Source of the DNA: SAR86 cluster bacterium
GTDB taxonomy: Bacteria > Pseudomonadota > Gammaproteobacteria > Magnimaribacterales > Magnimaribacteraceae
Length of the DNA stretch: 64,000 nt
Reading direction: 5' to 3'
NCBI GenBank assembly: GCA_029268615.1
Contig: JAQWNM010000005.1
Coordinates: forward strand, 1-64,000
Positions 1 to 64,000 of this stretch are shown in pieces; within the stretch, counting starts at the first letter, position 1; each line of letters starts with the position of its first letter. The position numbers and the translations under genes were made by a program. A model generated the notes under the pieces. The model saw only the letters and a list, made by a program, of their open reading frames with translations. It made no database searches and was not told the origin of the DNA.

Positions 1-282
1 ATCACTTTCAACTACTGCTTGGCAACTAAGCCTAGATTCCGCTTCTAAGCCCCAAGCCTTATCAAGCATATCTTCCTCTTCTTCGCTGGCAAAATCTAAC
101 GAATTAAAACCTTTCCTCACAATCACATGGCAAGTTGTGCAAGCACAAGATAATTCACAAGCATGTTCTATCTTTACGTCATTCTCTAAAAGGACTTCTG
201 CTACCGTTTGGCCTGGTTTTGCTTCAAGAACTGCTCCATCAGGACAAAGCTCCTTATGAGGCTTTACTTTGATTACAGTCAT
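1..282 (-). CDS. fdx: ISC-type [2Fe-2S] ferredoxin, 3' end cut by window edge
   Basis: Electron carrier of the ISC iron-sulfur cluster assembly pathway, cytoplasmic. Reading the minus strand from the ATG at 282 gives 94 codons that run off the window. The [2Fe-2S] ligands are C42, C48 and C51 (CELSCACTTC) plus C87; the additional C46 is also found in E. coli Fdx. It follows iscA after 11 bases, so it is the last visible gene of the iscRSUA-fdx operon. The chaperone genes hscB and hscA, which normally lie between iscA and fdx, are absent here. Only the last few residues are missing. Confidence 0.93.
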   Translation of the reverse strand, partial: MTVIKVKPHKELCPDGAVLEAKPGQTVAEVLLENDVKIEHACELSCACTTCHVIVRKGFNSLDFASEEEEDMLDKAWGLEAESRLSCQAVVESD

Positions 283-293
283 TTAGGATAGAG

Positions 294-656
294 TTATGTA
301 TCTACTTCGAAACTCTCACCGCAGCCACAAACTGCGCTTACATTAGGATTTAAGAATTTAAGACCTTCATTGGCTCCGTCAACTGAGAAATCAATCTTCG
401 TTCCTTTAAGAAACTTAAAAGAGTCTTTGTCTATGTAAACTGAAACACCTTCAAAGGTAAAAATAACATCTTCAGGACCTTTCTCATTCACATAATCCAA
501 TTCATATGTATAACCAGAACAGCCTGTAGCTTCAAGTACAGAAAACCTTACTCCTAAATAATCTTTATTAGCAAGACTGCTTGAGAAATGATCTACAGCT
601 GTATCAGTTAATGAAAAGCTGTTTGGATCAAAAGATACTGGCGAAGAACTACTCAT
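294..656 (-). CDS. iscA: Iron-sulfur cluster assembly protein IscA (A-type carrier)
   Basis: A-type carrier that delivers Fe-S clusters to target proteins. The 120 residues carry the three invariant cysteines, C46 (TGCSGY) and C110/C112 (CGCGESF), in the HesB/IscA spacing. The N-terminus is about 12 residues longer than E. coli IscA (107 aa) and rich in Ser. It lies between iscU (4-base gap) and fdx (11-base gap) on the same strand, so it is co-transcribed from the iscR promoter. Its position in the isc operon makes IscA more likely than the related ErpA or SufA. Confidence 0.93.
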   Translation of the reverse strand: MSSSSPVSFDPNSFSLTDTAVDHFSSSLANKDYLGVRFSVLEATGCSGYTYELDYVNEKGPEDVIFTFEGVSVYIDKDSFKFLKGTKIDFSVDGANEGLKFLNPNVSAVCGCGESFEVDT

Positions 657-660
657 TAAT

Positions 661-1065
661 TTATATCTTAGATTCGTAATCCTCTATTGCCTTATGAATG
701 CTGTCTTCTGCTAAAACTGAGCAATGAATCTTGATAGGTGGTAAATCTAAAGCATTAGCAATATCTTTATTTTTTATCTCTCTTGCTTCCTCAAGCGTCT
801 TTCCTACAAGCATGTCTACAAGCTCACTGGAGGATGCAATTGCTGAACCACATCCATAAGTTTTAAACTTTACATCCTTTATTACATTTGAGTTATTCAT
901 AGATTCACATTTTATTTGTAGTCTCATAACATCTCCACAAGCTGGAGCTCCAACCATGCCTGTACCTACATCTTTTTCTTTTGGATCCCATTTACCAACA
1001 CTAGATCCTTCTGGGTTAGACAGAGTTTTCTCAAATTTATCTACTACTTTTTTACTATAAGCCAT
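661..1065 (-). CDS. iscU: Fe-S cluster scaffold IscU
   Basis: Scaffold on which [2Fe-2S] clusters are built with sulfur from IscS. Ligands C43 (APACGD), C72 (YGCGSA) and C115 (IHCSVLAED) and the conserved D45 are all present in 134 residues, close to the family's usual length. The LPPIK segment just before C115 is the HscA-recognition motif (LPPVK in E. coli). Its retention argues that an HscA chaperone exists elsewhere in the genome, although hscBA is not in this operon. It lies 30 bases downstream of iscS, on the same strand. Confidence 0.96.
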   Translation of the reverse strand: MAYSKKVVDKFEKTLSNPEGSSVGKWDPKEKDVGTGMVGAPACGDVMRLQIKCESMNNSNVIKDVKFKTYGCGSAIASSSELVDMLVGKTLEEAREIKNKDIANALDLPPIKIHCSVLAEDSIHKAIEDYESKI

Positions 1066-1095
1066 AATTATTCCTATATTAATTATACATTATTT

Positions 1096-2310
1096 TCAGT
1101 GGGCCACCCATTCTACAGAATCTAGGTCTACCCCATCTTTATACATGTCCCATAAAGGAGATAGTTCTCTTAACTGAATAACCGCAGTCTTTACTAGATT
1201 TATGGTGTAATCTATTTCTTCATCTGTCGTAAACCTCCCAACGGCAAACCTTATTGAGCTATGGGCTAATTCATCTTTCATGCCCAATGCTCTAAGCACA
1301 TAAGATGGCTCTAAACTTGCAGAAGTGCAAGCGGAACCAGATGACACAGCAATATCTTTTAAAGCCATCATTAAGGACTCTCCTTCTATAAAGTTAAAAC
1401 TAACATTCATAAAACCACTTACTTTCTGATCTGTATCTCCATTCAAGTAAACTTCTTCAATATCTTGCAATTCTTTCCAAAAACGATCTCTCATTTCTTT
1501 TATTTTGATGTTTTCCTCTTTCATCTCCTTTTTTGCTATTTTGAAAGCTTCTCCCATGCCAACTATTTGATGAGTAGGAAGAGTTCCTGACCTCATACCT
1601 CTTTCATGTCCACCACCATGGATTTGGGCTTCAAGTCTAATTCTAGGTTTTCGACTTGCATAAAGCGCTCCAATTCCTTTAGGGCCATACGTCTTATGTG
1701 AAGAAAAGGACATCAAATCGACTTTGAGAGACTGTAAGTCTATGTCTACTTTTCCTGTACTTTGAGCTGCATCTACATGAAAGATTATTCCTTTTTCTCT
1801 AATGATCTCTCCAATTGATTTAATATCATTTATAACACCAATCTCATTATTTACATGCATTAGCGAAACTAATATTGTTTTATCAGTTATTGTTTTATTA
1901 ATTTGTTCTGGTGAGATAATTCCATTTGAATCTGGATCAAGGTAAGTTACTTCAAATCCTTCTCTTTCCAATTGACGACAAGTATCTAAGACAGCCTTGT
2001 GCTCTATCTTTGAAGTAATAATATGATTGCCCTTATCTTTATAAAACCTAGCTGCTCCCTTAATTGCTAGATTGTCTGATTCAGTCGCTCCTGAAGTCCA
2101 AACTATTTCTCGGGGATCACAATTTACTAGAGCTGCAATACTAGACCTAGCCTCTTCAACAGCTTCTTCAGCCTTCCAACCAAAAATATGGGATCTAGAA
2201 GCAGGATTGCCAAAGTTACCTTCTAACGAAAGACATTCTTGCATTTTATTTATAACCCTCGGATCTACTGGAGTAGTGGAAGCATAATCAAAATATATTG
2301 GTAATCTCAT
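1096..2310 (-). CDS. iscS: Cysteine desulfurase IscS
   Basis: PLP enzyme that converts cysteine to alanine and passes persulfide sulfur to IscU, TusA and other acceptors. At 404 residues it has the length of E. coli IscS, and the key residues have the same numbers: PLP lysine K206 ([10 protein letters not shown]) and the mobile-loop cysteine C328 ([13 protein letters not shown]). The HVDAAQ motif that contacts the PLP ring is at 178-183. It starts 4 bases after the iscR stop. The TusA-family gene at 12220 is a plausible second sulfur acceptor, by inference only. Confidence 0.97.
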
Positions 2311-2314
2311 TTAC

Positions 2315-2776
2315 TTATCCTCTAGCTATTAATTTATTTAAATTAAATTGCCTATCTATAACAGACTTGGTATGTTGAGAAAGAAGAACATCAGTAATAG
2401 TCTTAGAATAAAGAAAATTTTCAACGTTCTTATTCAAGTCAGACCACAAGCCATGAGTGAGACACGACATACCCTGGTTACAATTACCAGATCCTTTACA
2501 ACTAGTAGCATCCATTTTATTTTCTAAATTCGAAACTATCTGACCTATTGAAATTTTATTAGGATTTTTAGCAAGTCTAAAACCACCTTTAGGGCCTCTA
2601 GCTGCTTCTAAAATACCTGATATCCTTAAAATTCTAAAGATTTGTTCTAAATATGGTAGGGGGATATTCTGACGAACTGAAATCTCAGATATAGACGTAA
2701 ATGAATTTCTTGGCTGATGTGCGGCCATATCTAAAATGGCCGTAACAGCGTATTTACCTTTTGTAGTTAAGTACAT
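2315..2776 (-). CDS. iscR: Rrf2-family Fe-S regulator IscR
   Basis: [2Fe-2S]-sensing transcription factor that represses its own operon when clusters are abundant. The N-terminal winged helix begins MYLTTKGKYAVTA, as in other IscR proteins, and the cluster ligands C93, C99 and C105 with H108 (H107 in E. coli) follow in a CX5CX5C pattern. It is 153 residues long, slightly shorter than the 162 of E. coli. It is the first gene of the isc operon. The promoter upstream carries an IscR type-1-like site, consistent with autorepression. Confidence 0.95.
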   Translation of the reverse strand: MYLTTKGKYAVTAILDMAAHQPRNSFTSISEISVRQNIPLPYLEQIFRILRISGILEAARGPKGGFRLAKNPNKISIGQIVSNLENKMDATSCKGSGNCNQGMSCLTHGLWSDLNKNVENFLYSKTITDVLLSQHTKSVIDRQFNLNKLIARG

Positions 2777-2802
2777 TAAGTTTTTTAATTATTATGAATG
2801 CG

Positions 2803-2830
2803 ATTATATATTCCTGACTAAACTTATCAA
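2803..2830 (-). promoter_or_regulatory. Predicted sigma-70 promoter of the isc operon
   Basis: On the minus strand a -35 box TTGATA (2825-2830) and a perfect -10 box TATAAT (2803-2808) are separated by 16 bases, with the -10 about 27 bases from the iscR start codon. The match is strong for an AT-rich genome. The IscR-like site at 2810-2834 overlaps the spacer and -35 box. Confidence 0.7.
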
Positions 2831-2834
2831 CAAT
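2810..2834. promoter_or_regulatory. IscR type-1-like operator over the isc promoter
   Basis: The 25 bases match the E. coli IscR type-1 consensus as I remember it (ATASYYGACTRWWWYAGTCRRSTAT) at about 20 positions. The left half-site CCTGACTA is well conserved and the right half-site TTATCAAC is weaker. It lies across the -35/-10 spacer of the iscR promoter, which is the right place for autorepression by cluster-loaded IscR. Confidence 0.6.
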
Positions 2835-2849
2835 TATTTGTACCTTTAA

Positions 2850-2864
2850 TGAGAATGAATCTCA
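2850..2864. promoter_or_regulatory. Candidate Fur box upstream of iscR
   Basis: TGAGAATGAATCTCA fits the 7-1-7 Fur motif (TGATAAT-N-ATTATCA) as a near-perfect inverted repeat with one mismatch between arms. It lies 20 bases upstream of the iscR -35 box, in the gap between iscR and the divergent oxidoreductase operon. Control of isc by iron is known in other bacteria; here it is inferred from the motif only. Confidence 0.5.
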
Positions 2865-2884
2865 TCCTATTTAATCTTCTACAG

Positions 2885-2962
2885 GGTACATGTACATGTA
2901 TATGTACCTGTATAATAATTGTACAATAATTACTTTTTTCATAAATAAAGGGTACATGTACC
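2885..2962. repeat. Cluster of GTAC-centred palindromes between iscR and the oxidoreductase operon
   Basis: Three palindromic elements lie within 80 bases. GGTACATGTACATGTA followed by TATGTACC (2885-2908) is a near palindrome. TTGTACAA (2919-2926) and GGTACATGTACC (2951-2962) are perfect ones. The two long copies share the flank GTACCTGTA. The repetition is typical of an operator array, most likely for the plus-strand operon starting at 3074. No regulator gene is adjacent. The rest of the 297-base gap is AT-rich with no gene visible. Confidence 0.55.
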
Positions 2963-3073
2963 TGTACAAAATTTAATCAGTTTATAATTTTAATTTTATA
3001 ATTTGGATTTATCAGGTTTTTTATGTACCATACACTTATTTAGAACTCTAGTTAAATATTTTTTATTTATAAT

Positions 3074-5077
3074 ATGGATACAAAATACCTTTTTAAAAGA
3101 CATAATACTTGGTGGGTTAAAGTTGCCGTTCCTAGAACTCTTAAATCAAAATTAGGTTATGACCTTAGAGAATCATTATCAACTCATGATATTAATCAAG
3201 CTCATTTACTAAGAGAGGAAGTTGTTTCAAGGCTTAAATCAAAAATAAAAGTCGCTAAAAATAATAATTTATCAAATGATAAGTTATCAGCAGATGTTCA
3301 AGAATACTTACCTGCTACTGACTTATCTGACCCTCAGTATTATCATAAAATTGTAGATTGTCAGTATGCCTGTCCTGCTCATACACCTGTTCCTGAATAT
3401 ATAAGACAAATAGCTCTAGGAAACTATACAGATGCTTATATGATTAATTGGGAATCTAATGTATTTCCAGGGATTCTAGGAAGGACTTGTGATAGACCAT
3501 GTGAACCAGCCTGCAGAAGAACAAGAACTCATGAAAAGCCGGTTGCAATATGTAGACTTAAGAGAGTTGCGGCTGATAATAGAGATGATATCTCAAATTT
3601 ACTCCCTAAGGCAGGAGAAAATAATGGTAAAAGAATAGCTTTAATAGGAGGAGGGCCAGCCTCACTTACTGTTGCAAGAGACCTAAGAATTTTAGGCTAT
3701 GAATGTGTTTTGTTTGAGAAAGATCCTCAAGCAGGCGGTTTAATGAGAACTAATATCCCTTCTTTTAGACTTCCAGAAAAGGTCTTAAACGAAGAAGTAG
3801 AACAAATCTTAGATATGGGAGTAAGTGTAAGATTTAATACTGAAATTAGCAGTATGAAGGCTCTATTAAATGAAGATTTTGATGCAATATTTGTTGGCAC
3901 TGGTGCCCCTAAAGGTAGAGATCTATCAATAGAGGGTAGAATTGAAGCTGATGCTAATGTTCATATTGGAATAGATTGGCTCACAAGTATAGCTTTTGAA
4001 CATACTAAATCTATTGGTAAGAAAGTTATTGTACTTGGAGGAGGTAATACAGCTATGGATTGTTGTAGATCTTCACTGAGACTAGGCGCAGAAAACGTTA
4101 CTGTTACAGTTAGAAGTCCATTTGAACAAATGAAAGCATCTGAATGGGAAAAAGAAGATGCCATGGGAGAAGGAATACCTATCTTAGATAATCATGTTCC
4201 AAAAAAATTCTTAGTTGAAAATTGTAAGTTAATTGGTATGGAATTTGAAAAAGTAAAAGCAGTATTTGATAGTAATGGTAAACGATCTCTTATTCCTACA
4301 GGTGAAGATCCAGTTATTATTGAGTGTGACGATGTTTTAATTGCTATAGGTCAAGATAATGCTTTTAATTGGATAGAAAGAGATATCGGAATAGAATTTG
4401 GAGAGTGGGATATGCCTAACGTAGATAAAACTACGTTTCAATCTTCACATGAAAAGATTTTTTTTGGAGGTGACGCAGCTTGGGGTCCAGAAAATATCAT
4501 TTGGGCTGCAGCACATGGACACCAAGCAGCTATATCTATAGATAAATTCTGTCGAGGTGAAGATCTTCAAGATAGACCAGAACCAGGAACAAGTTTAATT
4601 AGTCAGAAAATGGGTGTCCATGAATGGTCCTATCATAATGATATCTCACAAGCTGAAAGATTTATCGTTCCTCATGCAGATCCAGCTATTGCCTTAAAAG
4701 ACTTAAAAGTAGAAGTAGAATTAGGGTTTGATAAACAAATGGGTTTTGAAGAAACTCAAAGATGCTTAAATTGTGATGTCCAAACTGCTTTTTCTGAAAG
4801 CCTTTGTATAGAATGCGATGCTTGTGTAGACATTTGCCCAACTGACTGTATAAATTTTATTGCAAATGGAACTGAAGAAGATGTCAGAAAAAACCTAAGA
4901 GTACCAGCGGTTAATTTAGACCAAGATATTCTGGTTTCAAAGGAACTTCCTACTGCAAGAGTCATGATTAAAGACGAAGATGTTTGCCTGCATTGCGGAC
5001 TATGCGCAGAGCGATGTCCAACTGGAGCATGGGACATGCAAACATATCTTTATGAAGAAGCAAAAGCATACCAATGA
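3074..5077 (+). CDS. GltD-like FAD/NAD(P) oxidoreductase with 4Fe-4S domains and an integrase-type N-terminus
   Basis: Flavoprotein probably moving electrons between NAD(P)H and the 2-oxoacid oxidoreductase encoded just downstream. Residues about 1-60 resemble the N-terminal domain of phage-type tyrosine recombinases (YLFKRHNTWWVKVAVP, then SLSTHDINQAHLLREEV). Residues 90-150 are the Fe-S domain of glutamate synthase small-subunit relatives (CQYACPAHTPVPEYI, CDRPCEPACRR). FAD-binding GGGPAS is at 192-197 and NAD(P)-binding GGGNTAMD at 322-329. The C-terminus has two ferredoxin motifs, at C578/C581/C584/C588 and C638/C641/C644/C648. The frame is open from the ATG, and no ATG, GTG or TTG start exists between it and codon 123, so the N-terminal domain is translated as part of this protein. 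It overlaps the next gene by 4 bases. No clear ribosome-binding site is visible. Confidence 0.85.
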   Translation: MDTKYLFKRHNTWWVKVAVPRTLKSKLGYDLRESLSTHDINQAHLLREEVVSRLKSKIKVAKNNNLSNDKLSADVQEYLPATDLSDPQYYHKIVDCQYACPAHTPVPEYIRQIALGNYTDAYMINWESNVFPGILGRTCDRPCEPACRRTRTHEKPVAICRLKRVAADNRDDISNLLPKAGENNGKRIALIGGGPASLTVARDLRILGYECVLFEKDPQAGGLMRTNIPSFRLPEKVLNEEVEQILDMGVSVRFNTEISSMKALLNEDFDAIFVGTGAPKGRDLSIEGRIEADANVHIGIDWLTSIAFEHTKSIGKKVIVLGGGNTAMDCCRSSLRLGAENVTVTVRSPFEQMKASEWEKEDAMGEGIPILDNHVPKKFLVENCKLIGMEFEKVKAVFDSNGKRSLIPTGEDPVIIECDDVLIAIGQDNAFNWIERDIGIEFGEWDMPNVDKTTFQSSHEKIFFGGDAAWGPENIIWAAAHGHQAAISIDKFCRGEDLQDRPEPGTSLISQKMGVHEWSYHNDISQAERFIVPHADPAIALKDLKVEVELGFDKQMGFEETQRCLNCDVQTAFSESLCIECDACVDICPTDCINFIANGTEEDVRKNLRVPAVNLDQDILVSKELPTARVMIKDEDVCLHCGLCAERCPTGAWDMQTYLYEEAKAYQ

Positions 5078-6900
5078 GTGAAAGTAAAATAATAAATGAT
5101 TTTGTAATTAAGTTTGCAAATGTAAATGGCTCTGGCTCTGCCTCAGCAAATCAAATGTTTGCTAAAGGTGTTTTTAGAATGGGCATTCCAGTAAGTCCAA
5201 AAAATATCTTTCCCTCAAATATTCAAGGACTGCCTACTTGGTTTGAAGTAAGAGTTAATGAAAAAGGATATTTAGGTAGAAGAGATGGTGTTGATATCGC
5301 CGTTATCATGAATCCTCAATCTTACAATCAAGATATTAAAGAGTTAATTCCTGGGGGGTATCTAATTTATGATTCCTCTTGGGAAAGAAATTTTGATAGA
5401 ACTGATATAAATGTTATTGGCATACCAATAATTAAAATGTGCCAAGAAAAATTTACTAATATTAAACAAAGACAACTATTTAAAAATATTGTTTATGTTG
5501 GAGCCCTTGCAGCTCTTCTTGATATAGATATTGAGGTTTATAAAGGTCTAATTTCAGAGCAATTTCAAGGCAAAGAGAAACTAATAGAACCAAATATTAC
5601 CGCCCTAATGTTAGGGCATGATCACATCAAAGATTCCTTGATTTCTTGTAATATAAAAATAGAAAAGAGAAATAAGACAGATGATATGATTTTGATTAGT
5701 GGTAATGACGCAAGCGGCCTAGGATGTGTCTATGGTGGAGCTACCATCTGCAGCTGGTACCCGATTACTCCTTCTACATCTTTACCAGAAGCCTTTGCTA
5801 AGTATTCAGAACAATTCAGGAAAGACCCAATCTCAGGAAAGAATAATTATGCCTTCATTCAATCTGAAGATGAACTTGCTGCTATTGGCATGGTAATAGG
5901 CGCAAATTGGAATGGAGCAAGAGGCTTTACTGCAACAAGCGGTCCAGGAATTTCTTTAATGAGTGAATTCCTTGGTTTAGCCTATTTTGCAGAAATCCCT
6001 CTAGTTCTTTTTGATGTTCAACGAGGAGGTCCTTCTACCGGGATGCCAACAAGAACTCAACAATCAGATATTTTGTCTTGTGCTTATGCATCTCATGGTG
6101 ATACAAAACATGTCTTATTGATTCCATCAAACCCTAAAGAATGTTTTGAATTTTCTGCAACAGCCTTTGACTTGGCAGATCAACTTCAGACACCAATAAT
6201 AGTTCTGTCAGATCTAGACCTTGGTATGAATGATTGGTCTACTAAGCAGTTAGAGTGGAATGATTCAAAAAATTATAATAAAGGAAAAGTTTTATCAAAA
6301 GAAGATCTAGATGAATTAGAAGATTTTGGAAGATATCTTGATGTAGATGGCGACGGAATTCCCTATAGAACTTATCCTGGAACTCATCCAGATAAAGGAG
6401 CATTTTTTACTAGGGGCACTTCCCATGATGAGTATGCAAGATATACAGAAGATGGAAAAATAAACGCAGAAAATTTAAAAAGATTAGTTAAAAAATTCTC
6501 AACTGCCTCCCAGTTTGTTCCCGGACCTTTATTCAATCAAGAGGAAAATAATAGTAATCTTGGCGTAATTTACTTTGGAAGCACAGATGTCTCTATGCAA
6601 GAAGCGCTAGATACCTTACAAGACATGGATATTCAATTAGATGGAATGAGAATTAGAGCCTTTCCTTTTAATCTAGAAGTCTGGGAATTTATAGAAGACC
6701 ATGATTTAATTTTCTTGGTAGAACAAAACAGAGACGGCCAAATGAAAACCCTGATTATGGCAGAAGGCGGAATATCTGCAGAAAAATTAGTTTCTATACT
6801 TTGTTATGATGGGCAACCAATAACGGCTGACCTTATCTCAAGTAAAATAAGAGATTACTTGCTATCTAATTCAGAACAACTAGCTGTGTCTGGGAAATAA
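5074..6900 (+). CDS. 2-oxoacid:acceptor oxidoreductase, fused gamma-alpha subunit
   Basis: Subunit of a thiamine-dependent 2-oxoacid:ferredoxin-type oxidoreductase, which decarboxylates a 2-oxoacid to the acyl-CoA. Residues about 1-185 are the gamma domain (GSGSASANQMFAKG). The alpha pyrimidine-binding domain follows, with the WYPITPSTSLPEAF motif near residue 230 and EDELAAIGMVIGA. The gamma-alpha fusion and length (608 aa) fit KorA-like proteins. ATGA overlap with the flavoprotein gene and a 2-base gap to the beta subunit show a three-gene operon. Which 2-oxoacid is used (2-oxoglutarate, pyruvate or branched-chain) cannot be told from the sequence. Confidence 0.88.
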   Translation: MSESKIINDFVIKFANVNGSGSASANQMFAKGVFRMGIPVSPKNIFPSNIQGLPTWFEVRVNEKGYLGRRDGVDIAVIMNPQSYNQDIKELIPGGYLIYDSSWERNFDRTDINVIGIPIIKMCQEKFTNIKQRQLFKNIVYVGALAALLDIDIEVYKGLISEQFQGKEKLIEPNITALMLGHDHIKDSLISCNIKIEKRNKTDDMILISGNDASGLGCVYGGATICSWYPITPSTSLPEAFAKYSEQFRKDPISGKNNYAFIQSEDELAAIGMVIGANWNGARGFTATSGPGISLMSEFLGLAYFAEIPLVLFDVQRGGPSTGMPTRTQQSDILSCAYASHGDTKHVLLIPSNPKECFEFSATAFDLADQLQTPIIVLSDLDLGMNDWSTKQLEWNDSKNYNKGKVLSKEDLDELEDFGRYLDVDGDGIPYRTYPGTHPDKGAFFTRGTSHDEYARYTEDGKINAENLKRLVKKFSTASQFVPGPLFNQEENNSNLGVIYFGSTDVSMQEALDTLQDMDIQLDGMRIRAFPFNLEVWEFIEDHDLIFLVEQNRDGQMKTLIMAEGGISAEKLVSILCYDGQPITADLISSKIRDYLLSNSEQLAVSGK

Positions 6901-6902
6901 AA

Positions 6903-7958
6903 ATGACTTATATAGTTAAACCAATTAATCATCATCCTAATTTACCTGTAAATGACTTAGGTCTTACCAGGAGAGATTATGAGGGTGCTGTTTCTAGCCT
7001 TTGCGCGGGCTGCGGACACGACTCAATTAGTGCAGCCATTGTTGATGCTTGTTTTGAATTAAATATCCATGGTCATCAAGTGGCAAAACTTTCAGGCATA
7101 GGGTGCTCTTCTAAAGCTCCTAATTATTTTTTAAACAAAGCCCATGGATTTAATTCAGTACATGGAAGAATGCCCTCAGTCATGACTGGAGCTTGCCTAG
7201 CAAATCATGAACTTACATATCTAGGCGTCTCTGGAGATGGAGATTCTGCTTCCATAGGAATGGGGCAATTCGTACATGCAGCTAGAAGACAACTGAATGC
7301 AGTATATATAGTAGAAAATAATGGAACTTATGGCCTGACAAAAGGACAATTCTCAGCAACCAATGATTTGGAATCAAAAAGTAAATATGGAGATGACAAT
7401 CTATTTCCAGCCATTGACCTCCCTGTTATGGCGGTTCAGCTTGGTGCAAGCTTTGTCGCTAGGAGTTTCTCAGGAGATAAGGAACAACTAGTGCCCCTTC
7501 TTAAGGCAGCTATGCAACATAAAGGTTTTGCTTTCATAGATATAATCTCTCCTTGTGTTACATTCAATAATCATAATACGTCTACTAAAAGTTATGACTA
7601 TGTAAGGCAACACAACGAAGCCGTTAGTAAACCAGATTTTGTTCCCTTGGGAGAAGAAATCACAGTTCAGTATTCTGAAGGTCAATCTAAAGAGGTAAAA
7701 CTACATGATGGATCTTTACTTAACCTTGAAAAATTATCTATAAACTACGATCCGCAAGATAAGATCAATGCCCTTAATAAAATGCAAATTGCTCAAGAGG
7801 AAAATAAGATTTTAACCGGTTTACTTTATATTAACCCTAAGTCAAAAGACTTAAAAGAAATACTTGATATAACTGATAAACCTCTCAATGCTCTAAAAGA
7901 AGATGACTTGTGCCCTGGCAACGAAGCCTTACAAGAATTAAATAAAAAATTAAAATAA
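6903..7958 (+). CDS. 2-oxoacid:acceptor oxidoreductase beta subunit (TPP-binding)
   Basis: Catalytic thiamine diphosphate subunit partnering the gene upstream. The CAGCGHD motif (C34, C37) and GIGCSS (66-71) are typical of KorB/PorB beta subunits. The TPP signature runs from GDG (111-113) to NN (139-140), followed by GTYGLTKGQ. At 351 residues it is near the usual 280-350. It starts 2 bases after the alpha stop. It ends 2 bases before the purC stop on the other strand, with no terminator between them. Confidence 0.9.
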   Translation: MTYIVKPINHHPNLPVNDLGLTRRDYEGAVSSLCAGCGHDSISAAIVDACFELNIHGHQVAKLSGIGCSSKAPNYFLNKAHGFNSVHGRMPSVMTGACLANHELTYLGVSGDGDSASIGMGQFVHAARRQLNAVYIVENNGTYGLTKGQFSATNDLESKSKYGDDNLFPAIDLPVMAVQLGASFVARSFSGDKEQLVPLLKAAMQHKGFAFIDIISPCVTFNNHNTSTKSYDYVRQHNEAVSKPDFVPLGEEITVQYSEGQSKEVKLHDGSLLNLEKLSINYDPQDKINALNKMQIAQEENKILTGLLYINPKSKDLKEILDITDKPLNALKEDDLCPGNEALQELNKKLK

Positions 7959-7960
7959 AA

Positions 7961-8680
7961 CTAAGATATTTCTAAACCCAACCTCTTAGCAATAATTGCA
8001 TAAGATTCAACAACATCACCTAGATCTTGACGGAATCTATCTTTATCTAATTTCTCTCTAGTTTCTACATCCCAAACTCTGCAGCCATCTGGTGTAAATT
8101 CATCACCTAAAATAAGCTGATTATTATGCATTCCAAACTCTATTTTAAAATCTACAAGGAGCATGTCCCCTGTTAAGAAAAGTTTTTTAAGTACCTCATT
8201 TACTTCAAAAGTGATTCTCTTCATTTCTTCAATCTGATCTTGATTTGCCCAGTTAAAAATTAAAATATGGTGGTCATTAATAAGAGGATCACCAAGAGCA
8301 TCGTCTTTATAAAAGAACTCAAATAATGGAGTTTCTAGAGTTTCACCCTCATTAAGGCCTAATCTTTTACAAATACTACCTGCCGTTATATTACGAATAA
8401 CACATTCTACAGGCAACATATCAAGTTTTTTTACCAGACTATCTACATTTGATAAAGTTTTTAGAAAATGAGTATTTATAGATGCCCTTTCCAACTTCTC
8501 CATGACAAAAGCATTAAATAAATTATTTGTCTCTCCTTTGCCTTGTAAGCTTTCTATCTTCTTACCATCAAAGGCCGAAGTATCATCCCTAAAGTGCATG
8601 ATATATTCATCAGGGTCTTCTGTTGTATAAAGAGATTTTGCTTTACCTGAAGATATTAAGTTTTTTTCTATAAGATTCAT
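7961..8680 (-). CDS. purC: Phosphoribosylaminoimidazole-succinocarboxamide synthase (SAICAR synthase)
   Basis: Joins CAIR and aspartate with ATP in de novo purine synthesis. Family motifs are all present in 239 residues, matching the E. coli length of 237: GKGETNN near residue 47, VIRNITAGS, LVDFKIEFG, DEFTPDGCRVWD and KDRFRQDLG. It is third in the minus-strand run dapA-bamC-purC, the same order as in E. coli, with a 3-base gap from bamC. Confidence 0.97.
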   Translation of the reverse strand: MNLIEKNLISSGKAKSLYTTEDPDEYIMHFRDDTSAFDGKKIESLQGKGETNNLFNAFVMEKLERASINTHFLKTLSNVDSLVKKLDMLPVECVIRNITAGSICKRLGLNEGETLETPLFEFFYKDDALGDPLINDHHILIFNWANQDQIEEMKRITFEVNEVLKKLFLTGDMLLVDFKIEFGMHNNQLILGDEFTPDGCRVWDVETREKLDKDRFRQDLGDVVESYAIIAKRLGLEIS

Positions 8681-8683
8681 AAC

Positions 8684-9670
8684 TTAAGAAAGTGATTGAT
8701 TGATTTCTGATAATAAGTCTCTGGATAATTCTAATTCTTTATCTATATCTAAGATAGTCACAATGCATTTTTCTTTGGCAATTTCTTCAACAGAAATTCT
8801 GAAAGATCTTGTAGCGCTCCTATTATCAGATCTAAATAACTTTCCTAAAAAGCCTGCCTCCTTTTTCTTAGAAAAGTTTACGTAAAATATTCCATTTTCT
8901 CTATCTAAATCGTAAACAGAAATTAAGGCCTCCTTCAACGCTCTGTCTACTGCAGCCCAAGCTCTAGCAAATTCTAAATTCATTTGAATAATACTTTCAC
9001 CATCATTTCTTTTTCTTAGGGTTGCTTTCTTCCCAATATTTAAATTTAAAGCTACTAAAGATGTTCCTGATTTCTGTCTTGAACTATCTGAAAGGTAATC
9101 CAAAACACCTCTCAATATCGATTCTTCTAGATTCTCCTCAGTTGATACTCTTAATTCTTGACCTGAATCATCTAGGGCAGAATGTTTCACGAATATCTCG
9201 GAACTTGCTTGACGAATGCCATGCTCTAATTTCATTTCTAACCTAGTAGTATTTCCCTGAACATCAACTTCCTCAGATTGAATTATGCCTGTATCAGGAT
9301 TTTCAAATGAAATCCCATAACCTGATTGCGTCCAATAATTTTTCATAAGTGGCCATATGCTACTAGGAAGGCTCTCAATATATACCCATCTAAGTTCTCC
9401 CAACTTATGAAGCCTTATCTCATTAGTAGTTCCAGAAGAAAAAAATTGTTCTGGCTGCGGCACATCATAGGTTAGTAGATTTAATTCTTTGTCATTCGGT
9501 ATAGGATAAAAATCAACAATACTTCCAGGATTTTCTTCATCCTTTAGTTTAAGTTCGTCTATTTGACTTTCCTGTAAATAATCATTTCTATGATCATCCA
9601 ATAAAAGACTACAGGAAGACAAAGAAAAAACACCGAGGCAATAAAGAGAATAAATTATCTTATTTGGCAT
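8684..9670 (-). CDS. bamC: Outer-membrane assembly lipoprotein BamC
   Basis: Lipoprotein of the BAM complex that inserts beta-barrel proteins into the outer membrane. The N-terminus is a lipoprotein signal peptide with lipobox LSSC (modified Cys at C20). It is followed by the unstructured, conserved segment ending YDVPQPEQFF and then the helix-grip region with LGELRWVYIESLPSSIWP. The length of 328 is close to E. coli BamC (344). It sits between dapA and purC, a context that makes the call firm despite low sequence conservation in this family. Confidence 0.92.
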   Translation of the reverse strand: MPNKIIYSLYCLGVFSLSSCSLLLDDHRNDYLQESQIDELKLKDEENPGSIVDFYPIPNDKELNLLTYDVPQPEQFFSSGTTNEIRLHKLGELRWVYIESLPSSIWPLMKNYWTQSGYGISFENPDTGIIQSEEVDVQGNTTRLEMKLEHGIRQASSEIFVKHSALDDSGQELRVSTEENLEESILRGVLDYLSDSSRQKSGTSLVALNLNIGKKATLRKRNDGESIIQMNLEFARAWAAVDRALKEALISVYDLDRENGIFYVNFSKKKEAGFLGKLFRSDNRSATRSFRISVEEIAKEKCIVTILDIDKELELSRDLLSEINQSLS

Positions 9671-9679
9671 ATTTAAGTC

Positions 9680-10576
9680 CTATATTAACTCTAATTTTTT
9701 TAACTCGCTTTCTAGCTCGTAAGTAAATTCTTTATTTAATGGTGTAAGTGGTAGCCTAATTCCAGTTCCTATTTTTCCCATCCTCATTAAAGCCCATTTT
9801 ACAGGAATTGGGTTTGATTCAATAAATAATAATTTATTTAAATTTTCTAATTTAGAATTTAATTTTAGTGCTAAATCTACATTTGAACCCTCAAGGGCTG
9901 CTTTGGTTGATTCAACTATTATTTCAGGAACTATATTAGCGGTGACTGATATAGTCCCATGCCCGCCTTTTATTATAAAGTCTATAGCAGTTAAATCATC
10001 ACCAGAAAATAAGAGGAAATTGTCTTCAACAACTGACTCAACTTTTTGTATTAAGGAGTTTATTCTTGTTGGTTCAGAAGAGGCTTCTTTTAATCCAATT
10101 ATATTTTCATGTTTTGAAAGTCTTGCTACTGTATCTGGTACCAAATCGCACCCAGTTCTCGAGGGAACATTATATAATATCTGTTTTATATCAACACTCT
10201 CCGCTATTTCAGAATAATGAGCATACAAGCCTTCCTGTGTTGGCTTATTATAATATGGAGTTACTAGTAAAACTGCATCCGCTCCAGCTTCTAATGCTGA
10301 GGATGTTAAATACAAAGCTTCTTTAGTAGAATTAGCACCGGTTCCTGCTATTAAATTTATTCTTTTATCTATGTGCATTGCACATTTCTCAATTATTTGA
10401 ATGTGCTCTACCATATCGATTGTTGCCGACTCTCCAGTTGTTCCTACAAGAACAATTCCTGAGATTCCAGCTTTAACGTGCATATCAATTAATAGAAATA
10501 AAGTTTCCCACTCTATATCTCCATTCTCGTCCATCGGAGTTACCAAAGCTACAATAGCACCTTTTAATGATTGCAT
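9680..10576 (-). CDS. dapA: 4-hydroxy-tetrahydrodipicolinate synthase
   Basis: Condenses pyruvate with aspartate semialdehyde in lysine and peptidoglycan-precursor synthesis. The Schiff-base lysine is K163 (IIGLKEAS). The proton relay uses T46/T47 (VGTTGES) and Y135 (YNVPSRTG), and the substrate arginine follows at R140. The 298 residues match the family (292 in E. coli). First gene of the dapA-bamC-purC run; its product shares the aspartate-semialdehyde pool with Asd, which is encoded at the other end of the window. Confidence 0.96.
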   Translation of the reverse strand: MQSLKGAIVALVTPMDENGDIEWETLFLLIDMHVKAGISGIVLVGTTGESATIDMVEHIQIIEKCAMHIDKRINLIAGTGANSTKEALYLTSSALEAGADAVLLVTPYYNKPTQEGLYAHYSEIAESVDIKQILYNVPSRTGCDLVPDTVARLSKHENIIGLKEASSEPTRINSLIQKVESVVEDNFLLFSGDDLTAIDFIIKGGHGTISVTANIVPEIIVESTKAALEGSNVDLALKLNSKLENLNKLLFIESNPIPVKWALMRMGKIGTGIRLPLTPLNKEFTYELESELKKLELI

Positions 10577-10687
10577 TTTAATTAGTTTTTAAATTATAAA
10601 ATAAGTAAATAAGTTATAAAATATTTATAAATGACATTGTAATTCATTGCTTTAATAATATTATATGTTTTTTATTCAAAAGGACTA

Positions 10688-11158
10688 ATGATGGCAACAC
10701 CTAAAGTTGGAAATAAAGCCCCTATATTCAAAGGGCCGTGCACTGGAGATCAAGATATTAACTTAAATAATTTAAAAGGAAAAAATGTAGTTCTGTATTT
10801 TTATCCAAAAGATAGCACTCCTGGCTGTACTACCGAGGGTCAAAATTTTAGAGACTTATTCTCTAAATTTTCTAAAAAAAATACCGTTATCTTTGGAGTT
10901 TCAAGAGAATCAATTAAATCTCATGAAAAATTCAAGTCTAAAGAATCTTTTCCCTTTGATTTAATTTCTGATCCAGATGAAAAGATTTGTAATCAGTATG
11001 ATGTAATAAAAGAGAAAAGTATGTATGGAAGGAAATATATGGGAATAGACAGAAGTACCTTCTTGATAGATGCAAATGGAAAACTAAGGAAAGAATGGAG
11101 AAAGGTTAAAGTAACTGGTCATGCAGAAGAAGTGCTAAATTCTCTGGATGAATTATGA
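10688..11158 (+). CDS. bcp: Thioredoxin-dependent thiol peroxidase, BCP/PrxQ family
   Basis: Reduces hydrogen peroxide and organic hydroperoxides in the cytoplasm. The peroxidatic cysteine is C47 in DSTPGCTTEG. The usual resolving cysteine five residues later (C50 in E. coli) is replaced by Gln52. C18 and C101 (EKICNQYDV) are the other cysteines, so resolution must use another residue or an external thiol. The start ATG follows an AAAGGA ribosome-binding site; a second ATG directly after it is equally possible. It overlaps the perM end by 6 bases on the opposite strand. The bcp-perM-bepA neighbourhood is also seen in E. coli. Confidence 0.93.
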   Translation: MMATPKVGNKAPIFKGPCTGDQDINLNNLKGKNVVLYFYPKDSTPGCTTEGQNFRDLFSKFSKKNTVIFGVSRESIKSHEKFKSKESFPFDLISDPDEKICNQYDVIKEKSMYGRKYMGIDRSTFLIDANGKLRKEWRKVKVTGHAEEVLNSLDEL

Positions 11159-12217
11159 ATCTAAATTTAAATTATTATTTTTAGGCCAAGAATTAACTAT
11201 AGCTTTTACAAAAGTTGCTAGAGGAATGGCAAAGAAAAGACCCCAAAATCCCCAAATGCCATTAAAAAATAATACAGCTACAACGATAATCACTGGATGA
11301 AGATTATTTCTTGCAGAAAATAATAAAGGCACCAAAAGATTCCCATCTAAAATTTGGATTAAAAGATAGATAAATAACAACCAATAAAATTGATCAGTCA
11401 CTCCCCATTCAGCAAGACCTATCAATAAAACTGGAATCGTTACTAGGATGGCACCAAAGAAAGGTATTATTACTGAAAGACCTACCAAGATTGCTAAAAG
11501 TATTGCGTAAGGTAGATTAAGGAAGCTAAAAGCTATGTAACTAACTATTGCTATAATAATAATTTCTATAGATTTGCCTGTTACGTAATTAAAAAGTTGT
11601 TCATTCATTTCTATATAAATATCATCAAGCAATCTATGATCTTTGGGAAGAACAGTTGATATAAGAGGTAAAAGAATGGATTTATCTTTAACAAAGAAAA
11701 AAACCATTAATGGAATAAGGACTGCATAAAGAACTGCATTAAAGGCAAAGGATATTGTGCCAGCAAGTTGAGATAATGCTTGCGATAGAATCGTGTTTAC
11801 TTGATTAGTAAGATTAGCTAAAAAAGAACTCACAGCTTCTGGAGAAATAATATCCGGATAAGAAGTTGATAAATTTATAAGACTATCTTGAAAAGAATTC
11901 ACAATAGAAGGTAATGAATTCAGCAAAGAATTAATTTGAGATCCTATCAAAGGGAGGAGAAAGAAAACAGCAGCATATGATCCAAAAAAAACAAAAAAAG
12001 AAAAGATTAAAGCCCAGGTTCTTTTAAGGCCTATAGAAGAAAGCCAGGTAACAAGGCCATTTAATAAAAATGCTATGACAACACTTATGAGAATAGGCAT
12101 TAATACATTGCCGAAGAGGAATAAAAGTAAGAAAAAAGACAATAAAAGAAGGGCAAAAATTACAGTTTCTTCATTAAAAAAAACTTTTTTAATGATGTTG
12201 TTTAATAATGTACCCAT
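11153..12217 (-). CDS. perM: AI-2E/PerM family membrane transporter
   Basis: Inner-membrane protein of the AI-2E exporter/PerM family (354 aa, typical length). Hydrophobic segments fall near residues 15-60 and 65-95, then a soluble stretch with LLNSLPSIVNSF, then several more helices from about 155 to the end. The VIIPFFGAILVTIP and DGNLLVPLLF motifs are characteristic. The family exports small molecules or ions in different bacteria, so the substrate is not predictable. It lies 2 bases downstream of the TusA-family gene and the two form an operon. Confidence 0.85.
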   Translation of the reverse strand: MGTLLNNIIKKVFFNEETVIFALLLLSFFLLLFLFGNVLMPILISVVIAFLLNGLVTWLSSIGLKRTWALIFSFFVFFGSYAAVFFLLPLIGSQINSLLNSLPSIVNSFQDSLINLSTSYPDIISPEAVSSFLANLTNQVNTILSQALSQLAGTISFAFNAVLYAVLIPLMVFFFVKDKSILLPLISTVLPKDHRLLDDIYIEMNEQLFNYVTGKSIEIIIIAIVSYIAFSFLNLPYAILLAILVGLSVIIPFFGAILVTIPVLLIGLAEWGVTDQFYWLLFIYLLIQILDGNLLVPLLFSARNNLHPVIIVVAVLFFNGIWGFWGLFFAIPLATFVKAIVNSWPKNNNLNLDS

Positions 12218-12219
12218 AT

Positions 12220-12447
12220 TTACGATTTTTTTATTTTAAAAAGATACTTGTCTTCTAGTTTATTTGCTTCTACAAGTAGGTTACCACTTATTTTAGTAAA
12301 AACAGTAAAATCATCCCATGAAGTTGGATCAGAGGTAGTTACTTCTAGAATATCTCCTGACTCAAGACTATTTAAAGCCACTTTTGTTTTTAGCAAAGGT
12401 AAAGGGCATTCTAATCCTGTTAAATCTAAAATAGTTGCGTTTTTCAT
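12220..12447 (-). CDS. TusA/SirA-family sulfur carrier
   Basis: Small (75 aa) sulfur-transfer protein. The family's CPxP motif is present as ECPLPLLKTK with the persulfide-carrying cysteine at C14. The C-terminal half (SDPTSWDDFTVF) follows the TusA pattern in which a conserved Asp-Pro lies before the second helix. Proteins of this family accept sulfur from IscS for tRNA thiolation or other uses. Its operon with perM and closeness to bepA is a frequent arrangement, and the exact role of this copy is unclear. Confidence 0.85.
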   Translation of the reverse strand: MKNATILDLTGLECPLPLLKTKVALNSLESGDILEVTTSDPTSWDDFTVFTKISGNLLVEANKLEDKYLFKIKKS

Positions 12448-12538
12448 GTTGTTAATCGCATAATAATGCAGAACTATTTTTAAAAAAAATAGTCTACTTA
12501 ACTATACATAATAATTATACCTCCTCTAGTAACTATCC

Positions 12539-13981
12539 ATGCCATCAAATAGAAAAATTCTTAGCTACATAATTCTAACATTTTGTTCTATTTACTTGAT
12601 TAGTGCAGAAGAAGAGAAACTGCCCTCTTTAGGAGACGCTTCTTCTTCAGCAATCTCTCTCAGCACTGAATATTCGTTAGGTAGACTTTGGTTAGCCCAA
12701 ATGCGTAATGGCATTCCTCAAATTGAAGATTCGATAACTCAAGATTATTTAGAACATCTTTTATACAGATTGTCAGAATATAGCCAACTTAAGGATAGAA
12801 GGTTGGAACTTATTCTAATAGATCAAAATACTATCAATGCTTTTGCAGCACCCGGCGGTGTCATAGGAGTTAACGGAGGATTAATAAATCAAGCGGAAAC
12901 GGAAGCTCAATTAGTGTCTGTTTTGTCTCATGAATTAGCACATTTAAGTCAACGACATTTCGCAAGAAACTTGCAAAGACAACAAGAAAGAGGACTAGCA
13001 AATGCCTTTATTATCCTGGCGAGTATTGCAGTAGCTGCAGCTTCAAGTCCTGATGCAGTTATGGCAGGACAACAAATTTTAGCTCAGCAAGCATTAGCCT
13101 ATAGTAGAAGTAATGAACAAGAAGCTGACAGGATAGGGTTTTTAAACTTAACTTCTGCAGGATTTAATCCTGAAGGTATGCCAAATATGTTTAGAAAACT
13201 TCAAGACATCAGCAGATTAAGTGGTAGAGATAGCCTTGAATTTCTTCGTTCTCATCCAGTCACAAAGTCTAGGATTAGTGATTCTCAAAATAGAGCCAAT
13301 AAAATCAAAAGCCGAAATTTCAATGATAGCTTGGAATACTATCTAATCAAACAAAGGGTAAGAGTTCACTTCTCAAGTAATTTAAGGCAATCTATAACCT
13401 ACTACAAGCAAGCAGTTAGAAAATCAAAATCTGAAAGAGAAAAAGTAATATATAACTATGGACTAGCTTTGGCCCTGTCTAGAGATGGTAAAAATAACGA
13501 AGCACTTGAAATGATCAGATTGTCTCTCAATTTAAAGCCAAAAAACCTCATTCTCCAGTCAAGTCTTTTAGAAATTCATTTCAATGCTGGACATTTATTA
13601 GAAGCTAAAGCTCTAGGGAAAGAGTTGTTAGCTACAAATACAGATAATTATCCCCTATCTATGTTGTATGCAAGAATACTAATGGATAGCCAAGACTACG
13701 AAGAAGCTGAAGGGGTATTAAAGAACCTTTTAACCAAAAGATCTACAGATTTACATGTATGGTATTGGTTAGCTGAAATACAAGGATTATCAAGAAATAC
13801 AATTAATTTACATCGATCGAGAGCTGAATATTTTTCTTTAAGAGGAAGGTATGATGAAGCAATCAAGCACTTAAGATATGCTTTAGAGTTAGTTGGAAAT
13901 AATTTCCAACTAACTCAGTCAATTGAATCAAGAATTGAAGATTTTCATGTGACCAAGAGAAGCATCAAAGAATTAAGTTAG
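12539..13981 (+). CDS. bepA: Periplasmic M48 metalloprotease/chaperone BepA
   Basis: Periplasmic zinc protease and chaperone that helps LptD mature and degrades stalled outer-membrane proteins. A signal peptide ends near residue 23 (YLISAEEE). Zinc ligands are H131 and H135 in HELAH and E195 in NEQEADRIG, and the HPVTKSRI segment that carries the regulatory His in E. coli BepA is present. The C-terminal half (from about residue 260) is a set of TPR repeats. The 480 residues match E. coli BepA (487). A perfect hairpin lies in its last 100 bases. It overlaps the convergent HIT gene by 4 bases. Confidence 0.92.
   Translation: MPSNRKILSYIILTFCSIYLISAEEEKLPSLGDASSSAISLSTEYSLGRLWLAQMRNGIPQIEDSITQDYLEHLLYRLSEYSQLKDRRLELILIDQNTINAFAAPGGVIGVNGGLINQAETEAQLVSVLSHELAHLSQRHFARNLQRQQERGLANAFIILASIAVAAASSPDAVMAGQQILAQQALAYSRSNEQEADRIGFLNLTSAGFNPEGMPNMFRKLQDISRLSGRDSLEFLRSHPVTKSRISDSQNRANKIKSRNFNDSLEYYLIKQRVRVHFSSNLRQSITYYKQAVRKSKSEREKVIYNYGLALALSRDGKNNEALEMIRLSLNLKPKNLILQSSLLEIHFNAGHLLEAKALGKELLATNTDNYPLSMLYARILMDSQDYEEAEGVLKNLLTKRSTDLHVWYWLAEIQGLSRNTINLHRSRAEYFSLRGRYDEAIKHLRYALELVGNNFQLTQSIESRIEDFHVTKRSIKELS
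13886..13916. repeat. Perfect 14-bp hairpin inside the 3' end of bepA
   Basis: GAGTTAGTTGGAAA and its exact reverse complement TTTCCAACTAACTC flank a 3-base loop (TAA). It lies in the coding sequence for residues VGNNFQLT about 65 bases before the bepA stop. There is no following T-run on either strand, so it is not a standard intrinsic terminator. It could stabilise the 3' end of the mRNA or limit read-through between the convergent genes. Confidence 0.6.
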
Positions 13982-14316
13982 CCAGGAGGCCAATTAAATT
14001 CTCTTCCAGCAAGCAAATGGATGTGAAGATGAAAAACAGATTGCTGAGCTCCTTCTCCATTATTAACAACCAAGCGAAATGCTTCTTCAACTCCTAACTG
14101 TCTAGCCACATTTCCAGCCACCAACATAAGATGCCCTAAAATATCTTGATCTGACTCTTCTGCATCTGCTATTTTTGCTATTTGTTTTTTAGGGATTATT
14201 AATAAATGAATTGGAGCAATAGGATTAATGTCCTTGAAAACTAAACTTAGATCATCCTCATAGATAATATCAGCCGGTATTTCTCTATCGATTATTTTTT
14301 GGAATAAGGCGTCCAC
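13978..14316 (-). CDS. hinT: HIT-family nucleotide hydrolase (HinT-like), GTG start
   Basis: Histidine-triad protein that hydrolyses purine nucleoside phosphoramidates. The triad HLHIHLLAG near the C-terminus and KIIDREIPADIIYEDD at the N-terminus are classical for the HinT branch, and 112 residues is the usual length. The start is a GTG immediately after the TAA of the upstream SDR gene (TAAGTG), so translation is probably coupled to the catabolic operon. No better start is visible nearby. It is probably an ancestral neighbour of bepA rather than a catabolic gene. Confidence 0.88.
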   Translation of the reverse strand: MDALFQKIIDREIPADIIYEDDLSLVFKDINPIAPIHLLIIPKKQIAKIADAEESDQDILGHLMLVAGNVARQLGVEEAFRLVVNNGEGAQQSVFHLHIHLLAGREFNWPPG

Positions 14317-15075
14317 TTAAATTGCTATAACTCCGCCATCAACTGAAATAGAATCACCTGTTGTATATGAAGAATCGTCAGAAGCTAGAAATAAAACTGC
14401 TGAAACTACTTCTTCTGGCTCGCCAATCCTATTCATAGGATGTTGAACTGCAAACTCTTTTAATTGGACTTCTGGATCTTCTGCAGCATCTAGATACCTT
14501 TGTACCATGGGTGTATTAATAGCTCCCGGTTGGACTGCATTGCACCTAATATTATAGCCTAACTCTGCACAATGCAGGGCCACTGTCCTTGTAATAGAAA
14601 GAACTCCAGCCTTACTGTAGTTATATGCTAAGACAAAAGATTTTGGTCTTGTTGCTAAAGATGAAGAAAAATTAATAATAGAACCGCCTGCTTCCTTCAT
14701 TGCCTTGACTGCAAACTGACAACCTAAAAAGACTGAGGTACCATTGATTGCATGAGTTCTATTCCAGTGCTCTAAAGTTTCATCTTCTATTGTTGCGGGC
14801 TCGCTAATACCAGCAGCGTTTACAACTGTCGTTATCGTTTTAAACCTTTCCCCTAAATGTCCTTCTAAAGCATCCCAATCTTCCTGTTTGGTAACATCTA
14901 CTTTAAAAAATTCACATTTTTCTCCTATTTCAGCTGCGATCTTCTCTCCTTCGCTTTCATTAATATCTATAGTTACAGCCGACCCTCCTTCTTCAATAAA
15001 TTTCTTTGCTGTTAAAGCACCCATTCCAGAAGCTCCACCTGAAATTACTGCAAACTTTCCTTCAAACCTAGCCAT
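14317..15075 (-). CDS. SDR-family NAD(P)-dependent dehydrogenase (A)
   Basis: Classical short-chain dehydrogenase, 252 residues from the chosen start. It has the nucleotide-binding GGASGMG loop near the N-terminus, NAAG, and the catalytic YNYSK. D at the end of strand 2 (TIDIN) suggests NAD rather than NADP. I use the ATG at 15075 because AAAGGAGAT precedes it; an upstream ATG would overlap the neighbouring gene and add unrelated residues. Last of three SDR genes behind a Rieske oxygenase, so probably oxidising a diol or alcohol made by the oxygenases. The substrate is unknown. Confidence 0.88.
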   Translation of the reverse strand: MARFEGKFAVISGGASGMGALTAKKFIEEGGSAVTIDINESEGEKIAAEIGEKCEFFKVDVTKQEDWDALEGHLGERFKTITTVVNAAGISEPATIEDETLEHWNRTHAINGTSVFLGCQFAVKAMKEAGGSIINFSSSLATRPKSFVLAYNYSKAGVLSITRTVALHCAELGYNIRCNAVQPGAINTPMVQRYLDAAEDPEVQLKEFAVQHPMNRIGEPEEVVSAVLFLASDDSSYTTGDSISVDGGVIAI

Positions 15076-15097
15076 TTTATCTCCTTTATTTTTTATT

Positions 15098-15871
15098 TTA
15101 AGCCCCTCTCGCTCCAGCACCGCGACCACCATCAACAATTAATTCAGTGCCTGTGACAAATGAAGATTCATCAGAAACTAAATATAATATAGCTTGAGCT
15201 ATATCAGTAGGTTGTCCCATTCTTTTCATTGGATTTAAATTCATTAAGTTTGTTTTTAATTCTTCATCTTCTCCAAAAGCTTCAGCCAACATTTCAGTCC
15301 AAATAACTCCAGGTACCATTGTATTAATTCTGATATTTCTGCCGTTTGCAGCTGCCTCAAGAGCTACAGATCTGGTCATGCCGCATATAGCTCCTTTACT
15401 AGCACAATAAGCAGCTCCATCTTCGAGACCTACTACACCCATTAAAGAAGAAACATTGACTATAGCCCCTCCCCCTGCTTTATCCAATTCAGGCATTACA
15501 TGTTTCATGCCTAAAAATACACTATTTACATTTGTTTTAATAAGAGATTTAAACTCATCAACTGAAGTTTCTTCAATTGACTTAATTAAAAAAGCTCCTG
15601 CATTATTTATTAATATATCGATATGATCAAATGATTTCTTAGTAAATTCAATGCACTCAACCCAACTTTCTTGAGAGCAAATATCATGTTCAAAAAACAA
15701 TCCTTCTCCGCCTGCTTCTCTTATCAAATCAATTGTCTGGACTCCTCTTTCTTGATTCCTTCCAGTCACTATTATGCTTGCACCTTGTTCTGCTAAAACT
15801 TGACAGCATGACCTACCAATTCCAGAAGTGCCCCCCGTTACTATGGCTACTTTATTATTTAGATTACTCAT
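15098..15871 (-). CDS. SDR-family NAD(P)-dependent dehydrogenase (B)
   Basis: Short-chain dehydrogenase of 257 residues with GGTSGIG at the cofactor loop, NNAGAF and catalytic YCASK. VTGRNQERG after strand 2 carries Arg where NADP-preferring enzymes often do, so NADP is possible. It overlaps the preceding SDR gene by 8 bases and is separated by 22 bases from the next one. The three SDR genes form a tandem set and probably arose by duplication followed by divergence. Confidence 0.88.
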   Translation of the reverse strand: MSNLNNKVAIVTGGTSGIGRSCCQVLAEQGASIIVTGRNQERGVQTIDLIREAGGEGLFFEHDICSQESWVECIEFTKKSFDHIDILINNAGAFLIKSIEETSVDEFKSLIKTNVNSVFLGMKHVMPELDKAGGGAIVNVSSLMGVVGLEDGAAYCASKGAICGMTRSVALEAAANGRNIRINTMVPGVIWTEMLAEAFGEDEELKTNLMNLNPMKRMGQPTDIAQAILYLVSDESSFVTGTELIVDGGRGAGARGA

Positions 15872-16655
15872 TATAACTTGTTCCAGGTAAAGCTACCCTC
15901 ATGCCTCCGTCTATTGTTAATTCTGCTCCAGTCATAAAACTGGACGCATCTGATAATAAAAAACATACCCCATTTGCAATATCTTCTCCTTCACCTAACC
16001 TACCAGTAGGTATTGTTTTTCTAATTCCTTCCCAAATTTCTTCTCTTCCTTCTCGCTCTGTCTGCATTGGAGTCATAATCACCCCTGGATGCATACTATT
16101 TACTCTAATAAATTCTCCCTTAGCACCTATTTCTAAAGCAGCTGCTTTAGTTAGCAGTCTATTTCCACCTTTACTAGCGCTATAAGCACCACAATACAAA
16201 GTGCCTGTTAAACCAGATAAAGAAGACATATTTACAATACTTCCCGTTGAATTATTTTTTCTTCTCATAAGATCAATTACCAACTTCATACCTATAAAAT
16301 TTCCTGTAAGATTAATATCTTGAGTTTGATTAAATTCTTCTAAAGTTAGGTCTTCTATAGGTTTTAGGTTAACTATCCCAGCATTGTTAACTAAACCATG
16401 TAAAGTGCCTTCTGTTAGCTCTATTTCAGCAATCACTTCATTCCACTCTTCTTCAGAAGCTACGTCTAATTTGCATCCACGTATGGATTCTGAATATTTA
16501 TCCGTCCAATTAGAGATAGACTTTGATAATAGGTTTTCATCAACATCGGTTGCCACGACTTTGGCCCCTTCCTGCAACAACTTAGTAACACATGCTTCGC
16601 CGATACCTCTTGCAGCTCCAGTAACTAAGATTATCTTGCCATCCAATTTTGGCAT
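15864..16655 (-). CDS. SDR-family NAD(P)-dependent dehydrogenase (C)
   Basis: Short-chain dehydrogenase with GAARGIG, NNAGIV and catalytic YSASK; D after strand 2 (ATDVD) suggests NAD. The chosen start is the ATG at 16655, since GGAGG lies 5 bases upstream of it and is itself part of the longer open frame beginning at 16667. That gives 263 residues. It follows the Rieske gene by 14 bases in the same operon. Likely role: dehydrogenating a hydroxylated intermediate. Confidence 0.88.
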   Translation of the reverse strand: MPKLDGKIILVTGAARGIGEACVTKLLQEGAKVVATDVDENLLSKSISNWTDKYSESIRGCKLDVASEEEWNEVIAEIELTEGTLHGLVNNAGIVNLKPIEDLTLEEFNQTQDINLTGNFIGMKLVIDLMRRKNNSTGSIVNMSSLSGLTGTLYCGAYSASKGGNRLLTKAAALEIGAKGEFIRVNSMHPGVIMTPMQTEREGREEIWEGIRKTIPTGRLGEGEDIANGVCFLLSDASSFMTGAELTIDGGMRVALPGTSYNE

Positions 16656-16669
16656 CTTTTCCTCCATAT

Positions 16670-17860
16670 TTATTTAACTCTTTTTAATTCTACATCCTCT
16701 GGATCAAGGCCTACAGCATCTCGAAAAGATTGGTGCATATAAATTAAAGATAATTCATTTTTACCAAAAATAGAATGCGGGTGCAAACCAGAATTAAAAC
16801 CTTTCATTACATTCTCGCTCACCCAATAATCATCCTTTTCAACTACACTATATATAAAATCATATTGCTCTTGAGCTTCTCTTTTTTCTTTTTCGGTTGT
16901 CATTTGAGACCTTTTATACAGAGAGAACCTTGTCAGATGATTATTCACTTCTTTTCCTGGGTACAATTCAAAATAATTTATATAATCAGGACTAACTAAT
17001 ATGATTACATTTGGAAATAAAAAATAAACAAACTGAAAATGTTGCAGCGAATCCCATTCTGATTCTGGTACATTATTTAATTCTAAGATTGTTTTATTAG
17101 CAAATCCAACTCTATGATTATAAATATATTTATCATAGGTCATTAGATTGCTGAAAGTGGAGTCACCTATCGTTTCTGCATGAAGGGGCCCAAAATGATA
17201 TCCTTCACAAAAAGTATCTAATGCTAATTTCCAGTTAGTAGGCATGGTAAAGATTTGTCTATCAACTAAATGCATATTACCCAAATCCCAAGTACCCAAT
17301 TGAGGACCTAGCTCATCACCTAAAATATCATCAATACTCATTGAAGGTCCAGGAGTTGGTCTAACATAGATCATACCGTACTTCTCTTCGGCTACTAATT
17401 CAGTCAGTCCATGAGAAGATTTATCTATTTCTCCAAAAGTTTCCTCTCCATAAATAGAGGTTAAATTGCCATCATGATCATATTTCCAAGCGTGATAAGG
17501 ACAGACAAATCCTCTCGGTTTTTTTCCACATGAAACGTCTTCCAACCTTGCCCCTCTATGACGACAGACATTTAAGAAAGCTCTAATTATACCTTGTGAA
17601 TTTCTGGTTATTAGAATTGGAATACCTGTATCTTCATTAGTTATAAAATCTCCATTTCCTGGAAGATCATTAGAAAAAGCCATCAGCAAAGGCCTTTCTT
17701 TAAATAACATTCTTTTCTCTCTTTCAAAAAGCTCTGTATTTGTGTAAGTATCAATGTCTACATAAAATGGAGCCTCTTCATTAGTTGCCATTGTTGTAGT
17801 TTTTCCTTCTACAAGACTCAGTAACTTTTTAGCTACTATATCTAAATCTTCCTTTTTCAT
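16670..17860 (-). CDS. Rieske non-heme iron oxygenase large subunit (RO-1)
   Basis: Oxygenase component that hydroxylates or demethylates an organic substrate using electrons from a reductase. The Rieske [2Fe-2S] ligands are C99/H101 (CRHRGA) and C120/H123 (CPYHAW). The mononuclear iron site is H222 and H227 in EGYHFGPLH, with Glu219 at the position that bridges to the neighbouring Rieske centre (Asp in naphthalene dioxygenase). The shortest of the five (396 aa). First gene of the minus-strand operon RO-SDR-SDR-SDR; AGGAT precedes the ATG. The operator at 17931-17958 lies in the divergent promoter region upstream. Confidence 0.9.
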   Translation of the reverse strand: MKKEDLDIVAKKLLSLVEGKTTTMATNEEAPFYVDIDTYTNTELFEREKRMLFKERPLLMAFSNDLPGNGDFITNEDTGIPILITRNSQGIIRAFLNVCRHRGARLEDVSCGKKPRGFVCPYHAWKYDHDGNLTSIYGEETFGEIDKSSHGLTELVAEEKYGMIYVRPTPGPSMSIDDILGDELGPQLGTWDLGNMHLVDRQIFTMPTNWKLALDTFCEGYHFGPLHAETIGDSTFSNLMTYDKYIYNHRVGFANKTILELNNVPESEWDSLQHFQFVYFLFPNVIILVSPDYINYFELYPGKEVNNHLTRFSLYKRSQMTTEKEKREAQEQYDFIYSVVEKDDYWVSENVMKGFNSGLHPHSIFGKNELSLIYMHQSFRDAVGLDPEDVELKRVK

Positions 17861-17930
17861 TCTTTATCCTCTTAACCGAATATATAACTTAAAATTTTAG
17901 TTTATAAGTTGTTGTATGATAGCCCATAGT

Positions 17931-17958
17931 AAAAAAAACAAACAACACTGTTTTTTTT
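17931..17958. promoter_or_regulatory. TetR-regulon operator copy A
   Basis: AAAAAAAACA, 8 bases (AACAACAC), TGTTTTTTTT: a perfect inverted repeat of two 10-base half-sites. It lies between the divergent RO-1 operon and the long plus-strand operon, so one site could control both. The core CAAACAACACTG is nearly the same as the reverse complement of copy D (CAAACAACTCTG). Confidence 0.75.
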
Positions 17959-18016
17959 ATATATTATAGTCAATCTAGAATAGTTAAAATACCATTTGGA
18001 AGAAGAGGAAAAAATA

Positions 18017-18550
18017 ATGAAAATTATACAACATAACATAATTCAATATGCCTATATGTGCAAAGATATGGATTCCTTAAATAACCATTGCTTGAAATGG
18101 GCAGAAGCCCATGGAGCAGGCCCATTCTGGATCATGGAGAACCTTAAACCTGAGGGAGTTACATATAAAGGAGAACCTTGTGAATTAGATATGACTTTTG
18201 CTTTTGCTCAATCAGGAGATGTCCAAATAGAATTTATGGTTCAACACAATCAGGGGCCATCTACATTTAGAGATATGTTCTCAGAGGATGAAGAAGGATT
18301 CCATCATTGGGCTATATTTGTTCCTAATTATGAAGAAGAGTACAACAGACTTACTGGTTTAGGTTACGAAGAAACAACAGCTTTTTCCACTTCAGCTAGA
18401 GTAGCTTTTTTAGATGCAGAGAAAGATCTTGGTGGGCATATAGAACTTTATGAAGAAAATCCTGGTACTCAAGCAGTATTTGATTTATTCGTAGAAAGTC
18501 ATAAGAATTGGGACGGTAAAGATCCTATTAGACCTTTACCTATAGGATAA
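18017..18550 (+). CDS. VOC/glyoxalase-fold protein
   Basis: Protein of 177 residues with the vicinal-oxygen-chelate fold pattern of paired beta-alpha-beta-beta-beta modules. Candidate metal ligands are H10 or nearby residues, H97 in FHHWAIFV and E near the C-terminus in GGHIELYE. I start at the ATG at 18017 because AGAGGAA precedes it; the longer frame begins at a TTG. Members of this superfamily include isomerases, epimerases and extradiol dioxygenases, so the reaction is open. First gene of a 12-13 gene operon. Confidence 0.75.
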   Translation: MKIIQHNIIQYAYMCKDMDSLNNHCLKWAEAHGAGPFWIMENLKPEGVTYKGEPCELDMTFAFAQSGDVQIEFMVQHNQGPSTFRDMFSEDEEGFHHWAIFVPNYEEEYNRLTGLGYEETTAFSTSARVAFLDAEKDLGGHIELYEENPGTQAVFDLFVESHKNWDGKDPIRPLPIG

Positions 18551-18575
18551 ATTATTACAATTAAGAGGATATAAT

Positions 18576-19835
18576 ATGGCTACTAATTACATAGATAAAT
18601 CAAAACCGCTTAGTGAGTTAAAACTCTTTGATAAAGAAATTCTAGAATGTCCTTATCATCACAATCAAGAGCTGAGAGACAAAGCTCCTGTTTATCAAGA
18701 TGGGGATACTGGTATTTTTCTAGTTTCTAAGTATGAGTTAGTAAAAGAAGCCGCTAGGAAGAAGGATGTCTTCTCTAATGAATTTGGGCTTAATTCAGAA
18801 ACAAGCTCTCATCCTCCTGCTGTCATGGAGGCCATGAAAAGACAAGCAAACATGGGAAAAGGAACTTTACTAACGATAGATGATCCAGAGCATAAAAAAT
18901 ACAGATCTTTGGTTAAAGACTTCTTTATACCAGAAAAAATTGCTGCCTACGAAGGATGGATTTTAGATTTTGCAGATAAACAAATAGATAAATTTGCTGA
19001 TGAAGGTAAATGCGAATTTATTGAATCTTTTGCTAGACCTCTTCCATTATCAGTAATACTTCATGTTTTAGGAATTCCATTGGAAAGATTTGATGATTGC
19101 TTCAAATGGACTGTTGATTCTGTCACGGCTCTATCGGGAGTTGCTAATGAGGAAGAACTAATAGCAGCCCATCATGGAGTTGCTGATCAACATGCTTTTT
19201 TTGCTGAAGAAATAAAAGCTAGAAGGAAAAGTCCTAAAGAAGATCTATTAACAGTAATAGCTTCAGCGAGATATGAAGATGAAAGAGAACTAAGCATAGA
19301 AGAATGCATCTCTTTCTGCACTCAATTTCTTGTTGCCGGTAATGAAACAACTACGGCTACGCTAGCAGAGGGAATGAGGCAGATTTGTCAGCATAAAGAT
19401 CAACAAGATATTCTTAAAAATGATAGATCATTGATAACTAATTTCGTTGACGAATCTTTAAGATTAGCAACTCCTACTTCAAATATGTGGCGAATTGCTA
19501 AAGAGGATACTGAGCTTGGAGGAGTGTCCATCCCAGCTGGAAGTCAAATGCTTTTAAAGTACTTCTCTTCAAATCATGATGAAGAAGTATTTGATGACCC
19601 TTTGAAGTTTGATGTTACTAGAGAAAATGCAAGATCACATATAGCCTTTGGATTTGGTATTCATGTCTGCATTGGTCAATTACTATCAAAACAAGAAATG
19701 AAAAATGGATGGGAAATGTTGTTTAATAAGTTAGAAAATTTTAGTTTAGCTACTGATTCCGAAGAGTTAAAATATATGCCAAATATCTTATTAAGAGGAC
19801 TTGAAGAAATTCCAATTACTTTTGATAGAATTTAA
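18576..19835 (+). CDS. Cytochrome P450 monooxygenase (bacterial class I type)
   Basis: Soluble P450 of 419 residues. The I-helix oxygen-activation motif AGNETT is at 254-259, ExxR at E293-R296 (DESLRL), and the heme-thiolate cysteine is C365 in FGFGIHVCIG. No membrane anchor. AGAGGAT precedes the ATG. It needs a ferredoxin and reductase, and none is encoded in the island. The next gene is an epoxide hydrolase of the limonene-epoxide type, so one plausible role is to make an epoxide from a double bond. Hydroxylation is equally possible. Confidence 0.92.
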   Translation: MATNYIDKSKPLSELKLFDKEILECPYHHNQELRDKAPVYQDGDTGIFLVSKYELVKEAARKKDVFSNEFGLNSETSSHPPAVMEAMKRQANMGKGTLLTIDDPEHKKYRSLVKDFFIPEKIAAYEGWILDFADKQIDKFADEGKCEFIESFARPLPLSVILHVLGIPLERFDDCFKWTVDSVTALSGVANEEELIAAHHGVADQHAFFAEEIKARRKSPKEDLLTVIASARYEDERELSIEECISFCTQFLVAGNETTTATLAEGMRQICQHKDQQDILKNDRSLITNFVDESLRLATPTSNMWRIAKEDTELGGVSIPAGSQMLLKYFSSNHDEEVFDDPLKFDVTRENARSHIAFGFGIHVCIGQLLSKQEMKNGWEMLFNKLENFSLATDSEELKYMPNILLRGLEEIPITFDRI

Positions 19836-19843
19836 GAAAATAT

Positions 19844-20218
19844 ATGTCTAATTCCAAAGTTATAACCGATTTTATAGCAGCCTGGAATCAAATGGACTTT
19901 GATTCGATATCTGAAAGTTTGGATGAAAATGTTTTATATCATAATATTCCCATGGAACCGCTCCAAGGTAAAGAAGCAGCTCTTGGTTTTCTTAGGAGTC
20001 TTTCAGAGTGTGAATCTATATTTTGGGAACTTTTATTCATAGCTGAGAATCGAGGTGTAGTGCTCACTGAAAGAGTTGATAATTTTAACTATAAAGATGG
20101 TCGTAAAATTAGTCTTCCAGTTATGGGAACTTTTGAAATTAAAGATGGTAAAATAATTAAGTGGAGAGATTATTTTGATCTTTCTACTTTTCAAAAACAA
20201 ATCATGGGAGAGTCTTAA
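19844..20218 (+). CDS. Limonene-1,2-epoxide hydrolase family protein
   Basis: Small NTF2-fold protein of 124 residues. The catalytic Asp-Arg-Asp triad of Rhodococcus limonene epoxide hydrolase (R99, D101, D132) is matched by R77 and D79 in TERVDNF and D109 in WRDYFDL. The water-positioning Tyr and Asn (Y53, N55) are matched by Y32 and N34 in YHNIP. The spacing agrees almost exactly. The family hydrolyses cyclic epoxides to diols, including terpene and sterol epoxides. It starts 8 bases after the P450 gene, which supports an epoxidation-hydrolysis pair. Confidence 0.85.
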   Translation: MSNSKVITDFIAAWNQMDFDSISESLDENVLYHNIPMEPLQGKEAALGFLRSLSECESIFWELLFIAENRGVVLTERVDNFNYKDGRKISLPVMGTFEIKDGKIIKWRDYFDLSTFQKQIMGES

Positions 20219-20222
20219 AATA

Positions 20223-21422
20223 ATGGATCTAAAATTTGATCAAGAAGAATTAGCTTTTCAAAAAGAAGTTAAGGATTTTCTTAAAACCGAACTACCTGCT
20301 CACCTCGTGTCAGCAGCTAAGAAATCTAGTGCAGTTTTCCCTGAAAAAGAAGTTGCTCTTGAATGGCAATCTATCCTTGCCAAGAAAGGTTGGCTGGTTC
20401 CTTCCTGGCCAGAAGAATATGGTGGAACAAATTGGAATCCAGCTCAAAAGTATATTTTTGCTAGAGAACTCGCTGAAGCTGAAGCACCCTCCATTATTCC
20501 CATGGGTCTTGCTATGTTGGGGCCTGTTTTACTAGGTTATGGAACTAAGGAACAAAAAGACTATTATCTTCCAAGAATGATAAGCGGAGAGGATTATTGG
20601 TGTCAGGGATACAGTGAACCAGGTTCAGGTTCTGATTTAGCAAGTTTACAATGTAAAGCGGAAGTAAAAGATGATAAATATATTATTAACGGTACAAAAA
20701 TTTGGACTACTCATGCGCACTACGCAAATAAAATATTTTGTCTTGTCAGAACTGATAACCAAAATAAACCTCAAGCTGGTATAACATTTCTCATGGTAGA
20801 TATGGACCAACCTGGTATAAAAGTTGAACCAATTATAACTCTTGCTAAAGATCATGATGTTAATCAAGTTGTGTTTAATAATGCTGAAGCTAAAATAACC
20901 GACAGAATAGGTGAGGAAGGAGAAGGTTGGACAGTAGCTAAGTACCTTCTAGAGTTTGAAAGAGGTGGAGGAGTGGTTTCTGCTAGAGCCTTTAAGGCCA
21001 TCAATTTTGCTAAGAAATTAGCTGAGAATATAAAGGGAGATGAAGGGATTAATCTAATCAGTTCTTCGGAATATCTACAAAAATTTGCTGATCTGGAAAT
21101 TCGTGCTCAGGCAGTTCAGTACACAGAGCTAAGAGGTCTTTCGGCAATGAAAGATGGGGGCAGACCTGGTCCTGAATCTTCTATGATGAAAAATCTGGGA
21201 GCAGATCTTCAACAGGATATCTCTGAATTAGCCTTGGAAATTATCGGTTACTATGGAAATGCTTTTCAAGACACAAGCTATGGCTCTAACACAATAGCTA
21301 TAGGACATGAGTCATATTTAACCATAGCTGGATCTTATCAAAATCTAAGAGCTGCTAGCGTTTATGGGGGTTCTAGAGAAGTTCAAAAAAATATTATTGC
21401 GAAGGCAGTTTTAGGCTTATAG
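20223..21422 (+). CDS. Acyl-CoA dehydrogenase family protein
   Basis: FAD-dependent acyl-CoA dehydrogenase of 399 residues with the central motif YSEPGSGSDLASL and the C-terminal GGSREVQKNIIAKAVLGL. The residue before the GGS is Tyr-Gly, not the Tyr-Glu of medium-chain enzymes that carries the catalytic base there, so the base must be elsewhere. I start at the ATG at 20223; the longer frame overlaps the epoxide hydrolase gene. It implies that a CoA thioester is desaturated in the pathway, although no acyl-CoA ligase is visible in the island. Confidence 0.9.
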   Translation: MDLKFDQEELAFQKEVKDFLKTELPAHLVSAAKKSSAVFPEKEVALEWQSILAKKGWLVPSWPEEYGGTNWNPAQKYIFARELAEAEAPSIIPMGLAMLGPVLLGYGTKEQKDYYLPRMISGEDYWCQGYSEPGSGSDLASLQCKAEVKDDKYIINGTKIWTTHAHYANKIFCLVRTDNQNKPQAGITFLMVDMDQPGIKVEPIITLAKDHDVNQVVFNNAEAKITDRIGEEGEGWTVAKYLLEFERGGGVVSARAFKAINFAKKLAENIKGDEGINLISSSEYLQKFADLEIRAQAVQYTELRGLSAMKDGGRPGPESSMMKNLGADLQQDISELALEIIGYYGNAFQDTSYGSNTIAIGHESYLTIAGSYQNLRAASVYGGSREVQKNIIAKAVLGL

Positions 21423-21428
21423 TTTAAA

Positions 21429-21680
21429 ATGAAAGAAACTATTATTTACACTTCCTATACTTGCCCATACTGTTATAAAGCAAAATCTTTGCTTAATAAA
21501 TTAGGAGTTAAATATAAAGAAATTCCAGTAGATCTAAGACCTAAACTCAGAGAGAAAATGGCAGAAAAGGCTGGCAAAACATCAGTTCCGCAAATTTGGA
21601 TTGATAATAAACATGTCGGCGGCTTCGATGACTTGTATGCTCTAGAGCAAAATGGTGAGCTTGAAAAATTAATATTATAA
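21429..21680 (+). CDS. Glutaredoxin (GrxC-type)
   Basis: Glutathione-dependent thiol oxidoreductase of 83 residues. The dithiol active site is CPYC at C12-C15 (TSYTCPYCYKAK), followed by the cis-proline motif TSVPQIWI and GGFDDLYAL for glutathione binding. It lies between the acyl-CoA dehydrogenase and the E1 alpha gene in the same operon (6 and 14 base gaps). A glutaredoxin within a catabolic operon is unusual; it may keep an Fe-S oxygenase or the lipoate system reduced. Confidence 0.92.
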   Translation: MKETIIYTSYTCPYCYKAKSLLNKLGVKYKEIPVDLRPKLREKMAEKAGKTSVPQIWIDNKHVGGFDDLYALEQNGELEKLIL

Positions 21681-21694
21681 AAAGGGAGAAAATC

Positions 21695-22663
21695 ATGACC
21701 TATTCTAAGAACTTGCTTCTTGAAGCATATAAAACCATGAAAACTATAAGGCTTTTTGAGGAAAGATGCGAAAAAGAATTTACTCAAGGAAATATACCTG
21801 GATTTGTTCATCTTTATGCAGGTCAAGAAGCAGTTGCTGTAGGTGCTTGCTCTCATCTTTCAATAGAAGATAAGATTGCAAGCACACATAGAGGTCATGG
21901 CCATTGCATAGCAAAAGGTTGTGATGTAAGGGGCATGATGCATGAAATCATGGGTAAAGCTGATGGCCTCTGCAAAGGTAAAGGTGGCTCTATGCATATT
22001 GCAGACTTAAGTAAAGGCATGCTTGGAGCAAATGCAATTGTTGGAGGCGGTCCGCCAACAGTAGTTGGAGCCGCTCTATCTGCTAAAACTCTTGGCACTA
22101 AGAACGTTGCCGTTGCCTTTTCTGGAGATGGAGCATCAAACCAAGGTACTACTTTTGAAGCAATGAATATGGCGGTTGTATTGAAAGTTCCTGCAATATT
22201 TCTTTTTGAAAATAATGGCTACGGAGAACATACCGGAGCAGAGTACGCCGTTGGGTCAAATGATATAGCTGGAAGAGCTGCAGCATTTGGAATGCCTGCT
22301 TACACTTGTGATGGTACAGATTTCTTTGATGTCTATGAAACTATGGATAAAGCTGTTAAAGAAACCCGAAATGACAATGGACCATGTGCTATAGAGGCCA
22401 AAGCTGTTAGATATGGAGGCCACTTCATTGGAGATCCAGAAAATTATAGAGGCGAAGGCGAGCATGACGATTTAAGAGAAAATAAAGATTGTTTAAAAAT
22501 ATTTAGAGCTAAAGCAACATCGGATCATGATATAAATGATGCTGAATTAGATGCTATAGATACAGAAGTTGAAGAGTTAATAGAAAGTTGCGCTGAATCA
22601 GGGAAAGTCGCTCCTCTACCAGATGTATCTGAATTAACTACTGATGTATATATCTCTTACTAA
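21695..22663 (+). CDS. 2-oxoacid/acetoin dehydrogenase E1 alpha subunit
   Basis: Thiamine-dependent E1 alpha subunit of a lipoate-using dehydrogenase complex. The TPP motif spans GDG (144-146) to NN (173-174) in FENNGYGE. STHRGHGH and KGKGGSMHIAD are typical of the acetoin/pyruvate group. 322 residues. GGGAG precedes the ATG. With the next two genes it forms E1a-E1b-E2, the same order as in acetoin dehydrogenase operons. The substrate may be acetoin or a 2-oxoacid produced by the island's pathway. Confidence 0.9.
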   Translation: MTYSKNLLLEAYKTMKTIRLFEERCEKEFTQGNIPGFVHLYAGQEAVAVGACSHLSIEDKIASTHRGHGHCIAKGCDVRGMMHEIMGKADGLCKGKGGSMHIADLSKGMLGANAIVGGGPPTVVGAALSAKTLGTKNVAVAFSGDGASNQGTTFEAMNMAVVLKVPAIFLFENNGYGEHTGAEYAVGSNDIAGRAAAFGMPAYTCDGTDFFDVYETMDKAVKETRNDNGPCAIEAKAVRYGGHFIGDPENYRGEGEHDDLRENKDCLKIFRAKATSDHDINDAELDAIDTEVEELIESCAESGKVAPLPDVSELTTDVYISY

Positions 22664-22689
22664 TCTTATTTAAATAAACAGGAAAAAAA

Positions 22690-23703
22690 ATGCCAGAAAA
22701 AAGTTATACGGAAGCAATACGTGAAGCACTAGATATAGAAATGGAACGTGATCCAACTGTTATTGTAATAGGAGAAGATGTAGCTGGAGGGGCAGGAACC
22801 CAAGGAGATGACGTTGAAGCTATTGGAGGAATTTGGGGAACAACTGTTGGCCTAGGAAGAAAATATGGTAGAAGTAGAGTTATTGACACTCCTATAACTG
22901 AATCTGCCATCATAGGTACAGCTGCAGGAGCAGCAATGACAGGTCTCAGACCTGTTGCAGAACTTATGTTTGTTGATTTCTTGGGGGTATGCTTTGATCA
23001 GATTTATAACCAAGCAGCAAAATTTAAATATATGTTTGGAGGAAAAGCAACCACTCCTTTAGTTGTTAGGACAGCTGTCGGTGCAGGATTAAGTGCTGCT
23101 GCGCAGCACTCCCAAACCATGTTTTCAACATTTACATCTGTACCAGGCCTGAAAGTGGTAATGCCTTCAAATCCATATGATGCAAAAGGTTTATTAATCC
23201 AGGCTATTAGAGATGATGATCCTGTTATTTTTTGTGAGCATAAACTACTTTATGGCATGACGGGTGAAGTTCCAGACGGTGAATATACTATACCTTTTGC
23301 AGAAGCTAATTGGCTTAAAGATGGTGAAGATTTAACAATTATTGCTTTTTCTGCAATGGTTCCAAAAGCGTTAGAAGCTGCTGAGAAACTTGAAGCTGAA
23401 GGAATAAATTGTACTGTAATAGATCCTAGAACTACTTCTCCTCTTGATGAAGAATCTATCATTGCATCTGCTGAAGAAACAGGAAGGGTAGTTATTGTTG
23501 ATGAAAGCACACCAAGATGCAGTATAGCATCTGATATCTCTTCAATCATTGCAGAAAAAGCTTTTAAAGCCCTAAAAGCTCCTATTAAAAAAGTGACTGC
23601 TTCTCATACACCTGTTCCATTTTCTCCAGCTCTTGAGCAAGCTTTTCTTCCTCAAGTGGACGATATATTAGTAGCTTGTAGAGAAGTTCTAGGTTCTAAT
23701 TAA
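22690..23703 (+). CDS. 2-oxoacid/acetoin dehydrogenase E1 beta subunit
   Basis: E1 beta partner of the preceding gene, 337 residues. The N-terminal transketolase pyrimidine-binding region has VIGEDVAGGAG and TPITESAIIGTAAGAAMTG. The C-terminal transketolase domain carries VIDPRTTSPLDEESI and VDESTPRCSIA. The GTQGDDVEAIGGIWGTTVGL insertion is the form usual in acetoin-type rather than classical pyruvate E1 beta. An AGGA ribosome-binding site lies 8 bases before the ATG. Confidence 0.9.
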   Translation: MPEKSYTEAIREALDIEMERDPTVIVIGEDVAGGAGTQGDDVEAIGGIWGTTVGLGRKYGRSRVIDTPITESAIIGTAAGAAMTGLRPVAELMFVDFLGVCFDQIYNQAAKFKYMFGGKATTPLVVRTAVGAGLSAAAQHSQTMFSTFTSVPGLKVVMPSNPYDAKGLLIQAIRDDDPVIFCEHKLLYGMTGEVPDGEYTIPFAEANWLKDGEDLTIIAFSAMVPKALEAAEKLEAEGINCTVIDPRTTSPLDEESIIASAEETGRVVIVDESTPRCSIASDISSIIAEKAFKALKAPIKKVTASHTPVPFSPALEQAFLPQVDDILVACREVLGSN

Positions 23704-23722
23704 ATAATCAGCTAAGGAAGAA

Positions 23723-24922
23723 ATGTCTCAAAATATTCAACCGTTAACTATGCCTCAATGGGGTCTCACAATGACAGAAGGAACTCTTGTCAAATGGAAT
23801 GCCAAAGAAGGTGATGAAGTTATGGAGAAAACTGAGATTGCAGAAATAGAAACAGAAAAAATAGTTAATGTACTTGAGTCCCCTACATCAGGAATTATAA
23901 AGAAACTTATAGCTCCCGAAGGAGAAACTCTAGTTGTAGGCTCACTTATAGGCATAATTGCAAATGATGAGGTTTCAGCCGATGAAATAGATGAATTTAT
24001 TAGTTCTTATAAGCCAATTGAGTTATCCACTCCTTCCGCTTCAGGGTCAAGCGTTGCTAAGTCCATTAATATCCCCACCCAAACTTCTGCTCCTGGTGAA
24101 GGGCAAGTAAATCCGGCAGTTAAAAGACTGGCAAAAAAACTAGGTGTTGATCTTACCTCAGTAGCCGGAACAGGTAGGAATGGAAAAGTCACAAAAGAAG
24201 ATGTTGAAGCAGCAAGCAGAGGCGAAAGCCTAGCTCCCAAGGAAGAATCATCAAATAATCCTTTTGAATCCTCAACTCTAAGTAGCATGAGAAAAACCAT
24301 TTCTACAAGATTAACTGAGTCTAAGCAAACAATTCCACATTTTTATCTTACTAGCGAGTTTAATATAGATGCTCTATTAGAAATGAAGAATGCTATGTCT
24401 AATGACAAAAATAAATTATCTCTAAATGATTTAATTATTTACTCAGTGGCTAAAGCATTAATATTGGAGCCTAGAGCAAATGTACAATTTATAGATGATG
24501 AATTAAGGACTTTTAAGCATGCGGATATTTCTTTAGCTGTGGCTACAGATTCAGGTTTAATAGCTCCTATTTTAAGAAAAGCAGATACTAAATCACCACA
24601 GGAAATAGCTATAGAAGTCAAAGACCTAGCTGAAAGGGCTCAAATAGGAAAATTGGAAAGAGATGAAATAGTTGGTGGAACATTCAGTGTCTCAAATCTT
24701 GGATCTTATGGAATATCTAATTTTAAAGCTATTATCAATCCTCCTCAAGGAGCTATCTTGGCAATTGGGGCGGGCGTAGAAAAAATTATATCTCAAAATA
24801 AAAAACCAGTCTCAGCAAATATAATGAGTGTCTCTCTATCATGCGATCATAGGATAATTGATGGTGCAGTTGGAGCTGAATTCTTAAAAATATTGAAGGA
24901 AAAGATAGAAAATCCTAAGTAG
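23723..24922 (+). CDS. 2-oxoacid/acetoin dehydrogenase E2 (dihydrolipoamide acyltransferase)
   Basis: E2 core of the complex, 399 residues. Lipoyl domain 1-80 with the lipoylated lysine at K46 (EIETEKIVN). A peripheral subunit-binding domain at about 132-165 (NPAVKRLAKKLGVDLTSVAG, then KEDVEAA). The catalytic domain has CDHRIIDGAVGAEF, with the HRxxDG active site near the C-terminus. The E3-binding domain is intact but no lipoamide dehydrogenase gene is nearby, so the complex probably borrows the housekeeping E3. AGGAAG precedes the ATG. Confidence 0.92.
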   Translation: MSQNIQPLTMPQWGLTMTEGTLVKWNAKEGDEVMEKTEIAEIETEKIVNVLESPTSGIIKKLIAPEGETLVVGSLIGIIANDEVSADEIDEFISSYKPIELSTPSASGSSVAKSINIPTQTSAPGEGQVNPAVKRLAKKLGVDLTSVAGTGRNGKVTKEDVEAASRGESLAPKEESSNNPFESSTLSSMRKTISTRLTESKQTIPHFYLTSEFNIDALLEMKNAMSNDKNKLSLNDLIIYSVAKALILEPRANVQFIDDELRTFKHADISLAVATDSGLIAPILRKADTKSPQEIAIEVKDLAERAQIGKLERDEIVGGTFSVSNLGSYGISNFKAIINPPQGAILAIGAGVEKIISQNKKPVSANIMSVSLSCDHRIIDGAVGAEFLKILKEKIENPK

Positions 24923-24940
24923 TTTTCTTGGAGATAGGTT

Positions 24941-26242
24941 ATGGGTATTTCATTTTTAGCTGAACAGATAGAAGAAGAGATACTTAAAAGATCAAAGTTT
25001 GAACTTAACAGGAAAGATTCACCCCCTAAAGGCTTCATAGACCTCCCTCCTCTACCAGCAGAAAGATATATAGATCCTGCCTTTTTTGAATTAGAAAAAA
25101 AAGCTTTATGGGATAAATCTTGGCTTTATGCAGCTCATATTGATCAAATTCAAAACCCTGGAGATTACCTAGTATGGAAAGATGGAGGCTCACCGATTAT
25201 TATAGTAAAAGGACAAGATTCAATAATTAGAGCTTTTTACAATACTTGCCAACACAGAGGTTCAGCTGTAGTTAGAGAAGCAACAGGAAATACTAAAAGG
25301 TTTGTATGTCAATATCATAGTTGGGCTTATGAGTTGAATGGAGAATTAAGTTTTGTGCCTGATGAAAGGGATTGGAGTAATTTAGATAAAAAATGTAACA
25401 GCCTTATCGAAATAAAATGTGAACTTTGGGGTAACTTAATCTTTATAAATCAAAACCCTGATTCCAAATCCCTCTTAGACTCTTTAGGGGTTGTAAACAA
25501 AATTATGGAACAATTTCAACTATCTACAATTAGATATGTTGGTAAAAGAAGCTGGCAAGTAAATTGTAATTGGAAAGTTTGCCAAGATGCTTTTATGGAA
25601 GTCTATCATCTTAAAACTGTTCATCCTTATTCTGTATCTGAATTACTTGATCATAGAGGGGCAGTTATGGCCCTTTTAAAAAACGGACATTCAGTTATGA
25701 CCACTCCTAATAGACAAAACCTTTCTTCTGATGGATTAACTGTTTTATCAAATGAAGAGTCGGAAGATGAGACTGATTTCAAAGAAGCTTCTGTTAGAAA
25801 ATTACCTCCACTTGAAATAGACACCGTCAGAGATTTTTCAAGGCAGAATAACTTATCTTTGAATGTTTTTCCTAATTTAGTGACTCCATTGAATCATACA
25901 GGTTTTCCTTTCTTACAATTTTGGCCGGAAACGTTAAATACCTGTCGAATGGATGTTCATTGGTTCTCTCCAGATTGGGGAGATGGCAATAATCCAAATC
26001 TAGAAGAATGGGAAACAAGAATGGATGTTTTTGATGAAATACTTTCTGAAGACACCTTAAACCTACCTTGGATACAAAATTCCTTAGAATCTCTAGGATT
26101 CAAGTCAATTCCACTAAACTATCAAGAAAGAAGAATTTATTACACACATCAAGAAATTGACAAGCTCATTGGTAATAATTCTATTCCAGAAAGTTGCAAG
26201 GTAGAACCTTTGCTGGATAAATTTATTGAAGAATGGGAATAA
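24941..26242 (+). CDS. Rieske non-heme iron oxygenase large subunit (RO-2)
   Basis: Oxygenase large subunit, 433 residues. Rieske ligands C103/H105 (CQHRGS) and C123/H126 (CQYHSW). Mononuclear iron ligands H223 and H228 in MEVYHLKTVH, with Glu220 at the bridging position. The extended N-terminus (1-45) has no recognisable domain. GGAGAT lies before the ATG. It sits between the E2 and aldehyde dehydrogenase genes in the long plus-strand operon. Its C-terminal half differs from that of RO-3, RO-4 and RO-5, so it probably has its own substrate. Confidence 0.9.
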   Translation: MGISFLAEQIEEEILKRSKFELNRKDSPPKGFIDLPPLPAERYIDPAFFELEKKALWDKSWLYAAHIDQIQNPGDYLVWKDGGSPIIIVKGQDSIIRAFYNTCQHRGSAVVREATGNTKRFVCQYHSWAYELNGELSFVPDERDWSNLDKKCNSLIEIKCELWGNLIFINQNPDSKSLLDSLGVVNKIMEQFQLSTIRYVGKRSWQVNCNWKVCQDAFMEVYHLKTVHPYSVSELLDHRGAVMALLKNGHSVMTTPNRQNLSSDGLTVLSNEESEDETDFKEASVRKLPPLEIDTVRDFSRQNNLSLNVFPNLVTPLNHTGFPFLQFWPETLNTCRMDVHWFSPDWGDGNNPNLEEWETRMDVFDEILSEDTLNLPWIQNSLESLGFKSIPLNYQERRIYYTHQEIDKLIGNNSIPESCKVEPLLDKFIEEWE

Positions 26243-26248
26243 ACCTTA

Positions 26249-27664
26249 ATGTCTAAAGATATTAAAAAATATAAACTCCTGTTGGATGGAGAACTTATAA
26301 CAACAGAGCAATCTATTGAAGTTATAAATCCTGCTAATGAAGAAATAATTGCTCTTTGTTCCAAAGCTACAAATAAAGAACTAGACCTTGCTATTGAATC
26401 AGCTAAAAAAAGTCAAAAACTCTGGGCTAAAATAGGGATTGAAGAAAGGCAACAAGTTCTTCATGAAATAACCAATGTTATTAAAGATAATAGAGATCAG
26501 ATAGCCAGAATTCTTACCTTAGAACAAGGCAAAACTTTTATAGCTGCTAAAGGTGAAGTTCAATTTGCAGAAGCGTTTTGTAATTATTTTGCTAATCAAT
26601 CTCTAGATAATCAATTACTAAAAGATGACGATAGTTCTATTATAGAAATTCACAGACTACCTTTAGGAGTTGTTGCTGCAATAGCTCCTTGGAATTTTCC
26701 TTTTTTAATAGCAGTATATAAAACGGCTCCAGCAATCCTAATGGGCAACTCCATCATACTGAAGCCGGCACCTACCACACCGATTTCTACATGCTTCTTT
26801 GGGGAACTGCTGCAGCCAATTATTCCAAGAGGGTTAATAAATATAATTACAGATGAGAATGAACTAGGTCCAACTATTACTCGGCATCCTGATATAGCAA
26901 AAATATCTTTTACTGGTTCAACATTTACAGGAAAAAAGGTAGCAGAAAATAGCGGCTCTACTTTAACAAGACTTACACTTGAACTTGGCGGAAATGATCC
27001 TGCAATTGTTATGGCAGATGCTCAACCCTCAAAAATAGCCCAAGATATTTTTAATTCTTCTATGAATAATACTGGACAAATTTGTGCAGCGATAAAAAGG
27101 CTTTATGTCCATCAAGACATCTATGAAGAAATGTGTAATGAACTTAAAAAGATAGCAGACGGCACCAAAGTAGGAGATGGCTTTGAGCAAGGAAGTGACC
27201 TTGGCCCTTTGCAAAATAAGAATCAATATGAAAAAGTAAAAAGCTATATAGAAGAAGCTAAGCAGAAAGGAAATATAATTTCTGGAGGAGAGCCTCTTGA
27301 GGGACCTGGTTACTTTATTCCCATAACCCTTGTTAAAGATATTCAGGATGGAGCTAAGTTAGTTGATGAAGAGCAGTTTGGACCTATTCTTCCAATCATA
27401 AAATATGATGATATTGATGAAGTAATAGATTTATCAAATAGTTCAAAATATGGGCTAGGAGCATCGGTATGGAGTGAAAATATAAAGAAAGCTAGAGAAG
27501 TAGCAATCAAACTGGAAGCTGGCTCTGTATGGGTAAATCAACATGCTGCAATTGGCCCTGATATTCCTTTATCTGGCGCCAAAGAGTCAGGTTTAGGAGT
27601 TGAATGGGGAGAAGAAGGTTTGAGGGAATTTACTCAACTTAAAATTTTAAATATAAAGAAATAA
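26249..27664 (+). CDS. NAD(P)-dependent aldehyde dehydrogenase
   Basis: Aldehyde dehydrogenase superfamily member, 471 residues. The general base is E245 (LELGGN) and the nucleophile C279 (NTGQICAA). APWNFPF at 146-152 and FTGSTFTGK bind the cofactor. The fold and length fit the succinate-semialdehyde/benzaldehyde type rather than CoA-acylating enzymes. It starts 6 bases after RO-2 and probably oxidises an aldehyde released by oxygenase or dehydrogenase action. Confidence 0.92.
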   Translation: MSKDIKKYKLLLDGELITTEQSIEVINPANEEIIALCSKATNKELDLAIESAKKSQKLWAKIGIEERQQVLHEITNVIKDNRDQIARILTLEQGKTFIAAKGEVQFAEAFCNYFANQSLDNQLLKDDDSSIIEIHRLPLGVVAAIAPWNFPFLIAVYKTAPAILMGNSIILKPAPTTPISTCFFGELLQPIIPRGLINIITDENELGPTITRHPDIAKISFTGSTFTGKKVAENSGSTLTRLTLELGGNDPAIVMADAQPSKIAQDIFNSSMNNTGQICAAIKRLYVHQDIYEEMCNELKKIADGTKVGDGFEQGSDLGPLQNKNQYEKVKSYIEEAKQKGNIISGGEPLEGPGYFIPITLVKDIQDGAKLVDEEQFGPILPIIKYDDIDEVIDLSNSSKYGLGASVWSENIKKAREVAIKLEAGSVWVNQHAAIGPDIPLSGAKESGLGVEWGEEGLREFTQLKILNIKK

Positions 27665-27679
27665 ATCTGGAACAATATA

Positions 27680-28060
27680 ATGAAAGCAATAGATACAATA
27701 AATAAAGCCTTAGAAATGTTAAGCGATGGTGACTTTGAAAATTATGAAAGTTTGCTCGCTGAAGATATGTATTTTAAGATGTGCGGAAGTACTTCTCTAT
27801 CAGGGGAAGCATTCAGTAAAGATGAATTCCTTGCAACAGTAGGAAACGTAATGGCTCTTCTAGCTGGTCCTATAAAATTAAATGTTAAAAAAGTAATTGA
27901 CGGCGGCGATTGGGTTATCTCGATAGCTGATGGAGAAGCCACAACACTCTCAGGCAAACCTTACAATAATGAATATTGTCATATTTGGAAAGTAAAAGAC
28001 GGATTAATAATAGAATTAAGAGAATTCCTTGATACAGCCTTATTAAGAGATATTTGCTAA
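27680..28060 (+). CDS. SnoaL/NTF2-fold protein
   Basis: Protein of 126 residues in the NTF2-like superfamily, with the C-terminal pattern YCHIWKVKDGLIIELREFLDT common in SnoaL-like proteins. It has no Asp-Arg-Asp triad of the epoxide hydrolase type. Members act as isomerases, cyclases, hydrolases or non-enzymatic binding proteins, so the function is open. Located between the aldehyde dehydrogenase and a ThuA-like gene in the same operon. Confidence 0.75.
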   Translation: MKAIDTINKALEMLSDGDFENYESLLAEDMYFKMCGSTSLSGEAFSKDEFLATVGNVMALLAGPIKLNVKKVIDGGDWVISIADGEATTLSGKPYNNEYCHIWKVKDGLIIELREFLDTALLRDIC

Positions 28061-28071
28061 CTCATATTCGG

Positions 28072-28887
28072 ATGAAAAAAATTAATGCGTTGTTGATTAC
28101 GAAAGGTCATCCTTTTGAGAGAGGTCCATTCTTTGATATGTATGACTCACTTGAGATTGAATATACTCATATAGAACATCCTGCAGCGGAACATATTCTT
28201 AATCCAAATAATGCGGTTAATTACAATTTACTTTGTTTTTACGACATGCCAGGAATGAATTTTGATTTGCCAGAAGATAATATTGAAATAGACCCAAATG
28301 AGGATTTTAAAGAAGGGTTTAATCAACTCTTAGAAGAAGGAAAGCCAATGTTGTTTATACATCACTCAATAGCTGGATGGCCTGCATGGGATCAATACGC
28401 TGAAATCATAGGCGGTAAATTTTTATACAAAGAAAAAAAGCTAAGAGGCAAACTTACCATTGATTCTGGTTACCGTCATGACATAACGCACGTTGCTAAA
28501 GTTGTAAATCCACATCCAATTACAGAAGGAATTAAAGAAATTAAGATTACTGATGAAGTCTATCTTTATGAAATCTTTGAAGATTCGATCTACCCTCTTT
28601 TAACAAGTGATTATTTATTTGAAAAAGAAAACTTCTATTCAGCAAACAACGCTATTAATGGTCAGATGTATAATAATGATAATTGGGATCACCCTCCTGG
28701 ACTTGGCCATGTAGCATGGGTTAAATCATATAAAAATAGTCCAATTGTCTACCTGCAGATGGGAGATGGTCCAAGTACTTACAAAAATAAAACTTATAGA
28801 AAACTCTTACGTCAAAGCATTGATTGGTTGACTAGTAAAGAGGCTCAGGAATGGGCTCAAAATGAAAAGGAGAAAAAAAATGTCTAA
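28072..28887 (+). CDS. ThuA-like domain protein (1)
   Basis: Protein of 271 residues with the ThuA-like (class I glutamine amidotransferase-related) fold. Motifs include FIHHSIAGWPAWDQYAEIIGG and, near the end, VYLQMGDGPSTY. The family was first named from trehalose utilisation genes, but its biochemical role is not settled. I start at the ATG at 28072, not the upstream TTG that overlaps the previous gene. It overlaps the next SDR gene by 8 bases. A second ThuA-like gene is at 31139. Confidence 0.78.
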   Translation: MKKINALLITKGHPFERGPFFDMYDSLEIEYTHIEHPAAEHILNPNNAVNYNLLCFYDMPGMNFDLPEDNIEIDPNEDFKEGFNQLLEEGKPMLFIHHSIAGWPAWDQYAEIIGGKFLYKEKKLRGKLTIDSGYRHDITHVAKVVNPHPITEGIKEIKITDEVYLYEIFEDSIYPLLTSDYLFEKENFYSANNAINGQMYNNDNWDHPPGLGHVAWVKSYKNSPIVYLQMGDGPSTYKNKTYRKLLRQSIDWLTSKEAQEWAQNEKEKKNV

Positions 28888-29632
28888 TTTATTAGAGGGA
28901 AGAAAAGCTGTAATTACTGGAGCTGCAAGCGGTATTGGAGCTGCAAGTGCTCTATTGTTTGCGGAAAATGGTGCAGAGGTTTTAGCTTTTGATATGAATC
29001 CAGAAATAGAGAATATATACAAAGAAAATAATAAAATTACTGGCTTGGTGCAAGATATTTCAAACCAAGATGCAGCTAGAAATATACTAAACCATGTGGA
29101 GACGTATCTAGGTGGCTTAGATATTCTAATGAATAATGCAGGGGTTATTTCAAACTTACCTATTAGCGAAGTATCTTCGGAGGAATGGTCTAGAGTATTT
29201 AAAGTTAATGTAGATGCAAATATAGAGATCACTAAATCTTTAATGACTTTAATAAAAAATAGCTCTCAAGGCAGGGTAATCAATATTGGTTCCATAATGA
29301 GTAGCTTAGGAGATGCAAATCTACCTGCATATACAGCATCTAAACATGCCGTTGCTGGCTTAACAAAATCTCTTGCTTTTGAATTAGGTAATTCACAAGC
29401 AACCGCTAACTATATTCAACCGGGTTCAATAGTAACTGGAATGACTAAAGATGCCATCGCGGCGAGTGAAGAATTTACTAATTTTTGGATTGAAAGAGCT
29501 GCTCTAAAAAGGCTAGGGCAACCAGAAGATATAGCGAAAGGAGCACTCTTCTTAGCTTCAGATTTAAGCAGCTTTGTTTCAGGGCATGGATTAGTAATAG
29601 ATGGAGGGGCATTAGTCGCAGCATCTTGGTAA
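28880..29632 (+). CDS. SDR-family NAD(P)-dependent dehydrogenase (D)
   Basis: Short-chain dehydrogenase of 250 residues with GAASGIG, NNAGVI and catalytic YTASK; D after strand 2 (FDMN) suggests NAD. The start at 28880 is supported by AAAAGGAGA 7-8 bases upstream; the longer frame from 28862 begins inside the ribosome-binding region. Last gene of the long plus-strand operon. Its TAA stop overlaps the first bases of operator copy B. Confidence 0.9.
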   Translation: MSNLLEGRKAVITGAASGIGAASALLFAENGAEVLAFDMNPEIENIYKENNKITGLVQDISNQDAARNILNHVETYLGGLDILMNNAGVISNLPISEVSSEEWSRVFKVNVDANIEITKSLMTLIKNSSQGRVINIGSIMSSLGDANLPAYTASKHAVAGLTKSLAFELGNSQATANYIQPGSIVTGMTKDAIAASEEFTNFWIERAALKRLGQPEDIAKGALFLASDLSSFVSGHGLVIDGGALVAASW

Positions 29633-29656
29633 AAAACAAGTTGTATTGTTTTTTTT
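29631..29656. promoter_or_regulatory. TetR-regulon operator copy B
   Basis: AAAAAACA, 8 bases (AGTTGTAT), TGTTTTTTTT. Same half-sites and the same 8-base spacing as copy A. It is the only intergenic element between the SDR-D stop and the RO-3 operon that encodes the TetR regulator, so it would give autoregulation. Confidence 0.7.
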
Positions 29657-29731
29657 ATATTTATGATTCATTATTAGACATTAAAATAAATTTATTAGGC
29701 ACTTAAACTAGTTATATGAGGAGGAAATATT

Positions 29732-31129
29732 ATGGCAAAGCATTGGGAATATTATTCTGATCAAGATAAACAAATTGATCCTGATTATGGGCATGACATT
29801 ATTTCAAAAGATAGATATGTCTCACAAGAATTTATGGACCTTGAAAGAGAAAATATCTGGAAAAAAATCTGGCTTATGGGTAGTCCTCTTCTAGATCTGA
29901 AGGAACCAGGAGATTATATAACTACAGAAATATTAGATGAATCTATTCTAATAATGAAAGGTGAAGACCTTAAAATAAGAGCCTTTTATAACGTCTGCCA
30001 ACACCGAGGGAATCAGTTAGTCCATTCTCCGTTAGGTAATGCGAAGCAACATAAGTGTACTTTTCATGCTTGGGCATATAACTCAGCTGGTACTCTAATA
30101 AATGTACCTGATGAAGAAACCTTTTCTCAAGGTGCTCCGTGTGAAAAATTAAGCTTAAAAGAGATCCCTTGTGATACGTGGGGAGGCTTTGCCTGGTTTA
30201 GTTTAAATAAAGATGTTGAACCTTTGATGGACTTCCTTGGCATAATCCCTGAACATCTTGATCCTTATCATTTTGAAAACATGCAATTAGTAAATGATGT
30301 AACGGTTGAAATGCCTTACAACTGGAAAACATCTGTTGATGCATTTAATGAAACTTATCATGTAGTTGAAACTCATCCTGAATTGACATCTTGGCTAGAA
30401 GATTTAGACATACAAATAGATGTTTATGATAAACATAATCGTTATATTGTCCCTTTCGGAACACCTAGCTCCCACCTTGAAGATAAAAAAACTATTTCTG
30501 ATGATTTACGTCTATATATGGAACAAGCTGGGTTAGACTCAAGTAAATTTAAAGGTGATGCAACTGAAGTTAGAAGAGCAATACAACTTCAAAGAAGAGA
30601 GCATGGAGCTGACATGGGTTATGATTTTTCAGAACTTAATGACGATCAACTTAGCGATGATTTCCATTATTTAATTTTTCCTAATATCACTCTCAATATT
30701 TATCCAGAGTCGATGATGTTATTCAGGCAAAGGCCTCATCCTACTGACCCTAATAAATCTTTATTTGATCTTCAAAATTATCTCATGCAACCAGAAGCAA
30801 CAATACCTGGGGTAACGGATAATCAAGATATTTCTGGTTCTAAAAGTAAGAATACAGAAGAAAAAAAAGAAGTAGTAGCTCGAAAAAGAAGAATGGGTGG
30901 AACTTTTAAAGAGATTCCCACTGAAGTGGAGAGACCTATTCATAGGCAATTTAAGCACGGAGAAGAATCCCTCGGAGTTGTATTAGATCAAGACGCTTAC
31001 AATCTACCTCATGTTCAGAAAGGAATGAACTCCGATGGCTATGATGGTTTATGGCTAGGAACGCAAGAATTAAGAATCCGACACTTCCATGAAACAATTG
31101 ATGATTATGTTTTTAAAAATAAACGATAG
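29732..31129 (+). CDS. Rieske non-heme iron oxygenase large subunit (RO-3)
   Basis: Oxygenase large subunit, 465 residues. Rieske ligands C89/H91 (CQHRGN) and C109/H112 (CTFHAW). Iron site H210 and H215 in NETYHVVETH with Glu207 at the bridging position. It shares an extended C-terminal half and the ending DQDAYNLPHVQKG...RIRHFHETID with RO-4 and RO-5, so these three form a paralogous group. GGAGGAAATATT precedes the ATG. First gene of the operon RO-3, ThuA-2, TetR. Confidence 0.9.
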   Translation: MAKHWEYYSDQDKQIDPDYGHDIISKDRYVSQEFMDLERENIWKKIWLMGSPLLDLKEPGDYITTEILDESILIMKGEDLKIRAFYNVCQHRGNQLVHSPLGNAKQHKCTFHAWAYNSAGTLINVPDEETFSQGAPCEKLSLKEIPCDTWGGFAWFSLNKDVEPLMDFLGIIPEHLDPYHFENMQLVNDVTVEMPYNWKTSVDAFNETYHVVETHPELTSWLEDLDIQIDVYDKHNRYIVPFGTPSSHLEDKKTISDDLRLYMEQAGLDSSKFKGDATEVRRAIQLQRREHGADMGYDFSELNDDQLSDDFHYLIFPNITLNIYPESMMLFRQRPHPTDPNKSLFDLQNYLMQPEATIPGVTDNQDISGSKSKNTEEKKEVVARKRRMGGTFKEIPTEVERPIHRQFKHGEESLGVVLDQDAYNLPHVQKGMNSDGYDGLWLGTQELRIRHFHETIDDYVFKNKR

Positions 31130-31138
31130 GAATAGGTA

Positions 31139-31894
31139 ATGGAAGCACAAAAAAAAATTAACGTATATCTAGTCGCTGGTGGAAAATATCATGATATTGA
31201 TTTTGCTAGGCTCGAAATCCTAAAATTACTTGCCGAAGATGAACGAATAAGAACAAAAGTAGGACAAGATTATAAAGATATTGATGCTATAACATCATCA
31301 GATTTTCTTATTACCTATACATGTGATGTTATGCCAAGCTTAGACGAACAAGAAGCTTTAAGGGACTTCGTATCTAACGGCGGAAAATGGTATGCACTTC
31401 ATGGCACAAACTCAATCTTAAGGTTTTTAGATAATGGTCAAGTAAGTGCACCTAGATGGGCTCCACACTTAATGGAAACTCTTGGATCACAATTTATCTC
31501 TCATCCACCCATAGCTCCTTACATGGTAGAAGTGGCTGACCAAGAAAATGCTCTGGTGAAAGATGTAAAACCTTTTGAAGTAACAGATGAACTATATCTA
31601 ATGGATATTCATGGTGATCTAGAAATCCTTTTGCATACAGAGGAATGGGGTGGAACAACTGAAGGATTTGTTGATAGTGAATGGGAGAATAGGAGATGGC
31701 CTGTATTTTATATACATAAACTTGGTAAGGGCTCAGTTCTATACTTAACTCTTGGTCATTGCAGAGGACACTATGATATGGATCCTATTACTGACTTCTA
31801 TCCTGAAATAGAAAAAGGATCATGGGATGTACCTGTCTTTTATGATTTGTTAAGAAGAGGAATTTTATGGTGTAAGGATGAACTAAAGGGATGA
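31139..31894 (+). CDS. ThuA-like domain protein (2)
   Basis: ThuA-like protein of 251 residues: FLITYTCDVMPSLDEQEALRDFV leads into GGKWYALHGTN, and VFYIHKLGKGSVLYLTLGHCRGH occurs near the end, both usual for the family. It is only distantly similar to the first ThuA-like protein (28072). It lies 9 bases after RO-3 and overlaps the TetR gene by 4 bases (ATGA), so the oxygenase, this protein and the regulator are translated together. Confidence 0.78.
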   Translation: MEAQKKINVYLVAGGKYHDIDFARLEILKLLAEDERIRTKVGQDYKDIDAITSSDFLITYTCDVMPSLDEQEALRDFVSNGGKWYALHGTNSILRFLDNGQVSAPRWAPHLMETLGSQFISHPPIAPYMVEVADQENALVKDVKPFEVTDELYLMDIHGDLEILLHTEEWGGTTEGFVDSEWENRRWPVFYIHKLGKGSVLYLTLGHCRGHYDMDPITDFYPEIEKGSWDVPVFYDLLRRGILWCKDELKG

Positions 31895-32496
31895 GAAATC
31901 CTCTAAGCCCACAAGAAAAAAAGAGTGAATCCACCAGAATTCGTATTCTGGAATCAGCTGTAGACTGTCTGAAAGAAGAAGGATATGCAGCTTCTTCTAC
32001 AGCTCTAATAGCAGCCAAGGCAGGTCTCTCGAGGGGTGCTATGATGCATCACTACCCTACCAGGGTAGATTTAATCAGAGCATTAATAACTCATCTTTCA
32101 GAAAAAAGGAAACTTGTATTCAGTGATCTAATAAATGCAATTCCTGACACTAAACGCCTAGAGCAAGCAGCTGGCCTTGAGGCATACTGGGAATTATTAA
32201 CTTCTAAAGAATACATAGCTTTCCAAGAACTGAGAAATGCAGCTAGAACTGACTCTCAATATAGTAAATTATTACATGATGCCACAAGAGAAATAGAGGA
32301 CGGATGGAGATCTTTTGTTCTTACTTTATTTCCAGAATGGAAGACTAAACCAGACAAATTTGAACTAGCTATGGATTTAACTCAGTTCCTAATGGAAGGA
32401 ATGGCAAGCCATCATGTAAACGGAAGCAAGACTTTTAGCAAAGACTCGTTAATGGCATATCTTAAATTGAAATTACTTGAGTTAATAAAAGGTTAA
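31891..32496 (+). CDS. TetR-family transcriptional regulator
   Basis: Repressor of 201 residues with an N-terminal TetR helix-turn-helix at about 15-62 (RILESAVDCLKEEGYAASS, then GLSRGAMMHHYPTRVDLIRAL). The C-terminal ligand-binding half is not assignable to a known ligand class. As the only regulator in the island, and in an operon headed by operator copy B, it is the natural candidate to bind all four operator copies and respond to the pathway substrate. That link is inference from position and repeat structure. Confidence 0.88.
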   Translation: MRNPLSPQEKKSESTRIRILESAVDCLKEEGYAASSTALIAAKAGLSRGAMMHHYPTRVDLIRALITHLSEKRKLVFSDLINAIPDTKRLEQAAGLEAYWELLTSKEYIAFQELRNAARTDSQYSKLLHDATREIEDGWRSFVLTLFPEWKTKPDKFELAMDLTQFLMEGMASHHVNGSKTFSKDSLMAYLKLKLLELIKG

Positions 32497-32535
32497 TTTT
32501 TTTCAAAGTACTTCATACGATACTGTGAGTTGCAT

Positions 32536-32559
32536 AAAACAAACAGGGCTGTCTTTTTT
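32536..32559. promoter_or_regulatory. TetR-regulon operator copy C
   Basis: AAAACA, 8 bases (AACAGGGC), TGTCTTTTTT. The weakest copy, with one C in the right T-tract and a shorter left A-tract, but the CA-N8-TG core and spacing are intact. It lies between the TetR stop and the TonB receptor start, about 50 bases before the receptor's ATG. Confidence 0.6.
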
Positions 32560-32609
32560 ATTAAAGACTGGCATAATGACTAAGTATTAATATCAATTTG
32601 GGGAAAATA

Positions 32610-34817
32610 ATGAAAATAATAAATAAAAGTCTTTTAGGCTTTTTTTCTTTGATCCTAGTCAGTACCTTCTCTACACAAACTTTCTCTGCAGATGAAGCAG
32701 AAGCTAGTGGTGTCGAAGAGATTGTGGTAACAGCTAGGAAAAGAGCTGAATCACTTCAAGATGTGCCTGTTGCTGTCTCAGCTTTAAGCGCAGGTCAACT
32801 TGAAAGAGGCTCTGTTCAAACAGTTCTAGATGTAGCGAAACTAGTTCCAAATGTGGAACTGCACGAAGTTACTCAAGCAGGAGGTGCCCTAGGTGCATCA
32901 ATTCGTGGAATGGCTTTTGATGATCTAGAAAAGACTTATGAGCCAACCGTTGGAATTTCTATCGATGGCGTTTTTATGGCTTCTAATGGTGGTGCAGTAT
33001 TAGACTTTTTTGATGTAGAAGGAGTTGAAGTTCTTCGTGGACCTCAAGGAACTCTTTACGGTCGTAACACGATTGCGGGAGTAATTAATATTACTAGATC
33101 CCAACCAACTGGAAAATTTGGGGCTAAATTGGAAGTAACATCTGCTGCTAATAATAGAGAAGATGTGAAAGCCATTATTAACATGCCTTTAGGTGAAAAT
33201 GGTGGTATTAAGATAAGTGCTAGAGAATTAACTCAAGATTCTCATCTTTATAATACTACAGTTAATAAAAGGCGTGATTGGAGAGACTCTTCAACAACTG
33301 GCTTAGCTGTGAGATACGACTTCACTGACAACACAACCGCTACATTTAGCTACGATGACTATGATCATGATACTACAGCTCCGGATGTTCTTGCCTCTGG
33401 AACTAGTGATAGTATTTTTTGCTTGTATTACTCGTGGGGTTGTGCAAGCAACTCATCTGATTTATCAGCTAAAGTTGGCTATACAACTTCAAATGCTCTT
33501 GTGCCTATAACAAGCACTATAGCAGGAGAAAATATGACCCTTAATGTTGTTCATGAAGGTGATAATTTTACCTTAAAATATATTATGGGTAATATGGAAT
33601 TTGATGAATACAATGGTTTTAGTTCTTGGGGTGCACCTAGAGTGTTATATCCAGTAATTCGTGAGAATTCCTACGAACAAACATCTCATGAAATCCAGTA
33701 TATTTCAAACTATGATGGTCCATTAAATTTTGTTGCTGGTTTATATTTCTTAGAAACTGATACAGAGCTTCTTTCTGGTCCTAACAATAACTTTATTTCA
33801 GGACAAGCTGCTGAAGCTGAAGCACTTTTTGGAGAAGTTACTTATGACTTTAATGATAACTGGACACTTTCTGTTGGAGCTCGTTATACAGATGAAACAA
33901 AAGATATATCAAATCAAGTATATGGACTTGGTCCAGAAGCTGAAGCGAATAAATATGCTAGAAAGAATCCAACAATGTTTGATCTTGGTTTCTCTGATGA
34001 CAATCTATCCCACAGAATAGTACTTCAAAGAAATTACGAAGGTGGGATGATGTATCTTTCTCATGCTACCGGCTTTAGAAGTGGTGGTTTTAATGCGCGT
34101 GGAACAAGTGGTAATACAGTTGGTCCATATCAATCTGAGGAAGTAGAAACATTAGAGCTTGGTGTTCGTGCTAACCCTTCGCAAAACTTACAGTTAAACT
34201 TAACATTCTTCCAAACAGATTATAGTGATAAGCAGGCGTTTGTGGTAACTGATGGAACCCAGTGTGGCTTACCAAATACTCAAACATGTACATTCATTAG
34301 AAATGTAGCTGAAGCATCTATTGATGGTTGGGAATTTGAAGGGGTAGCTACCCCCACTGACTCTCTTACAATACGAGCTACAATAGGAACTATGGATCCT
34401 AAATATAATAAGTATGAAATGGGTATATATGGTGATATTTCTGGTAAAGCTAAACTTATTTATGCTCCTGAATTAACAACAAACTTAACCGTTGAGCATG
34501 ATTCGCAGGCTTTTGGTGGAGACTTAACGCTAAGTGCAGGATGGAGTTATAAAGACGAAGTCTATGGTACAGCAGGATGGGAAACTTATAGTTTCCAAAC
34601 TGGCCCACAGATTATTGTTGAAGACTATAGATCACTTGATGTTTCTGCAACATGGCTTAAGCCTACAGATAATGGTACTTTTAAAGCTGTTCTTTACGGA
34701 ACAGATGTATTAGAAAGTGGCAATAGAGTTAGTCGTGCTTTTGATGCCGGAGCATTTGGTTGGCTAGAAATAGTCCCAAGAAGGCAAGTAGGAGTAACTT
34801 TAGGATTAGAATTTTAA
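32610..34817 (+). CDS. TonB-dependent outer-membrane receptor
   Basis: Outer-membrane active transporter of 735 residues. A signal peptide (1-27, ending TFSADE) is followed by a TonB box-like segment EEIVVTARKR. The plug domain contains VPVAVSALSAGQL, ASIRGMAFDD and VEVLRGPQGTLYGRNTIAGVINI, and the rest is a beta-barrel ending in ...VGVTLGLEF with a terminal Phe. The start at 32610 is preceded by GGGG; a TTG further upstream was rejected. It probably imports the hydrophobic substrate of the island. A terminator follows. Confidence 0.93.
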   Translation: MKIINKSLLGFFSLILVSTFSTQTFSADEAEASGVEEIVVTARKRAESLQDVPVAVSALSAGQLERGSVQTVLDVAKLVPNVELHEVTQAGGALGASIRGMAFDDLEKTYEPTVGISIDGVFMASNGGAVLDFFDVEGVEVLRGPQGTLYGRNTIAGVINITRSQPTGKFGAKLEVTSAANNREDVKAIINMPLGENGGIKISARELTQDSHLYNTTVNKRRDWRDSSTTGLAVRYDFTDNTTATFSYDDYDHDTTAPDVLASGTSDSIFCLYYSWGCASNSSDLSAKVGYTTSNALVPITSTIAGENMTLNVVHEGDNFTLKYIMGNMEFDEYNGFSSWGAPRVLYPVIRENSYEQTSHEIQYISNYDGPLNFVAGLYFLETDTELLSGPNNNFISGQAAEAEALFGEVTYDFNDNWTLSVGARYTDETKDISNQVYGLGPEAEANKYARKNPTMFDLGFSDDNLSHRIVLQRNYEGGMMYLSHATGFRSGGFNARGTSGNTVGPYQSEEVETLELGVRANPSQNLQLNLTFFQTDYSDKQAFVVTDGTQCGLPNTQTCTFIRNVAEASIDGWEFEGVATPTDSLTIRATIGTMDPKYNKYEMGIYGDISGKAKLIYAPELTTNLTVEHDSQAFGGDLTLSAGWSYKDEVYGTAGWETYSFQTGPQIIVEDYRSLDVSATWLKPTDNGTFKAVLYGTDVLESGNRVSRAFDAGAFGWLEIVPRRQVGVTLGLEF

Positions 34818-34833
34818 TTCTTAAGCTACAAAT

Positions 34834-34864
34834 AAAAAAAACCCTCTTTTAGAGGGTTTTTTTT
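34834..34864 (+). terminator. Intrinsic terminator after the TonB receptor gene
   Basis: An A-tract and AAACCCTCT stem pair with AGAGGGTTT across a 3-base loop, followed by a run of T. It lies about 20 bases after the receptor stop. The flanking A-tract and T-tract could make it work on both strands. It separates the receptor from the next operon. Confidence 0.88.
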
Positions 34865-34878
34865 ACTTAAAAGTTGAC

Positions 34879-34906
34879 TTGGTTAATTGTTAATTAAGCT
34901 TATAAT
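34879..34906 (+). promoter_or_regulatory. Predicted promoter of the RO-4 operon
   Basis: TTGGTT (34879-34884) and TATAAT (34901-34906) are 16 bases apart, 20 bases before the RO-4 ATG. No copy of the island operator is present here, so this operon may escape TetR control. Confidence 0.5.
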
Positions 34907-34926
34907 AATTCTTTAAGGGGGAGAAA

Positions 34927-36321
34927 ATGAATCAAGATAAGACTAAACAAGCACCTGGAGAGGCTAGATGTCCTGGCCCTTCTACCGCTGACATAATTGC
35001 AAAAGACCCTGGAGGAGCACCTCCACCATTTCTAGAAGAATCTTATTCTTTTATTGGAGATGAAGATATTTCATTCGATCATTACACCTCTGAGCAATTC
35101 TTTAATGAAGAAATGGATAAAATGTGGGCAAATACCTGGCAATGGGCTTGCAGACTTGAACATATACCTGATATTGGAGATTATTATGTCTATGATATTG
35201 GAAATCTTTCGGTATTAATTGTAAATACAAAAAAGGGTATAAAAGGATTCTATAATTCATGCCTTCATAGAGGTACTCAACTTAAACCTTGTGCATCTGC
35301 AGGTAGATCAAATAATTTAAGATGCCCCTATCATGGATGGACTTGGTCTCTGGAAGGAAAACTTTTAGAAGTACCGTGTGATTGGGATTTTCCACATCTT
35401 AACTGGGAAAAGTCAAAACTACCAGAGGTTAATGTGGAGATGTGGGGTGGTTTTATATTTGTAAATTTATCTAAAGATCCTGAACCTTTATTAGATTATT
35501 TAGGAGTTTTACCAGATCATTTTAAGAAATGGCCTCTTGAAGATAGATATGTGGCTCTTCATGTAAGAAAAGTACTTCCTGCCAATTGGAAAGCTTGCAT
35601 AGAAGCTTTCTTAGAAGCTTATCATGTATTGGAAACTCATTCTCAAGCTATAAATTATGCTGGAGATGCAAATGCTCAATACGATGTATTCGGAAATAAT
35701 GTTACTCGTTTTATTCATACTCTGGGATATAAAAGTCCACATGTTAAGGAAGAGTTATCTCAACAACAGATTTTAGATAGTGCTATGGGGGTTAAACATC
35801 CAAAAGAGCATGAAGAATCTAAACTTATAGTTCCTGATGGAAAAACCGCAAGAGAAATTTTTGCAGCTAATACCAAGAAAAATTTAGGTGAAGCATATAA
35901 AATGGATTTTTCTGATGCCACTATTACTGAAACTATAGATTCAATAGAGTATCACTTATTTCCTAATGCATGTTTTTTCCCAGGCTTATCGTTACCTATG
36001 GTTTATAGGTTTAGGCCAAATGGAGATGATGTTGATTCAACAATTTTTGATCTCTTATTTATGGAGCCAATACCTGAAGGAAAGACCTGCCCTCCTCCTG
36101 CTGAACCCTATGATTTAGGAATTGAGGATTCTTACTGCTCTGTACCAGGAATAAATGTTGGACTTGGAGGAGTTTATGACCAAGATACAATTAATCTAGA
36201 ATCACAACAAAGAGGATTTAAAACAAGTAAAAAAGGTGCTCAAACATTAGGAAACTATCAAGAAGTAAGAATAAGGCACTTCCATCAAATGATTAATAGC
36301 TACATAGGAAAGTATTCATGA
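34927..36321 (+). CDS. Rieske non-heme iron oxygenase large subunit (RO-4)
   Basis: Oxygenase large subunit, 464 residues. Rieske ligands C112/H114 (CLHRGT) and C133/H136 (CPYHGW). Iron site H233 and H238 in LEAYHVLETH with Glu230 at the bridging position. The C-terminal DQDTINLESQQ...TSKKGAQTL...RIRHFHQMI segment groups it with RO-5 and RO-3. GGGGGAGA precedes the ATG. It overlaps the following SnoaL-like gene by 4 bases, and the same pair occurs in opposite orientation at 39021-40962. Confidence 0.9.
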   Translation: MNQDKTKQAPGEARCPGPSTADIIAKDPGGAPPPFLEESYSFIGDEDISFDHYTSEQFFNEEMDKMWANTWQWACRLEHIPDIGDYYVYDIGNLSVLIVNTKKGIKGFYNSCLHRGTQLKPCASAGRSNNLRCPYHGWTWSLEGKLLEVPCDWDFPHLNWEKSKLPEVNVEMWGGFIFVNLSKDPEPLLDYLGVLPDHFKKWPLEDRYVALHVRKVLPANWKACIEAFLEAYHVLETHSQAINYAGDANAQYDVFGNNVTRFIHTLGYKSPHVKEELSQQQILDSAMGVKHPKEHEESKLIVPDGKTAREIFAANTKKNLGEAYKMDFSDATITETIDSIEYHLFPNACFFPGLSLPMVYRFRPNGDDVDSTIFDLLFMEPIPEGKTCPPPAEPYDLGIEDSYCSVPGINVGLGGVYDQDTINLESQQRGFKTSKKGAQTLGNYQEVRIRHFHQMINSYIGKYS

Positions 36322-36833
36322 GTGTTTCTGATAAAAAAATTCAAGAAGTAGTAGATAAACAAGATATATATGACTTGATGGTCAGGTATAGCAGGGGTGT
36401 AGATCGATGTGATATTGAAACACTTAAATCAGTTTATTGGTCAGATGCCACTGATGATCACGGAACTTTTAATGGTAATGCATGGGAGTTTGCTGATTAT
36501 TTAATACCAGCTCTAAGCGGAATGGATCAAACTATGCATTTTATTGGAAATGTTTCTATAGATTTTATCGATGAAAAAAAAGCAAAAGCAGAAACATATG
36601 TCTCTGCTTATCACTATATACCCGGGGAAGGCGCTCATAATGATATGATTGTTGGTGGAAGATATATAGATGATCTTGAGAAAAGAGGAGATGAATGGAA
36701 GATCAAACACAGGCTTTATGTAATGGATTGGAACCAAAATTTTCAATCAACCGCTGAATGGAATGAAGGTCTTTATGGCCAACTTAAAACAAGGGGAAAG
36801 AAATTCCCTAAAGACCCCTTTTATCTAAAGTAA
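36318..36833 (+). CDS. SnoaL-like (NTF2-fold) protein paired with RO-4
   Basis: Protein of 171 residues in the SnoaL_4-like group, with YSRGVDRCDIETLKSVYW and QTMHFIGNVSIDF. The His in the second motif aligns with catalytic His73 of LinA, but the Asp25 partner is replaced by Arg, so LinA-type dehydrohalogenation is not supported. A role as an oxygenase small subunit is possible because those also have the NTF2 fold, yet the sequence looks closer to stand-alone SnoaL proteins. The ATGA overlap with RO-4 indicates a functional pair. Confidence 0.78.
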   Translation: MSVSDKKIQEVVDKQDIYDLMVRYSRGVDRCDIETLKSVYWSDATDDHGTFNGNAWEFADYLIPALSGMDQTMHFIGNVSIDFIDEKKAKAETYVSAYHYIPGEGAHNDMIVGGRYIDDLEKRGDEWKIKHRLYVMDWNQNFQSTAEWNEGLYGQLKTRGKKFPKDPFYLK

Positions 36834-36842
36834 AAAAATACT

Positions 36843-39020
36843 ATGAAAACAATTAATATAATCTCTTTCTTATTTATACTTTTACTATCTTCATGTTCAT
36901 CAGATGAAGAAATAGTAGGCTTCTTAGAAGGTGCTGGTGAGTTAACAAATATTGAAATACCTCAAGATATTGTGGTTCAAAGAACTAAAAATCAGCAAGA
37001 AGCGGCCTTAAATAGGATTAATAAAACCAAGGAAATACTATTTGGTGATTTACATGTTCACAGCACTTATTCTACTGATGCAAACCTTTGGAGTCTTCCA
37101 ATTCAATATGGAAGGAATGAAGGTGCTCATCCAGTAGCCGATGCATGCGATTATGCAAGATTTTGTTCTTCTGTGGATTTTTGGTCTATAAATGACCATG
37201 CTGAGGCAACCACTGCTAGAAAATGGAGTTCTACAAAAGAAGCTATTCGTTCATGTAATGCTGTAACTTCAAGTAATTCTATGAATCCTGATATGGTAAC
37301 TTTTCTTGGCTGGGAATGGACCCAAGCAGCAGGTGAGAGAGATGCTCATTATGGGCATAAAAATGTTATCTTGCTTGAAGAGGAAGAAGATAAAGTGCCT
37401 TTAAGACCAATCGCTTCAACTGGTACTGGAAGTGATTTTATTAGAGGTAGAATACCCTTATTTGATATAGCTGCAGGTGTTTCAGATCTTGTAGCTAAAG
37501 AAGACATGCAGCGTATTCAAAATTTTGTTACCTTTAATGATGAATATAAACCTATAGAAGACTGCAAAGGAGATGAGTCTTTATGGGACGAGAATTGTTA
37601 TGAAGACGCTTCTACGCCTGAAGAACTTTTTACTAAATTAGAAAATCTAAATGTAGACCATATGGTTATCCCGCATGGCAATGCTTGGGGTATATATACC
37701 CCCCTAGGTCAGTCATGGGATAAGCAATTATCAGAAACTAAACCAGAACAAGATCGTGAATTCTTGATAGAAGTGATGTCTGGTCATGGTAACTCAGAGG
37801 AATATAGGGAATTTAAAACTATCATAATAGATGAAGATGGGAATATCAGTTGTCCAATGCCTACAAAAGATTATGAACCTTCTTGTTGGAGAGCTGGGAA
37901 AATTGTAGAAGATAGATGTCTGACTGAAGGAAAAAATAAAGAAAGTTGCTCTTTGCTTCGCAAGGAAAAGAGTCAAGAATTTGCTGAATCAAGAATGAAT
38001 CAAAGAGGTGAAATTGTTGGAAAAACCAAAATGGAAGAATGGTTAAATGCAGGTCAATGTACTGACTGCTTCTTGCCCTCTTATAACTATAGACCAAAAA
38101 GCTCTGTTCAATATTCATTAGCTAAAACAGATTTCTCAGATCCAAATAACCCAAAAAATTATAGATGGGGATTTATAGCTGCAAGCGATGTTCATAGTGC
38201 TAGACCAGGAACAGGTTATAAAGAGGTATTAAGACTCAAGAACACTGATGGAAATGGCCCATCAGAACCAAAAGTTGCTGCTGCCCTTCCTGGTATATCA
38301 AGTAATATTGAATTAGCTAGATTCTCTTCCTTTTTAACTACAGGCGGACTAGCTGCTGTTCACTCTAAAGATAGAACAAAGCAATCTATATGGAAAGCCT
38401 TAAATAATAAAGAAACCTATGGAACTAGTGGCGATAGAATATTACTTTGGTTTGATTTGATTAATGGAGAGAAAGGTAAAATGCCGATGGGCAGTGAAAC
38501 TGTTGTAAAAGAAAGCCCATTATTTGAAGTTAATGCAGTTGGTGCCTTTAAACAAAACCCAGGCTGCCCAAAATTTAGCTTAAATTCCTTAGATCCTGAT
38601 AGATTAGAAAAACTATGCGGTGGAGAGTGCTATAACCCTTCGGATGAAAGAAAAATTATTTCTAGAATAGAAATTATAAGAATCTTGCCTCAAACTTCCC
38701 AAAATGAAGACTTAGGAAAACTAATAGAAGACCCGTGGAAAACTTTTGTTTGTGAGCCTGATGAAACAGGATGTACATTCGAATTCCAAGATGATGAATT
38801 TATTTCACTTGATAGAAAGGCTGTTTATTATGCTCGAGCTATCCAAGAGGCATCTGACACCATCAATGCAGATAACTTAAGATGCGAATACGATGAGAAC
38901 GGAATTTGCATCAAGGTGAATCCTTGTTATGGCGACTATAAAACCTCTAAAACAGATGATTGTCTTGCTCCTAGTGAAGAAAGAGCTTGGTCCTCCCCTA
39001 TATTTATAAATAAACTTTAA
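36843..39020 (+). CDS. DUF3604 lipoprotein (PHP-like)
   Basis: Large predicted lipoprotein, 725 residues. Lipobox LSSC places the modified cysteine at C18, so the protein is probably periplasmic and membrane-anchored. Residues 68-77 (GDLHVHSTYS, H71 and H73) and INDHAE (H119) look like the metal-binding motifs of PHP-type phosphoesterases, as in other DUF3604 proteins. Many cysteines (at least 15) are scattered through it, compatible with disulfides outside the cytoplasm. No function is established for the family. Third gene of the RO-4 operon; its stop abuts the convergent RO-5 stop directly. Confidence 0.82.
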   Translation: MKTINIISFLFILLLSSCSSDEEIVGFLEGAGELTNIEIPQDIVVQRTKNQQEAALNRINKTKEILFGDLHVHSTYSTDANLWSLPIQYGRNEGAHPVADACDYARFCSSVDFWSINDHAEATTARKWSSTKEAIRSCNAVTSSNSMNPDMVTFLGWEWTQAAGERDAHYGHKNVILLEEEEDKVPLRPIASTGTGSDFIRGRIPLFDIAAGVSDLVAKEDMQRIQNFVTFNDEYKPIEDCKGDESLWDENCYEDASTPEELFTKLENLNVDHMVIPHGNAWGIYTPLGQSWDKQLSETKPEQDREFLIEVMSGHGNSEEYREFKTIIIDEDGNISCPMPTKDYEPSCWRAGKIVEDRCLTEGKNKESCSLLRKEKSQEFAESRMNQRGEIVGKTKMEEWLNAGQCTDCFLPSYNYRPKSSVQYSLAKTDFSDPNNPKNYRWGFIAASDVHSARPGTGYKEVLRLKNTDGNGPSEPKVAAALPGISSNIELARFSSFLTTGGLAAVHSKDRTKQSIWKALNNKETYGTSGDRILLWFDLINGEKGKMPMGSETVVKESPLFEVNAVGAFKQNPGCPKFSLNSLDPDRLEKLCGGECYNPSDERKIISRIEIIRILPQTSQNEDLGKLIEDPWKTFVCEPDETGCTFEFQDDEFISLDRKAVYYARAIQEASDTINADNLRCEYDENGICIKVNPCYGDYKTSKTDDCLAPSEERAWSSPIFINKL

Positions 39021-40433
39021 CTAAAATTTTAGAGGACCCTTCGCAATATACTTATCTATTGTCTGGTGATAATGACGTAATCTACTTTCTTGATAATTTG
39101 CATATGTAACTGCACCTTTTTTTGAAGTTCTTAACCCAGCTTCAACTTCAGGTATGTTTGACATATCTTGATCAAAAATAACACCTATACCAGTTAATTC
39201 TTCGGCATCAGTCCAATTTTGATCTTCTGTTAGATGATGGATTGGCAAAGGTTCATAGTTGTCTTCGGCATCAGGGTCTGCTGAATTTCTTTCTAGAAAG
39301 AAAGCTTCCATGATTGCTGAATCAACTCTAGTTCCATTAGGTCTAAATCTATATATAAGATTATTTGCAAAACCGCCCCATGGAGAGAAATTAGGAAAAA
39401 CATTGTAAACAATAGCGTCTAACATTTCTGCATCAGATTTATCAGAATAATCATGGCCATCTCTTTGATGATAGTTATCCCTCATAGTCTGAGCTGCAAC
39501 CTTTCTTGCTTCTTCGCCTTCTTTAATAAGAACTTTATCATCTGCATCTACTCTTCCTGATCCATAAAATATAGTGTCTAAAATCTCTTGTTCATCCACC
39601 TCCCAACAGTGAGGACTAGGTTTGCCAGTTAATGCAATATTTCTATTCATGTGGTCTCCATAAATATCATATCTTGCATTCTCATCAGTTGTAAAAGGCA
39701 TAATCTCAGGATGAATCTCAGTAGCATGAAAAGATTCCATAAATGCTTCTTGGACAGTTTTCCAATTTCCAGGTACTACCTTAGAAACATGAATAACTTT
39801 TTTACAATTTCCCAAATTCCATCTTTTATGATGCTCAGGAAGAGGTTCTAAATACTTTTCAAGCGAAATTGCATTATCATCCATATTAATAAATACAAAG
39901 CCTTCCCATATTTCAACTCTTACTTCAGGAAGATTCCATTCATCGTCCTTTACATGGGGAAAATCCCATGAAGCTGGCGTGTGTTTAAGAGATCCATCTA
40001 AATTCCAACAGTAACCATGGAATGGACACTTTAGATCCATACTATGCGTTCTATGAGTCTTTAATTTTCTTCCTCTATGCAAACAAGAATTGTAAAAAGC
40101 TTGAATCTTATCTTCTTCTGTTCTGACAATAATAAAAGACCAATTTAGAATATCATAAACCAAGCTATCGCCAACCTTAGGAATATCCTCTACTCTGCAA
40201 GCAAATTGCCAAACTCTTGTCCACATGCATTCAGCTTCAGCTTTAAAATACTCTTCTGAAATATATCTATCTGCCGAGATATCTTCTGATCCGAGAAATT
40301 CAAAATTCTCTTCAACCATAAATGCAGGTACTTTTTGAGAATCTTCATCTAAATATTCTGTATAACTTTTATAAGGAGATCTAGCGTCTCCTGCTTTTTT
40401 TACTGTATCTTTATCTTTTACATTCTGATTCAT
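39021..40433 (-). CDS. Rieske non-heme iron oxygenase large subunit (RO-5)
   Basis: Oxygenase large subunit, 470 residues. Rieske ligands C117/H119 (CLHRGR) and C136/H139 (CPFHGY). Iron site H236 and H241 in MESFHATEIH with Glu233 at the bridging position. Similar along its whole length to RO-4, including the last 60 residues (DQDMSNIPE...TSKKGAVTYANYQESRLRHYHQ). It follows its SnoaL-like partner by 10 bases in the divergent operon controlled by operator D. Likely product of duplication of the RO/SnoaL pair. Confidence 0.9.
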   Translation of the reverse strand: MNQNVKDKDTVKKAGDARSPYKSYTEYLDEDSQKVPAFMVEENFEFLGSEDISADRYISEEYFKAEAECMWTRVWQFACRVEDIPKVGDSLVYDILNWSFIIVRTEEDKIQAFYNSCLHRGRKLKTHRTHSMDLKCPFHGYCWNLDGSLKHTPASWDFPHVKDDEWNLPEVRVEIWEGFVFINMDDNAISLEKYLEPLPEHHKRWNLGNCKKVIHVSKVVPGNWKTVQEAFMESFHATEIHPEIMPFTTDENARYDIYGDHMNRNIALTGKPSPHCWEVDEQEILDTIFYGSGRVDADDKVLIKEGEEARKVAAQTMRDNYHQRDGHDYSDKSDAEMLDAIVYNVFPNFSPWGGFANNLIYRFRPNGTRVDSAIMEAFFLERNSADPDAEDNYEPLPIHHLTEDQNWTDAEELTGIGVIFDQDMSNIPEVEAGLRTSKKGAVTYANYQESRLRHYHQTIDKYIAKGPLKF

Positions 40434-40443
40434 TTATAATCTC

Positions 40444-40962
40444 CTAAACGTTTTTATACGAAGCGTCACTTAAATTTCTTGCGCCCCTTAACAGCTGATC
40501 AACAGCTGGCGGATGTCCCCATGTATCTGTTGATGGCTCTAATTGATTCCAATCAAATATAGCTTGTCTATGAGTGATTTTCCATACTCCATCTCTTTTT
40601 TCAAGTGTATCTAGATACCTTCCCGCCGCAACCATATGAGAACTTGAACCTTCAATATCAAGCGTATGAAAAGCTAAAAAGTAACTCTCAGTAGTTGCTT
40701 TATCAGCATCCAGCTTTATAAGAATATTACAAATACAATGTTGGGTTTGCTCCATAGTTTCTAAAACTGGCATTACCCAAGTTACAAAATCTTCCGCAGT
40801 ACCAACAAATTGTCCATGATCATCTGTTGCACCTGGATGGAAACATGATTTCATTAGATCTGCATCACACCTATCAACACTTCTAGCTAAATTATAAATT
40901 ACTTCCTGTATCTCAAGTTTATCAGCAGCTATTTCCAATCTAGTTAAATCTCTTTCTGACAT
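40444..40962 (-). CDS. SnoaL-like (NTF2-fold) protein paired with RO-5
   Basis: Protein of 172 residues, clearly related to the one at 36318: NLARSVDRCDADLMKSCFHPGATDDHG matches YSRGVDRCDIETLKSVYW with ATDDHG following, and both end with a VWKITHRQAIFDWNQ-like segment. It precedes RO-5 in a two-gene minus-strand operon, whereas at the other locus the oxygenase comes first. That suggests the pair works together and not merely by chance of position. Confidence 0.78.
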   Translation of the reverse strand: MSERDLTRLEIAADKLEIQEVIYNLARSVDRCDADLMKSCFHPGATDDHGQFVGTAEDFVTWVMPVLETMEQTQHCICNILIKLDADKATTESYFLAFHTLDIEGSSSHMVAAGRYLDTLEKRDGVWKITHRQAIFDWNQLEPSTDTWGHPPAVDQLLRGARNLSDASYKNV

Positions 40963-41016
40963 GAATCCCCCGTATTTCTTATAAAATTAATAGACAACTA
41001 TATCATTTAAGCGTCT

Positions 41017-41044
41017 AAAAAAAACAGAGTTGTTTGTTTTTTTA
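41017..41044. promoter_or_regulatory. TetR-regulon operator copy D
   Basis: AAAAAAAACA, 8 bases (GAGTTGTT), TGTTTTTTTA, extended by TCT on the left and GA on the right to a longer palindrome. It lies between the divergent RO-5 operon and the flavin-type oxidoreductase operon and could serve both. Confidence 0.75.
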
Positions 41045-41091
41045 GATATGAGTTAATATGTAAATATTAGAGAAAATAATTGGAGAAATTT

Positions 41092-41628
41092 ATGGCAGAT
41101 ATGGCAAAAGATTATGAAGATGTAACCCAATATCCTTTGGATCCGGAAAGAGAAGTTGAATTAATTAAACTACAAAGAGAATGTTGCTTCATGTGGGCAA
41201 ATAAAGCAGGCCATCCAATAGGTGTAATAATGAGTTATCTGGAGTATGAAGGGAAATTATGGCTAACGGCTACTAATACTAGAGCCAGAGTTCCTGCTAT
41301 CAAAAGAAGCGGATTAAGCTCTATTTGCATTACGAGTACAGGTACTGAAATGGGTGGAGGAAAGACTGTGACTTATAAAGGCCATACAGTTATACATGAA
41401 GGAATTAAGGAAATTAATGATTGGTTTTATCCTGCTCTTGCTTCAAGGCTGTACCCTGAAGGTGAGGCTTCAGAAGCGAAAAGAATTCAATTTGCAGATT
41501 TTCTTGACTCCCCACATAGAGTTGTCTTCGAATTTACAAGTGAAAAGAAAATAGTTTATGATGGAGATAAAATGTGGGCAGCAACTCCTGATGCTGATGC
41601 TCCAGGAGACTGGGCTCCAGAAAGCTAG
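41092..41628 (+). CDS. Pyridoxamine-phosphate-oxidase-like flavin split-barrel protein
   Basis: Protein of 178 residues with the split beta-barrel pattern of FMN or F420-binding pyridoxamine 5'-phosphate oxidase relatives (CCFMWANKAGHPIGVIMSYL, then LWLTATNTRARVPAIKRSG). Start at the ATG at 41092, 6 bases after GGAG; the longer frame begins at a TTG. It heads an operon with a DoxX-like protein and a luciferase-like oxidoreductase. Members may reduce substrates, bind heme or bind flavin, so a precise role is not claimed. Confidence 0.75.
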   Translation: MADMAKDYEDVTQYPLDPEREVELIKLQRECCFMWANKAGHPIGVIMSYLEYEGKLWLTATNTRARVPAIKRSGLSSICITSTGTEMGGGKTVTYKGHTVIHEGIKEINDWFYPALASRLYPEGEASEAKRIQFADFLDSPHRVVFEFTSEKKIVYDGDKMWAATPDADAPGDWAPES

Positions 41629-41661
41629 AAATTTTTTTTAACTATAATTAAATATAAAACT

Positions 41662-42078
41662 ATGAATTCTTTCTTATCTAAAATGGCTAACCCTTTCATT
41701 GATATAGCTCATTGGTTATTAAGGCTCAGCCTTGGTATTTCATTTTTTATTCACGGTTGGGGGAAATTACCACTTCCACCTAAAAGACTATCTGGCGGGT
41801 TTGAATCAATGGGATTGCCTGCTCCTGAAATACTTAGCAGCTTAGTTTCTTTAGGTGAAATGGGAGCAGGAATAGGAATCATTTTAGGGGGTCTGTTTAA
41901 AGGAAATACAGGAAACATTGCAACAAGGCTTTCTGGAGGGGCTATAGCAATTATCATGATTGGCGCTATTATTTTAGTCCATTTAGACTGGATCTCTTCT
42001 GGCAAAATCTTTACCACTGAACAAATATTCTTACTTGTTTTGGGTATTTATTTTGCAATAAAGGGGAATAATAACTAA
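41662..42078 (+). CDS. DoxX-family membrane protein
   Basis: Integral membrane protein of 138 residues with four predicted helices and the typical opening LLRLSLGISFFIHGWGKL. DoxX-type proteins occur with quinone-linked or thiol redox systems in many bacteria, without a common function. It lies 33 bases after the split-barrel gene and 3 bases before the luciferase-like gene. Confidence 0.82.
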   Translation: MNSFLSKMANPFIDIAHWLLRLSLGISFFIHGWGKLPLPPKRLSGGFESMGLPAPEILSSLVSLGEMGAGIGIILGGLFKGNTGNIATRLSGGAIAIIMIGAIILVHLDWISSGKIFTTEQIFLLVLGIYFAIKGNNN

Positions 42079-42081
42079 GAC

Positions 42082-43050
42082 ATGTCAAAAAAACCATTTA
42101 GATTCTCCTGGCAATCTTTTGCTGCAGATTCTCCAAAAGAATGGACTAATAGGGCTAAAAAAGCTGAAGGCTCTGGTTATTCAGCGTTTCATCTAGCAGA
42201 CCATTATATAGGTCCAGGATCAGCCTTAGAAGAAGCTGCACACCCTGTCCAAAACTTAGCAGCAGTGCCCGCAATAATGTCTGCTGCAGATGCTACAAAT
42301 ACTATAAAAGTTGGCTGTAGAGTGTTTTGTACAAGTTACCGTCCAGCAGCAGTTTTAGCAAAAGAAGCTATGACTATAGATTTTCTTTCCGAAGGAAGGC
42401 TTGAATTGGGTTTAGGAGCTGGATGGGTAAAAAGTGAATACGAAGCCATGGGAATAACATACGACTCGCCAGGTAAAAGAATAGATAGGCTTGAGGAAAC
42501 ACTTGGAATCATTAAAGCTCATATGAAAGCTGAACAGCTTGATTTTGAAGGAAAACAAGCTACAGCAAAAAATTATCAAGGTCTTCCAGCGGCTTTCAAT
42601 AACCATGTTCCAATTATGATTGGAGGTGGTGCGCCTAGAATCTTAGGATTAGCCGGAAAAGAAGCTGATATTGTAAGTGTTAATTACAATAATAGTGCAG
42701 GAAATTTAGCTGGCTCTAGAGAAACTGATACGGCTGAAGGAACTATGCAGAAGATAAATTGGATAAAAGATGGAGCGGGAGAAAGATTTAATGAACTTGA
42801 ATTAGAAATAGGAGCCTATCTAACTATAATTACTGATAATCAAAAAGAGACTGTTGAATCAATGACAGAAATGATGGGAATGACGGTAGATCAACTATTA
42901 TCATTCCCGCATGCATTAATAGGATCTACAGATTATATATGTGAAGAGCTTGAAAAAAGAAGAGAGCTTTATGGAATTAGTTATATTTCTTTTTCTGACA
43001 ACTCAGCTGAAGCTGCAATTCCCATTGTAGAAAAACTTAGCGGGAAATAA
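42082..43050 (+). CDS. Luciferase-like (LLM) flavin- or F420-dependent oxidoreductase
   Basis: TIM-barrel oxidoreductase of 322 residues with the family segments GYSAFHLADHY, VGCRVFCTSYRPAAVLAKEAMTID, LSEGRLELGLGAGW and PIMIGGGAPRILGLA. The overall pattern is like the F420-type TIGR03621 group known mainly from actinobacteria, but FMN use cannot be excluded. Last gene of the island, ending 10 bases before tRNA-Lys. Could act on an enone, aldehyde or ring carbonyl. Confidence 0.85.
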   Translation: MSKKPFRFSWQSFAADSPKEWTNRAKKAEGSGYSAFHLADHYIGPGSALEEAAHPVQNLAAVPAIMSAADATNTIKVGCRVFCTSYRPAAVLAKEAMTIDFLSEGRLELGLGAGWVKSEYEAMGITYDSPGKRIDRLEETLGIIKAHMKAEQLDFEGKQATAKNYQGLPAAFNNHVPIMIGGGAPRILGLAGKEADIVSVNYNNSAGNLAGSRETDTAEGTMQKINWIKDGAGERFNELELEIGAYLTIITDNQKETVESMTEMMGMTVDQLLSFPHALIGSTDYICEELEKRRELYGISYISFSDNSAEAAIPIVEKLSGK

Positions 43051-43060
43051 TCTTTAAAAA

Positions 43061-43136
43061 TGGTGGGCCGTCTGCGACTCGAACGCAGGACCAATTCCTT
43101 AAAAGGGAACTGCTCTACCGACTGAGCTAACGGCCC
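43061..43136 (-). tRNA. tRNA-Lys (anticodon TTT)
   Basis: Minus-strand cloverleaf of 76 bases including the encoded CCA. The acceptor stem GGGCCGT pairs with ACGGCCC, D arm TTAGCTCAGTCGGTAGAGC, anticodon loop CTTTTAA with TTT, and T arm TGCGTTCGAGTCGCA. The position directly after cpoB matches E. coli, where lysine tRNAs follow the tol-pal-cpoB cluster. It also marks the right border of the catabolic island. Confidence 0.97.
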
Positions 43137-43167
43137 ACAAAGTGCGTATGATAAAGGTTTAATTCAA

Positions 43168-43866
43168 TTATTTCGAGACTTCTTCTAAACTTTCTTTAGA
43201 TTTTAATGCCAGTAAAGAGCTTGCTGTATTTGGATAATTTTCTATTACCTGGTTGTAGTAAGTATTTGCTTCTATTATCTCACTAGAAATCCTTGATATC
43301 TCCCCCAATTTATAAAGTGAATCAGGATATCTTGGGTGATCCTTATAGTTGTTAATTAATACTAAATAACTTTCTTTTGCATTTGCTAAATTCTCCTGAG
43401 CAAGGAATAATTCTCCAGACCAAAAATAAGCATCTCCTGAATATCTCCCTTTTGGATATTTTATAATTTGAATATCAAAAGCTTCTAATGCCTCAGCAAA
43501 CCTACCTAAATCAAATAACTCAAGCGCCTTTCTATGAAGAGACAATTCTTTATAATCTTCTTCAGTTATATTTTGCTCGGCATCAGTAAATGATAATTCT
43601 TCAGCTTGACCTGGCGAGATTTGAGTTAATTCATATAGCCTTCTATCGATATCAACATATCTTTGCTGATTAAGTTCTTCGAATCTATTCAATAAATAAG
43701 AAGTTTCTTCAAGTTTTCCTCTGAGTTCTGCAATTTCATCTTCAAGTCTATTTATTTTTTGATACAAAAGATTAAGACCCTCTTCTGAATTAAGATCTTC
43801 CGTTAAAACATGCCCAATTATTCCAATGAGAATAGCAATAAAAAAAAATTTTCTAAAATTATACAA
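43168..43866 (-). CDS. cpoB: Cell division coordinator CpoB (YbgF)
   Basis: Periplasmic protein that links peptidoglycan synthesis with Tol-Pal constriction. Signal peptide in the first 22 residues, a coiled coil at about 30-75 (YQKINRLEDEIAELRGKLEE), then TPR repeats (ALELFDLGRFAEALEAFD and others). 232 residues, close to E. coli's 263. Last protein gene of the tol-pal operon, 2 bases after pal. Confidence 0.93.
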   Translation of the reverse strand: MYNFRKFFFIAILIGIIGHVLTEDLNSEEGLNLLYQKINRLEDEIAELRGKLEETSYLLNRFEELNQQRYVDIDRRLYELTQISPGQAEELSFTDAEQNITEEDYKELSLHRKALELFDLGRFAEALEAFDIQIIKYPKGRYSGDAYFWSGELFLAQENLANAKESYLVLINNYKDHPRYPDSLYKLGEISRISSEIIEANTYYNQVIENYPNTASSLLALKSKESLEEVSK

Positions 43867-43868
43867 TT

Positions 43869-44342
43869 CTAAAATGCTTTTACTTCAACTCTTCTGTTTT
43901 GAGCCCAGGCTTTCAAAGTAGAAAGGCTGCTTAAAGGTTTTTCTTCGCCATAACTTACGGTTGTTACTCTACTTGAGTTTATACCATTGATAATTAATAA
44001 ATCTGAAACTGATTGGGCCCTTCTCTCACCTAACGCTAAATTATACTCTCTAGTCCCTCTCTCATCACAATGACCTTCAATTCGGACATTAAGAGATGAA
44101 TTTTCATTCAGCATTTTAGCTAAAAGACGGACCTCTTTTGCAACAGCAGGATTAATGTCACTACTATCATAATCAAATAAATAAACTCCCTGATTTGTAG
44201 AAGAAGCGCCTTCATAACTTGCGTTAATAGAGGTAGAACTTGATTCTGAATTTACAGCATTTTCATATGAAGGGCCTGATGAGCAACCTATAAAAGAGCA
44301 GAAAATTACGGAAGAAAAGAAAAAAACTTGCAGTGCATTCAT
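43869..44342 (-). CDS. pal: Peptidoglycan-associated lipoprotein Pal
   Basis: Outer-membrane lipoprotein that binds peptidoglycan. Lipobox FIGC gives modified cysteine C20. The OmpA-like domain holds the meso-DAP-binding region EGHCDERGTREYNLALGERRA and ends NRRVEVKA. 157 residues (173 in E. coli). 50 bases separate it from tolB. Confidence 0.96.
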   Translation of the reverse strand: MNALQVFFFSSVIFCSFIGCSSGPSYENAVNSESSSTSINASYEGASSTNQGVYLFDYDSSDINPAVAKEVRLLAKMLNENSSLNVRIEGHCDERGTREYNLALGERRAQSVSDLLIINGINSSRVTTVSYGEEKPLSSLSTLKAWAQNRRVEVKAF

Positions 44343-44392
44343 TAAATTTCCAATGTTAAAGTTATATTAGTCTATGACATCATTATAACCGT

Positions 44393-45694
44393 TTAGTTCA
44401 AAAAAGGTGACCAAGCAGGCTCTCTAACTTCGCCTTTTGTTGAAGGAAGAAAAAAACTAGTTTCTCCATCAACAGATATGCCAGCGAGGAGACTCACACC
44501 ATCATATTTTGTTGCATACATTATCAAGTTTCCATTTGGAGATATGGTTGGCGATTCATCCAAAGGAGTATCTGTCAAGATATCCATAATGCCGCTCTTT
44601 AGATGCAGGCGAGCTATATGGAATACTCCATTATTTCTATGAACGTAAACTATGCTTTTTCCATCTGGTAAATATCGTGCCCTAGCATTGTAGTTGCCTT
44701 TGAAGGTAAGTCTTTTTATTTTATTATTAGATAAATTGATTTCATAGATTTGTGGTGAACCACTTCTATTTGAAGTAAAAACTATCCTTTTAGAATTAGA
44801 TGACCAGTCTGGCTCAGTATCTATCCCATAGTGCTCTGTTAGCCTAGTCCAAACTTTTTTCTTTAGATGATATTTATAGATATCTGAGTTTCCATTTTTA
44901 GATAAGACTGCTGCTAAAAACTTACCATTTGAAGACCAATCAGGTGAGCTATTTAAGCCTTCTTGAGGCTTAATTAGCTGCCTTTTGCCAGATAAAATTG
45001 ATTGAACATAAATATTAGACCTACCTAATTCAAAAGAGACATAAGCAACAGACTGGCCATCTGGAGACCAAGTTGGGGAAATAATTGGAGCATTGGAAGA
45101 AACTAGAACCTTGTCTCTGCCGCCATCAAAATCACTTATTCTCAAAAGATACTCTTCATTTAAATAATCAGAACCATCTACATAAAGAATCTTAGTCGAA
45201 AAAATTCCAGGTATACCTGTTATTTCTTTATAGATACTATCACTTATGCCGTGAGCAAGACTCTTAAAATCATTTGTAGATCCTTTTATATAAGCCTTGT
45301 GTAATCTTTTCTCTCTAGCAATATCATAAATAAAATAAGTAACTTCAATATTATTTTTTAATTTACTAGCAGATATAGATTCTGCTTTTCCAAAAATTAG
45401 ATAATCAATATTAAGTAGCCTCCAATCCCTATAATATAATTCATTCTCAGAGCTGGGAAAGCTTAACATCTGACTTGGAGGTAAGATCTTATACTCTCCA
45501 ATAAATTCTAAATCATTTGCAATTAATTCATGTAAATATGAATCAATAGATATATCCATACTCAATGATATAGGTACTATGGCAATATTAATTGGATCAT
45601 TGGATCCTTTTGTAATCTCTATCCTTAATTCAGCATTTATAAATGAAGCAATAAAAACCAAAAGTATAAGAAAGAAAAACTTTTTAACCGTCAT
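44393..45694 (-). CDS. tolB: Tol-Pal translocation protein TolB
   Basis: Periplasmic beta-propeller protein of the Tol-Pal system, 433 residues from the chosen start. Signal peptide MTVKKFFFLILLVFIASFINA. An N-terminal domain (about 25-160) is followed by repeated propeller blades with SWSPDGQ/SPDWSSNGK-type motifs. I chose the ATG at 45694, which overlaps the last codons of tolA by 11 bases; the longer frame adds 16 residues ahead of the signal peptide. Confidence 0.95.
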   Translation of the reverse strand: MTVKKFFFLILLVFIASFINAELRIEITKGSNDPINIAIVPISLSMDISIDSYLHELIANDLEFIGEYKILPPSQMLSFPSSENELYYRDWRLLNIDYLIFGKAESISASKLKNNIEVTYFIYDIAREKRLHKAYIKGSTNDFKSLAHGISDSIYKEITGIPGIFSTKILYVDGSDYLNEEYLLRISDFDGGRDKVLVSSNAPIISPTWSPDGQSVAYVSFELGRSNIYVQSILSGKRQLIKPQEGLNSSPDWSSNGKFLAAVLSKNGNSDIYKYHLKKKVWTRLTEHYGIDTEPDWSSNSKRIVFTSNRSGSPQIYEINLSNNKIKRLTFKGNYNARARYLPDGKSIVYVHRNNGVFHIARLHLKSGIMDILTDTPLDESPTISPNGNLIMYATKYDGVSLLAGISVDGETSFFLPSTKGEVREPAWSPFLN

Positions 45695-46325
45695 TTTCTT
45701 TAGGAATAAATACAAGTAAGAAATTCCTGAAATTATTATCAAACATTGTTCTAGGCATAGAATTGATTCCCCTAATAAAATCTATACTTTCAACTGCAGT
45801 TAGAGTTGAACGGTCAAATACTTCATCTCCACTTTTTTTAGTTAGATTCATAGATACAATTTCTCCAGTTGGAAGCATACTGATGGATAATTCTACAGAC
45901 ATTCCTATCTTTGCAGATTCTGGTTGATTCCAACTATCAATAATTTGTTTCTTTATGATATTAGAATACTCAGAGATTTTACCTAAATACCCTTCTAAAT
46001 TAATCTTTTCTTTAAGAGGGTCAGCCAATTCTCTTATTCTGAGATTCTCTAAAGCTAAAGAAGGATTTAAAGTCTCTAGTAACTCTTTTTCAATATTATT
46101 ATTTTTGATGGATTTAGAATTAGAATCTTGATCTTTTATAAAACTTGAAACTATAGGCCTATCTATTTTCTCATCTTCAAACAAAGTATAAACTTTAATG
46201 ATAGCATCAGAAGATTTTATAGGGATAAAAGATAGCTGAAAATAAGATACCCAAACAGAAAAAAAAATTAAGATAAAATGTAAACTTAAAGATATTAAAA
46301 ATCCAGCATAGAAATTTTGTTTCAT
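45684..46325 (-). CDS. tolA: TolA, shortened form
   Basis: Inner-membrane Tol protein that couples TolQR to TolB and Pal. One N-terminal membrane helix at about 8-30, then a short linker, then a TonB/TolA-type C-terminal domain beginning near 110 (IIKKQIIDSWNQPE; VELSISMLPTGEIVSMNLTKKSGD). At 213 residues it is half the length of E. coli TolA (421), because the long helical alanine-rich domain is nearly missing. Identity rests on position between tolR and tolB plus the C-terminal pattern. Confidence 0.88.
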   Translation of the reverse strand: MKQNFYAGFLISLSLHFILIFFSVWVSYFQLSFIPIKSSDAIIKVYTLFEDEKIDRPIVSSFIKDQDSNSKSIKNNNIEKELLETLNPSLALENLRIRELADPLKEKINLEGYLGKISEYSNIIKKQIIDSWNQPESAKIGMSVELSISMLPTGEIVSMNLTKKSGDEVFDRSTLTAVESIDFIRGINSMPRTMFDNNFRNFLLVFIPKENDG

Positions 46326-46326
46326 T

Positions 46327-46752
46327 TTAAGTTTTAGGAGGTTTTGTTATTAAACCCACTTCTTTCGCACCAGAAGCCTGTAATTTAGACATTACAGCCA
46401 TTATTTTTTCATACTTTACTTCACCATCCCCCCTGACTACAACTTGTAGTTCAGGGTTGGCAGATAAAATCTTATGTATGTTCTTACCCAACTCTTCTTC
46501 TGATAACGATTTATTAGATGTAGCAGAAGTTTCTAGAAAATAACTTCCATCTGATTTTACAGATACAATTAATGGATCAGAAATTGTTCTTGGTAATGCT
46601 TCAGATGATGTTTCAGGAAGATTTACTAATACGCCCTGTACCATTAACGGAGCTGAAATCATGAAAACCACAAGCAAAACAAGCATGACATCAATATAAG
46701 GGACTACATTAATCTCTGACATTAATTTTTTCTTAGACCTTCGCCGTATCAT
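46327..46752 (-). CDS. tolR: TolR
   Basis: ExbD/TolR-family inner-membrane protein, 141 residues. N-terminal INVVPYIDVMLVLLVVFMISAP has the conserved Asp in the membrane helix that works in proton use. Periplasmic C-terminal half without further helices. It starts 6 bases after tolQ and ends 1 base before tolA. Confidence 0.96.
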   Translation of the reverse strand: MIRRRSKKKLMSEINVVPYIDVMLVLLVVFMISAPLMVQGVLVNLPETSSEALPRTISDPLIVSVKSDGSYFLETSATSNKSLSEEELGKNIHKILSANPELQVVVRGDGEVKYEKIMAVMSKLQASGAKEVGLITKPPKT

Positions 46753-46758
46753 TTTTTA

Positions 46759-47433
46759 TTAGTTCCTATGAATTTCTCTGTAAAGCACAGAACAAAGTTC
46801 ATCTGTAAAACCAAGATAGGATGTCACAAGATTATCTACCCTTACAGAAAACCTGTTATAGGCGATCTGTGCAGGAATAGCAGCAAATAGACCTATTGCT
46901 GTAGCTACTAGGGCTTCCGAAATACCGGGTGCTACTGATGCTAGTGTAGCTTGAGAAGCCTCAGCAAGACCTATAAATGAATTCATGATTCCCCAGACAG
47001 TCCCAAATAATCCTATATACGGGCTGACTGAAGCTACAGTAGCCAAAAATGGAAGGTTTTTTTCAAGTAAAACTTCTTCATGTCTCAAGGATGTCTGCAT
47101 GGAACGTTCGACCCCCTCCATTAACATCTCAGAAGGTATATTTTCAGAAATTAATTTTTTATACTCCTCTAATCCAGATCTAAAAAGATATTCAGCACCT
47201 ATTGGACTTTCATCCTTATCTCCGCCCATCTCATATACGATATCTAAATCAATGTCAGACCAAAATAAATATTCAAAATTCTTAAATTCTTCCTCGGACT
47301 TAGATAATACAGACCACCTTTCAAAAATGACCATCCAAGAAAGGATAGAAAATAGGAACAATAATACAATTACCCCTTGAACCATTAAACTGGCATCTAA
47401 GAAAAGGTTAATAATATTTAAAGATTGATTCAT
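46759..47433 (-). CDS. tolQ: TolQ
   Basis: ExbB/TolQ-family proton channel subunit, 224 residues. Helix 1 at about 15-35; helices 2 and 3 near 130-185 with LATVASVSPYIGLFGTVWGIM and ISEALVATAIGLFAAIPAQIAYN, the segments carrying the conserved polar residues of the family. Its start overlaps the ybgC end by 4 bases. Confidence 0.97.
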   Translation of the reverse strand: MNQSLNIINLFLDASLMVQGVIVLLFLFSILSWMVIFERWSVLSKSEEEFKNFEYLFWSDIDLDIVYEMGGDKDESPIGAEYLFRSGLEEYKKLISENIPSEMLMEGVERSMQTSLRHEEVLLEKNLPFLATVASVSPYIGLFGTVWGIMNSFIGLAEASQATLASVAPGISEALVATAIGLFAAIPAQIAYNRFSVRVDNLVTSYLGFTDELCSVLYREIHRN

Positions 47434-47834
47434 AACAATGTTTTCATTCCTTCAAATAACTTATTGGGAAGGCGCATAGGCAAGAAAGATTCAAAAGATA
47501 AACACCCACAACCAATAGTTGCCTCCACAAGCAGTGTACTATCTAAGAACACTTTTTGAGAAAAATCAAAGCTTACTTTCCCTAATTTAATTAACTTAGT
47601 TTCTATAATTATCTCATTATCAAGAATAGCCGGCTTTCTGAATTTAATATCTAGTTTTCTTACAACAAAAATACCCCCTTCCTCTATAAGAGATTGTTGA
47701 CCATAGCCAATCTCTCTTAAATATTCAGTTCTAGCCCTCTCAAAAAATCTTAGATAATTGGCGTAATAAACAACTCCTTGCGCATCAGTATCTTCAAAAT
47801 ATATCCTTAAAGAGAATTTATGATTCTGAGTCAT
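47430..47834 (-). CDS. ybgC: YbgC-family acyl-CoA thioesterase
   Basis: Hot-dog fold thioesterase linked to the Tol-Pal operon. The active-site motif is FEDTDAQGVVYYANYLRFFERAR, with the catalytic Asp in TDAQG. 134 residues, the same as E. coli. It overlaps both neighbours by 4 bases, so it is in the same transcript. Confidence 0.95.
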   Translation of the reverse strand: MTQNHKFSLRIYFEDTDAQGVVYYANYLRFFERARTEYLREIGYGQQSLIEEGGIFVVRKLDIKFRKPAILDNEIIIETKLIKLGKVSFDFSQKVFLDSTLLVEATIGCGCLSFESFLPMRLPNKLFEGMKTLL

Positions 47835-48244
47835 TCATTCTGGAAGTCAATATCTTCTTGATATAGCTCCTTTAGTAAAAATATAAAGTCTTCCCAAAGG
47901 AGGTCTGCTATAAAGGGGGAGTTAATATGAAGCATTGGATTAATTGCACCAATGGGCACTCTTACTTTTATGGGTCGTCTATCAAATTTATAAACTAATG
48001 CAGGGATTCCATTATTTTGATTAGTTGCATCTTGAACTTGCTTCCACCATGCTTCTAGAGGCTCTGCTCCAGATCCATATCTTTTACATTCTATATTCCA
48101 TCTTCCTAACCTTAAATCAGGCAAATGTTTTTCTCTTGTTTGTTCAAGAATTCGCCTAATATTATTTTTGAGCCCTAAATCATTTGTCAAAAGATTTGCT
48201 ATCTCTCTTTCAAATGAAGCTCCTTTATTCCTTGAATTTGTCAT
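47831..48244 (-). CDS. Putative PDDEXK-fold endonuclease in the ruvCAB position
   Basis: Protein of 137 residues with an apparent PD-(D/E)XK nuclease core: E in the first helix (SFEREIANLL), D43 in LPDLRLG and E52-x-K54 in WNIECKRYG, followed by a helix (EAWWKQVQDA). Conserved phage-type resolvase-like proteins share this layout. In Pseudomonas-like genomes yebC and ybgC are separated by ruvC-ruvA-ruvB; here this gene alone fills the gap, overlapping ybgC by 4 bases and lying 6 bases after yebC. A role in Holliday junction cleavage is therefore inferred; restriction or repair nuclease is the alternative. Confidence 0.72.
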   Translation of the reverse strand: MTNSRNKGASFEREIANLLTNDLGLKNNIRRILEQTREKHLPDLRLGRWNIECKRYGSGAEPLEAWWKQVQDATNQNNGIPALVYKFDRRPIKVRVPIGAINPMLHINSPFIADLLWEDFIFLLKELYQEDIDFQNE

Positions 48245-48249
48245 TGAAT

Positions 48250-48993
48250 TTAAATTTGTTTCATTAATTCAGAAGAAAACTCAGCATTAGAGTGGACATT
48301 TTGAGTGTCATCTAGATCTTCTAAGATTTCCAATAATCTATATACAGATAAAGAGGTATCATGATCTAAACTAATAGTAGTTTCTGGTAATAATGTAATT
48401 TCAGATTCCTCTAATTGTATATTAGAGGAATTCAAAGATTTAGCGACCTCTTGAAGCTTATCTGGATGAGTGATAATGGTTATTGAATCATCTTCATGTA
48501 TTTCTATATCCTCAGCTCCAGAATCTATAGCTAAATCCATAACCTTCTCTTGATCATTGGGCGCACTTACTTGAATCTGCCCTTGTTTCTTAAATAAATA
48601 AGAGACTGAACCATTAGTGCCTAAATTTCCTCCTGCCTTACTAAAAGCATGCCTTACCTCAGCTACAGTTCTATTTATATTGTCTGTCATAGTTTCAACT
48701 AAAATAGCAACTCCTCCAGCTCCGTAACCTTCGTATAAGACTTCTTCTAAATTTTCACCTTCCCCGCCTCCAGCACCTCTTTGAATAGCTCTATCTATAG
48801 TATCTTTAGGCATATTAGCTGAAAGTGCTTTATCTAGTGCTGTTCGTAATCTTGGATTATCTTCTGGACTAGGACCCCCTAATCTTGCTGCTACAGTTAG
48901 CTCTCTTATTAGTCTTGAGAAAACCTTTCCTCTCTTAGCATCTTGCCGACCTTTTCTGTGTTTTATATTAGCCCATTTAGAATGTCCTGCCAT
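48250..48993 (-). CDS. yebC: YebC/PmpR-family regulator or translation factor
   Basis: Cytoplasmic protein of 247 residues beginning MAGHSKWANIKHRKGRQDAKRGK as in nearly all bacterial YebC proteins, with the conserved GYGAGGVAILVETMTDNINRT. Family members act in transcription or in ribosome rescue at proline-rich sites. It follows aspS by 4 bases, the order usual in gammaproteobacteria. Confidence 0.96.
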   Translation of the reverse strand: MAGHSKWANIKHRKGRQDAKRGKVFSRLIRELTVAARLGGPSPEDNPRLRTALDKALSANMPKDTIDRAIQRGAGGGEGENLEEVLYEGYGAGGVAILVETMTDNINRTVAEVRHAFSKAGGNLGTNGSVSYLFKKQGQIQVSAPNDQEKVMDLAIDSGAEDIEIHEDDSITIITHPDKLQEVAKSLNSSNIQLEESEITLLPETTISLDHDTSLSVYRLLEILEDLDDTQNVHSNAEFSSELMKQI

Positions 48994-48997
48994 AACT

Positions 48998-50770
48998 CTA
49001 TTTCTCTTCCTCTTTTATGCGAATACCTAGCTCCTGAAGTTGTTCAATAGAAGCTATGCCTGGGGCCTCTGTTAATAGACAAGACGCTGTCTGAGTCTTT
49101 GGAAATGCTATTACATCTCTAATTGATTCAGAATCTGTCATTAACATAAGCATTCTATCTAGTCCAAAAGCTATGCCTCCATGAGGAGGACACCCATATT
49201 TCAAGGCAGATAACAAAAACCCAAATTTTTCTTCTGCTTCTTCCTTTTGGATACCTAATAGATCAAAAACTAAAGACTGAATTTCTTGATCATGTATACG
49301 AATAGATCCTCCTCCTACTTCGACTCCATTAATAACCATATCGTAAGCGTCTGCTATAACTGTCAAGGGGTTTTTAGTCAGCTCTTCCTTAGAGGATAGA
49401 GGTTTAGTGAAAGGATGATGCAATGGTGTTAATTGACTATTTTTATTTAATTCAAACATTGGCCAATCAGTAACCCAGCATGGAGCCCAATTACTTTCTA
49501 GAAGACCTAAATCCTTTGCTAAGAGATCCCTCAAAGAAGATAAAGAATCATTTGTAATTTTTGCATCTCCCGCTCCAAAAAATAAAATATCTCCAGATTG
49601 AAGATTCAAGGAACTAATAAGAGAATTGATAGTTTTATCGTCTAAAAATTTTAAAATTGGCGATTGAAGACCGTCTCTATTTTTTGTAATGTCCTGTACC
49701 TTAATATATGCAAGTCCTTTCGCACCTAAAGAAATAACATGCTTAGTATAGTCATCAATTTTTTTTCTAGTTATAGCTTCGCCTCCATGAACTTTTAGGG
49801 CAGCAATCCTAGAATTTAAATCATTTGCAGGATCACTAAAAACTTTAAAATCTGAATCCACAAATAACTCTTTAACTTCTACAAATTCTAAGGGATTTCT
49901 TAAATCAGGCTTGTCAGTTCCAAATTTTTCCATTGCTTCTTTATATGTAATCCTCCTAAAAATACCTAAATCAATGTCTAAAATATTTTTAAAAGTATTT
50001 AAGATCATCTCTTCAGTTAGGTCCATAACTTCTTTAGAGCTAACAAAAGAAGCTTCTATATCTATTTGAGTAAACTCTGGTTGTCTTTCAGCTCTTAAGT
50101 CTTCATCCCTAAAACATCTTGCAAATTGATAATATCTTTCAAAACCAGATGCCATCAAAGTCTGCTTAAATAATTGAGGTGATTGAGGTAAAGCAAAAAA
50201 AGAACCTGGAAAAGTTCTGCTTGGTACAAGATAATCTCTAGCTCCTTCGGGTGTAGCCTTAGTCAAGATAGGGGTTTCAATTTCTATGAAGTCGTATTTC
50301 TCTAAGTAAGCTCTTATAGCGGAAGAAGTTCTTGATCTTAACCTGATATTATTTTGCATTTCTTCTCTTCGAAGATCTAAAAATCTATATCTTAACCTTG
50401 TTTCTTCTCCAGTTTTTAGATGCTCATCCAATTGAAATGGAACAGGACCAGAAGTATTAAGAACTTCAAGGGAAGATGCTAAAAGCTCAAATTCTCCAGT
50501 CATAATTTCTTGGTTAATAGTCCCTTCAGGCCTTAATCTTAAAATCCCTGAACACTTAATTACGTATTCATTTCTACAGCTTTCTGCCAAAGAAAAAACA
50601 CTATCGTCCTCTGGGTTATAAACTACCTGAAGTAATCCTGACTCATCCCTGATATCTAAGAAAATGACTCCTCCATGATCTCTTCTTCTATGCACCCATC
50701 CTGCAATCTCTACTACCTTTCCTAGATCTTTTTTTACTACTAAACCACATTTGTGGGTTCTAAATGTCAT
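48998..50770 (-). CDS. aspS: Aspartyl-tRNA synthetase
   Basis: Class II synthetase of the bacterial type, 590 residues, identical in length to E. coli AspRS. N-terminal OB fold (KVVEIAGWVHRRRDHGG), class II core with QSPQLFKQTLMASGFERYYQ and FRDEDLRAERQPEFTQIDIE (motif 2), a GAD insertion at about 290-410, and motif 3 at GIAFGLDRMLML. First gene of the run that continues to tol-pal. Confidence 0.97.
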   Translation of the reverse strand: MTFRTHKCGLVVKKDLGKVVEIAGWVHRRRDHGGVIFLDIRDESGLLQVVYNPEDDSVFSLAESCRNEYVIKCSGILRLRPEGTINQEIMTGEFELLASSLEVLNTSGPVPFQLDEHLKTGEETRLRYRFLDLRREEMQNNIRLRSRTSSAIRAYLEKYDFIEIETPILTKATPEGARDYLVPSRTFPGSFFALPQSPQLFKQTLMASGFERYYQFARCFRDEDLRAERQPEFTQIDIEASFVSSKEVMDLTEEMILNTFKNILDIDLGIFRRITYKEAMEKFGTDKPDLRNPLEFVEVKELFVDSDFKVFSDPANDLNSRIAALKVHGGEAITRKKIDDYTKHVISLGAKGLAYIKVQDITKNRDGLQSPILKFLDDKTINSLISSLNLQSGDILFFGAGDAKITNDSLSSLRDLLAKDLGLLESNWAPCWVTDWPMFELNKNSQLTPLHHPFTKPLSSKEELTKNPLTVIADAYDMVINGVEVGGGSIRIHDQEIQSLVFDLLGIQKEEAEEKFGFLLSALKYGCPPHGGIAFGLDRMLMLMTDSESIRDVIAFPKTQTASCLLTEAPGIASIEQLQELGIRIKEEEK

Positions 50771-50803
50771 ATCCTATTTTTTCTCCTTCATGTAATGCAT
50801 TTT

Positions 50804-51097
50804 TTAATTCTTATCCTCTTTTGATTTATCTTTCTTTGCGCTCTTTTCAGTGGTGCTTTTTGTTGTAGAGGATTTTTTTTCGTTATCATCTTTAGAGAGA
50901 TTTTTCTTTTTTCCTGTCTTAAAATCAGTTTCATACCATCCGCTTCCTTTAAGCCGGAAAGAGGGGGCCGAAACTAATTTTTTAATATATCCTCTTTTAG
51001 AGCATGAAGGACATTCCTGTGGCAAAGGAGCACTGATAGACATAATTTTCTCAAATGTACTATCGCATTCTTGACATTCATACTCGTAGATTGGCAT
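50804..51097 (-). CDS. FmdB-family zinc ribbon protein
   Basis: Small protein of 97 residues. MPIYEYECQECDSTFEKI and ECPSCSKRG form a zinc ribbon (C8, C11, C29, C32). The C-terminal third is Lys/Ser/Glu-rich and probably disordered. It lies 33 bases before aspS, a pairing found in other gammaproteobacteria. Function unknown. Confidence 0.85.
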   Translation of the reverse strand: MPIYEYECQECDSTFEKIMSISAPLPQECPSCSKRGYIKKLVSAPSFRLKGSGWYETDFKTGKKKNLSKDDNEKKSSTTKSTTEKSAKKDKSKEDKN

Positions 51098-51202
51098 AGT
51101 TTCTTATATCAATTATCATAAATCTAAGAATTATAACAACATCCGAGAAGAACCTTCTAAATTAAAGTTAGCATGATATTATAAACTTTAATTAAAAAAA
51201 AT

Positions 51203-52477
51203 ATGAAAGCTAATAATCTACTAATAGGAACTCAGCGAGAAACTCCTTCAGACGCAGAATCTATTAGTCATAAACTGATGATAAAAGCTGGCTTGATAAG
51301 ACAAACAGCATCTGGTCTATACACTTGGCTTCCTATAGGTCATAAGATACTTAAAAAAGTTTCTACGATAGTTCAACAAAATATGGAGAAAGCATTGGCC
51401 CAAGAAATTCTTATGCCCATGGTGCAACCCAGTGAGTTATGGAAAGAAAGTGGGAGATGGCAACAATATGGGAAAGAACTTCTTAAATTTAAAGATAGAA
51501 ATGAAAGAGAATTTTGCTTAGGGCCAACTCATGAAGAGATAATTACTGAATTATGCCGAAATGAGATTAGAAGCCACAAACAACTTCCAATTACTTTTTA
51601 CCAAATACAAACTAAATTTAGAGATGAAATACGACCACGTTTTGGTGTAATGAGAGCAAGAGAGTTTCTAATGAAAGATGCTTATTCTTTTGATTTGAAT
51701 GAAGAAGGGTTAGATGTTAGTTATCAAACTATGAGAAAAGCTTATATAGAAATTTTTAATTCTTTAGGGCTGGACTATAGAATAGTAACTGCAGACAGCG
51801 GGAATATAGGAGGCTCAAACTCCGAAGAATTTCATGTTTTAGCTGATACCGGTGAAGACCTCCTAGCTTTTAGTAACAAATCAGATTATGCAATTAATGC
51901 TGAATTATTAGTAAAATTAATGGATGATCAAAATCCTGATTCATTAGAAGGAAAACCAAGTCCAGACGGAAAGGGAATATTAAGTTTAAAAAAAGGAATA
52001 GAAGTTGGACATATATTTAAATTAGGAAAAAAATACTCTGAAAGCATGAAGCTAAAAATTCAATACGAAGATAAAGAGACTTATCCAGAAATGGGCTGTT
52101 ATGGGATAGGCGTTTCAAGAATCATAGCTGCAGCTATAGAGCAAAATCATGATGAAAAGGGAATAATTTGGCCACAAAAAATGTGTCCTTTTGAAGCGGT
52201 AATTGTAGAGGTAAATCCAAAACAAAAACAGAATGTAACAGATGGCTGTTCTAAAATTTATGAGGAACTTAAATCAGAAGGAATAGACGTACTTTGGGAT
52301 AATAGAGATCAAAGACCAGGAGTTAAATTTTCTGACATGGAATTAATTGGAATTCCTAAAATGATTATCATAGGTGAAAAATCCTGTAATGAAAATAAAG
52401 TAGAAATAAAAGACAGAACTGAGGGGCAACCAATATTTATTGCTCCTCAAGAGGCTGCAAAACTAATAAAAAGTTAA
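51203..52477 (+). CDS. proS: Prolyl-tRNA synthetase without the INS editing domain
   Basis: Bacterial-type ProRS, 424 residues against 572 in E. coli. The catalytic core matches the E. coli protein closely (GLIRQTASGLYTWLP; motif 2 with FRDEIRPRFGVMRAREFLMK; MGCYGIGVSRIIAAA; DMELIGIPKMIIIGE). The roughly 180-residue INS domain that removes Ala from tRNA-Pro is absent: SDYAINAEL is joined by a short linker directly to PSPDGKGIL, whose E. coli counterpart lies after INS. The frame is intact, so this is a clean domain loss. A separate editing enzyme may compensate. It overlaps the thiolase end by 4 bases on the opposite strand. Confidence 0.95.
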   Translation: MKANNLLIGTQRETPSDAESISHKLMIKAGLIRQTASGLYTWLPIGHKILKKVSTIVQQNMEKALAQEILMPMVQPSELWKESGRWQQYGKELLKFKDRNEREFCLGPTHEEIITELCRNEIRSHKQLPITFYQIQTKFRDEIRPRFGVMRAREFLMKDAYSFDLNEEGLDVSYQTMRKAYIEIFNSLGLDYRIVTADSGNIGGSNSEEFHVLADTGEDLLAFSNKSDYAINAELLVKLMDDQNPDSLEGKPSPDGKGILSLKKGIEVGHIFKLGKKYSESMKLKIQYEDKETYPEMGCYGIGVSRIIAAAIEQNHDEKGIIWPQKMCPFEAVIVEVNPKQKQNVTDGCSKIYEELKSEGIDVLWDNRDQRPGVKFSDMELIGIPKMIIIGEKSCNENKVEIKDRTEGQPIFIAPQEAAKLIKS

Positions 52478-53652
52478 TTTAACTTCTCAATAATCATAGC
52501 ATTAGCTGTTCCTCCTCCCTCACATATCGCTTGAAGGCCATATTTAGCATCTCTTCTCTCTAACTCATGCAAGAGAGTTGTCATTAATTTTGCACCTGTT
52601 CCGCCTAAAGGATGGCCTAATGCCATAGCTCCTCCATTGACATTTAATTTTTCTAAATCTGCACCTACTTCTTTTGCCCAAGCTAGTGGTACCGGAGCAA
52701 ATGCTTCATTTACTTCATATATATCCATATCTTCTATTCCGAGATTTGCTTTTTCTAATACTGTTTTAGTTGCAGGTATAGGACCTGTTAACATAATAAC
52801 TGGATCATCTCCTGCTAATGCTAAAGCAATTATTTTAGCTCTAGGCTTTATATTCAATTTCTTTAAACCTTCATCATTTACTATCATGACAGCGGCTGCT
52901 CCATCACAAATCTGACTAGAAGTTCCTGCTGTTAGGTTGCCTCCTTCTGATAAATTCTTTAACCCTGCTAGACTTTCTAAACTAGTATCAGGCCGTATTC
53001 CTTCATCTGCAGTTACCATAACTGATTCGCCATCAGGTGTTTGTCCTTCTATTGGCATAATTTCTTTATCAAAATAACCTTGATTTGTAGCATTTGTAGC
53101 TTTTTGATGACTTGCGAATGCAAAGGCATCTAATTCCTCTCTAGAAAGATTAAATTTTTCTACCATCATTTCAGCTCCTGCAAATTGACTGAACTGAATA
53201 CCAGGATATTTCTCTTGCATACCTTCGCCTTGGCCTGGTGCCCCATGACCTGCTTTATAACTATCTATAATATTTGACCCTATAGGCACTTGGCTCATTA
53301 CTTCTACGCCGCCAGCGATAACTATATCTTGTGTTTCTGATAAAACAGCTTGTGCTGCAAAATGAATTGCCTGCTGCGAAGATCCACACTGCCTATCTAC
53401 AGTTGTTCCTGGAACGCTTATAGGTAATGATGATGAAAGGATAGCATTTCTAGCTACATTACCTGCTTGGGCTCCATTTTGACTCACACATCCAAAAATA
53501 ACATCATCTATCAAACTAGAATCAATTCCCGTTCTTGCTACTAACTCATCTAAAACACTAGCACCTAAATCTGTTGGATGGATTTTACTTAATTTACCAT
53601 CCCTTCTTCCTCCGGGGGTTCTTACTGCGCCAACTATATATGCGTTTGCCAT
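52474..53652 (-). CDS. Acetyl-CoA C-acyltransferase (thiolase)
   Basis: Thiolase of 392 residues. Nucleophile C89 in DRQCGSSQQ, catalytic His in GHPLGGTGAKLM, and second cysteine in CEGGGTANA near the end. It could be the degradative 3-ketoacyl-CoA thiolase or the biosynthetic type; the DRQCGSS form is commoner in the former. Single-gene unit, with GGAG 5 bases before the ATG. It could handle CoA products of the island, though it is 9 kb away and not in its operons. Confidence 0.93.
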   Translation of the reverse strand: MANAYIVGAVRTPGGRRDGKLSKIHPTDLGASVLDELVARTGIDSSLIDDVIFGCVSQNGAQAGNVARNAILSSSLPISVPGTTVDRQCGSSQQAIHFAAQAVLSETQDIVIAGGVEVMSQVPIGSNIIDSYKAGHGAPGQGEGMQEKYPGIQFSQFAGAEMMVEKFNLSREELDAFAFASHQKATNATNQGYFDKEIMPIEGQTPDGESVMVTADEGIRPDTSLESLAGLKNLSEGGNLTAGTSSQICDGAAAVMIVNDEGLKKLNIKPRAKIIALALAGDDPVIMLTGPIPATKTVLEKANLGIEDMDIYEVNEAFAPVPLAWAKEVGADLEKLNVNGGAMALGHPLGGTGAKLMTTLLHELERRDAKYGLQAICEGGGTANAMIIEKLN

Positions 53653-53741
53653 TTTTTCTCCATAAATTGAAGATGCATTTTAATAAATAAAGTAAAAAAA
53701 GGCTATTCTATAAACTAGTTATTTATTATTAGATACTAGCT

Positions 53742-54779
53742 TCATTCACTAATGACAGTTTCAGTAATTTGTTTTTCTAATTTTTCTACAATTTTAGGAT
53801 TTTGCTCTAAAAATTCTACAGCATTAGACTTACCTTGACCTATACGTTCTTCATTATAACTGTACCAAGATCCAGATTTCTCAATAATATTTAAATTGGC
53901 ACTAATGTCTATTAATTCTCCCATTCTATTAATGCCTTTATTATAGAGAATTTGAAACTCTGCCTGCTTAAATGGTGGTGAGACTTTATTCTTTACCACT
54001 TTGACACGCGTTTCATTTCCTACAGCTTCATCTCCTTCTTTGATAGTTCCTATCCTTCTAATATCTAGTCGAACAGAAGCATAAAATTTTAATGCATTTC
54101 CACCTGCTGTAGTTTCAGGACTTCCAAACATAACTCCAATTTTATGCCTTATTTGGTTTATAAAAATTACCAAAGTTTTAGATTTCTGAATATTACCTGT
54201 TATCTTTCTCAGAGCCTGAGACATCAATCTAGCCTGTAAACCTACATGATGATCTCCCATCTCCCCCTCTATCTCTGCCCGAGGTACTAATGCTGCAACT
54301 GAATCAATAACTAAAATATCTATTCCGCCAGACTTAACTAAAACGTCTGCAATTTCTAATGCCTGTTCCCCAGTATCAGGTTGCGAAACAAGTAGATCAT
54401 CTACATTTACACCTAATTTATTTGCGTAAACTGGATCTAAAGCATGCTCCGCATCTATAAATGCAGCCGTACCTCCCAATTTTTGGCACTGAGCAATAGT
54501 TTCGAGAGTTAAAGTTGTCTTTCCCGAAGACTCTGGTCCATATATCTCCACTACTCTTCCTTTTGGCAAGCCTCCTATACCTAAAGCTTTGTCTAAACCT
54601 AGTGAACCCGTAGATATTGAAGGTATAGAGACATGAACTTTATCACCCATTCTCATAACTGCCCCTTCCCCAAATTGTCTATCTATTTGACCCAATGCCT
54701 CTTGTAATTGTTTTAATCTATCTCCTGATGCTGGAGATTTATCAGCTGAACTTTTACTATTACTTTTCTTAGCAACCAT
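53742..54779 (-). CDS. recA: RecA recombinase
   Basis: DNA recombinase and SOS coprotease, 345 residues. Walker A GPESSGKT at 81-88, [22 protein letters not shown] as Walker B and loop 1, and [13 protein letters not shown] as loop 2 area. The N-terminal 20 residues are longer and Lys/Ser-rich. GAGGAAA precedes the ATG. The LexA box upstream indicates SOS control. Order recA-cinA is conserved, but no recX is adjacent. Confidence 0.98.
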
Positions 54780-54812
54780 TATATTTCCTCATTTAATTCA
54801 TTACTTAGTTAA

Positions 54813-54832
54813 TACTGTATATATATACAGTA
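54813..54832. promoter_or_regulatory. LexA (SOS) box upstream of recA
   Basis: TACTGTATATATATACAGTA is a perfect palindrome with the E. coli-type LexA core CTGT-N8-ACAG at 54815-54830. It lies 34-53 bases upstream of the recA start. On the minus strand TTGATT (-35) lies 17 bases upstream of TACAGT (-10), and this promoter overlaps the box. Confidence 0.88.
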
Positions 54833-54838
54833 TATAAA

Positions 54839-55330
54839 TCAAAGACTTTTTACAAGTTTTATGGATTCTTCTAAAACTAATTTAACTGTTTGTAGCCTAA
54901 CCTCTTCTCTATTGCCTGAGAAAATTTTAGTAATAAGCTTCGGATCAGATCCTTTTTTTTTCCACGCCATACATACAGTTCCAACTGGCGTTTCTTTTGA
55001 ACCGCCAGTAGGTCCGGCTACTCCGCTAATAGAAACTCCAATATCAGCCCCACTTAAATGAAGAGCTCCTTCTACCATTTCACTCACTACTTCTAAACTT
55101 ACTGCTCCATATGTTTTTAATGTATCCATCTTTACTCCTAAAATTTTATTCTTAGATGAATTAGAATAAGTAACAAAACTGCAACCAAACCATTTTGAGC
55201 TTCCAGAAATAGAAGTTATTTCTTTACTCACCCAACCTCCAGTGCAGGATTCAGATGTAGTAATGAAAAGATCTTTTGAAATCATCAAAGATCCTAAAGT
55301 TTCTGTAATCTCAGTAAAATCAATAGCCAC
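54839..55330 (-). CDS. pncC: CinA C-terminal-type NMN amidohydrolase (PncC)
   Basis: Single-domain protein of 163 residues equal to the C-terminal domain of CinA, which deamidates nicotinamide mononucleotide in NAD salvage. Conserved TSESCTGGWVSKEITSISGSSKWF and SGVAGPTGGSKETPVGTV segments are present. The start is a GTG without an obvious ribosome-binding site. Located just upstream of recA, as in many proteobacteria; both have the same direction. Confidence 0.9.
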   Translation of the reverse strand: MAIDFTEITETLGSLMISKDLFITTSESCTGGWVSKEITSISGSSKWFGCSFVTYSNSSKNKILGVKMDTLKTYGAVSLEVVSEMVEGALHLSGADIGVSISGVAGPTGGSKETPVGTVCMAWKKKGSDPKLITKIFSGNREEVRLQTVKLVLEESIKLVKSL

Positions 55331-55373
55331 AATTTATTTTTTTTATCTACAAATAATAAAGATGGTGAAAAAA

Positions 55374-56861
55374 TTAGAAAGAAGACCGCTGATGATTATT
55401 TTTGGTTTTATCATTCCTTTCGTTCTCAAGATTGATTAAATATTCTTTATCTACATCTGAACTCAAATATTTTCCATCGAATATGGATGTTTCAAATTGT
55501 TTAATTTCAGGGTTCCCCTGTCTTGCTGAGTCTATTAACTCCTCTAAATCCTGATATATTAGCCAATCTGCACCTATTAAATTACAAATTTCTTCTTCAG
55601 TTCTGCCATTAGCTACTAGTTCAGAAGTTGAAGCCATATCTATACCATAAACATTTTGATAAATAATTGGGGGAGATGCAGAAGCAAAGTAGACCTTTTT
55701 TGCACCAGAAGCTCTTGCCATCTCTATAATTTGTCTACTAGTTGTTCCTCGAACAATTGAATCATCAACTAAAAGAACTACCTTATTTTCAAATTCTAAA
55801 TCAATAGCATTTAATTTTTGTCTTACTGACCTCTCTCTCTTTTCCTGTGAAGGCATAATGAAAGTTCTTCCAATATATCTGTTCTTTACAAAACCTTCCC
55901 TATATTTTATATCTAAAGCTGCTGCTAATTGAATAGCTGAAGTTGTGCTACTTTCAGGTATAGGAATAACGACATCAATATCATGAGATGGATTTACCCT
56001 TTTAATTTTTCTAGCTAATCCTTGACCCATTCTTGATCTAGATTTATGTACTGATATTTTATCTATCACCGCATCAGGACGAGCTAAATAGACATACTCA
56101 AAAATACATGGAGTTGCAGTAGAGTTTTCAGCACAAATTTTTCTAAAAACCTTACCTTCAAGATTTATAAAAACTGCCTCTCCAGCTGCTACATCATCAA
56201 TAACTTTAAAACCTAAAGAATCAATTACTGAGCTTTCAGAGGCAATAAGATAGTCTGAACCTAACAAATCATTATCTTTACTTCCAAAAATTAAAGGGCG
56301 GATACCAAAAGGATCTCTAAACCCGACTATGCCAATACCATTAATCATAATTACAGCCGAGTAGGCTCCTCTTGCCCTCGAATAAGTAGCTTTTATAGCT
56401 GCAAAGATATCTTCTGGTCCTGGTTCTACCTGGCCCTGTCTTCTCAATTCATGAGCAAATACATTTAACAAAACTTCGCTATCGGAATCTGTATTTAAAT
56501 ACCTTAAGTCTTTTTTTAAAAGCGATTTTGTCAACTCTTCTCTATTGGTTAAATTTCCATTATGGGAAATAGAAATACCATATGGGGAGTTCACATACAT
56601 TGGTTGAGCTAATTCTCTATCTTGACTACCGGCAGTTGGATATCGGACATGACCTATCCCTAAATGCCCCTTGAGTCTTTGCATATGTTGTTCCTGAAAA
56701 ACATCCCTGACAAGACCCACTTGTTTTCTAATGTGAAATTTATTTTCATCACATGTAGCTATTCCTGCTGCATCTTGGCCCCTATGCTGCAATACAGTTA
56801 ACGCATAATAAAGATCTTGGGCTACATCAGCCTTGCCTACTATTCCTGCTACACCACACAT
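55374..56861 (-). CDS. purF: Amidophosphoribosyltransferase
   Basis: First committed enzyme of purine synthesis, 495 residues. After Met removal the N-terminal nucleophile Cys2 is exposed (MCGVAGIVG). The glutaminase half has GHVRYPTAGSQD; the C-terminal half has the PRPP loop VVLLVDDSIVRGTTS. It follows cvpA by 32 bases in the accD-folC-cvpA-purF order of gammaproteobacteria. Confidence 0.97.
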   Translation of the reverse strand: MCGVAGIVGKADVAQDLYYALTVLQHRGQDAAGIATCDENKFHIRKQVGLVRDVFQEQHMQRLKGHLGIGHVRYPTAGSQDRELAQPMYVNSPYGISISHNGNLTNREELTKSLLKKDLRYLNTDSDSEVLLNVFAHELRRQGQVEPGPEDIFAAIKATYSRARGAYSAVIMINGIGIVGFRDPFGIRPLIFGSKDNDLLGSDYLIASESSVIDSLGFKVIDDVAAGEAVFINLEGKVFRKICAENSTATPCIFEYVYLARPDAVIDKISVHKSRSRMGQGLARKIKRVNPSHDIDVVIPIPESSTTSAIQLAAALDIKYREGFVKNRYIGRTFIMPSQEKRERSVRQKLNAIDLEFENKVVLLVDDSIVRGTTSRQIIEMARASGAKKVYFASASPPIIYQNVYGIDMASTSELVANGRTEEEICNLIGADWLIYQDLEELIDSARQGNPEIKQFETSIFDGKYLSSDVDKEYLINLENERNDKTKNNHQRSSF

Positions 56862-56893
56862 ATTTTTTATATTTTATACCTAAGCAACTAATC

Positions 56894-57400
56894 TCACATT
56901 CTATTTTTTTGAAAAGACGGATTTATTTCTTCTGAGGGATTTATAAAAGCTTCAGATAAAGCTTTAATTTTGAGGGTATACACTTTTGTAAAAGAATTAT
57001 CCCACCAAATTTTTTCCTCTAAATAGTCTAAACTAAATATAAAAATTCCTACCAAAATAACGATAGATTTAGCTGTCGCCAAAATTCCTCCTAGAACCCT
57101 ATCAAGCATTTTTAAACCCAATAGACTTATAATTCCATTAAAAAATTTACCTAGTAAAGTAAAAACTATAAAAAGAATTATAAAAACTAGTAAAAAAGAA
57201 ATATATTCAAGAAACTGACTTTGTATCCCAAAATCAGATAAATATGGAGATATGTATCCTCCATAATTCCAAGCAATTAGGATAGATCCTATCCATGCAA
57301 TCAAAGAAAATACTTCTTTTATAAATCCATTGAGAAGCCCTAATAATAGGAAAAATAAGATAATTGACAAAGAAGCTATATCTATAAAAGGAATATTCAT
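56894..57400 (-). CDS. cvpA: CvpA-family membrane protein
   Basis: Inner-membrane protein of 168 residues with four hydrophobic segments (about 5-25, 28-50, 63-85, 103-122). The family is linked to colicin V export in E. coli and to envelope stress in others. Preceding purF, as in E. coli. It overlaps folC by 4 bases. Confidence 0.93.
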   Translation of the reverse strand: MNIPFIDIASLSIILFFLLLGLLNGFIKEVFSLIAWIGSILIAWNYGGYISPYLSDFGIQSQFLEYISFLLVFIILFIVFTLLGKFFNGIISLLGLKMLDRVLGGILATAKSIVILVGIFIFSLDYLEEKIWWDNSFTKVYTLKIKALSEAFINPSEEINPSFQKNRM

Positions 57401-58659
57401 ATTTCTATATTATTAATAACTTGATGAGCTTCTGAAACTGTATGGAATGAACCAAATATTACAATTATATCCTCATTTGGGTGATTATTAAGAGCCAATT
57501 TAACTGCCTTATCTACACCTTCTATAGACATTACATCTTGTTTTTTGATTTTTATAATTAATTCTTTTAAATATTCTTTATTCTCAGCTCTGTAAATATT
57601 TGGTGAAGTTGTATACCAACTAGAAATTAGAGGAATCATTGGTTCTATTATTCCCAAAGCATCTTTATCAGACATCAAACCTATAACTGCATGAAGCTTT
57701 CGTTTTCCATAATATTCTTTTTTAATAAAATCTGCTAAGAATTTAGATGCCGCAGGGTTATGACTAACATCTACAAGTACTCTGTTCTTAATTAGTTGCC
57801 TCCTATAAGGAATAATAATCTTATTCAATATTTCTGCATCTTTATTTATTAATTTATGATCTAAAAGATGACATGCAGTTAAAGCCATACAAAAACTCTC
57901 AATAGATAGGCTGGGGTTGATGATCTCAGAAACATTGACCGCTCGATCTGATCGATAGAATTCATAAACACCTTTACTCATTGAACTTTCATTGAAAAAA
58001 GTAAAATCCTGCCCCATCTGATAAATAATTGCTCCTTTAGAGTTTAGGACCTTTTTAACATCTAGATCTATATCTCTTTGCCCTATGATAGCTATCTTAT
58101 CTTTTCTAAATATTGCAACTTTTTCAATGGCAATCTCTTTTTTTGACTTGCCTAAAAGGTTGGTATGATCTAAGTCAATATTAGTAAGGATAGAAATATC
58201 AGCATCTATTATATTGATCGGATCTAATCGACCACCCAAGCCAACTTCAAGGATTACATAATCTAATTCCAATGTTGAAAAATAATGCAGGGCAGCTAGA
58301 GTAATAAAATCAAAATAACTTAAAGATTTATCTAAAGTTACTTCATGAACTAGTTCAAAACTTTTAACTATTAAGGCATCGCTAATAGAATTTGTATTTA
58401 CCTTTATTCTTTCATTGAAATGAAATAAATGCGGTGATGTATAAAGACCTACTTTTTTATCACGACTAATCAATAAATCTGATAAGCATTCAGCGGTTGT
58501 TCCTTTGCCGTTCGTACCTGCAATAGAAATAACTTTAGAGGCTATATTTCTTTTACAAATCTTTTTATAAACATCTTTAATAGTTTTTAAGTTCCTTGGA
58601 CCACTAAACTTATTTTTATTTTCTAAGAAGGTTAGCCAATCATTCAAAGAAATGGACAT
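57397..58659 (-). CDS. folC: Folylpolyglutamate/dihydrofolate synthase
   Basis: Adds glutamate residues to folates, 420 residues as in E. coli (422). P-loop SIAGTNGKGTTAE near 45-57, YFDFITLAALHYF and VILEVGLGGRLDPINI follow, with DVSHNPAA in the C-terminal domain. Between accD (7-base gap) and cvpA. The usual dedD between folC and cvpA is missing. Confidence 0.95.
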   Translation of the reverse strand: MSISLNDWLTFLENKNKFSGPRNLKTIKDVYKKICKRNIASKVISIAGTNGKGTTAECLSDLLISRDKKVGLYTSPHLFHFNERIKVNTNSISDALIVKSFELVHEVTLDKSLSYFDFITLAALHYFSTLELDYVILEVGLGGRLDPINIIDADISILTNIDLDHTNLLGKSKKEIAIEKVAIFRKDKIAIIGQRDIDLDVKKVLNSKGAIIYQMGQDFTFFNESSMSKGVYEFYRSDRAVNVSEIINPSLSIESFCMALTACHLLDHKLINKDAEILNKIIIPYRRQLIKNRVLVDVSHNPAASKFLADFIKKEYYGKRKLHAVIGLMSDKDALGIIEPMIPLISSWYTTSPNIYRAENKEYLKELIIKIKKQDVMSIEGVDKAVKLALNNHPNEDIIVIFGSFHTVSEAHQVINNIEI

Positions 58660-58666
58660 CTTTGCT

Positions 58667-59521
58667 TTAGGTCTTAAGCAAAGTACGAAGCAACCTATGT
58701 ATTGTTTGCTTTAAATCTTTTCTGTGGACTATCATATCTATGGCTCCATGTTCTAAAAGAAATTCACTTTTTTGGAAACCTTCAGGTAGTTTTACTCTAA
58801 CAGTCTGCTCTATAACTCTTGGCCCTGTGAAACCTACGAGAGCATTTGGTTCAGCTATATTTATATCGCCTAGCATCGCCAAACTTGCTGATACTCCTCC
58901 ATAAATTGGATCTATCATGACTGAAATATAGGGTAAATTTGCTTCTTTCATTTTTTCAATCGCGGCACTTGTTTTTGCCATCTGAAAAAGAGAAACAAGT
59001 GATTCTTGCATTCTGGCACCTCCGCTAGTAGCAAAACTAATAAAAGGCAACTTCCTCTCTATGGCTTGATGCACTCCATCAACAAATTTTTGACCTACTA
59101 CAGCCCCCATAGATCCTCCCATAAACCGAAACTCAAAACTTGCACAAATAACTGGTAATTTTTGAAGTGATCCTTGCATGACTATTAATGCCTCATTCTC
59201 CTCGCTGATATTTTGCGCCGAGGAAATCCTATCTTTATAGCGTTTAGTATCTTTAAATTTTAACCAATCAAATGGCTTTTTATCTTTAGATATCTCTTCC
59301 TGGCCACTTGGATCTAAAAATATATTAAGCCTAGTCCTGGCACCAATCCTAGTATGATAGTCACACTCTGGACAAACAAAAAGATTACTTTCAAGTTCTG
59401 GCATGTATAAAATCGTGTTACATGCAGGGCAAGTTTTCCATAGACCTTCAGGTATACTTTTTCTTTTAGTGGAATCCTTTCTAACAAAAGAAGGGATGAT
59501 CTTATCTAGCCAGCTTGTCAT
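58667..59521 (-). CDS. accD: Acetyl-CoA carboxylase carboxyltransferase beta subunit
   Basis: Carboxyltransferase beta subunit for fatty-acid synthesis, 284 residues. A four-cysteine zinc finger at C31, C34, C50 and C53 precedes the crotonase-like core with [11 protein letters not shown] and [12 protein letters not shown]. It lies 5 bases after trpA and the genes appear co-transcribed. Confidence 0.97.
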
Positions 59522-59526
59522 TTTTC

Positions 59527-60327
59527 TTATTCACGAAGACCTGAAGATAATTCTGTTATCTTAATTGCTAAAGAATTCTTGAGATCCTTTCGATTATTTG
59601 AGTCCTCCATAATATCTACCAAAACACTACCAACTACCACTCCTGCAGAAATATTTGCTGCGACTTTAACTGTCTTTTTGTCCTTTATACCAAAACCAAC
59701 CACTATTGGAAGTTTTGTTATCTCATAAAGATCTTTTAACTTTTCTTCTACGTCATCTATTTTGAATTTACTGGATCCTGTAACTCCATTCAAAGAAACA
59801 TAATAAATATATCCTGAAGCACTCTTTAAAATATTTTTAGCTCTTTCTATTCCTGTAGTTGGGGCAATCAGTCTAATAATATCTACATCATATTTTATTG
59901 CTAACTGAGAAAAAGTTGCACTCTCCTCAGGAGGCATGTCCACTACTAACACTCCGTCTACTCCTGATTTCAAGGCTGCCTTAAAGAAGTTATTTAATCC
60001 AAATGCTGAAAATGGATTAAAATAACCCATTAACACAACGGGTGTTTTAGCATCTTTCAACCTAAAATCTCCTACAATCTCTAAGATATCATCTAGGGTG
60101 GTCTTCATTTTAAGTGCTCTTTCGTGCCCTTTTTGAATAGAAGGTCCTTCAGCCATGGGATCAGAAAAAGGAACACCTAATTCAATAATATCAGCACCAT
60201 TTTCTACCATCAGATGCATAGAAGATAAAGTTATGTTTACATTGGGATCTCCAGCAACTATATAGGTTATGAGGGCTTTCCTTTTAAAAGAAGAAAGTTC
60301 TTCAAAGGTCTCATCTATTCTGGTCAT
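59527..60327 (-). CDS. trpA: Tryptophan synthase alpha subunit
   Basis: Cleaves indole-3-glycerol phosphate to indole, 266 residues (268 in E. coli). The catalytic Glu49 ([11 protein letters not shown]) is present. The second catalytic residue, Asp60 in E. coli (ADGP), is Glu60 here (MAEGPSIQ), a conservative but notable change. GVTGSSKF and [11 protein letters not shown] bind phosphate. It shares one base with the trpB stop. Confidence 0.95.
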
Positions 60328-61529
60328 TAAACTTCTATACCTTCCAATTTTGCAACTGTATTTATATCCTTATCTCCTCTTCCAGAAATATTTATAATTA
60401 AAATCTTATTCTTTAAATTTGGTGCTATCTTTTTAACATGAGCTACAGCATGAGCTGTTTCTAAAGCAGGCATTATGCCTTCGAGAGCTGTTAATTCATG
60501 AAATGCGTCTAGGGTTTCTTCATCATCAGCTACTACATATTGAGCTCTACCAATATCTTTTAACCAAGCGTGTTCGGGACCCACCCCAGGATAATCAAGA
60601 CCGGCTGAGATAGAGTGCGTATCTGATATTTGGCCATAATTATCTTGCATTAAATAAGTTTTCATTCCGTGTAAGACGCCCTCTTTTCCACTATTTAATG
60701 GAGCTGCATGCTTACCAGTATCTATACCAAGCCCGCCAGCCTCAACACCAATGAGCTCGACTTCCTCTTTGTCTAAGAAAGGATAGAACATCCCCATAGC
60801 ATTTGAACCGCCTCCTACGCATGCAATTAATGCGTCAGGCAATCTTCCAAACTCTTTTATACTTTGTTCTAAAAGCTCTAAACCTACGATAGAATTAAAA
60901 TCTCTTACAATCTCAGGATAAGGGTGAGGTCCTGCTACGCTACCAATAATATAATAAGTATCTTCAACATTAGTTACCCAGTCTCTCATTGCTTCATTCA
61001 TTGCATCCTTCAAAGTTTTAGTCCCAGAATTTACTGAAACTACCTCTGCACCAAGGAGTTTCATTCTAAAGACATTTAAAGACTGTCTTTGAATATCTTC
61101 TTCACCCATATATATAATGCACTCTAAGCCATGCTGAGCAGCTACAGTAGCCGTAGCTACTCCATGCTGCCCAGCACCTGTCTCAGCTATAATTCTTTTC
61201 TTACCCATGTGCTTAGCTAAATGTATCTGGCCAATGGTGTTATTTATTTTATGTGCACCTGTATGGTTTAAATCCTCCCTCTTAAGATATATCTGAGCTC
61301 CTCCTAATTTTTCTGTCCACCTTTTAGCAAAATATAGAGGAGAAGGTCTACCTACAAAATGTTTTAGGTCATAAGCTATCTTTTGAATGAAATCAGGATC
61401 ATTCTTAATATCTGAATACTCTTTAGATAGCTCTTCTAGGGCCGGAACTAGAGTTTCTGCAACATATCGGCCTCCATAAGGTCCAAATCTTCCATATTTA
61501 TCAGGTATTTTTTTAATATCTTTAGTCAT
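60327..61529 (-). CDS. trpB: Tryptophan synthase beta subunit
   Basis: PLP enzyme that joins indole with serine, 400 residues. Schiff-base lysine K94 in [22 protein letters not shown] near 115 ([11 protein letters not shown]), and the phosphate loop [12 protein letters not shown]. Its start overlaps the trpF stop by 8 bases, so trpF-trpB-trpA form one unit. Confidence 0.98.
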
Positions 61530-62145
61530 CTTTATTTCTTACCTTCTTTATAAACTTACTTACTTTTCTATGATCTTTTTTTTCAGGAGAAGATTCTACT
61601 CCTGAACTGACATCTACTCCCCAATATTTTTCTGAAGAGAGAGCTTGATCTATATTCTCAATATTAAGTCCACCCGCTAAAATTAATGGCTTATGCACGT
61701 AGTCATTAACCAAGTCCCAATCAAAAACTTTTCCTGTACCTCCATGGAGACTTTTATCTTTAGAATCCAGTAACAGCGCTTTACAAGAATGATATTGATT
61801 GCTTTTTTCAGACAAATCTATTGAAACATCCATGCTAACAGCTTTTATATACTCCGTCCCAAAAGACTCACAATATTCTGGGCTTTCTTTTCCATGGAAC
61901 TGTGGTATAGCTCCTGGTATCAAAGACAGGGTATTTTTTACAATTTCTTGCTCTTCATTTACAAATACTGGAACTAATTTTATATGGCTAGGAACAACCT
62001 TTGAGATCTTAATCAAGTCTTCATCATTTACAAATCTAGGACTTTTTTTATACCTTATAATACCTAAGGCATTTACCCCCATTGACACTATAAATTTAGC
62101 ATCTTCAACATTCGTGATGCCACATATTTTTAAAAATATTTTCAT
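61522..62145 (-). CDS. trpF: Phosphoribosylanthranilate isomerase
   Basis: Tryptophan pathway TIM-barrel enzyme, 207 residues. Catalytic Cys in [11 protein letters not shown] and Asp near [30 protein letters not shown] and [10 protein letters not shown] bind phosphate. Stand-alone rather than fused to TrpC. 52 bases separate it from truA. Confidence 0.96.
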
Positions 62146-62197
62146 GTAATTTAATCCAATATTAGCTGAGTTGAAGTAAATTTAATTATATCAAACG

Positions 62198-62992
62198 TTA
62201 ATCAACACTAAAGGTGTCTGGTAAAATAAAAGGTATTTGATATTTTAGATCGTATAAAGGTCCTATGAAATATAGGCCATCTGGGCTAGCTGTCTTTCCT
62301 GCTGACTCTCTATCTTTAGAATTTAAAATATCACCCATTTCTTTATAATTTAAAGATCCTGATCCAATTTCTAATAAAGTTCCTACAATTATTCTTACCA
62401 TATTCTGAAGAAAAGCATTTGCTTTTATTGTTACGGATATAAAATTACCATTTTTCCTCACGTCTATAGAATAAATTTCTCTAAAAGGACTATTTGATTG
62501 ACAACCTGAAGAACGAAAGGAGGAAAAATCTTTTTCACCTATTAATAGATTAGCTGCTTTTTGCATTGAAACACAATCTAGTTCCGCTTGGTACAACAAA
62601 GACCTATTAGCCCATAAAGCTGAGGGTATTTTAGTATTTCTTATCAAATAAGAATAAGTCCTAGATATTGCTGAAAATCTCGAATGAAAACTATCTTTTA
62701 CAGTCTGCACCCACACTATCTTTATATCATTAGGCAAAAGAGAATTAGCTCCTTTAATCCAAGCCCCATCTTCTCTAAAAGAAGATATCTCAAAATCTAT
62801 AACTTGCGCAAACGCATGAACACCTTTGTCAGTCCTGCCAGCACAGTTCGTTTTAATTTCCTCATCGGCTACTTTAGACAAAACTTTTTCTATTACAGCC
62901 TGAATAGTCAGTGTAGCTGAAGTTTGCTTCTGCCAACCATGATAATTAGTGCCTAGATACTCAATGCCTAATGCAATTTTTTTAGATTGCAT
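62198..62992 (-). CDS. truA: tRNA pseudouridine(38-40) synthase
   Basis: Converts uridines in the anticodon arm of many tRNAs, 264 residues (270 in E. coli). The catalytic Asp is D55 in NCAGRTDKGVHA. The start overlaps the mini-FimV gene end by 11 bases. Order fimV-truA-trpF is as in Pseudomonas. Confidence 0.96.
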   Translation of the reverse strand: MQSKKIALGIEYLGTNYHGWQKQTSATLTIQAVIEKVLSKVADEEIKTNCAGRTDKGVHAFAQVIDFEISSFREDGAWIKGANSLLPNDIKIVWVQTVKDSFHSRFSAISRTYSYLIRNTKIPSALWANRSLLYQAELDCVSMQKAANLLIGEKDFSSFRSSGCQSNSPFREIYSIDVRKNGNFISVTIKANAFLQNMVRIIVGTLLEIGSGSLNYKEMGDILNSKDRESAGKTASPDGLYFIGPLYDLKYQIPFILPDTFSVD

Positions 62993-63332
62993 TAGCTTTA
63001 GTTAAAAGGTTTTTTAAAGTCTCTTTTTGAACTGACGAAATATTTTTATTCTTTATTTTTTCTAATATATCTATAGCTTCTGAAGTCTTTTTCATTTCTA
63101 TTAAACTTCTTGCTATATTTATTTCTGCCTCTACAGGATCACCCAGGTCTTTTAAATTATTTGGAATATTTATACTTTTATCTTGTTTTTTTTGTTCAAA
63201 CCTAAAAATCAATATTAAAGAACAAAATATTAGAAGCCCTGAAATTAGTCCTAAAACCCCTTGAGCATCATAAAAGAAAATATTATCACTTATTACTTTT
63301 ACAAAATCTTGAAAAATATCTTTTGTATCCAA
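62982..63332 (-). CDS. fimV: Miniature FimV-like protein
   Basis: Protein of 116 residues with one membrane helix at about 22-43 and a short C-terminal helical domain: DPVEAEINIARSLIEMKKTSEAIDILEKI resembles the conserved C-terminal TPR-like domain of FimV (DxVxTKLDLARAYIDMGD). Full FimV proteins are usually 600-1000 residues with a periplasmic LysM domain, all of which is missing here. The name rests on position between asd and truA plus this C-terminal pattern. Confidence 0.72.
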   Translation of the reverse strand: MDTKDIFQDFVKVISDNIFFYDAQGVLGLISGLLIFCSLILIFRFEQKKQDKSINIPNNLKDLGDPVEAEINIARSLIEMKKTSEAIDILEKIKNKNISSVQKETLKNLLTKANAI

Positions 63333-63339
63333 ATGTCTT

Positions 63340-64000
63340 TTAGTTATTAAATAATTTTGCTATTTGAAGACTATTTAATGCTGCACCTTTCAGAAGATTA
63401 TCTCCGACTACCCAAAGATTTAATCTCTTATCGCTAGTTAAATCCATTCTTATTCTACCCACAAGGACTTCGTTAACTCCATCGCCGTCTGTTAATGGAG
63501 TTGGGTAATCTTCTTTTTCCTTGCCAAAAAATACTTTTAAACCCGGACTAACACTGAGAAGATCAAAAACATCTTTTTCTTTGAGAGTGCGCTCTGTTTC
63601 TAGATGGATAGACTCTGAATGTCCATTAAAAACTGGAACCCTGACACAAGTTGGAGACACTTCTATTTGACTTGAAAGAATCTTATGGGTTTCCCAGACC
63701 ATCTTCATTTCTTCTCTTGTATACCTATTTTCTTGAAAATTATCACACTGAGGCAAGACATTATTTGCTATCTGTGCAGGATACGTCTTAACCAATAAAT
63801 TACTCTTATTACTAATCGCTTCTTGTTGACTCTGCAACTCTTCAATAGCTTCTTGCCCTGTTCCGGATACGGCTTGCATAGTAGTTACATTTATTCTTTT
63901 TATTTTGTATTCATCATGAATAGGTTTTAAAGCAACTAACATTTGTATCGTTGAACAATTTGGATTTGCAATAACTCCCGGAGGGTGAAAGCTCTCTAGA
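63340..64000 (-). CDS. asd: Aspartate-semialdehyde dehydrogenase, 5' end cut by window edge
   Basis: Makes aspartate semialdehyde for lysine, threonine and methionine synthesis. Reading the minus strand in from the window edge gives about 220 codons. They begin LESFHPPGVIANPNCSTIQ, where the Cys is the catalytic nucleophile, and continue through TMQAVSGTGQEAIEEL, VPVFNGHSESI and the substrate-binding region. An in-frame ATG at 63942 is internal, not the start. About the first 130 residues are outside the window. Confidence 0.95.
   Translation of the reverse strand, partial: LESFHPPGVIANPNCSTIQMLVALKPIHDEYKIKRINVTTMQAVSGTGQEAIEELQSQQEAISNKSNLLVKTYPAQIANNVLPQCDNFQENRYTREEMKMVWETHKILSSQIEVSPTCVRVPVFNGHSESIHLETERTLKEKDVFDLLSVSPGLKVFFGKEKEDYPTPLTDGDGVNEVLVGRIRMDLTSDKRLNLWVVGDNLLKGAALNSLQIAKLFNN

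Follow-up and report, generated by a model that had tools for sequence, protein, structure and literature searches.

A cytochrome P450 gene is followed directly by a gene resembling limonene-1,2-epoxide hydrolase (LEH) in a 64,000-nucleotide stretch of a SAR86 cluster bacterium contig (hereafter the window), which raises the question of whether the two enzymes act in succession and on what kind of substrate. An earlier note on this DNA, made from the letters of the sequence, had placed the pair at 18,576-20,218, and we found both open reading frames (ORFs) intact at these coordinates, on the plus strand. To our knowledge, the breakdown of algal sterols and terpenoids by marine bacteria is largely without gene-level assignment. 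A compact and recurrent P450-LEH module with conserved partners would offer a specific, testable entry point to it.

The second gene of the pair encodes a genuine member of the LEH family, as the earlier note had proposed. In a Pfam profile search, PF07858 (LEH) covered residues 2-121 of the 124-residue protein, scoring 78.9 bits where the cut-off is 24 (E 5.3e-22). The SnoaL_2 (50.5 bits) and SnoaL (40.9 bits) profiles also matched above their cut-offs, with the LEH profile scoring higher. The PDB matches are LEHs, the best sequence match being 5aif (2.8e-28), with the Rhodococcus LEH structures at about 1e-17. The residues R77, D79, D109, Y32 and N34 are exactly as the note had listed them and each pairs with its LEH counterpart in an alignment to 4r9k; both the Asp-Arg-Asp catalytic set and the water-holding Tyr and Asn are present. 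All five are kept in 37 out of 37 LEH homologues, where only the invariance of R77 and D79 is unbiased, because Y32, N34 and D109 sit in the peptides used for the homologue search (YHNIPMEP and IKWRDYFD) and their invariance is partly built in. The note had also stated that its assignment would fall if the residues did not superpose on the LEH active site. The predicted structure (pLDDT 94.5) superposes on solved LEHs and the residues align with the LEH active site in sequence, so that fold and residue alignment did not refute the assignment. Its top Foldseek matches were 5aif, 5aii and 5aih (rmsd 1.0-1.1 Å, TM 0.91-0.93), while the rmsd to wild-type ReLEH (1nww/1nu3) was 1.9 Å.

The first gene encodes a P450 with intact motifs. 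PF00067 matched it with 109.9 bits against a cut-off of 22.8, and we located the heme motif FGFGIHVCIG at residues 358-367 with Cys365, the ExxR motif as ESLR at 293-296, and the acid-Thr pair of the I helix in AGNETT at 254-259. The nearest solved enzymes were the sterol C26 monooxygenases CYP142 and CYP125, whether the search used the single sequence, a profile of LEH-linked P450s or the predicted fold (pLDDT 87.5). The identity to the CYP142/CYP125 structures is 29-33% and the lead over other P450s is modest, so that this affinity is a lean and not an assignment. By customary P450 nomenclature, one family requires about 40% identity, which places the window P450 outside CYP142/CYP125 as a nearest relative. 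A targeted search found no Fer2 redox partner adjoining the P450; the genome gave four Fer2 matches, of which one is at 10-246 of the window.

Table 1 Features of the P450-LEH region in the window.
Feature	Coordinates	Strand	Remark
Divergent arm: three short-chain dehydrogenases (SDRs) and Rieske oxygenase RieskeA	14317..17860	-	Syntenic in L003
Glyoxalase_4/VOC-fold protein	17996..18550	+	First gene of run
Cytochrome P450	18576..19835	+	419 aa
LEH family enzyme	19844..20218	+	Residues Y32 N34 R77 D79 D109
Acyl-CoA dehydrogenase (ACAD), PimC-large-like	20223..21422	+	Nearest solved structure 4x28
Glutaredoxin	21429..21680	+	Not found in L003 cluster
Pyruvate-dehydrogenase-type E1 alpha, E1 beta, E2	21695..24922	+	
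Rieske ring-hydroxylating oxygenase alpha subunit	24941..26242	+	
Aldehyde dehydrogenase	26249..27664	+	
SnoaL_2-fold protein	27680..28060	+	
ThuA-like protein 1	28054..28887	+	Homologue directly upstream of LEH in Erythrobacteraceae
Short-chain dehydrogenase SDR4	28862..29632	+	
Rieske oxygenase RieskeC	29732..31129	+	Alphaproteobacterial loci L007 and L010 have homologues close to LEH
ThuA-like protein 2	31139..31894	+	Recurs near LEH/P450 in other lineages

The pair lies within 13 co-directional genes, from the VOC-fold gene to SDR4, with gaps of -26 to +26 bp. The gap is 25 bp before the P450, 8 bp between the P450 and LEH, and 4 bp between LEH and the ACAD gene. A terminator scan of the region gave fewer matches than in shuffled sequence and thus no sign of an internal stop in the run. 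This spacing suggested that the 13 genes form one operon. The region is also rich in Rieske oxygenases, with five alpha subunits within about 24 kb (16670-40433). Cleavage of a ketol by the E1/E2 genes was considered and dropped, as these genes score as pyruvate dehydrogenase. They may be housekeeping genes, because the E2 is the sole one of its kind found in the genome and no aceE was found there (here and below, genome-wide statements rest on targeted searches). A separate 2-oxoacid:acceptor oxidoreductase set is located at 3074-7958 on the plus strand.

The earlier note had proposed a search for the pair in other genomes, and this search uncovered it in several alpha- and gammaproteobacterial lineages. 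LEH itself is rare: of the 369 genomes searched in the class, 11 score above the cut-off. Among 61 genomes of the order, which are small and low in GC as would fit marine SAR86, a P450-linked LEH was found only in the window genome and in L003/G002, which shows full synteny (identities of 72% for the P450 and 60% for LEH). To look more widely, 80 loci were picked by LEH similarity alone and then searched with the window P450. A P450 matching it at 200 bits or more was found in 28 of the 80: L003, 23 Erythrobacteraceae-type loci, the Porticoccaceae locus L076, and L005, L007 and L010. The distance between LEH and P450 was about 0.25 kb or less in the Erythrobacteraceae-type loci, 0.5 kb in L076 and 2-8 kb in L005, L007 and L010. 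In Bradyrhizobium (L029) a P450 lies 38 bp from LEH but is weakly similar to the window P450, below 200 bits. The use of the window P450 as the query favours similar P450s near LEH, and the Erythrobacteraceae loci should count once in any tally of the pairing.

We then searched 20 genomes with LEH-linked P450 loci using the window P450. The linked P450 was the best match in all eight Erythrobacteraceae-type genomes (five matches each), as well as in L005 (of 11 matches) and L007 (of 18). In L076, two linked P450s were the top two of four matches, and in L010 the linked P450 was second of 27, with the top match on the same contig. On a tree of LEHs, the P450-adjacent label requires 4 changes compared with 23 in shuffles, a difference to which near-copies contribute and in a tree where many forks are unresolved. 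The pairing is unlikely to be due to chance, since LEH is rare and yet a P450 is found beside or near it in several separate lineages, and this P450 is usually the one that, within its genome, most resembles the window P450. This supports the P450-LEH partnership as a conserved arrangement. The titles and opening abstracts of the literature that we surveyed gave no description of this P450-LEH cluster.

LEH also occurs in loci where no P450 partner was seen. About 20 sphingomonad LEH loci had no P450 within the flanks of up to 10 kb that were fetched; in these loci LEH lies near SDR genes and, where the flank permits, ACAD, OB and thiolase genes. No P450 was seen in the fetched flanks of the next-closest relatives of the window LEH (L004, L006, L008, L009, L011 and L012), and the stretches fetched around the second LEH of the window genome (on contig C10) and the LEHs of G012 and G004 contained no match to the window P450.

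A counterpart is the Erythrobacteraceae cluster (L021 and relatives), with the gene order ThuA-LEH-P450-ACAD-OB-thiolase-SDR-ThuA-ACAD. In common with the window cluster it has LEH, SDR1, both ThuA-like proteins, a PimC-like ACAD and a P450 that resembles the window P450. It differs in that LEH precedes the P450, whereas the P450 comes first in the window, and in the presence of OB and thiolase genes; the search for a Rieske gene beside LEH in L021 gave no match. We found no paper describing this cluster. The enzymes are of known kinds, in a recurrent arrangement that is so far uncharacterised.

Among characterised systems, the window pair would work most like the LimB/LimA breakdown of limonene (DCL14-type), with a P450 replacing LimB. 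There, a monooxygenase epoxidises limonene and LEH converts the epoxide to a diol, followed by a dehydrogenase and beta-oxidation-like steps (PMC7794910). The LEH family and its active site are common to both systems. The oxygenases differ, as LimB is a flavin enzyme and the window has a P450 in its place. If the pair works in this way, the monooxygenase-LEH logic known from limonene breakdown would be extended to epoxide hydrolysis driven by a P450. The one luciferase-like gene annotated in the window, at 42082-43047 (plus strand), was considered as LimB and rejected, as it matches the F420-dependent family TIGR03621 (277.6 against a cut-off of 213.15); such a gene is unexpected in a small gammaproteobacterial genome. 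No Baeyer-Villiger enzyme was found among the annotated genes of the window cluster, and four FMO-like matches occur elsewhere in the genome. Of the solved LEHs, the closest are the hot-spring enzymes Tomsk-LEH and CH55-LEH (5aif, 5aih and 5aii; 41-42% identity), which are metagenomic and have been assayed on limonene and other epoxides; we know of no P450 context for either. The LEH-like epoxide hydrolase Rv2740 of M. tuberculosis (2bng) has the same fold and is farther from the window LEH than the hot-spring enzymes (28% identity, rmsd 2.4 Å). We likewise know of no LEH partner for CYP142 or CYP125.

The earlier note had taken LEH as the best clue to the substrate, for which it proposed an unsaturated ring compound, with fragments of terpenoids or sterols as examples. 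Drawn from LEH, this claim is too strong. Characterised LEHs open the oxides of limonene, styrene and cyclohexene as well as 1,2-epoxyhexane (PMC7429986), and LEH alone does not give the substrate class because the family is promiscuous. The lean towards a sterol- or terpenoid-like substrate comes instead from other genes. The P450 is nearest to CYP142/CYP125, and the ACAD, PimC-large-like though under the cut-off of that model, is nearest to 4x28 (ChsE4-ChsE5). Four KstD-like flavoproteins are encoded outside the window on contigs C9, C10 and C13 of the genome (G000; loci L116-L119), one of them matching the 3-oxosteroid 1-dehydrogenase 7p18 with 482 bits. A KstD-like gene also lies near the Erythrobacter LEH cluster. 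A steroid pathway was not accepted as proven, since the KstD-like proteins of the genome score under the NCBIfam equivalog cut-offs. A survey from 2016 placed SAR86 genomes among the predicted steroid degraders (PMC4810484).

Taken with the gene layout, the most likely reading is that the P450 would epoxidise a C=C bond in a lipophilic compound, probably an isoprenoid of sterol- or terpenoid-like type, and that LEH would open the epoxide with water in one step to give a vicinal diol. In such a step D79 and D109 would serve as acid and base, R77 would bridge them, and Y32 and N34 would hold the water. The diol could be oxidised further by the SDRs and aldehyde dehydrogenase of the cluster, and the ACAD may pass the products to a beta-oxidation-like degradation. 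The note had proposed the same sequence of epoxidation and hydrolysis; the conserved linkage supports it, while the formation of the epoxide by the P450 is something we infer. On balance, we consider it probable that the two enzymes form a two-step unit feeding a sterol- or terpenoid-like substrate into the degradation encoded by the cluster. Counting against such a unit are the hydroxylase nature of CYP142/CYP125 and their modest lead, the LEH loci with no P450 in the fetched flank, the weak similarity of the L029 P450, the low scores of the KstD-like proteins and the bias of the P450 query.

A rival reading has a P450 that hydroxylates, for example at a terminal methyl, with LEH acting at another step of the same pathway, where a different oxygenase such as a Rieske enzyme would supply the epoxide. 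CYP142 and CYP125 hydroxylate a terminal side-chain carbon (PMC6153880), the nearest solved P450s are sterol C26 hydroxylases, five Rieske oxygenases are at hand in the region, and LEH clusters with no P450 seen nearby occur. However, the P450 is the immediate neighbour of LEH in the window, in L003 and in Erythrobacteraceae, and the linked P450s belong to one similar group across lineages, so that we regard separate roles as rather unlikely. That LEH is protective, clearing epoxides formed accidentally by the cluster oxygenases with no committed step of its own, appears less likely still. The region is oxygenase-rich and epoxide hydrolysis has been described as neutralising reactivity (PMC7794910), but LEH is tightly packed between the P450 and ACAD genes and keeps its place next to genes of the pathway, which speaks for a committed step. 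Finally, the LEH fold may have been kept with a changed reaction (hydration, isomerisation or a lyase reaction, perhaps on a CoA-bound intermediate), as in other relatives of the SnoaL/NTF2 fold. The SnoaL-type profile matches and the sphingomonad clusters, which join LEH to CoA enzymes with no nearby P450, are in keeping with such a change; the complete LEH catalytic set and the higher score of the LEH profile make it highly improbable.

It is possible, though it falls short of probable, that the pair is a new epoxidation-hydrolysis module, built on one P450 group and accompanied by ThuA-like proteins, an SDR and a PimC/ChsE-like ACAD across alpha- and gammaproteobacteria, and that it starts the breakdown of unsaturated sterols or terpenoids in the sea. 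We found no role for the two recurrent ThuA-like proteins, homologues of which recur near LEH/P450 clusters in both alpha- and gammaproteobacteria.
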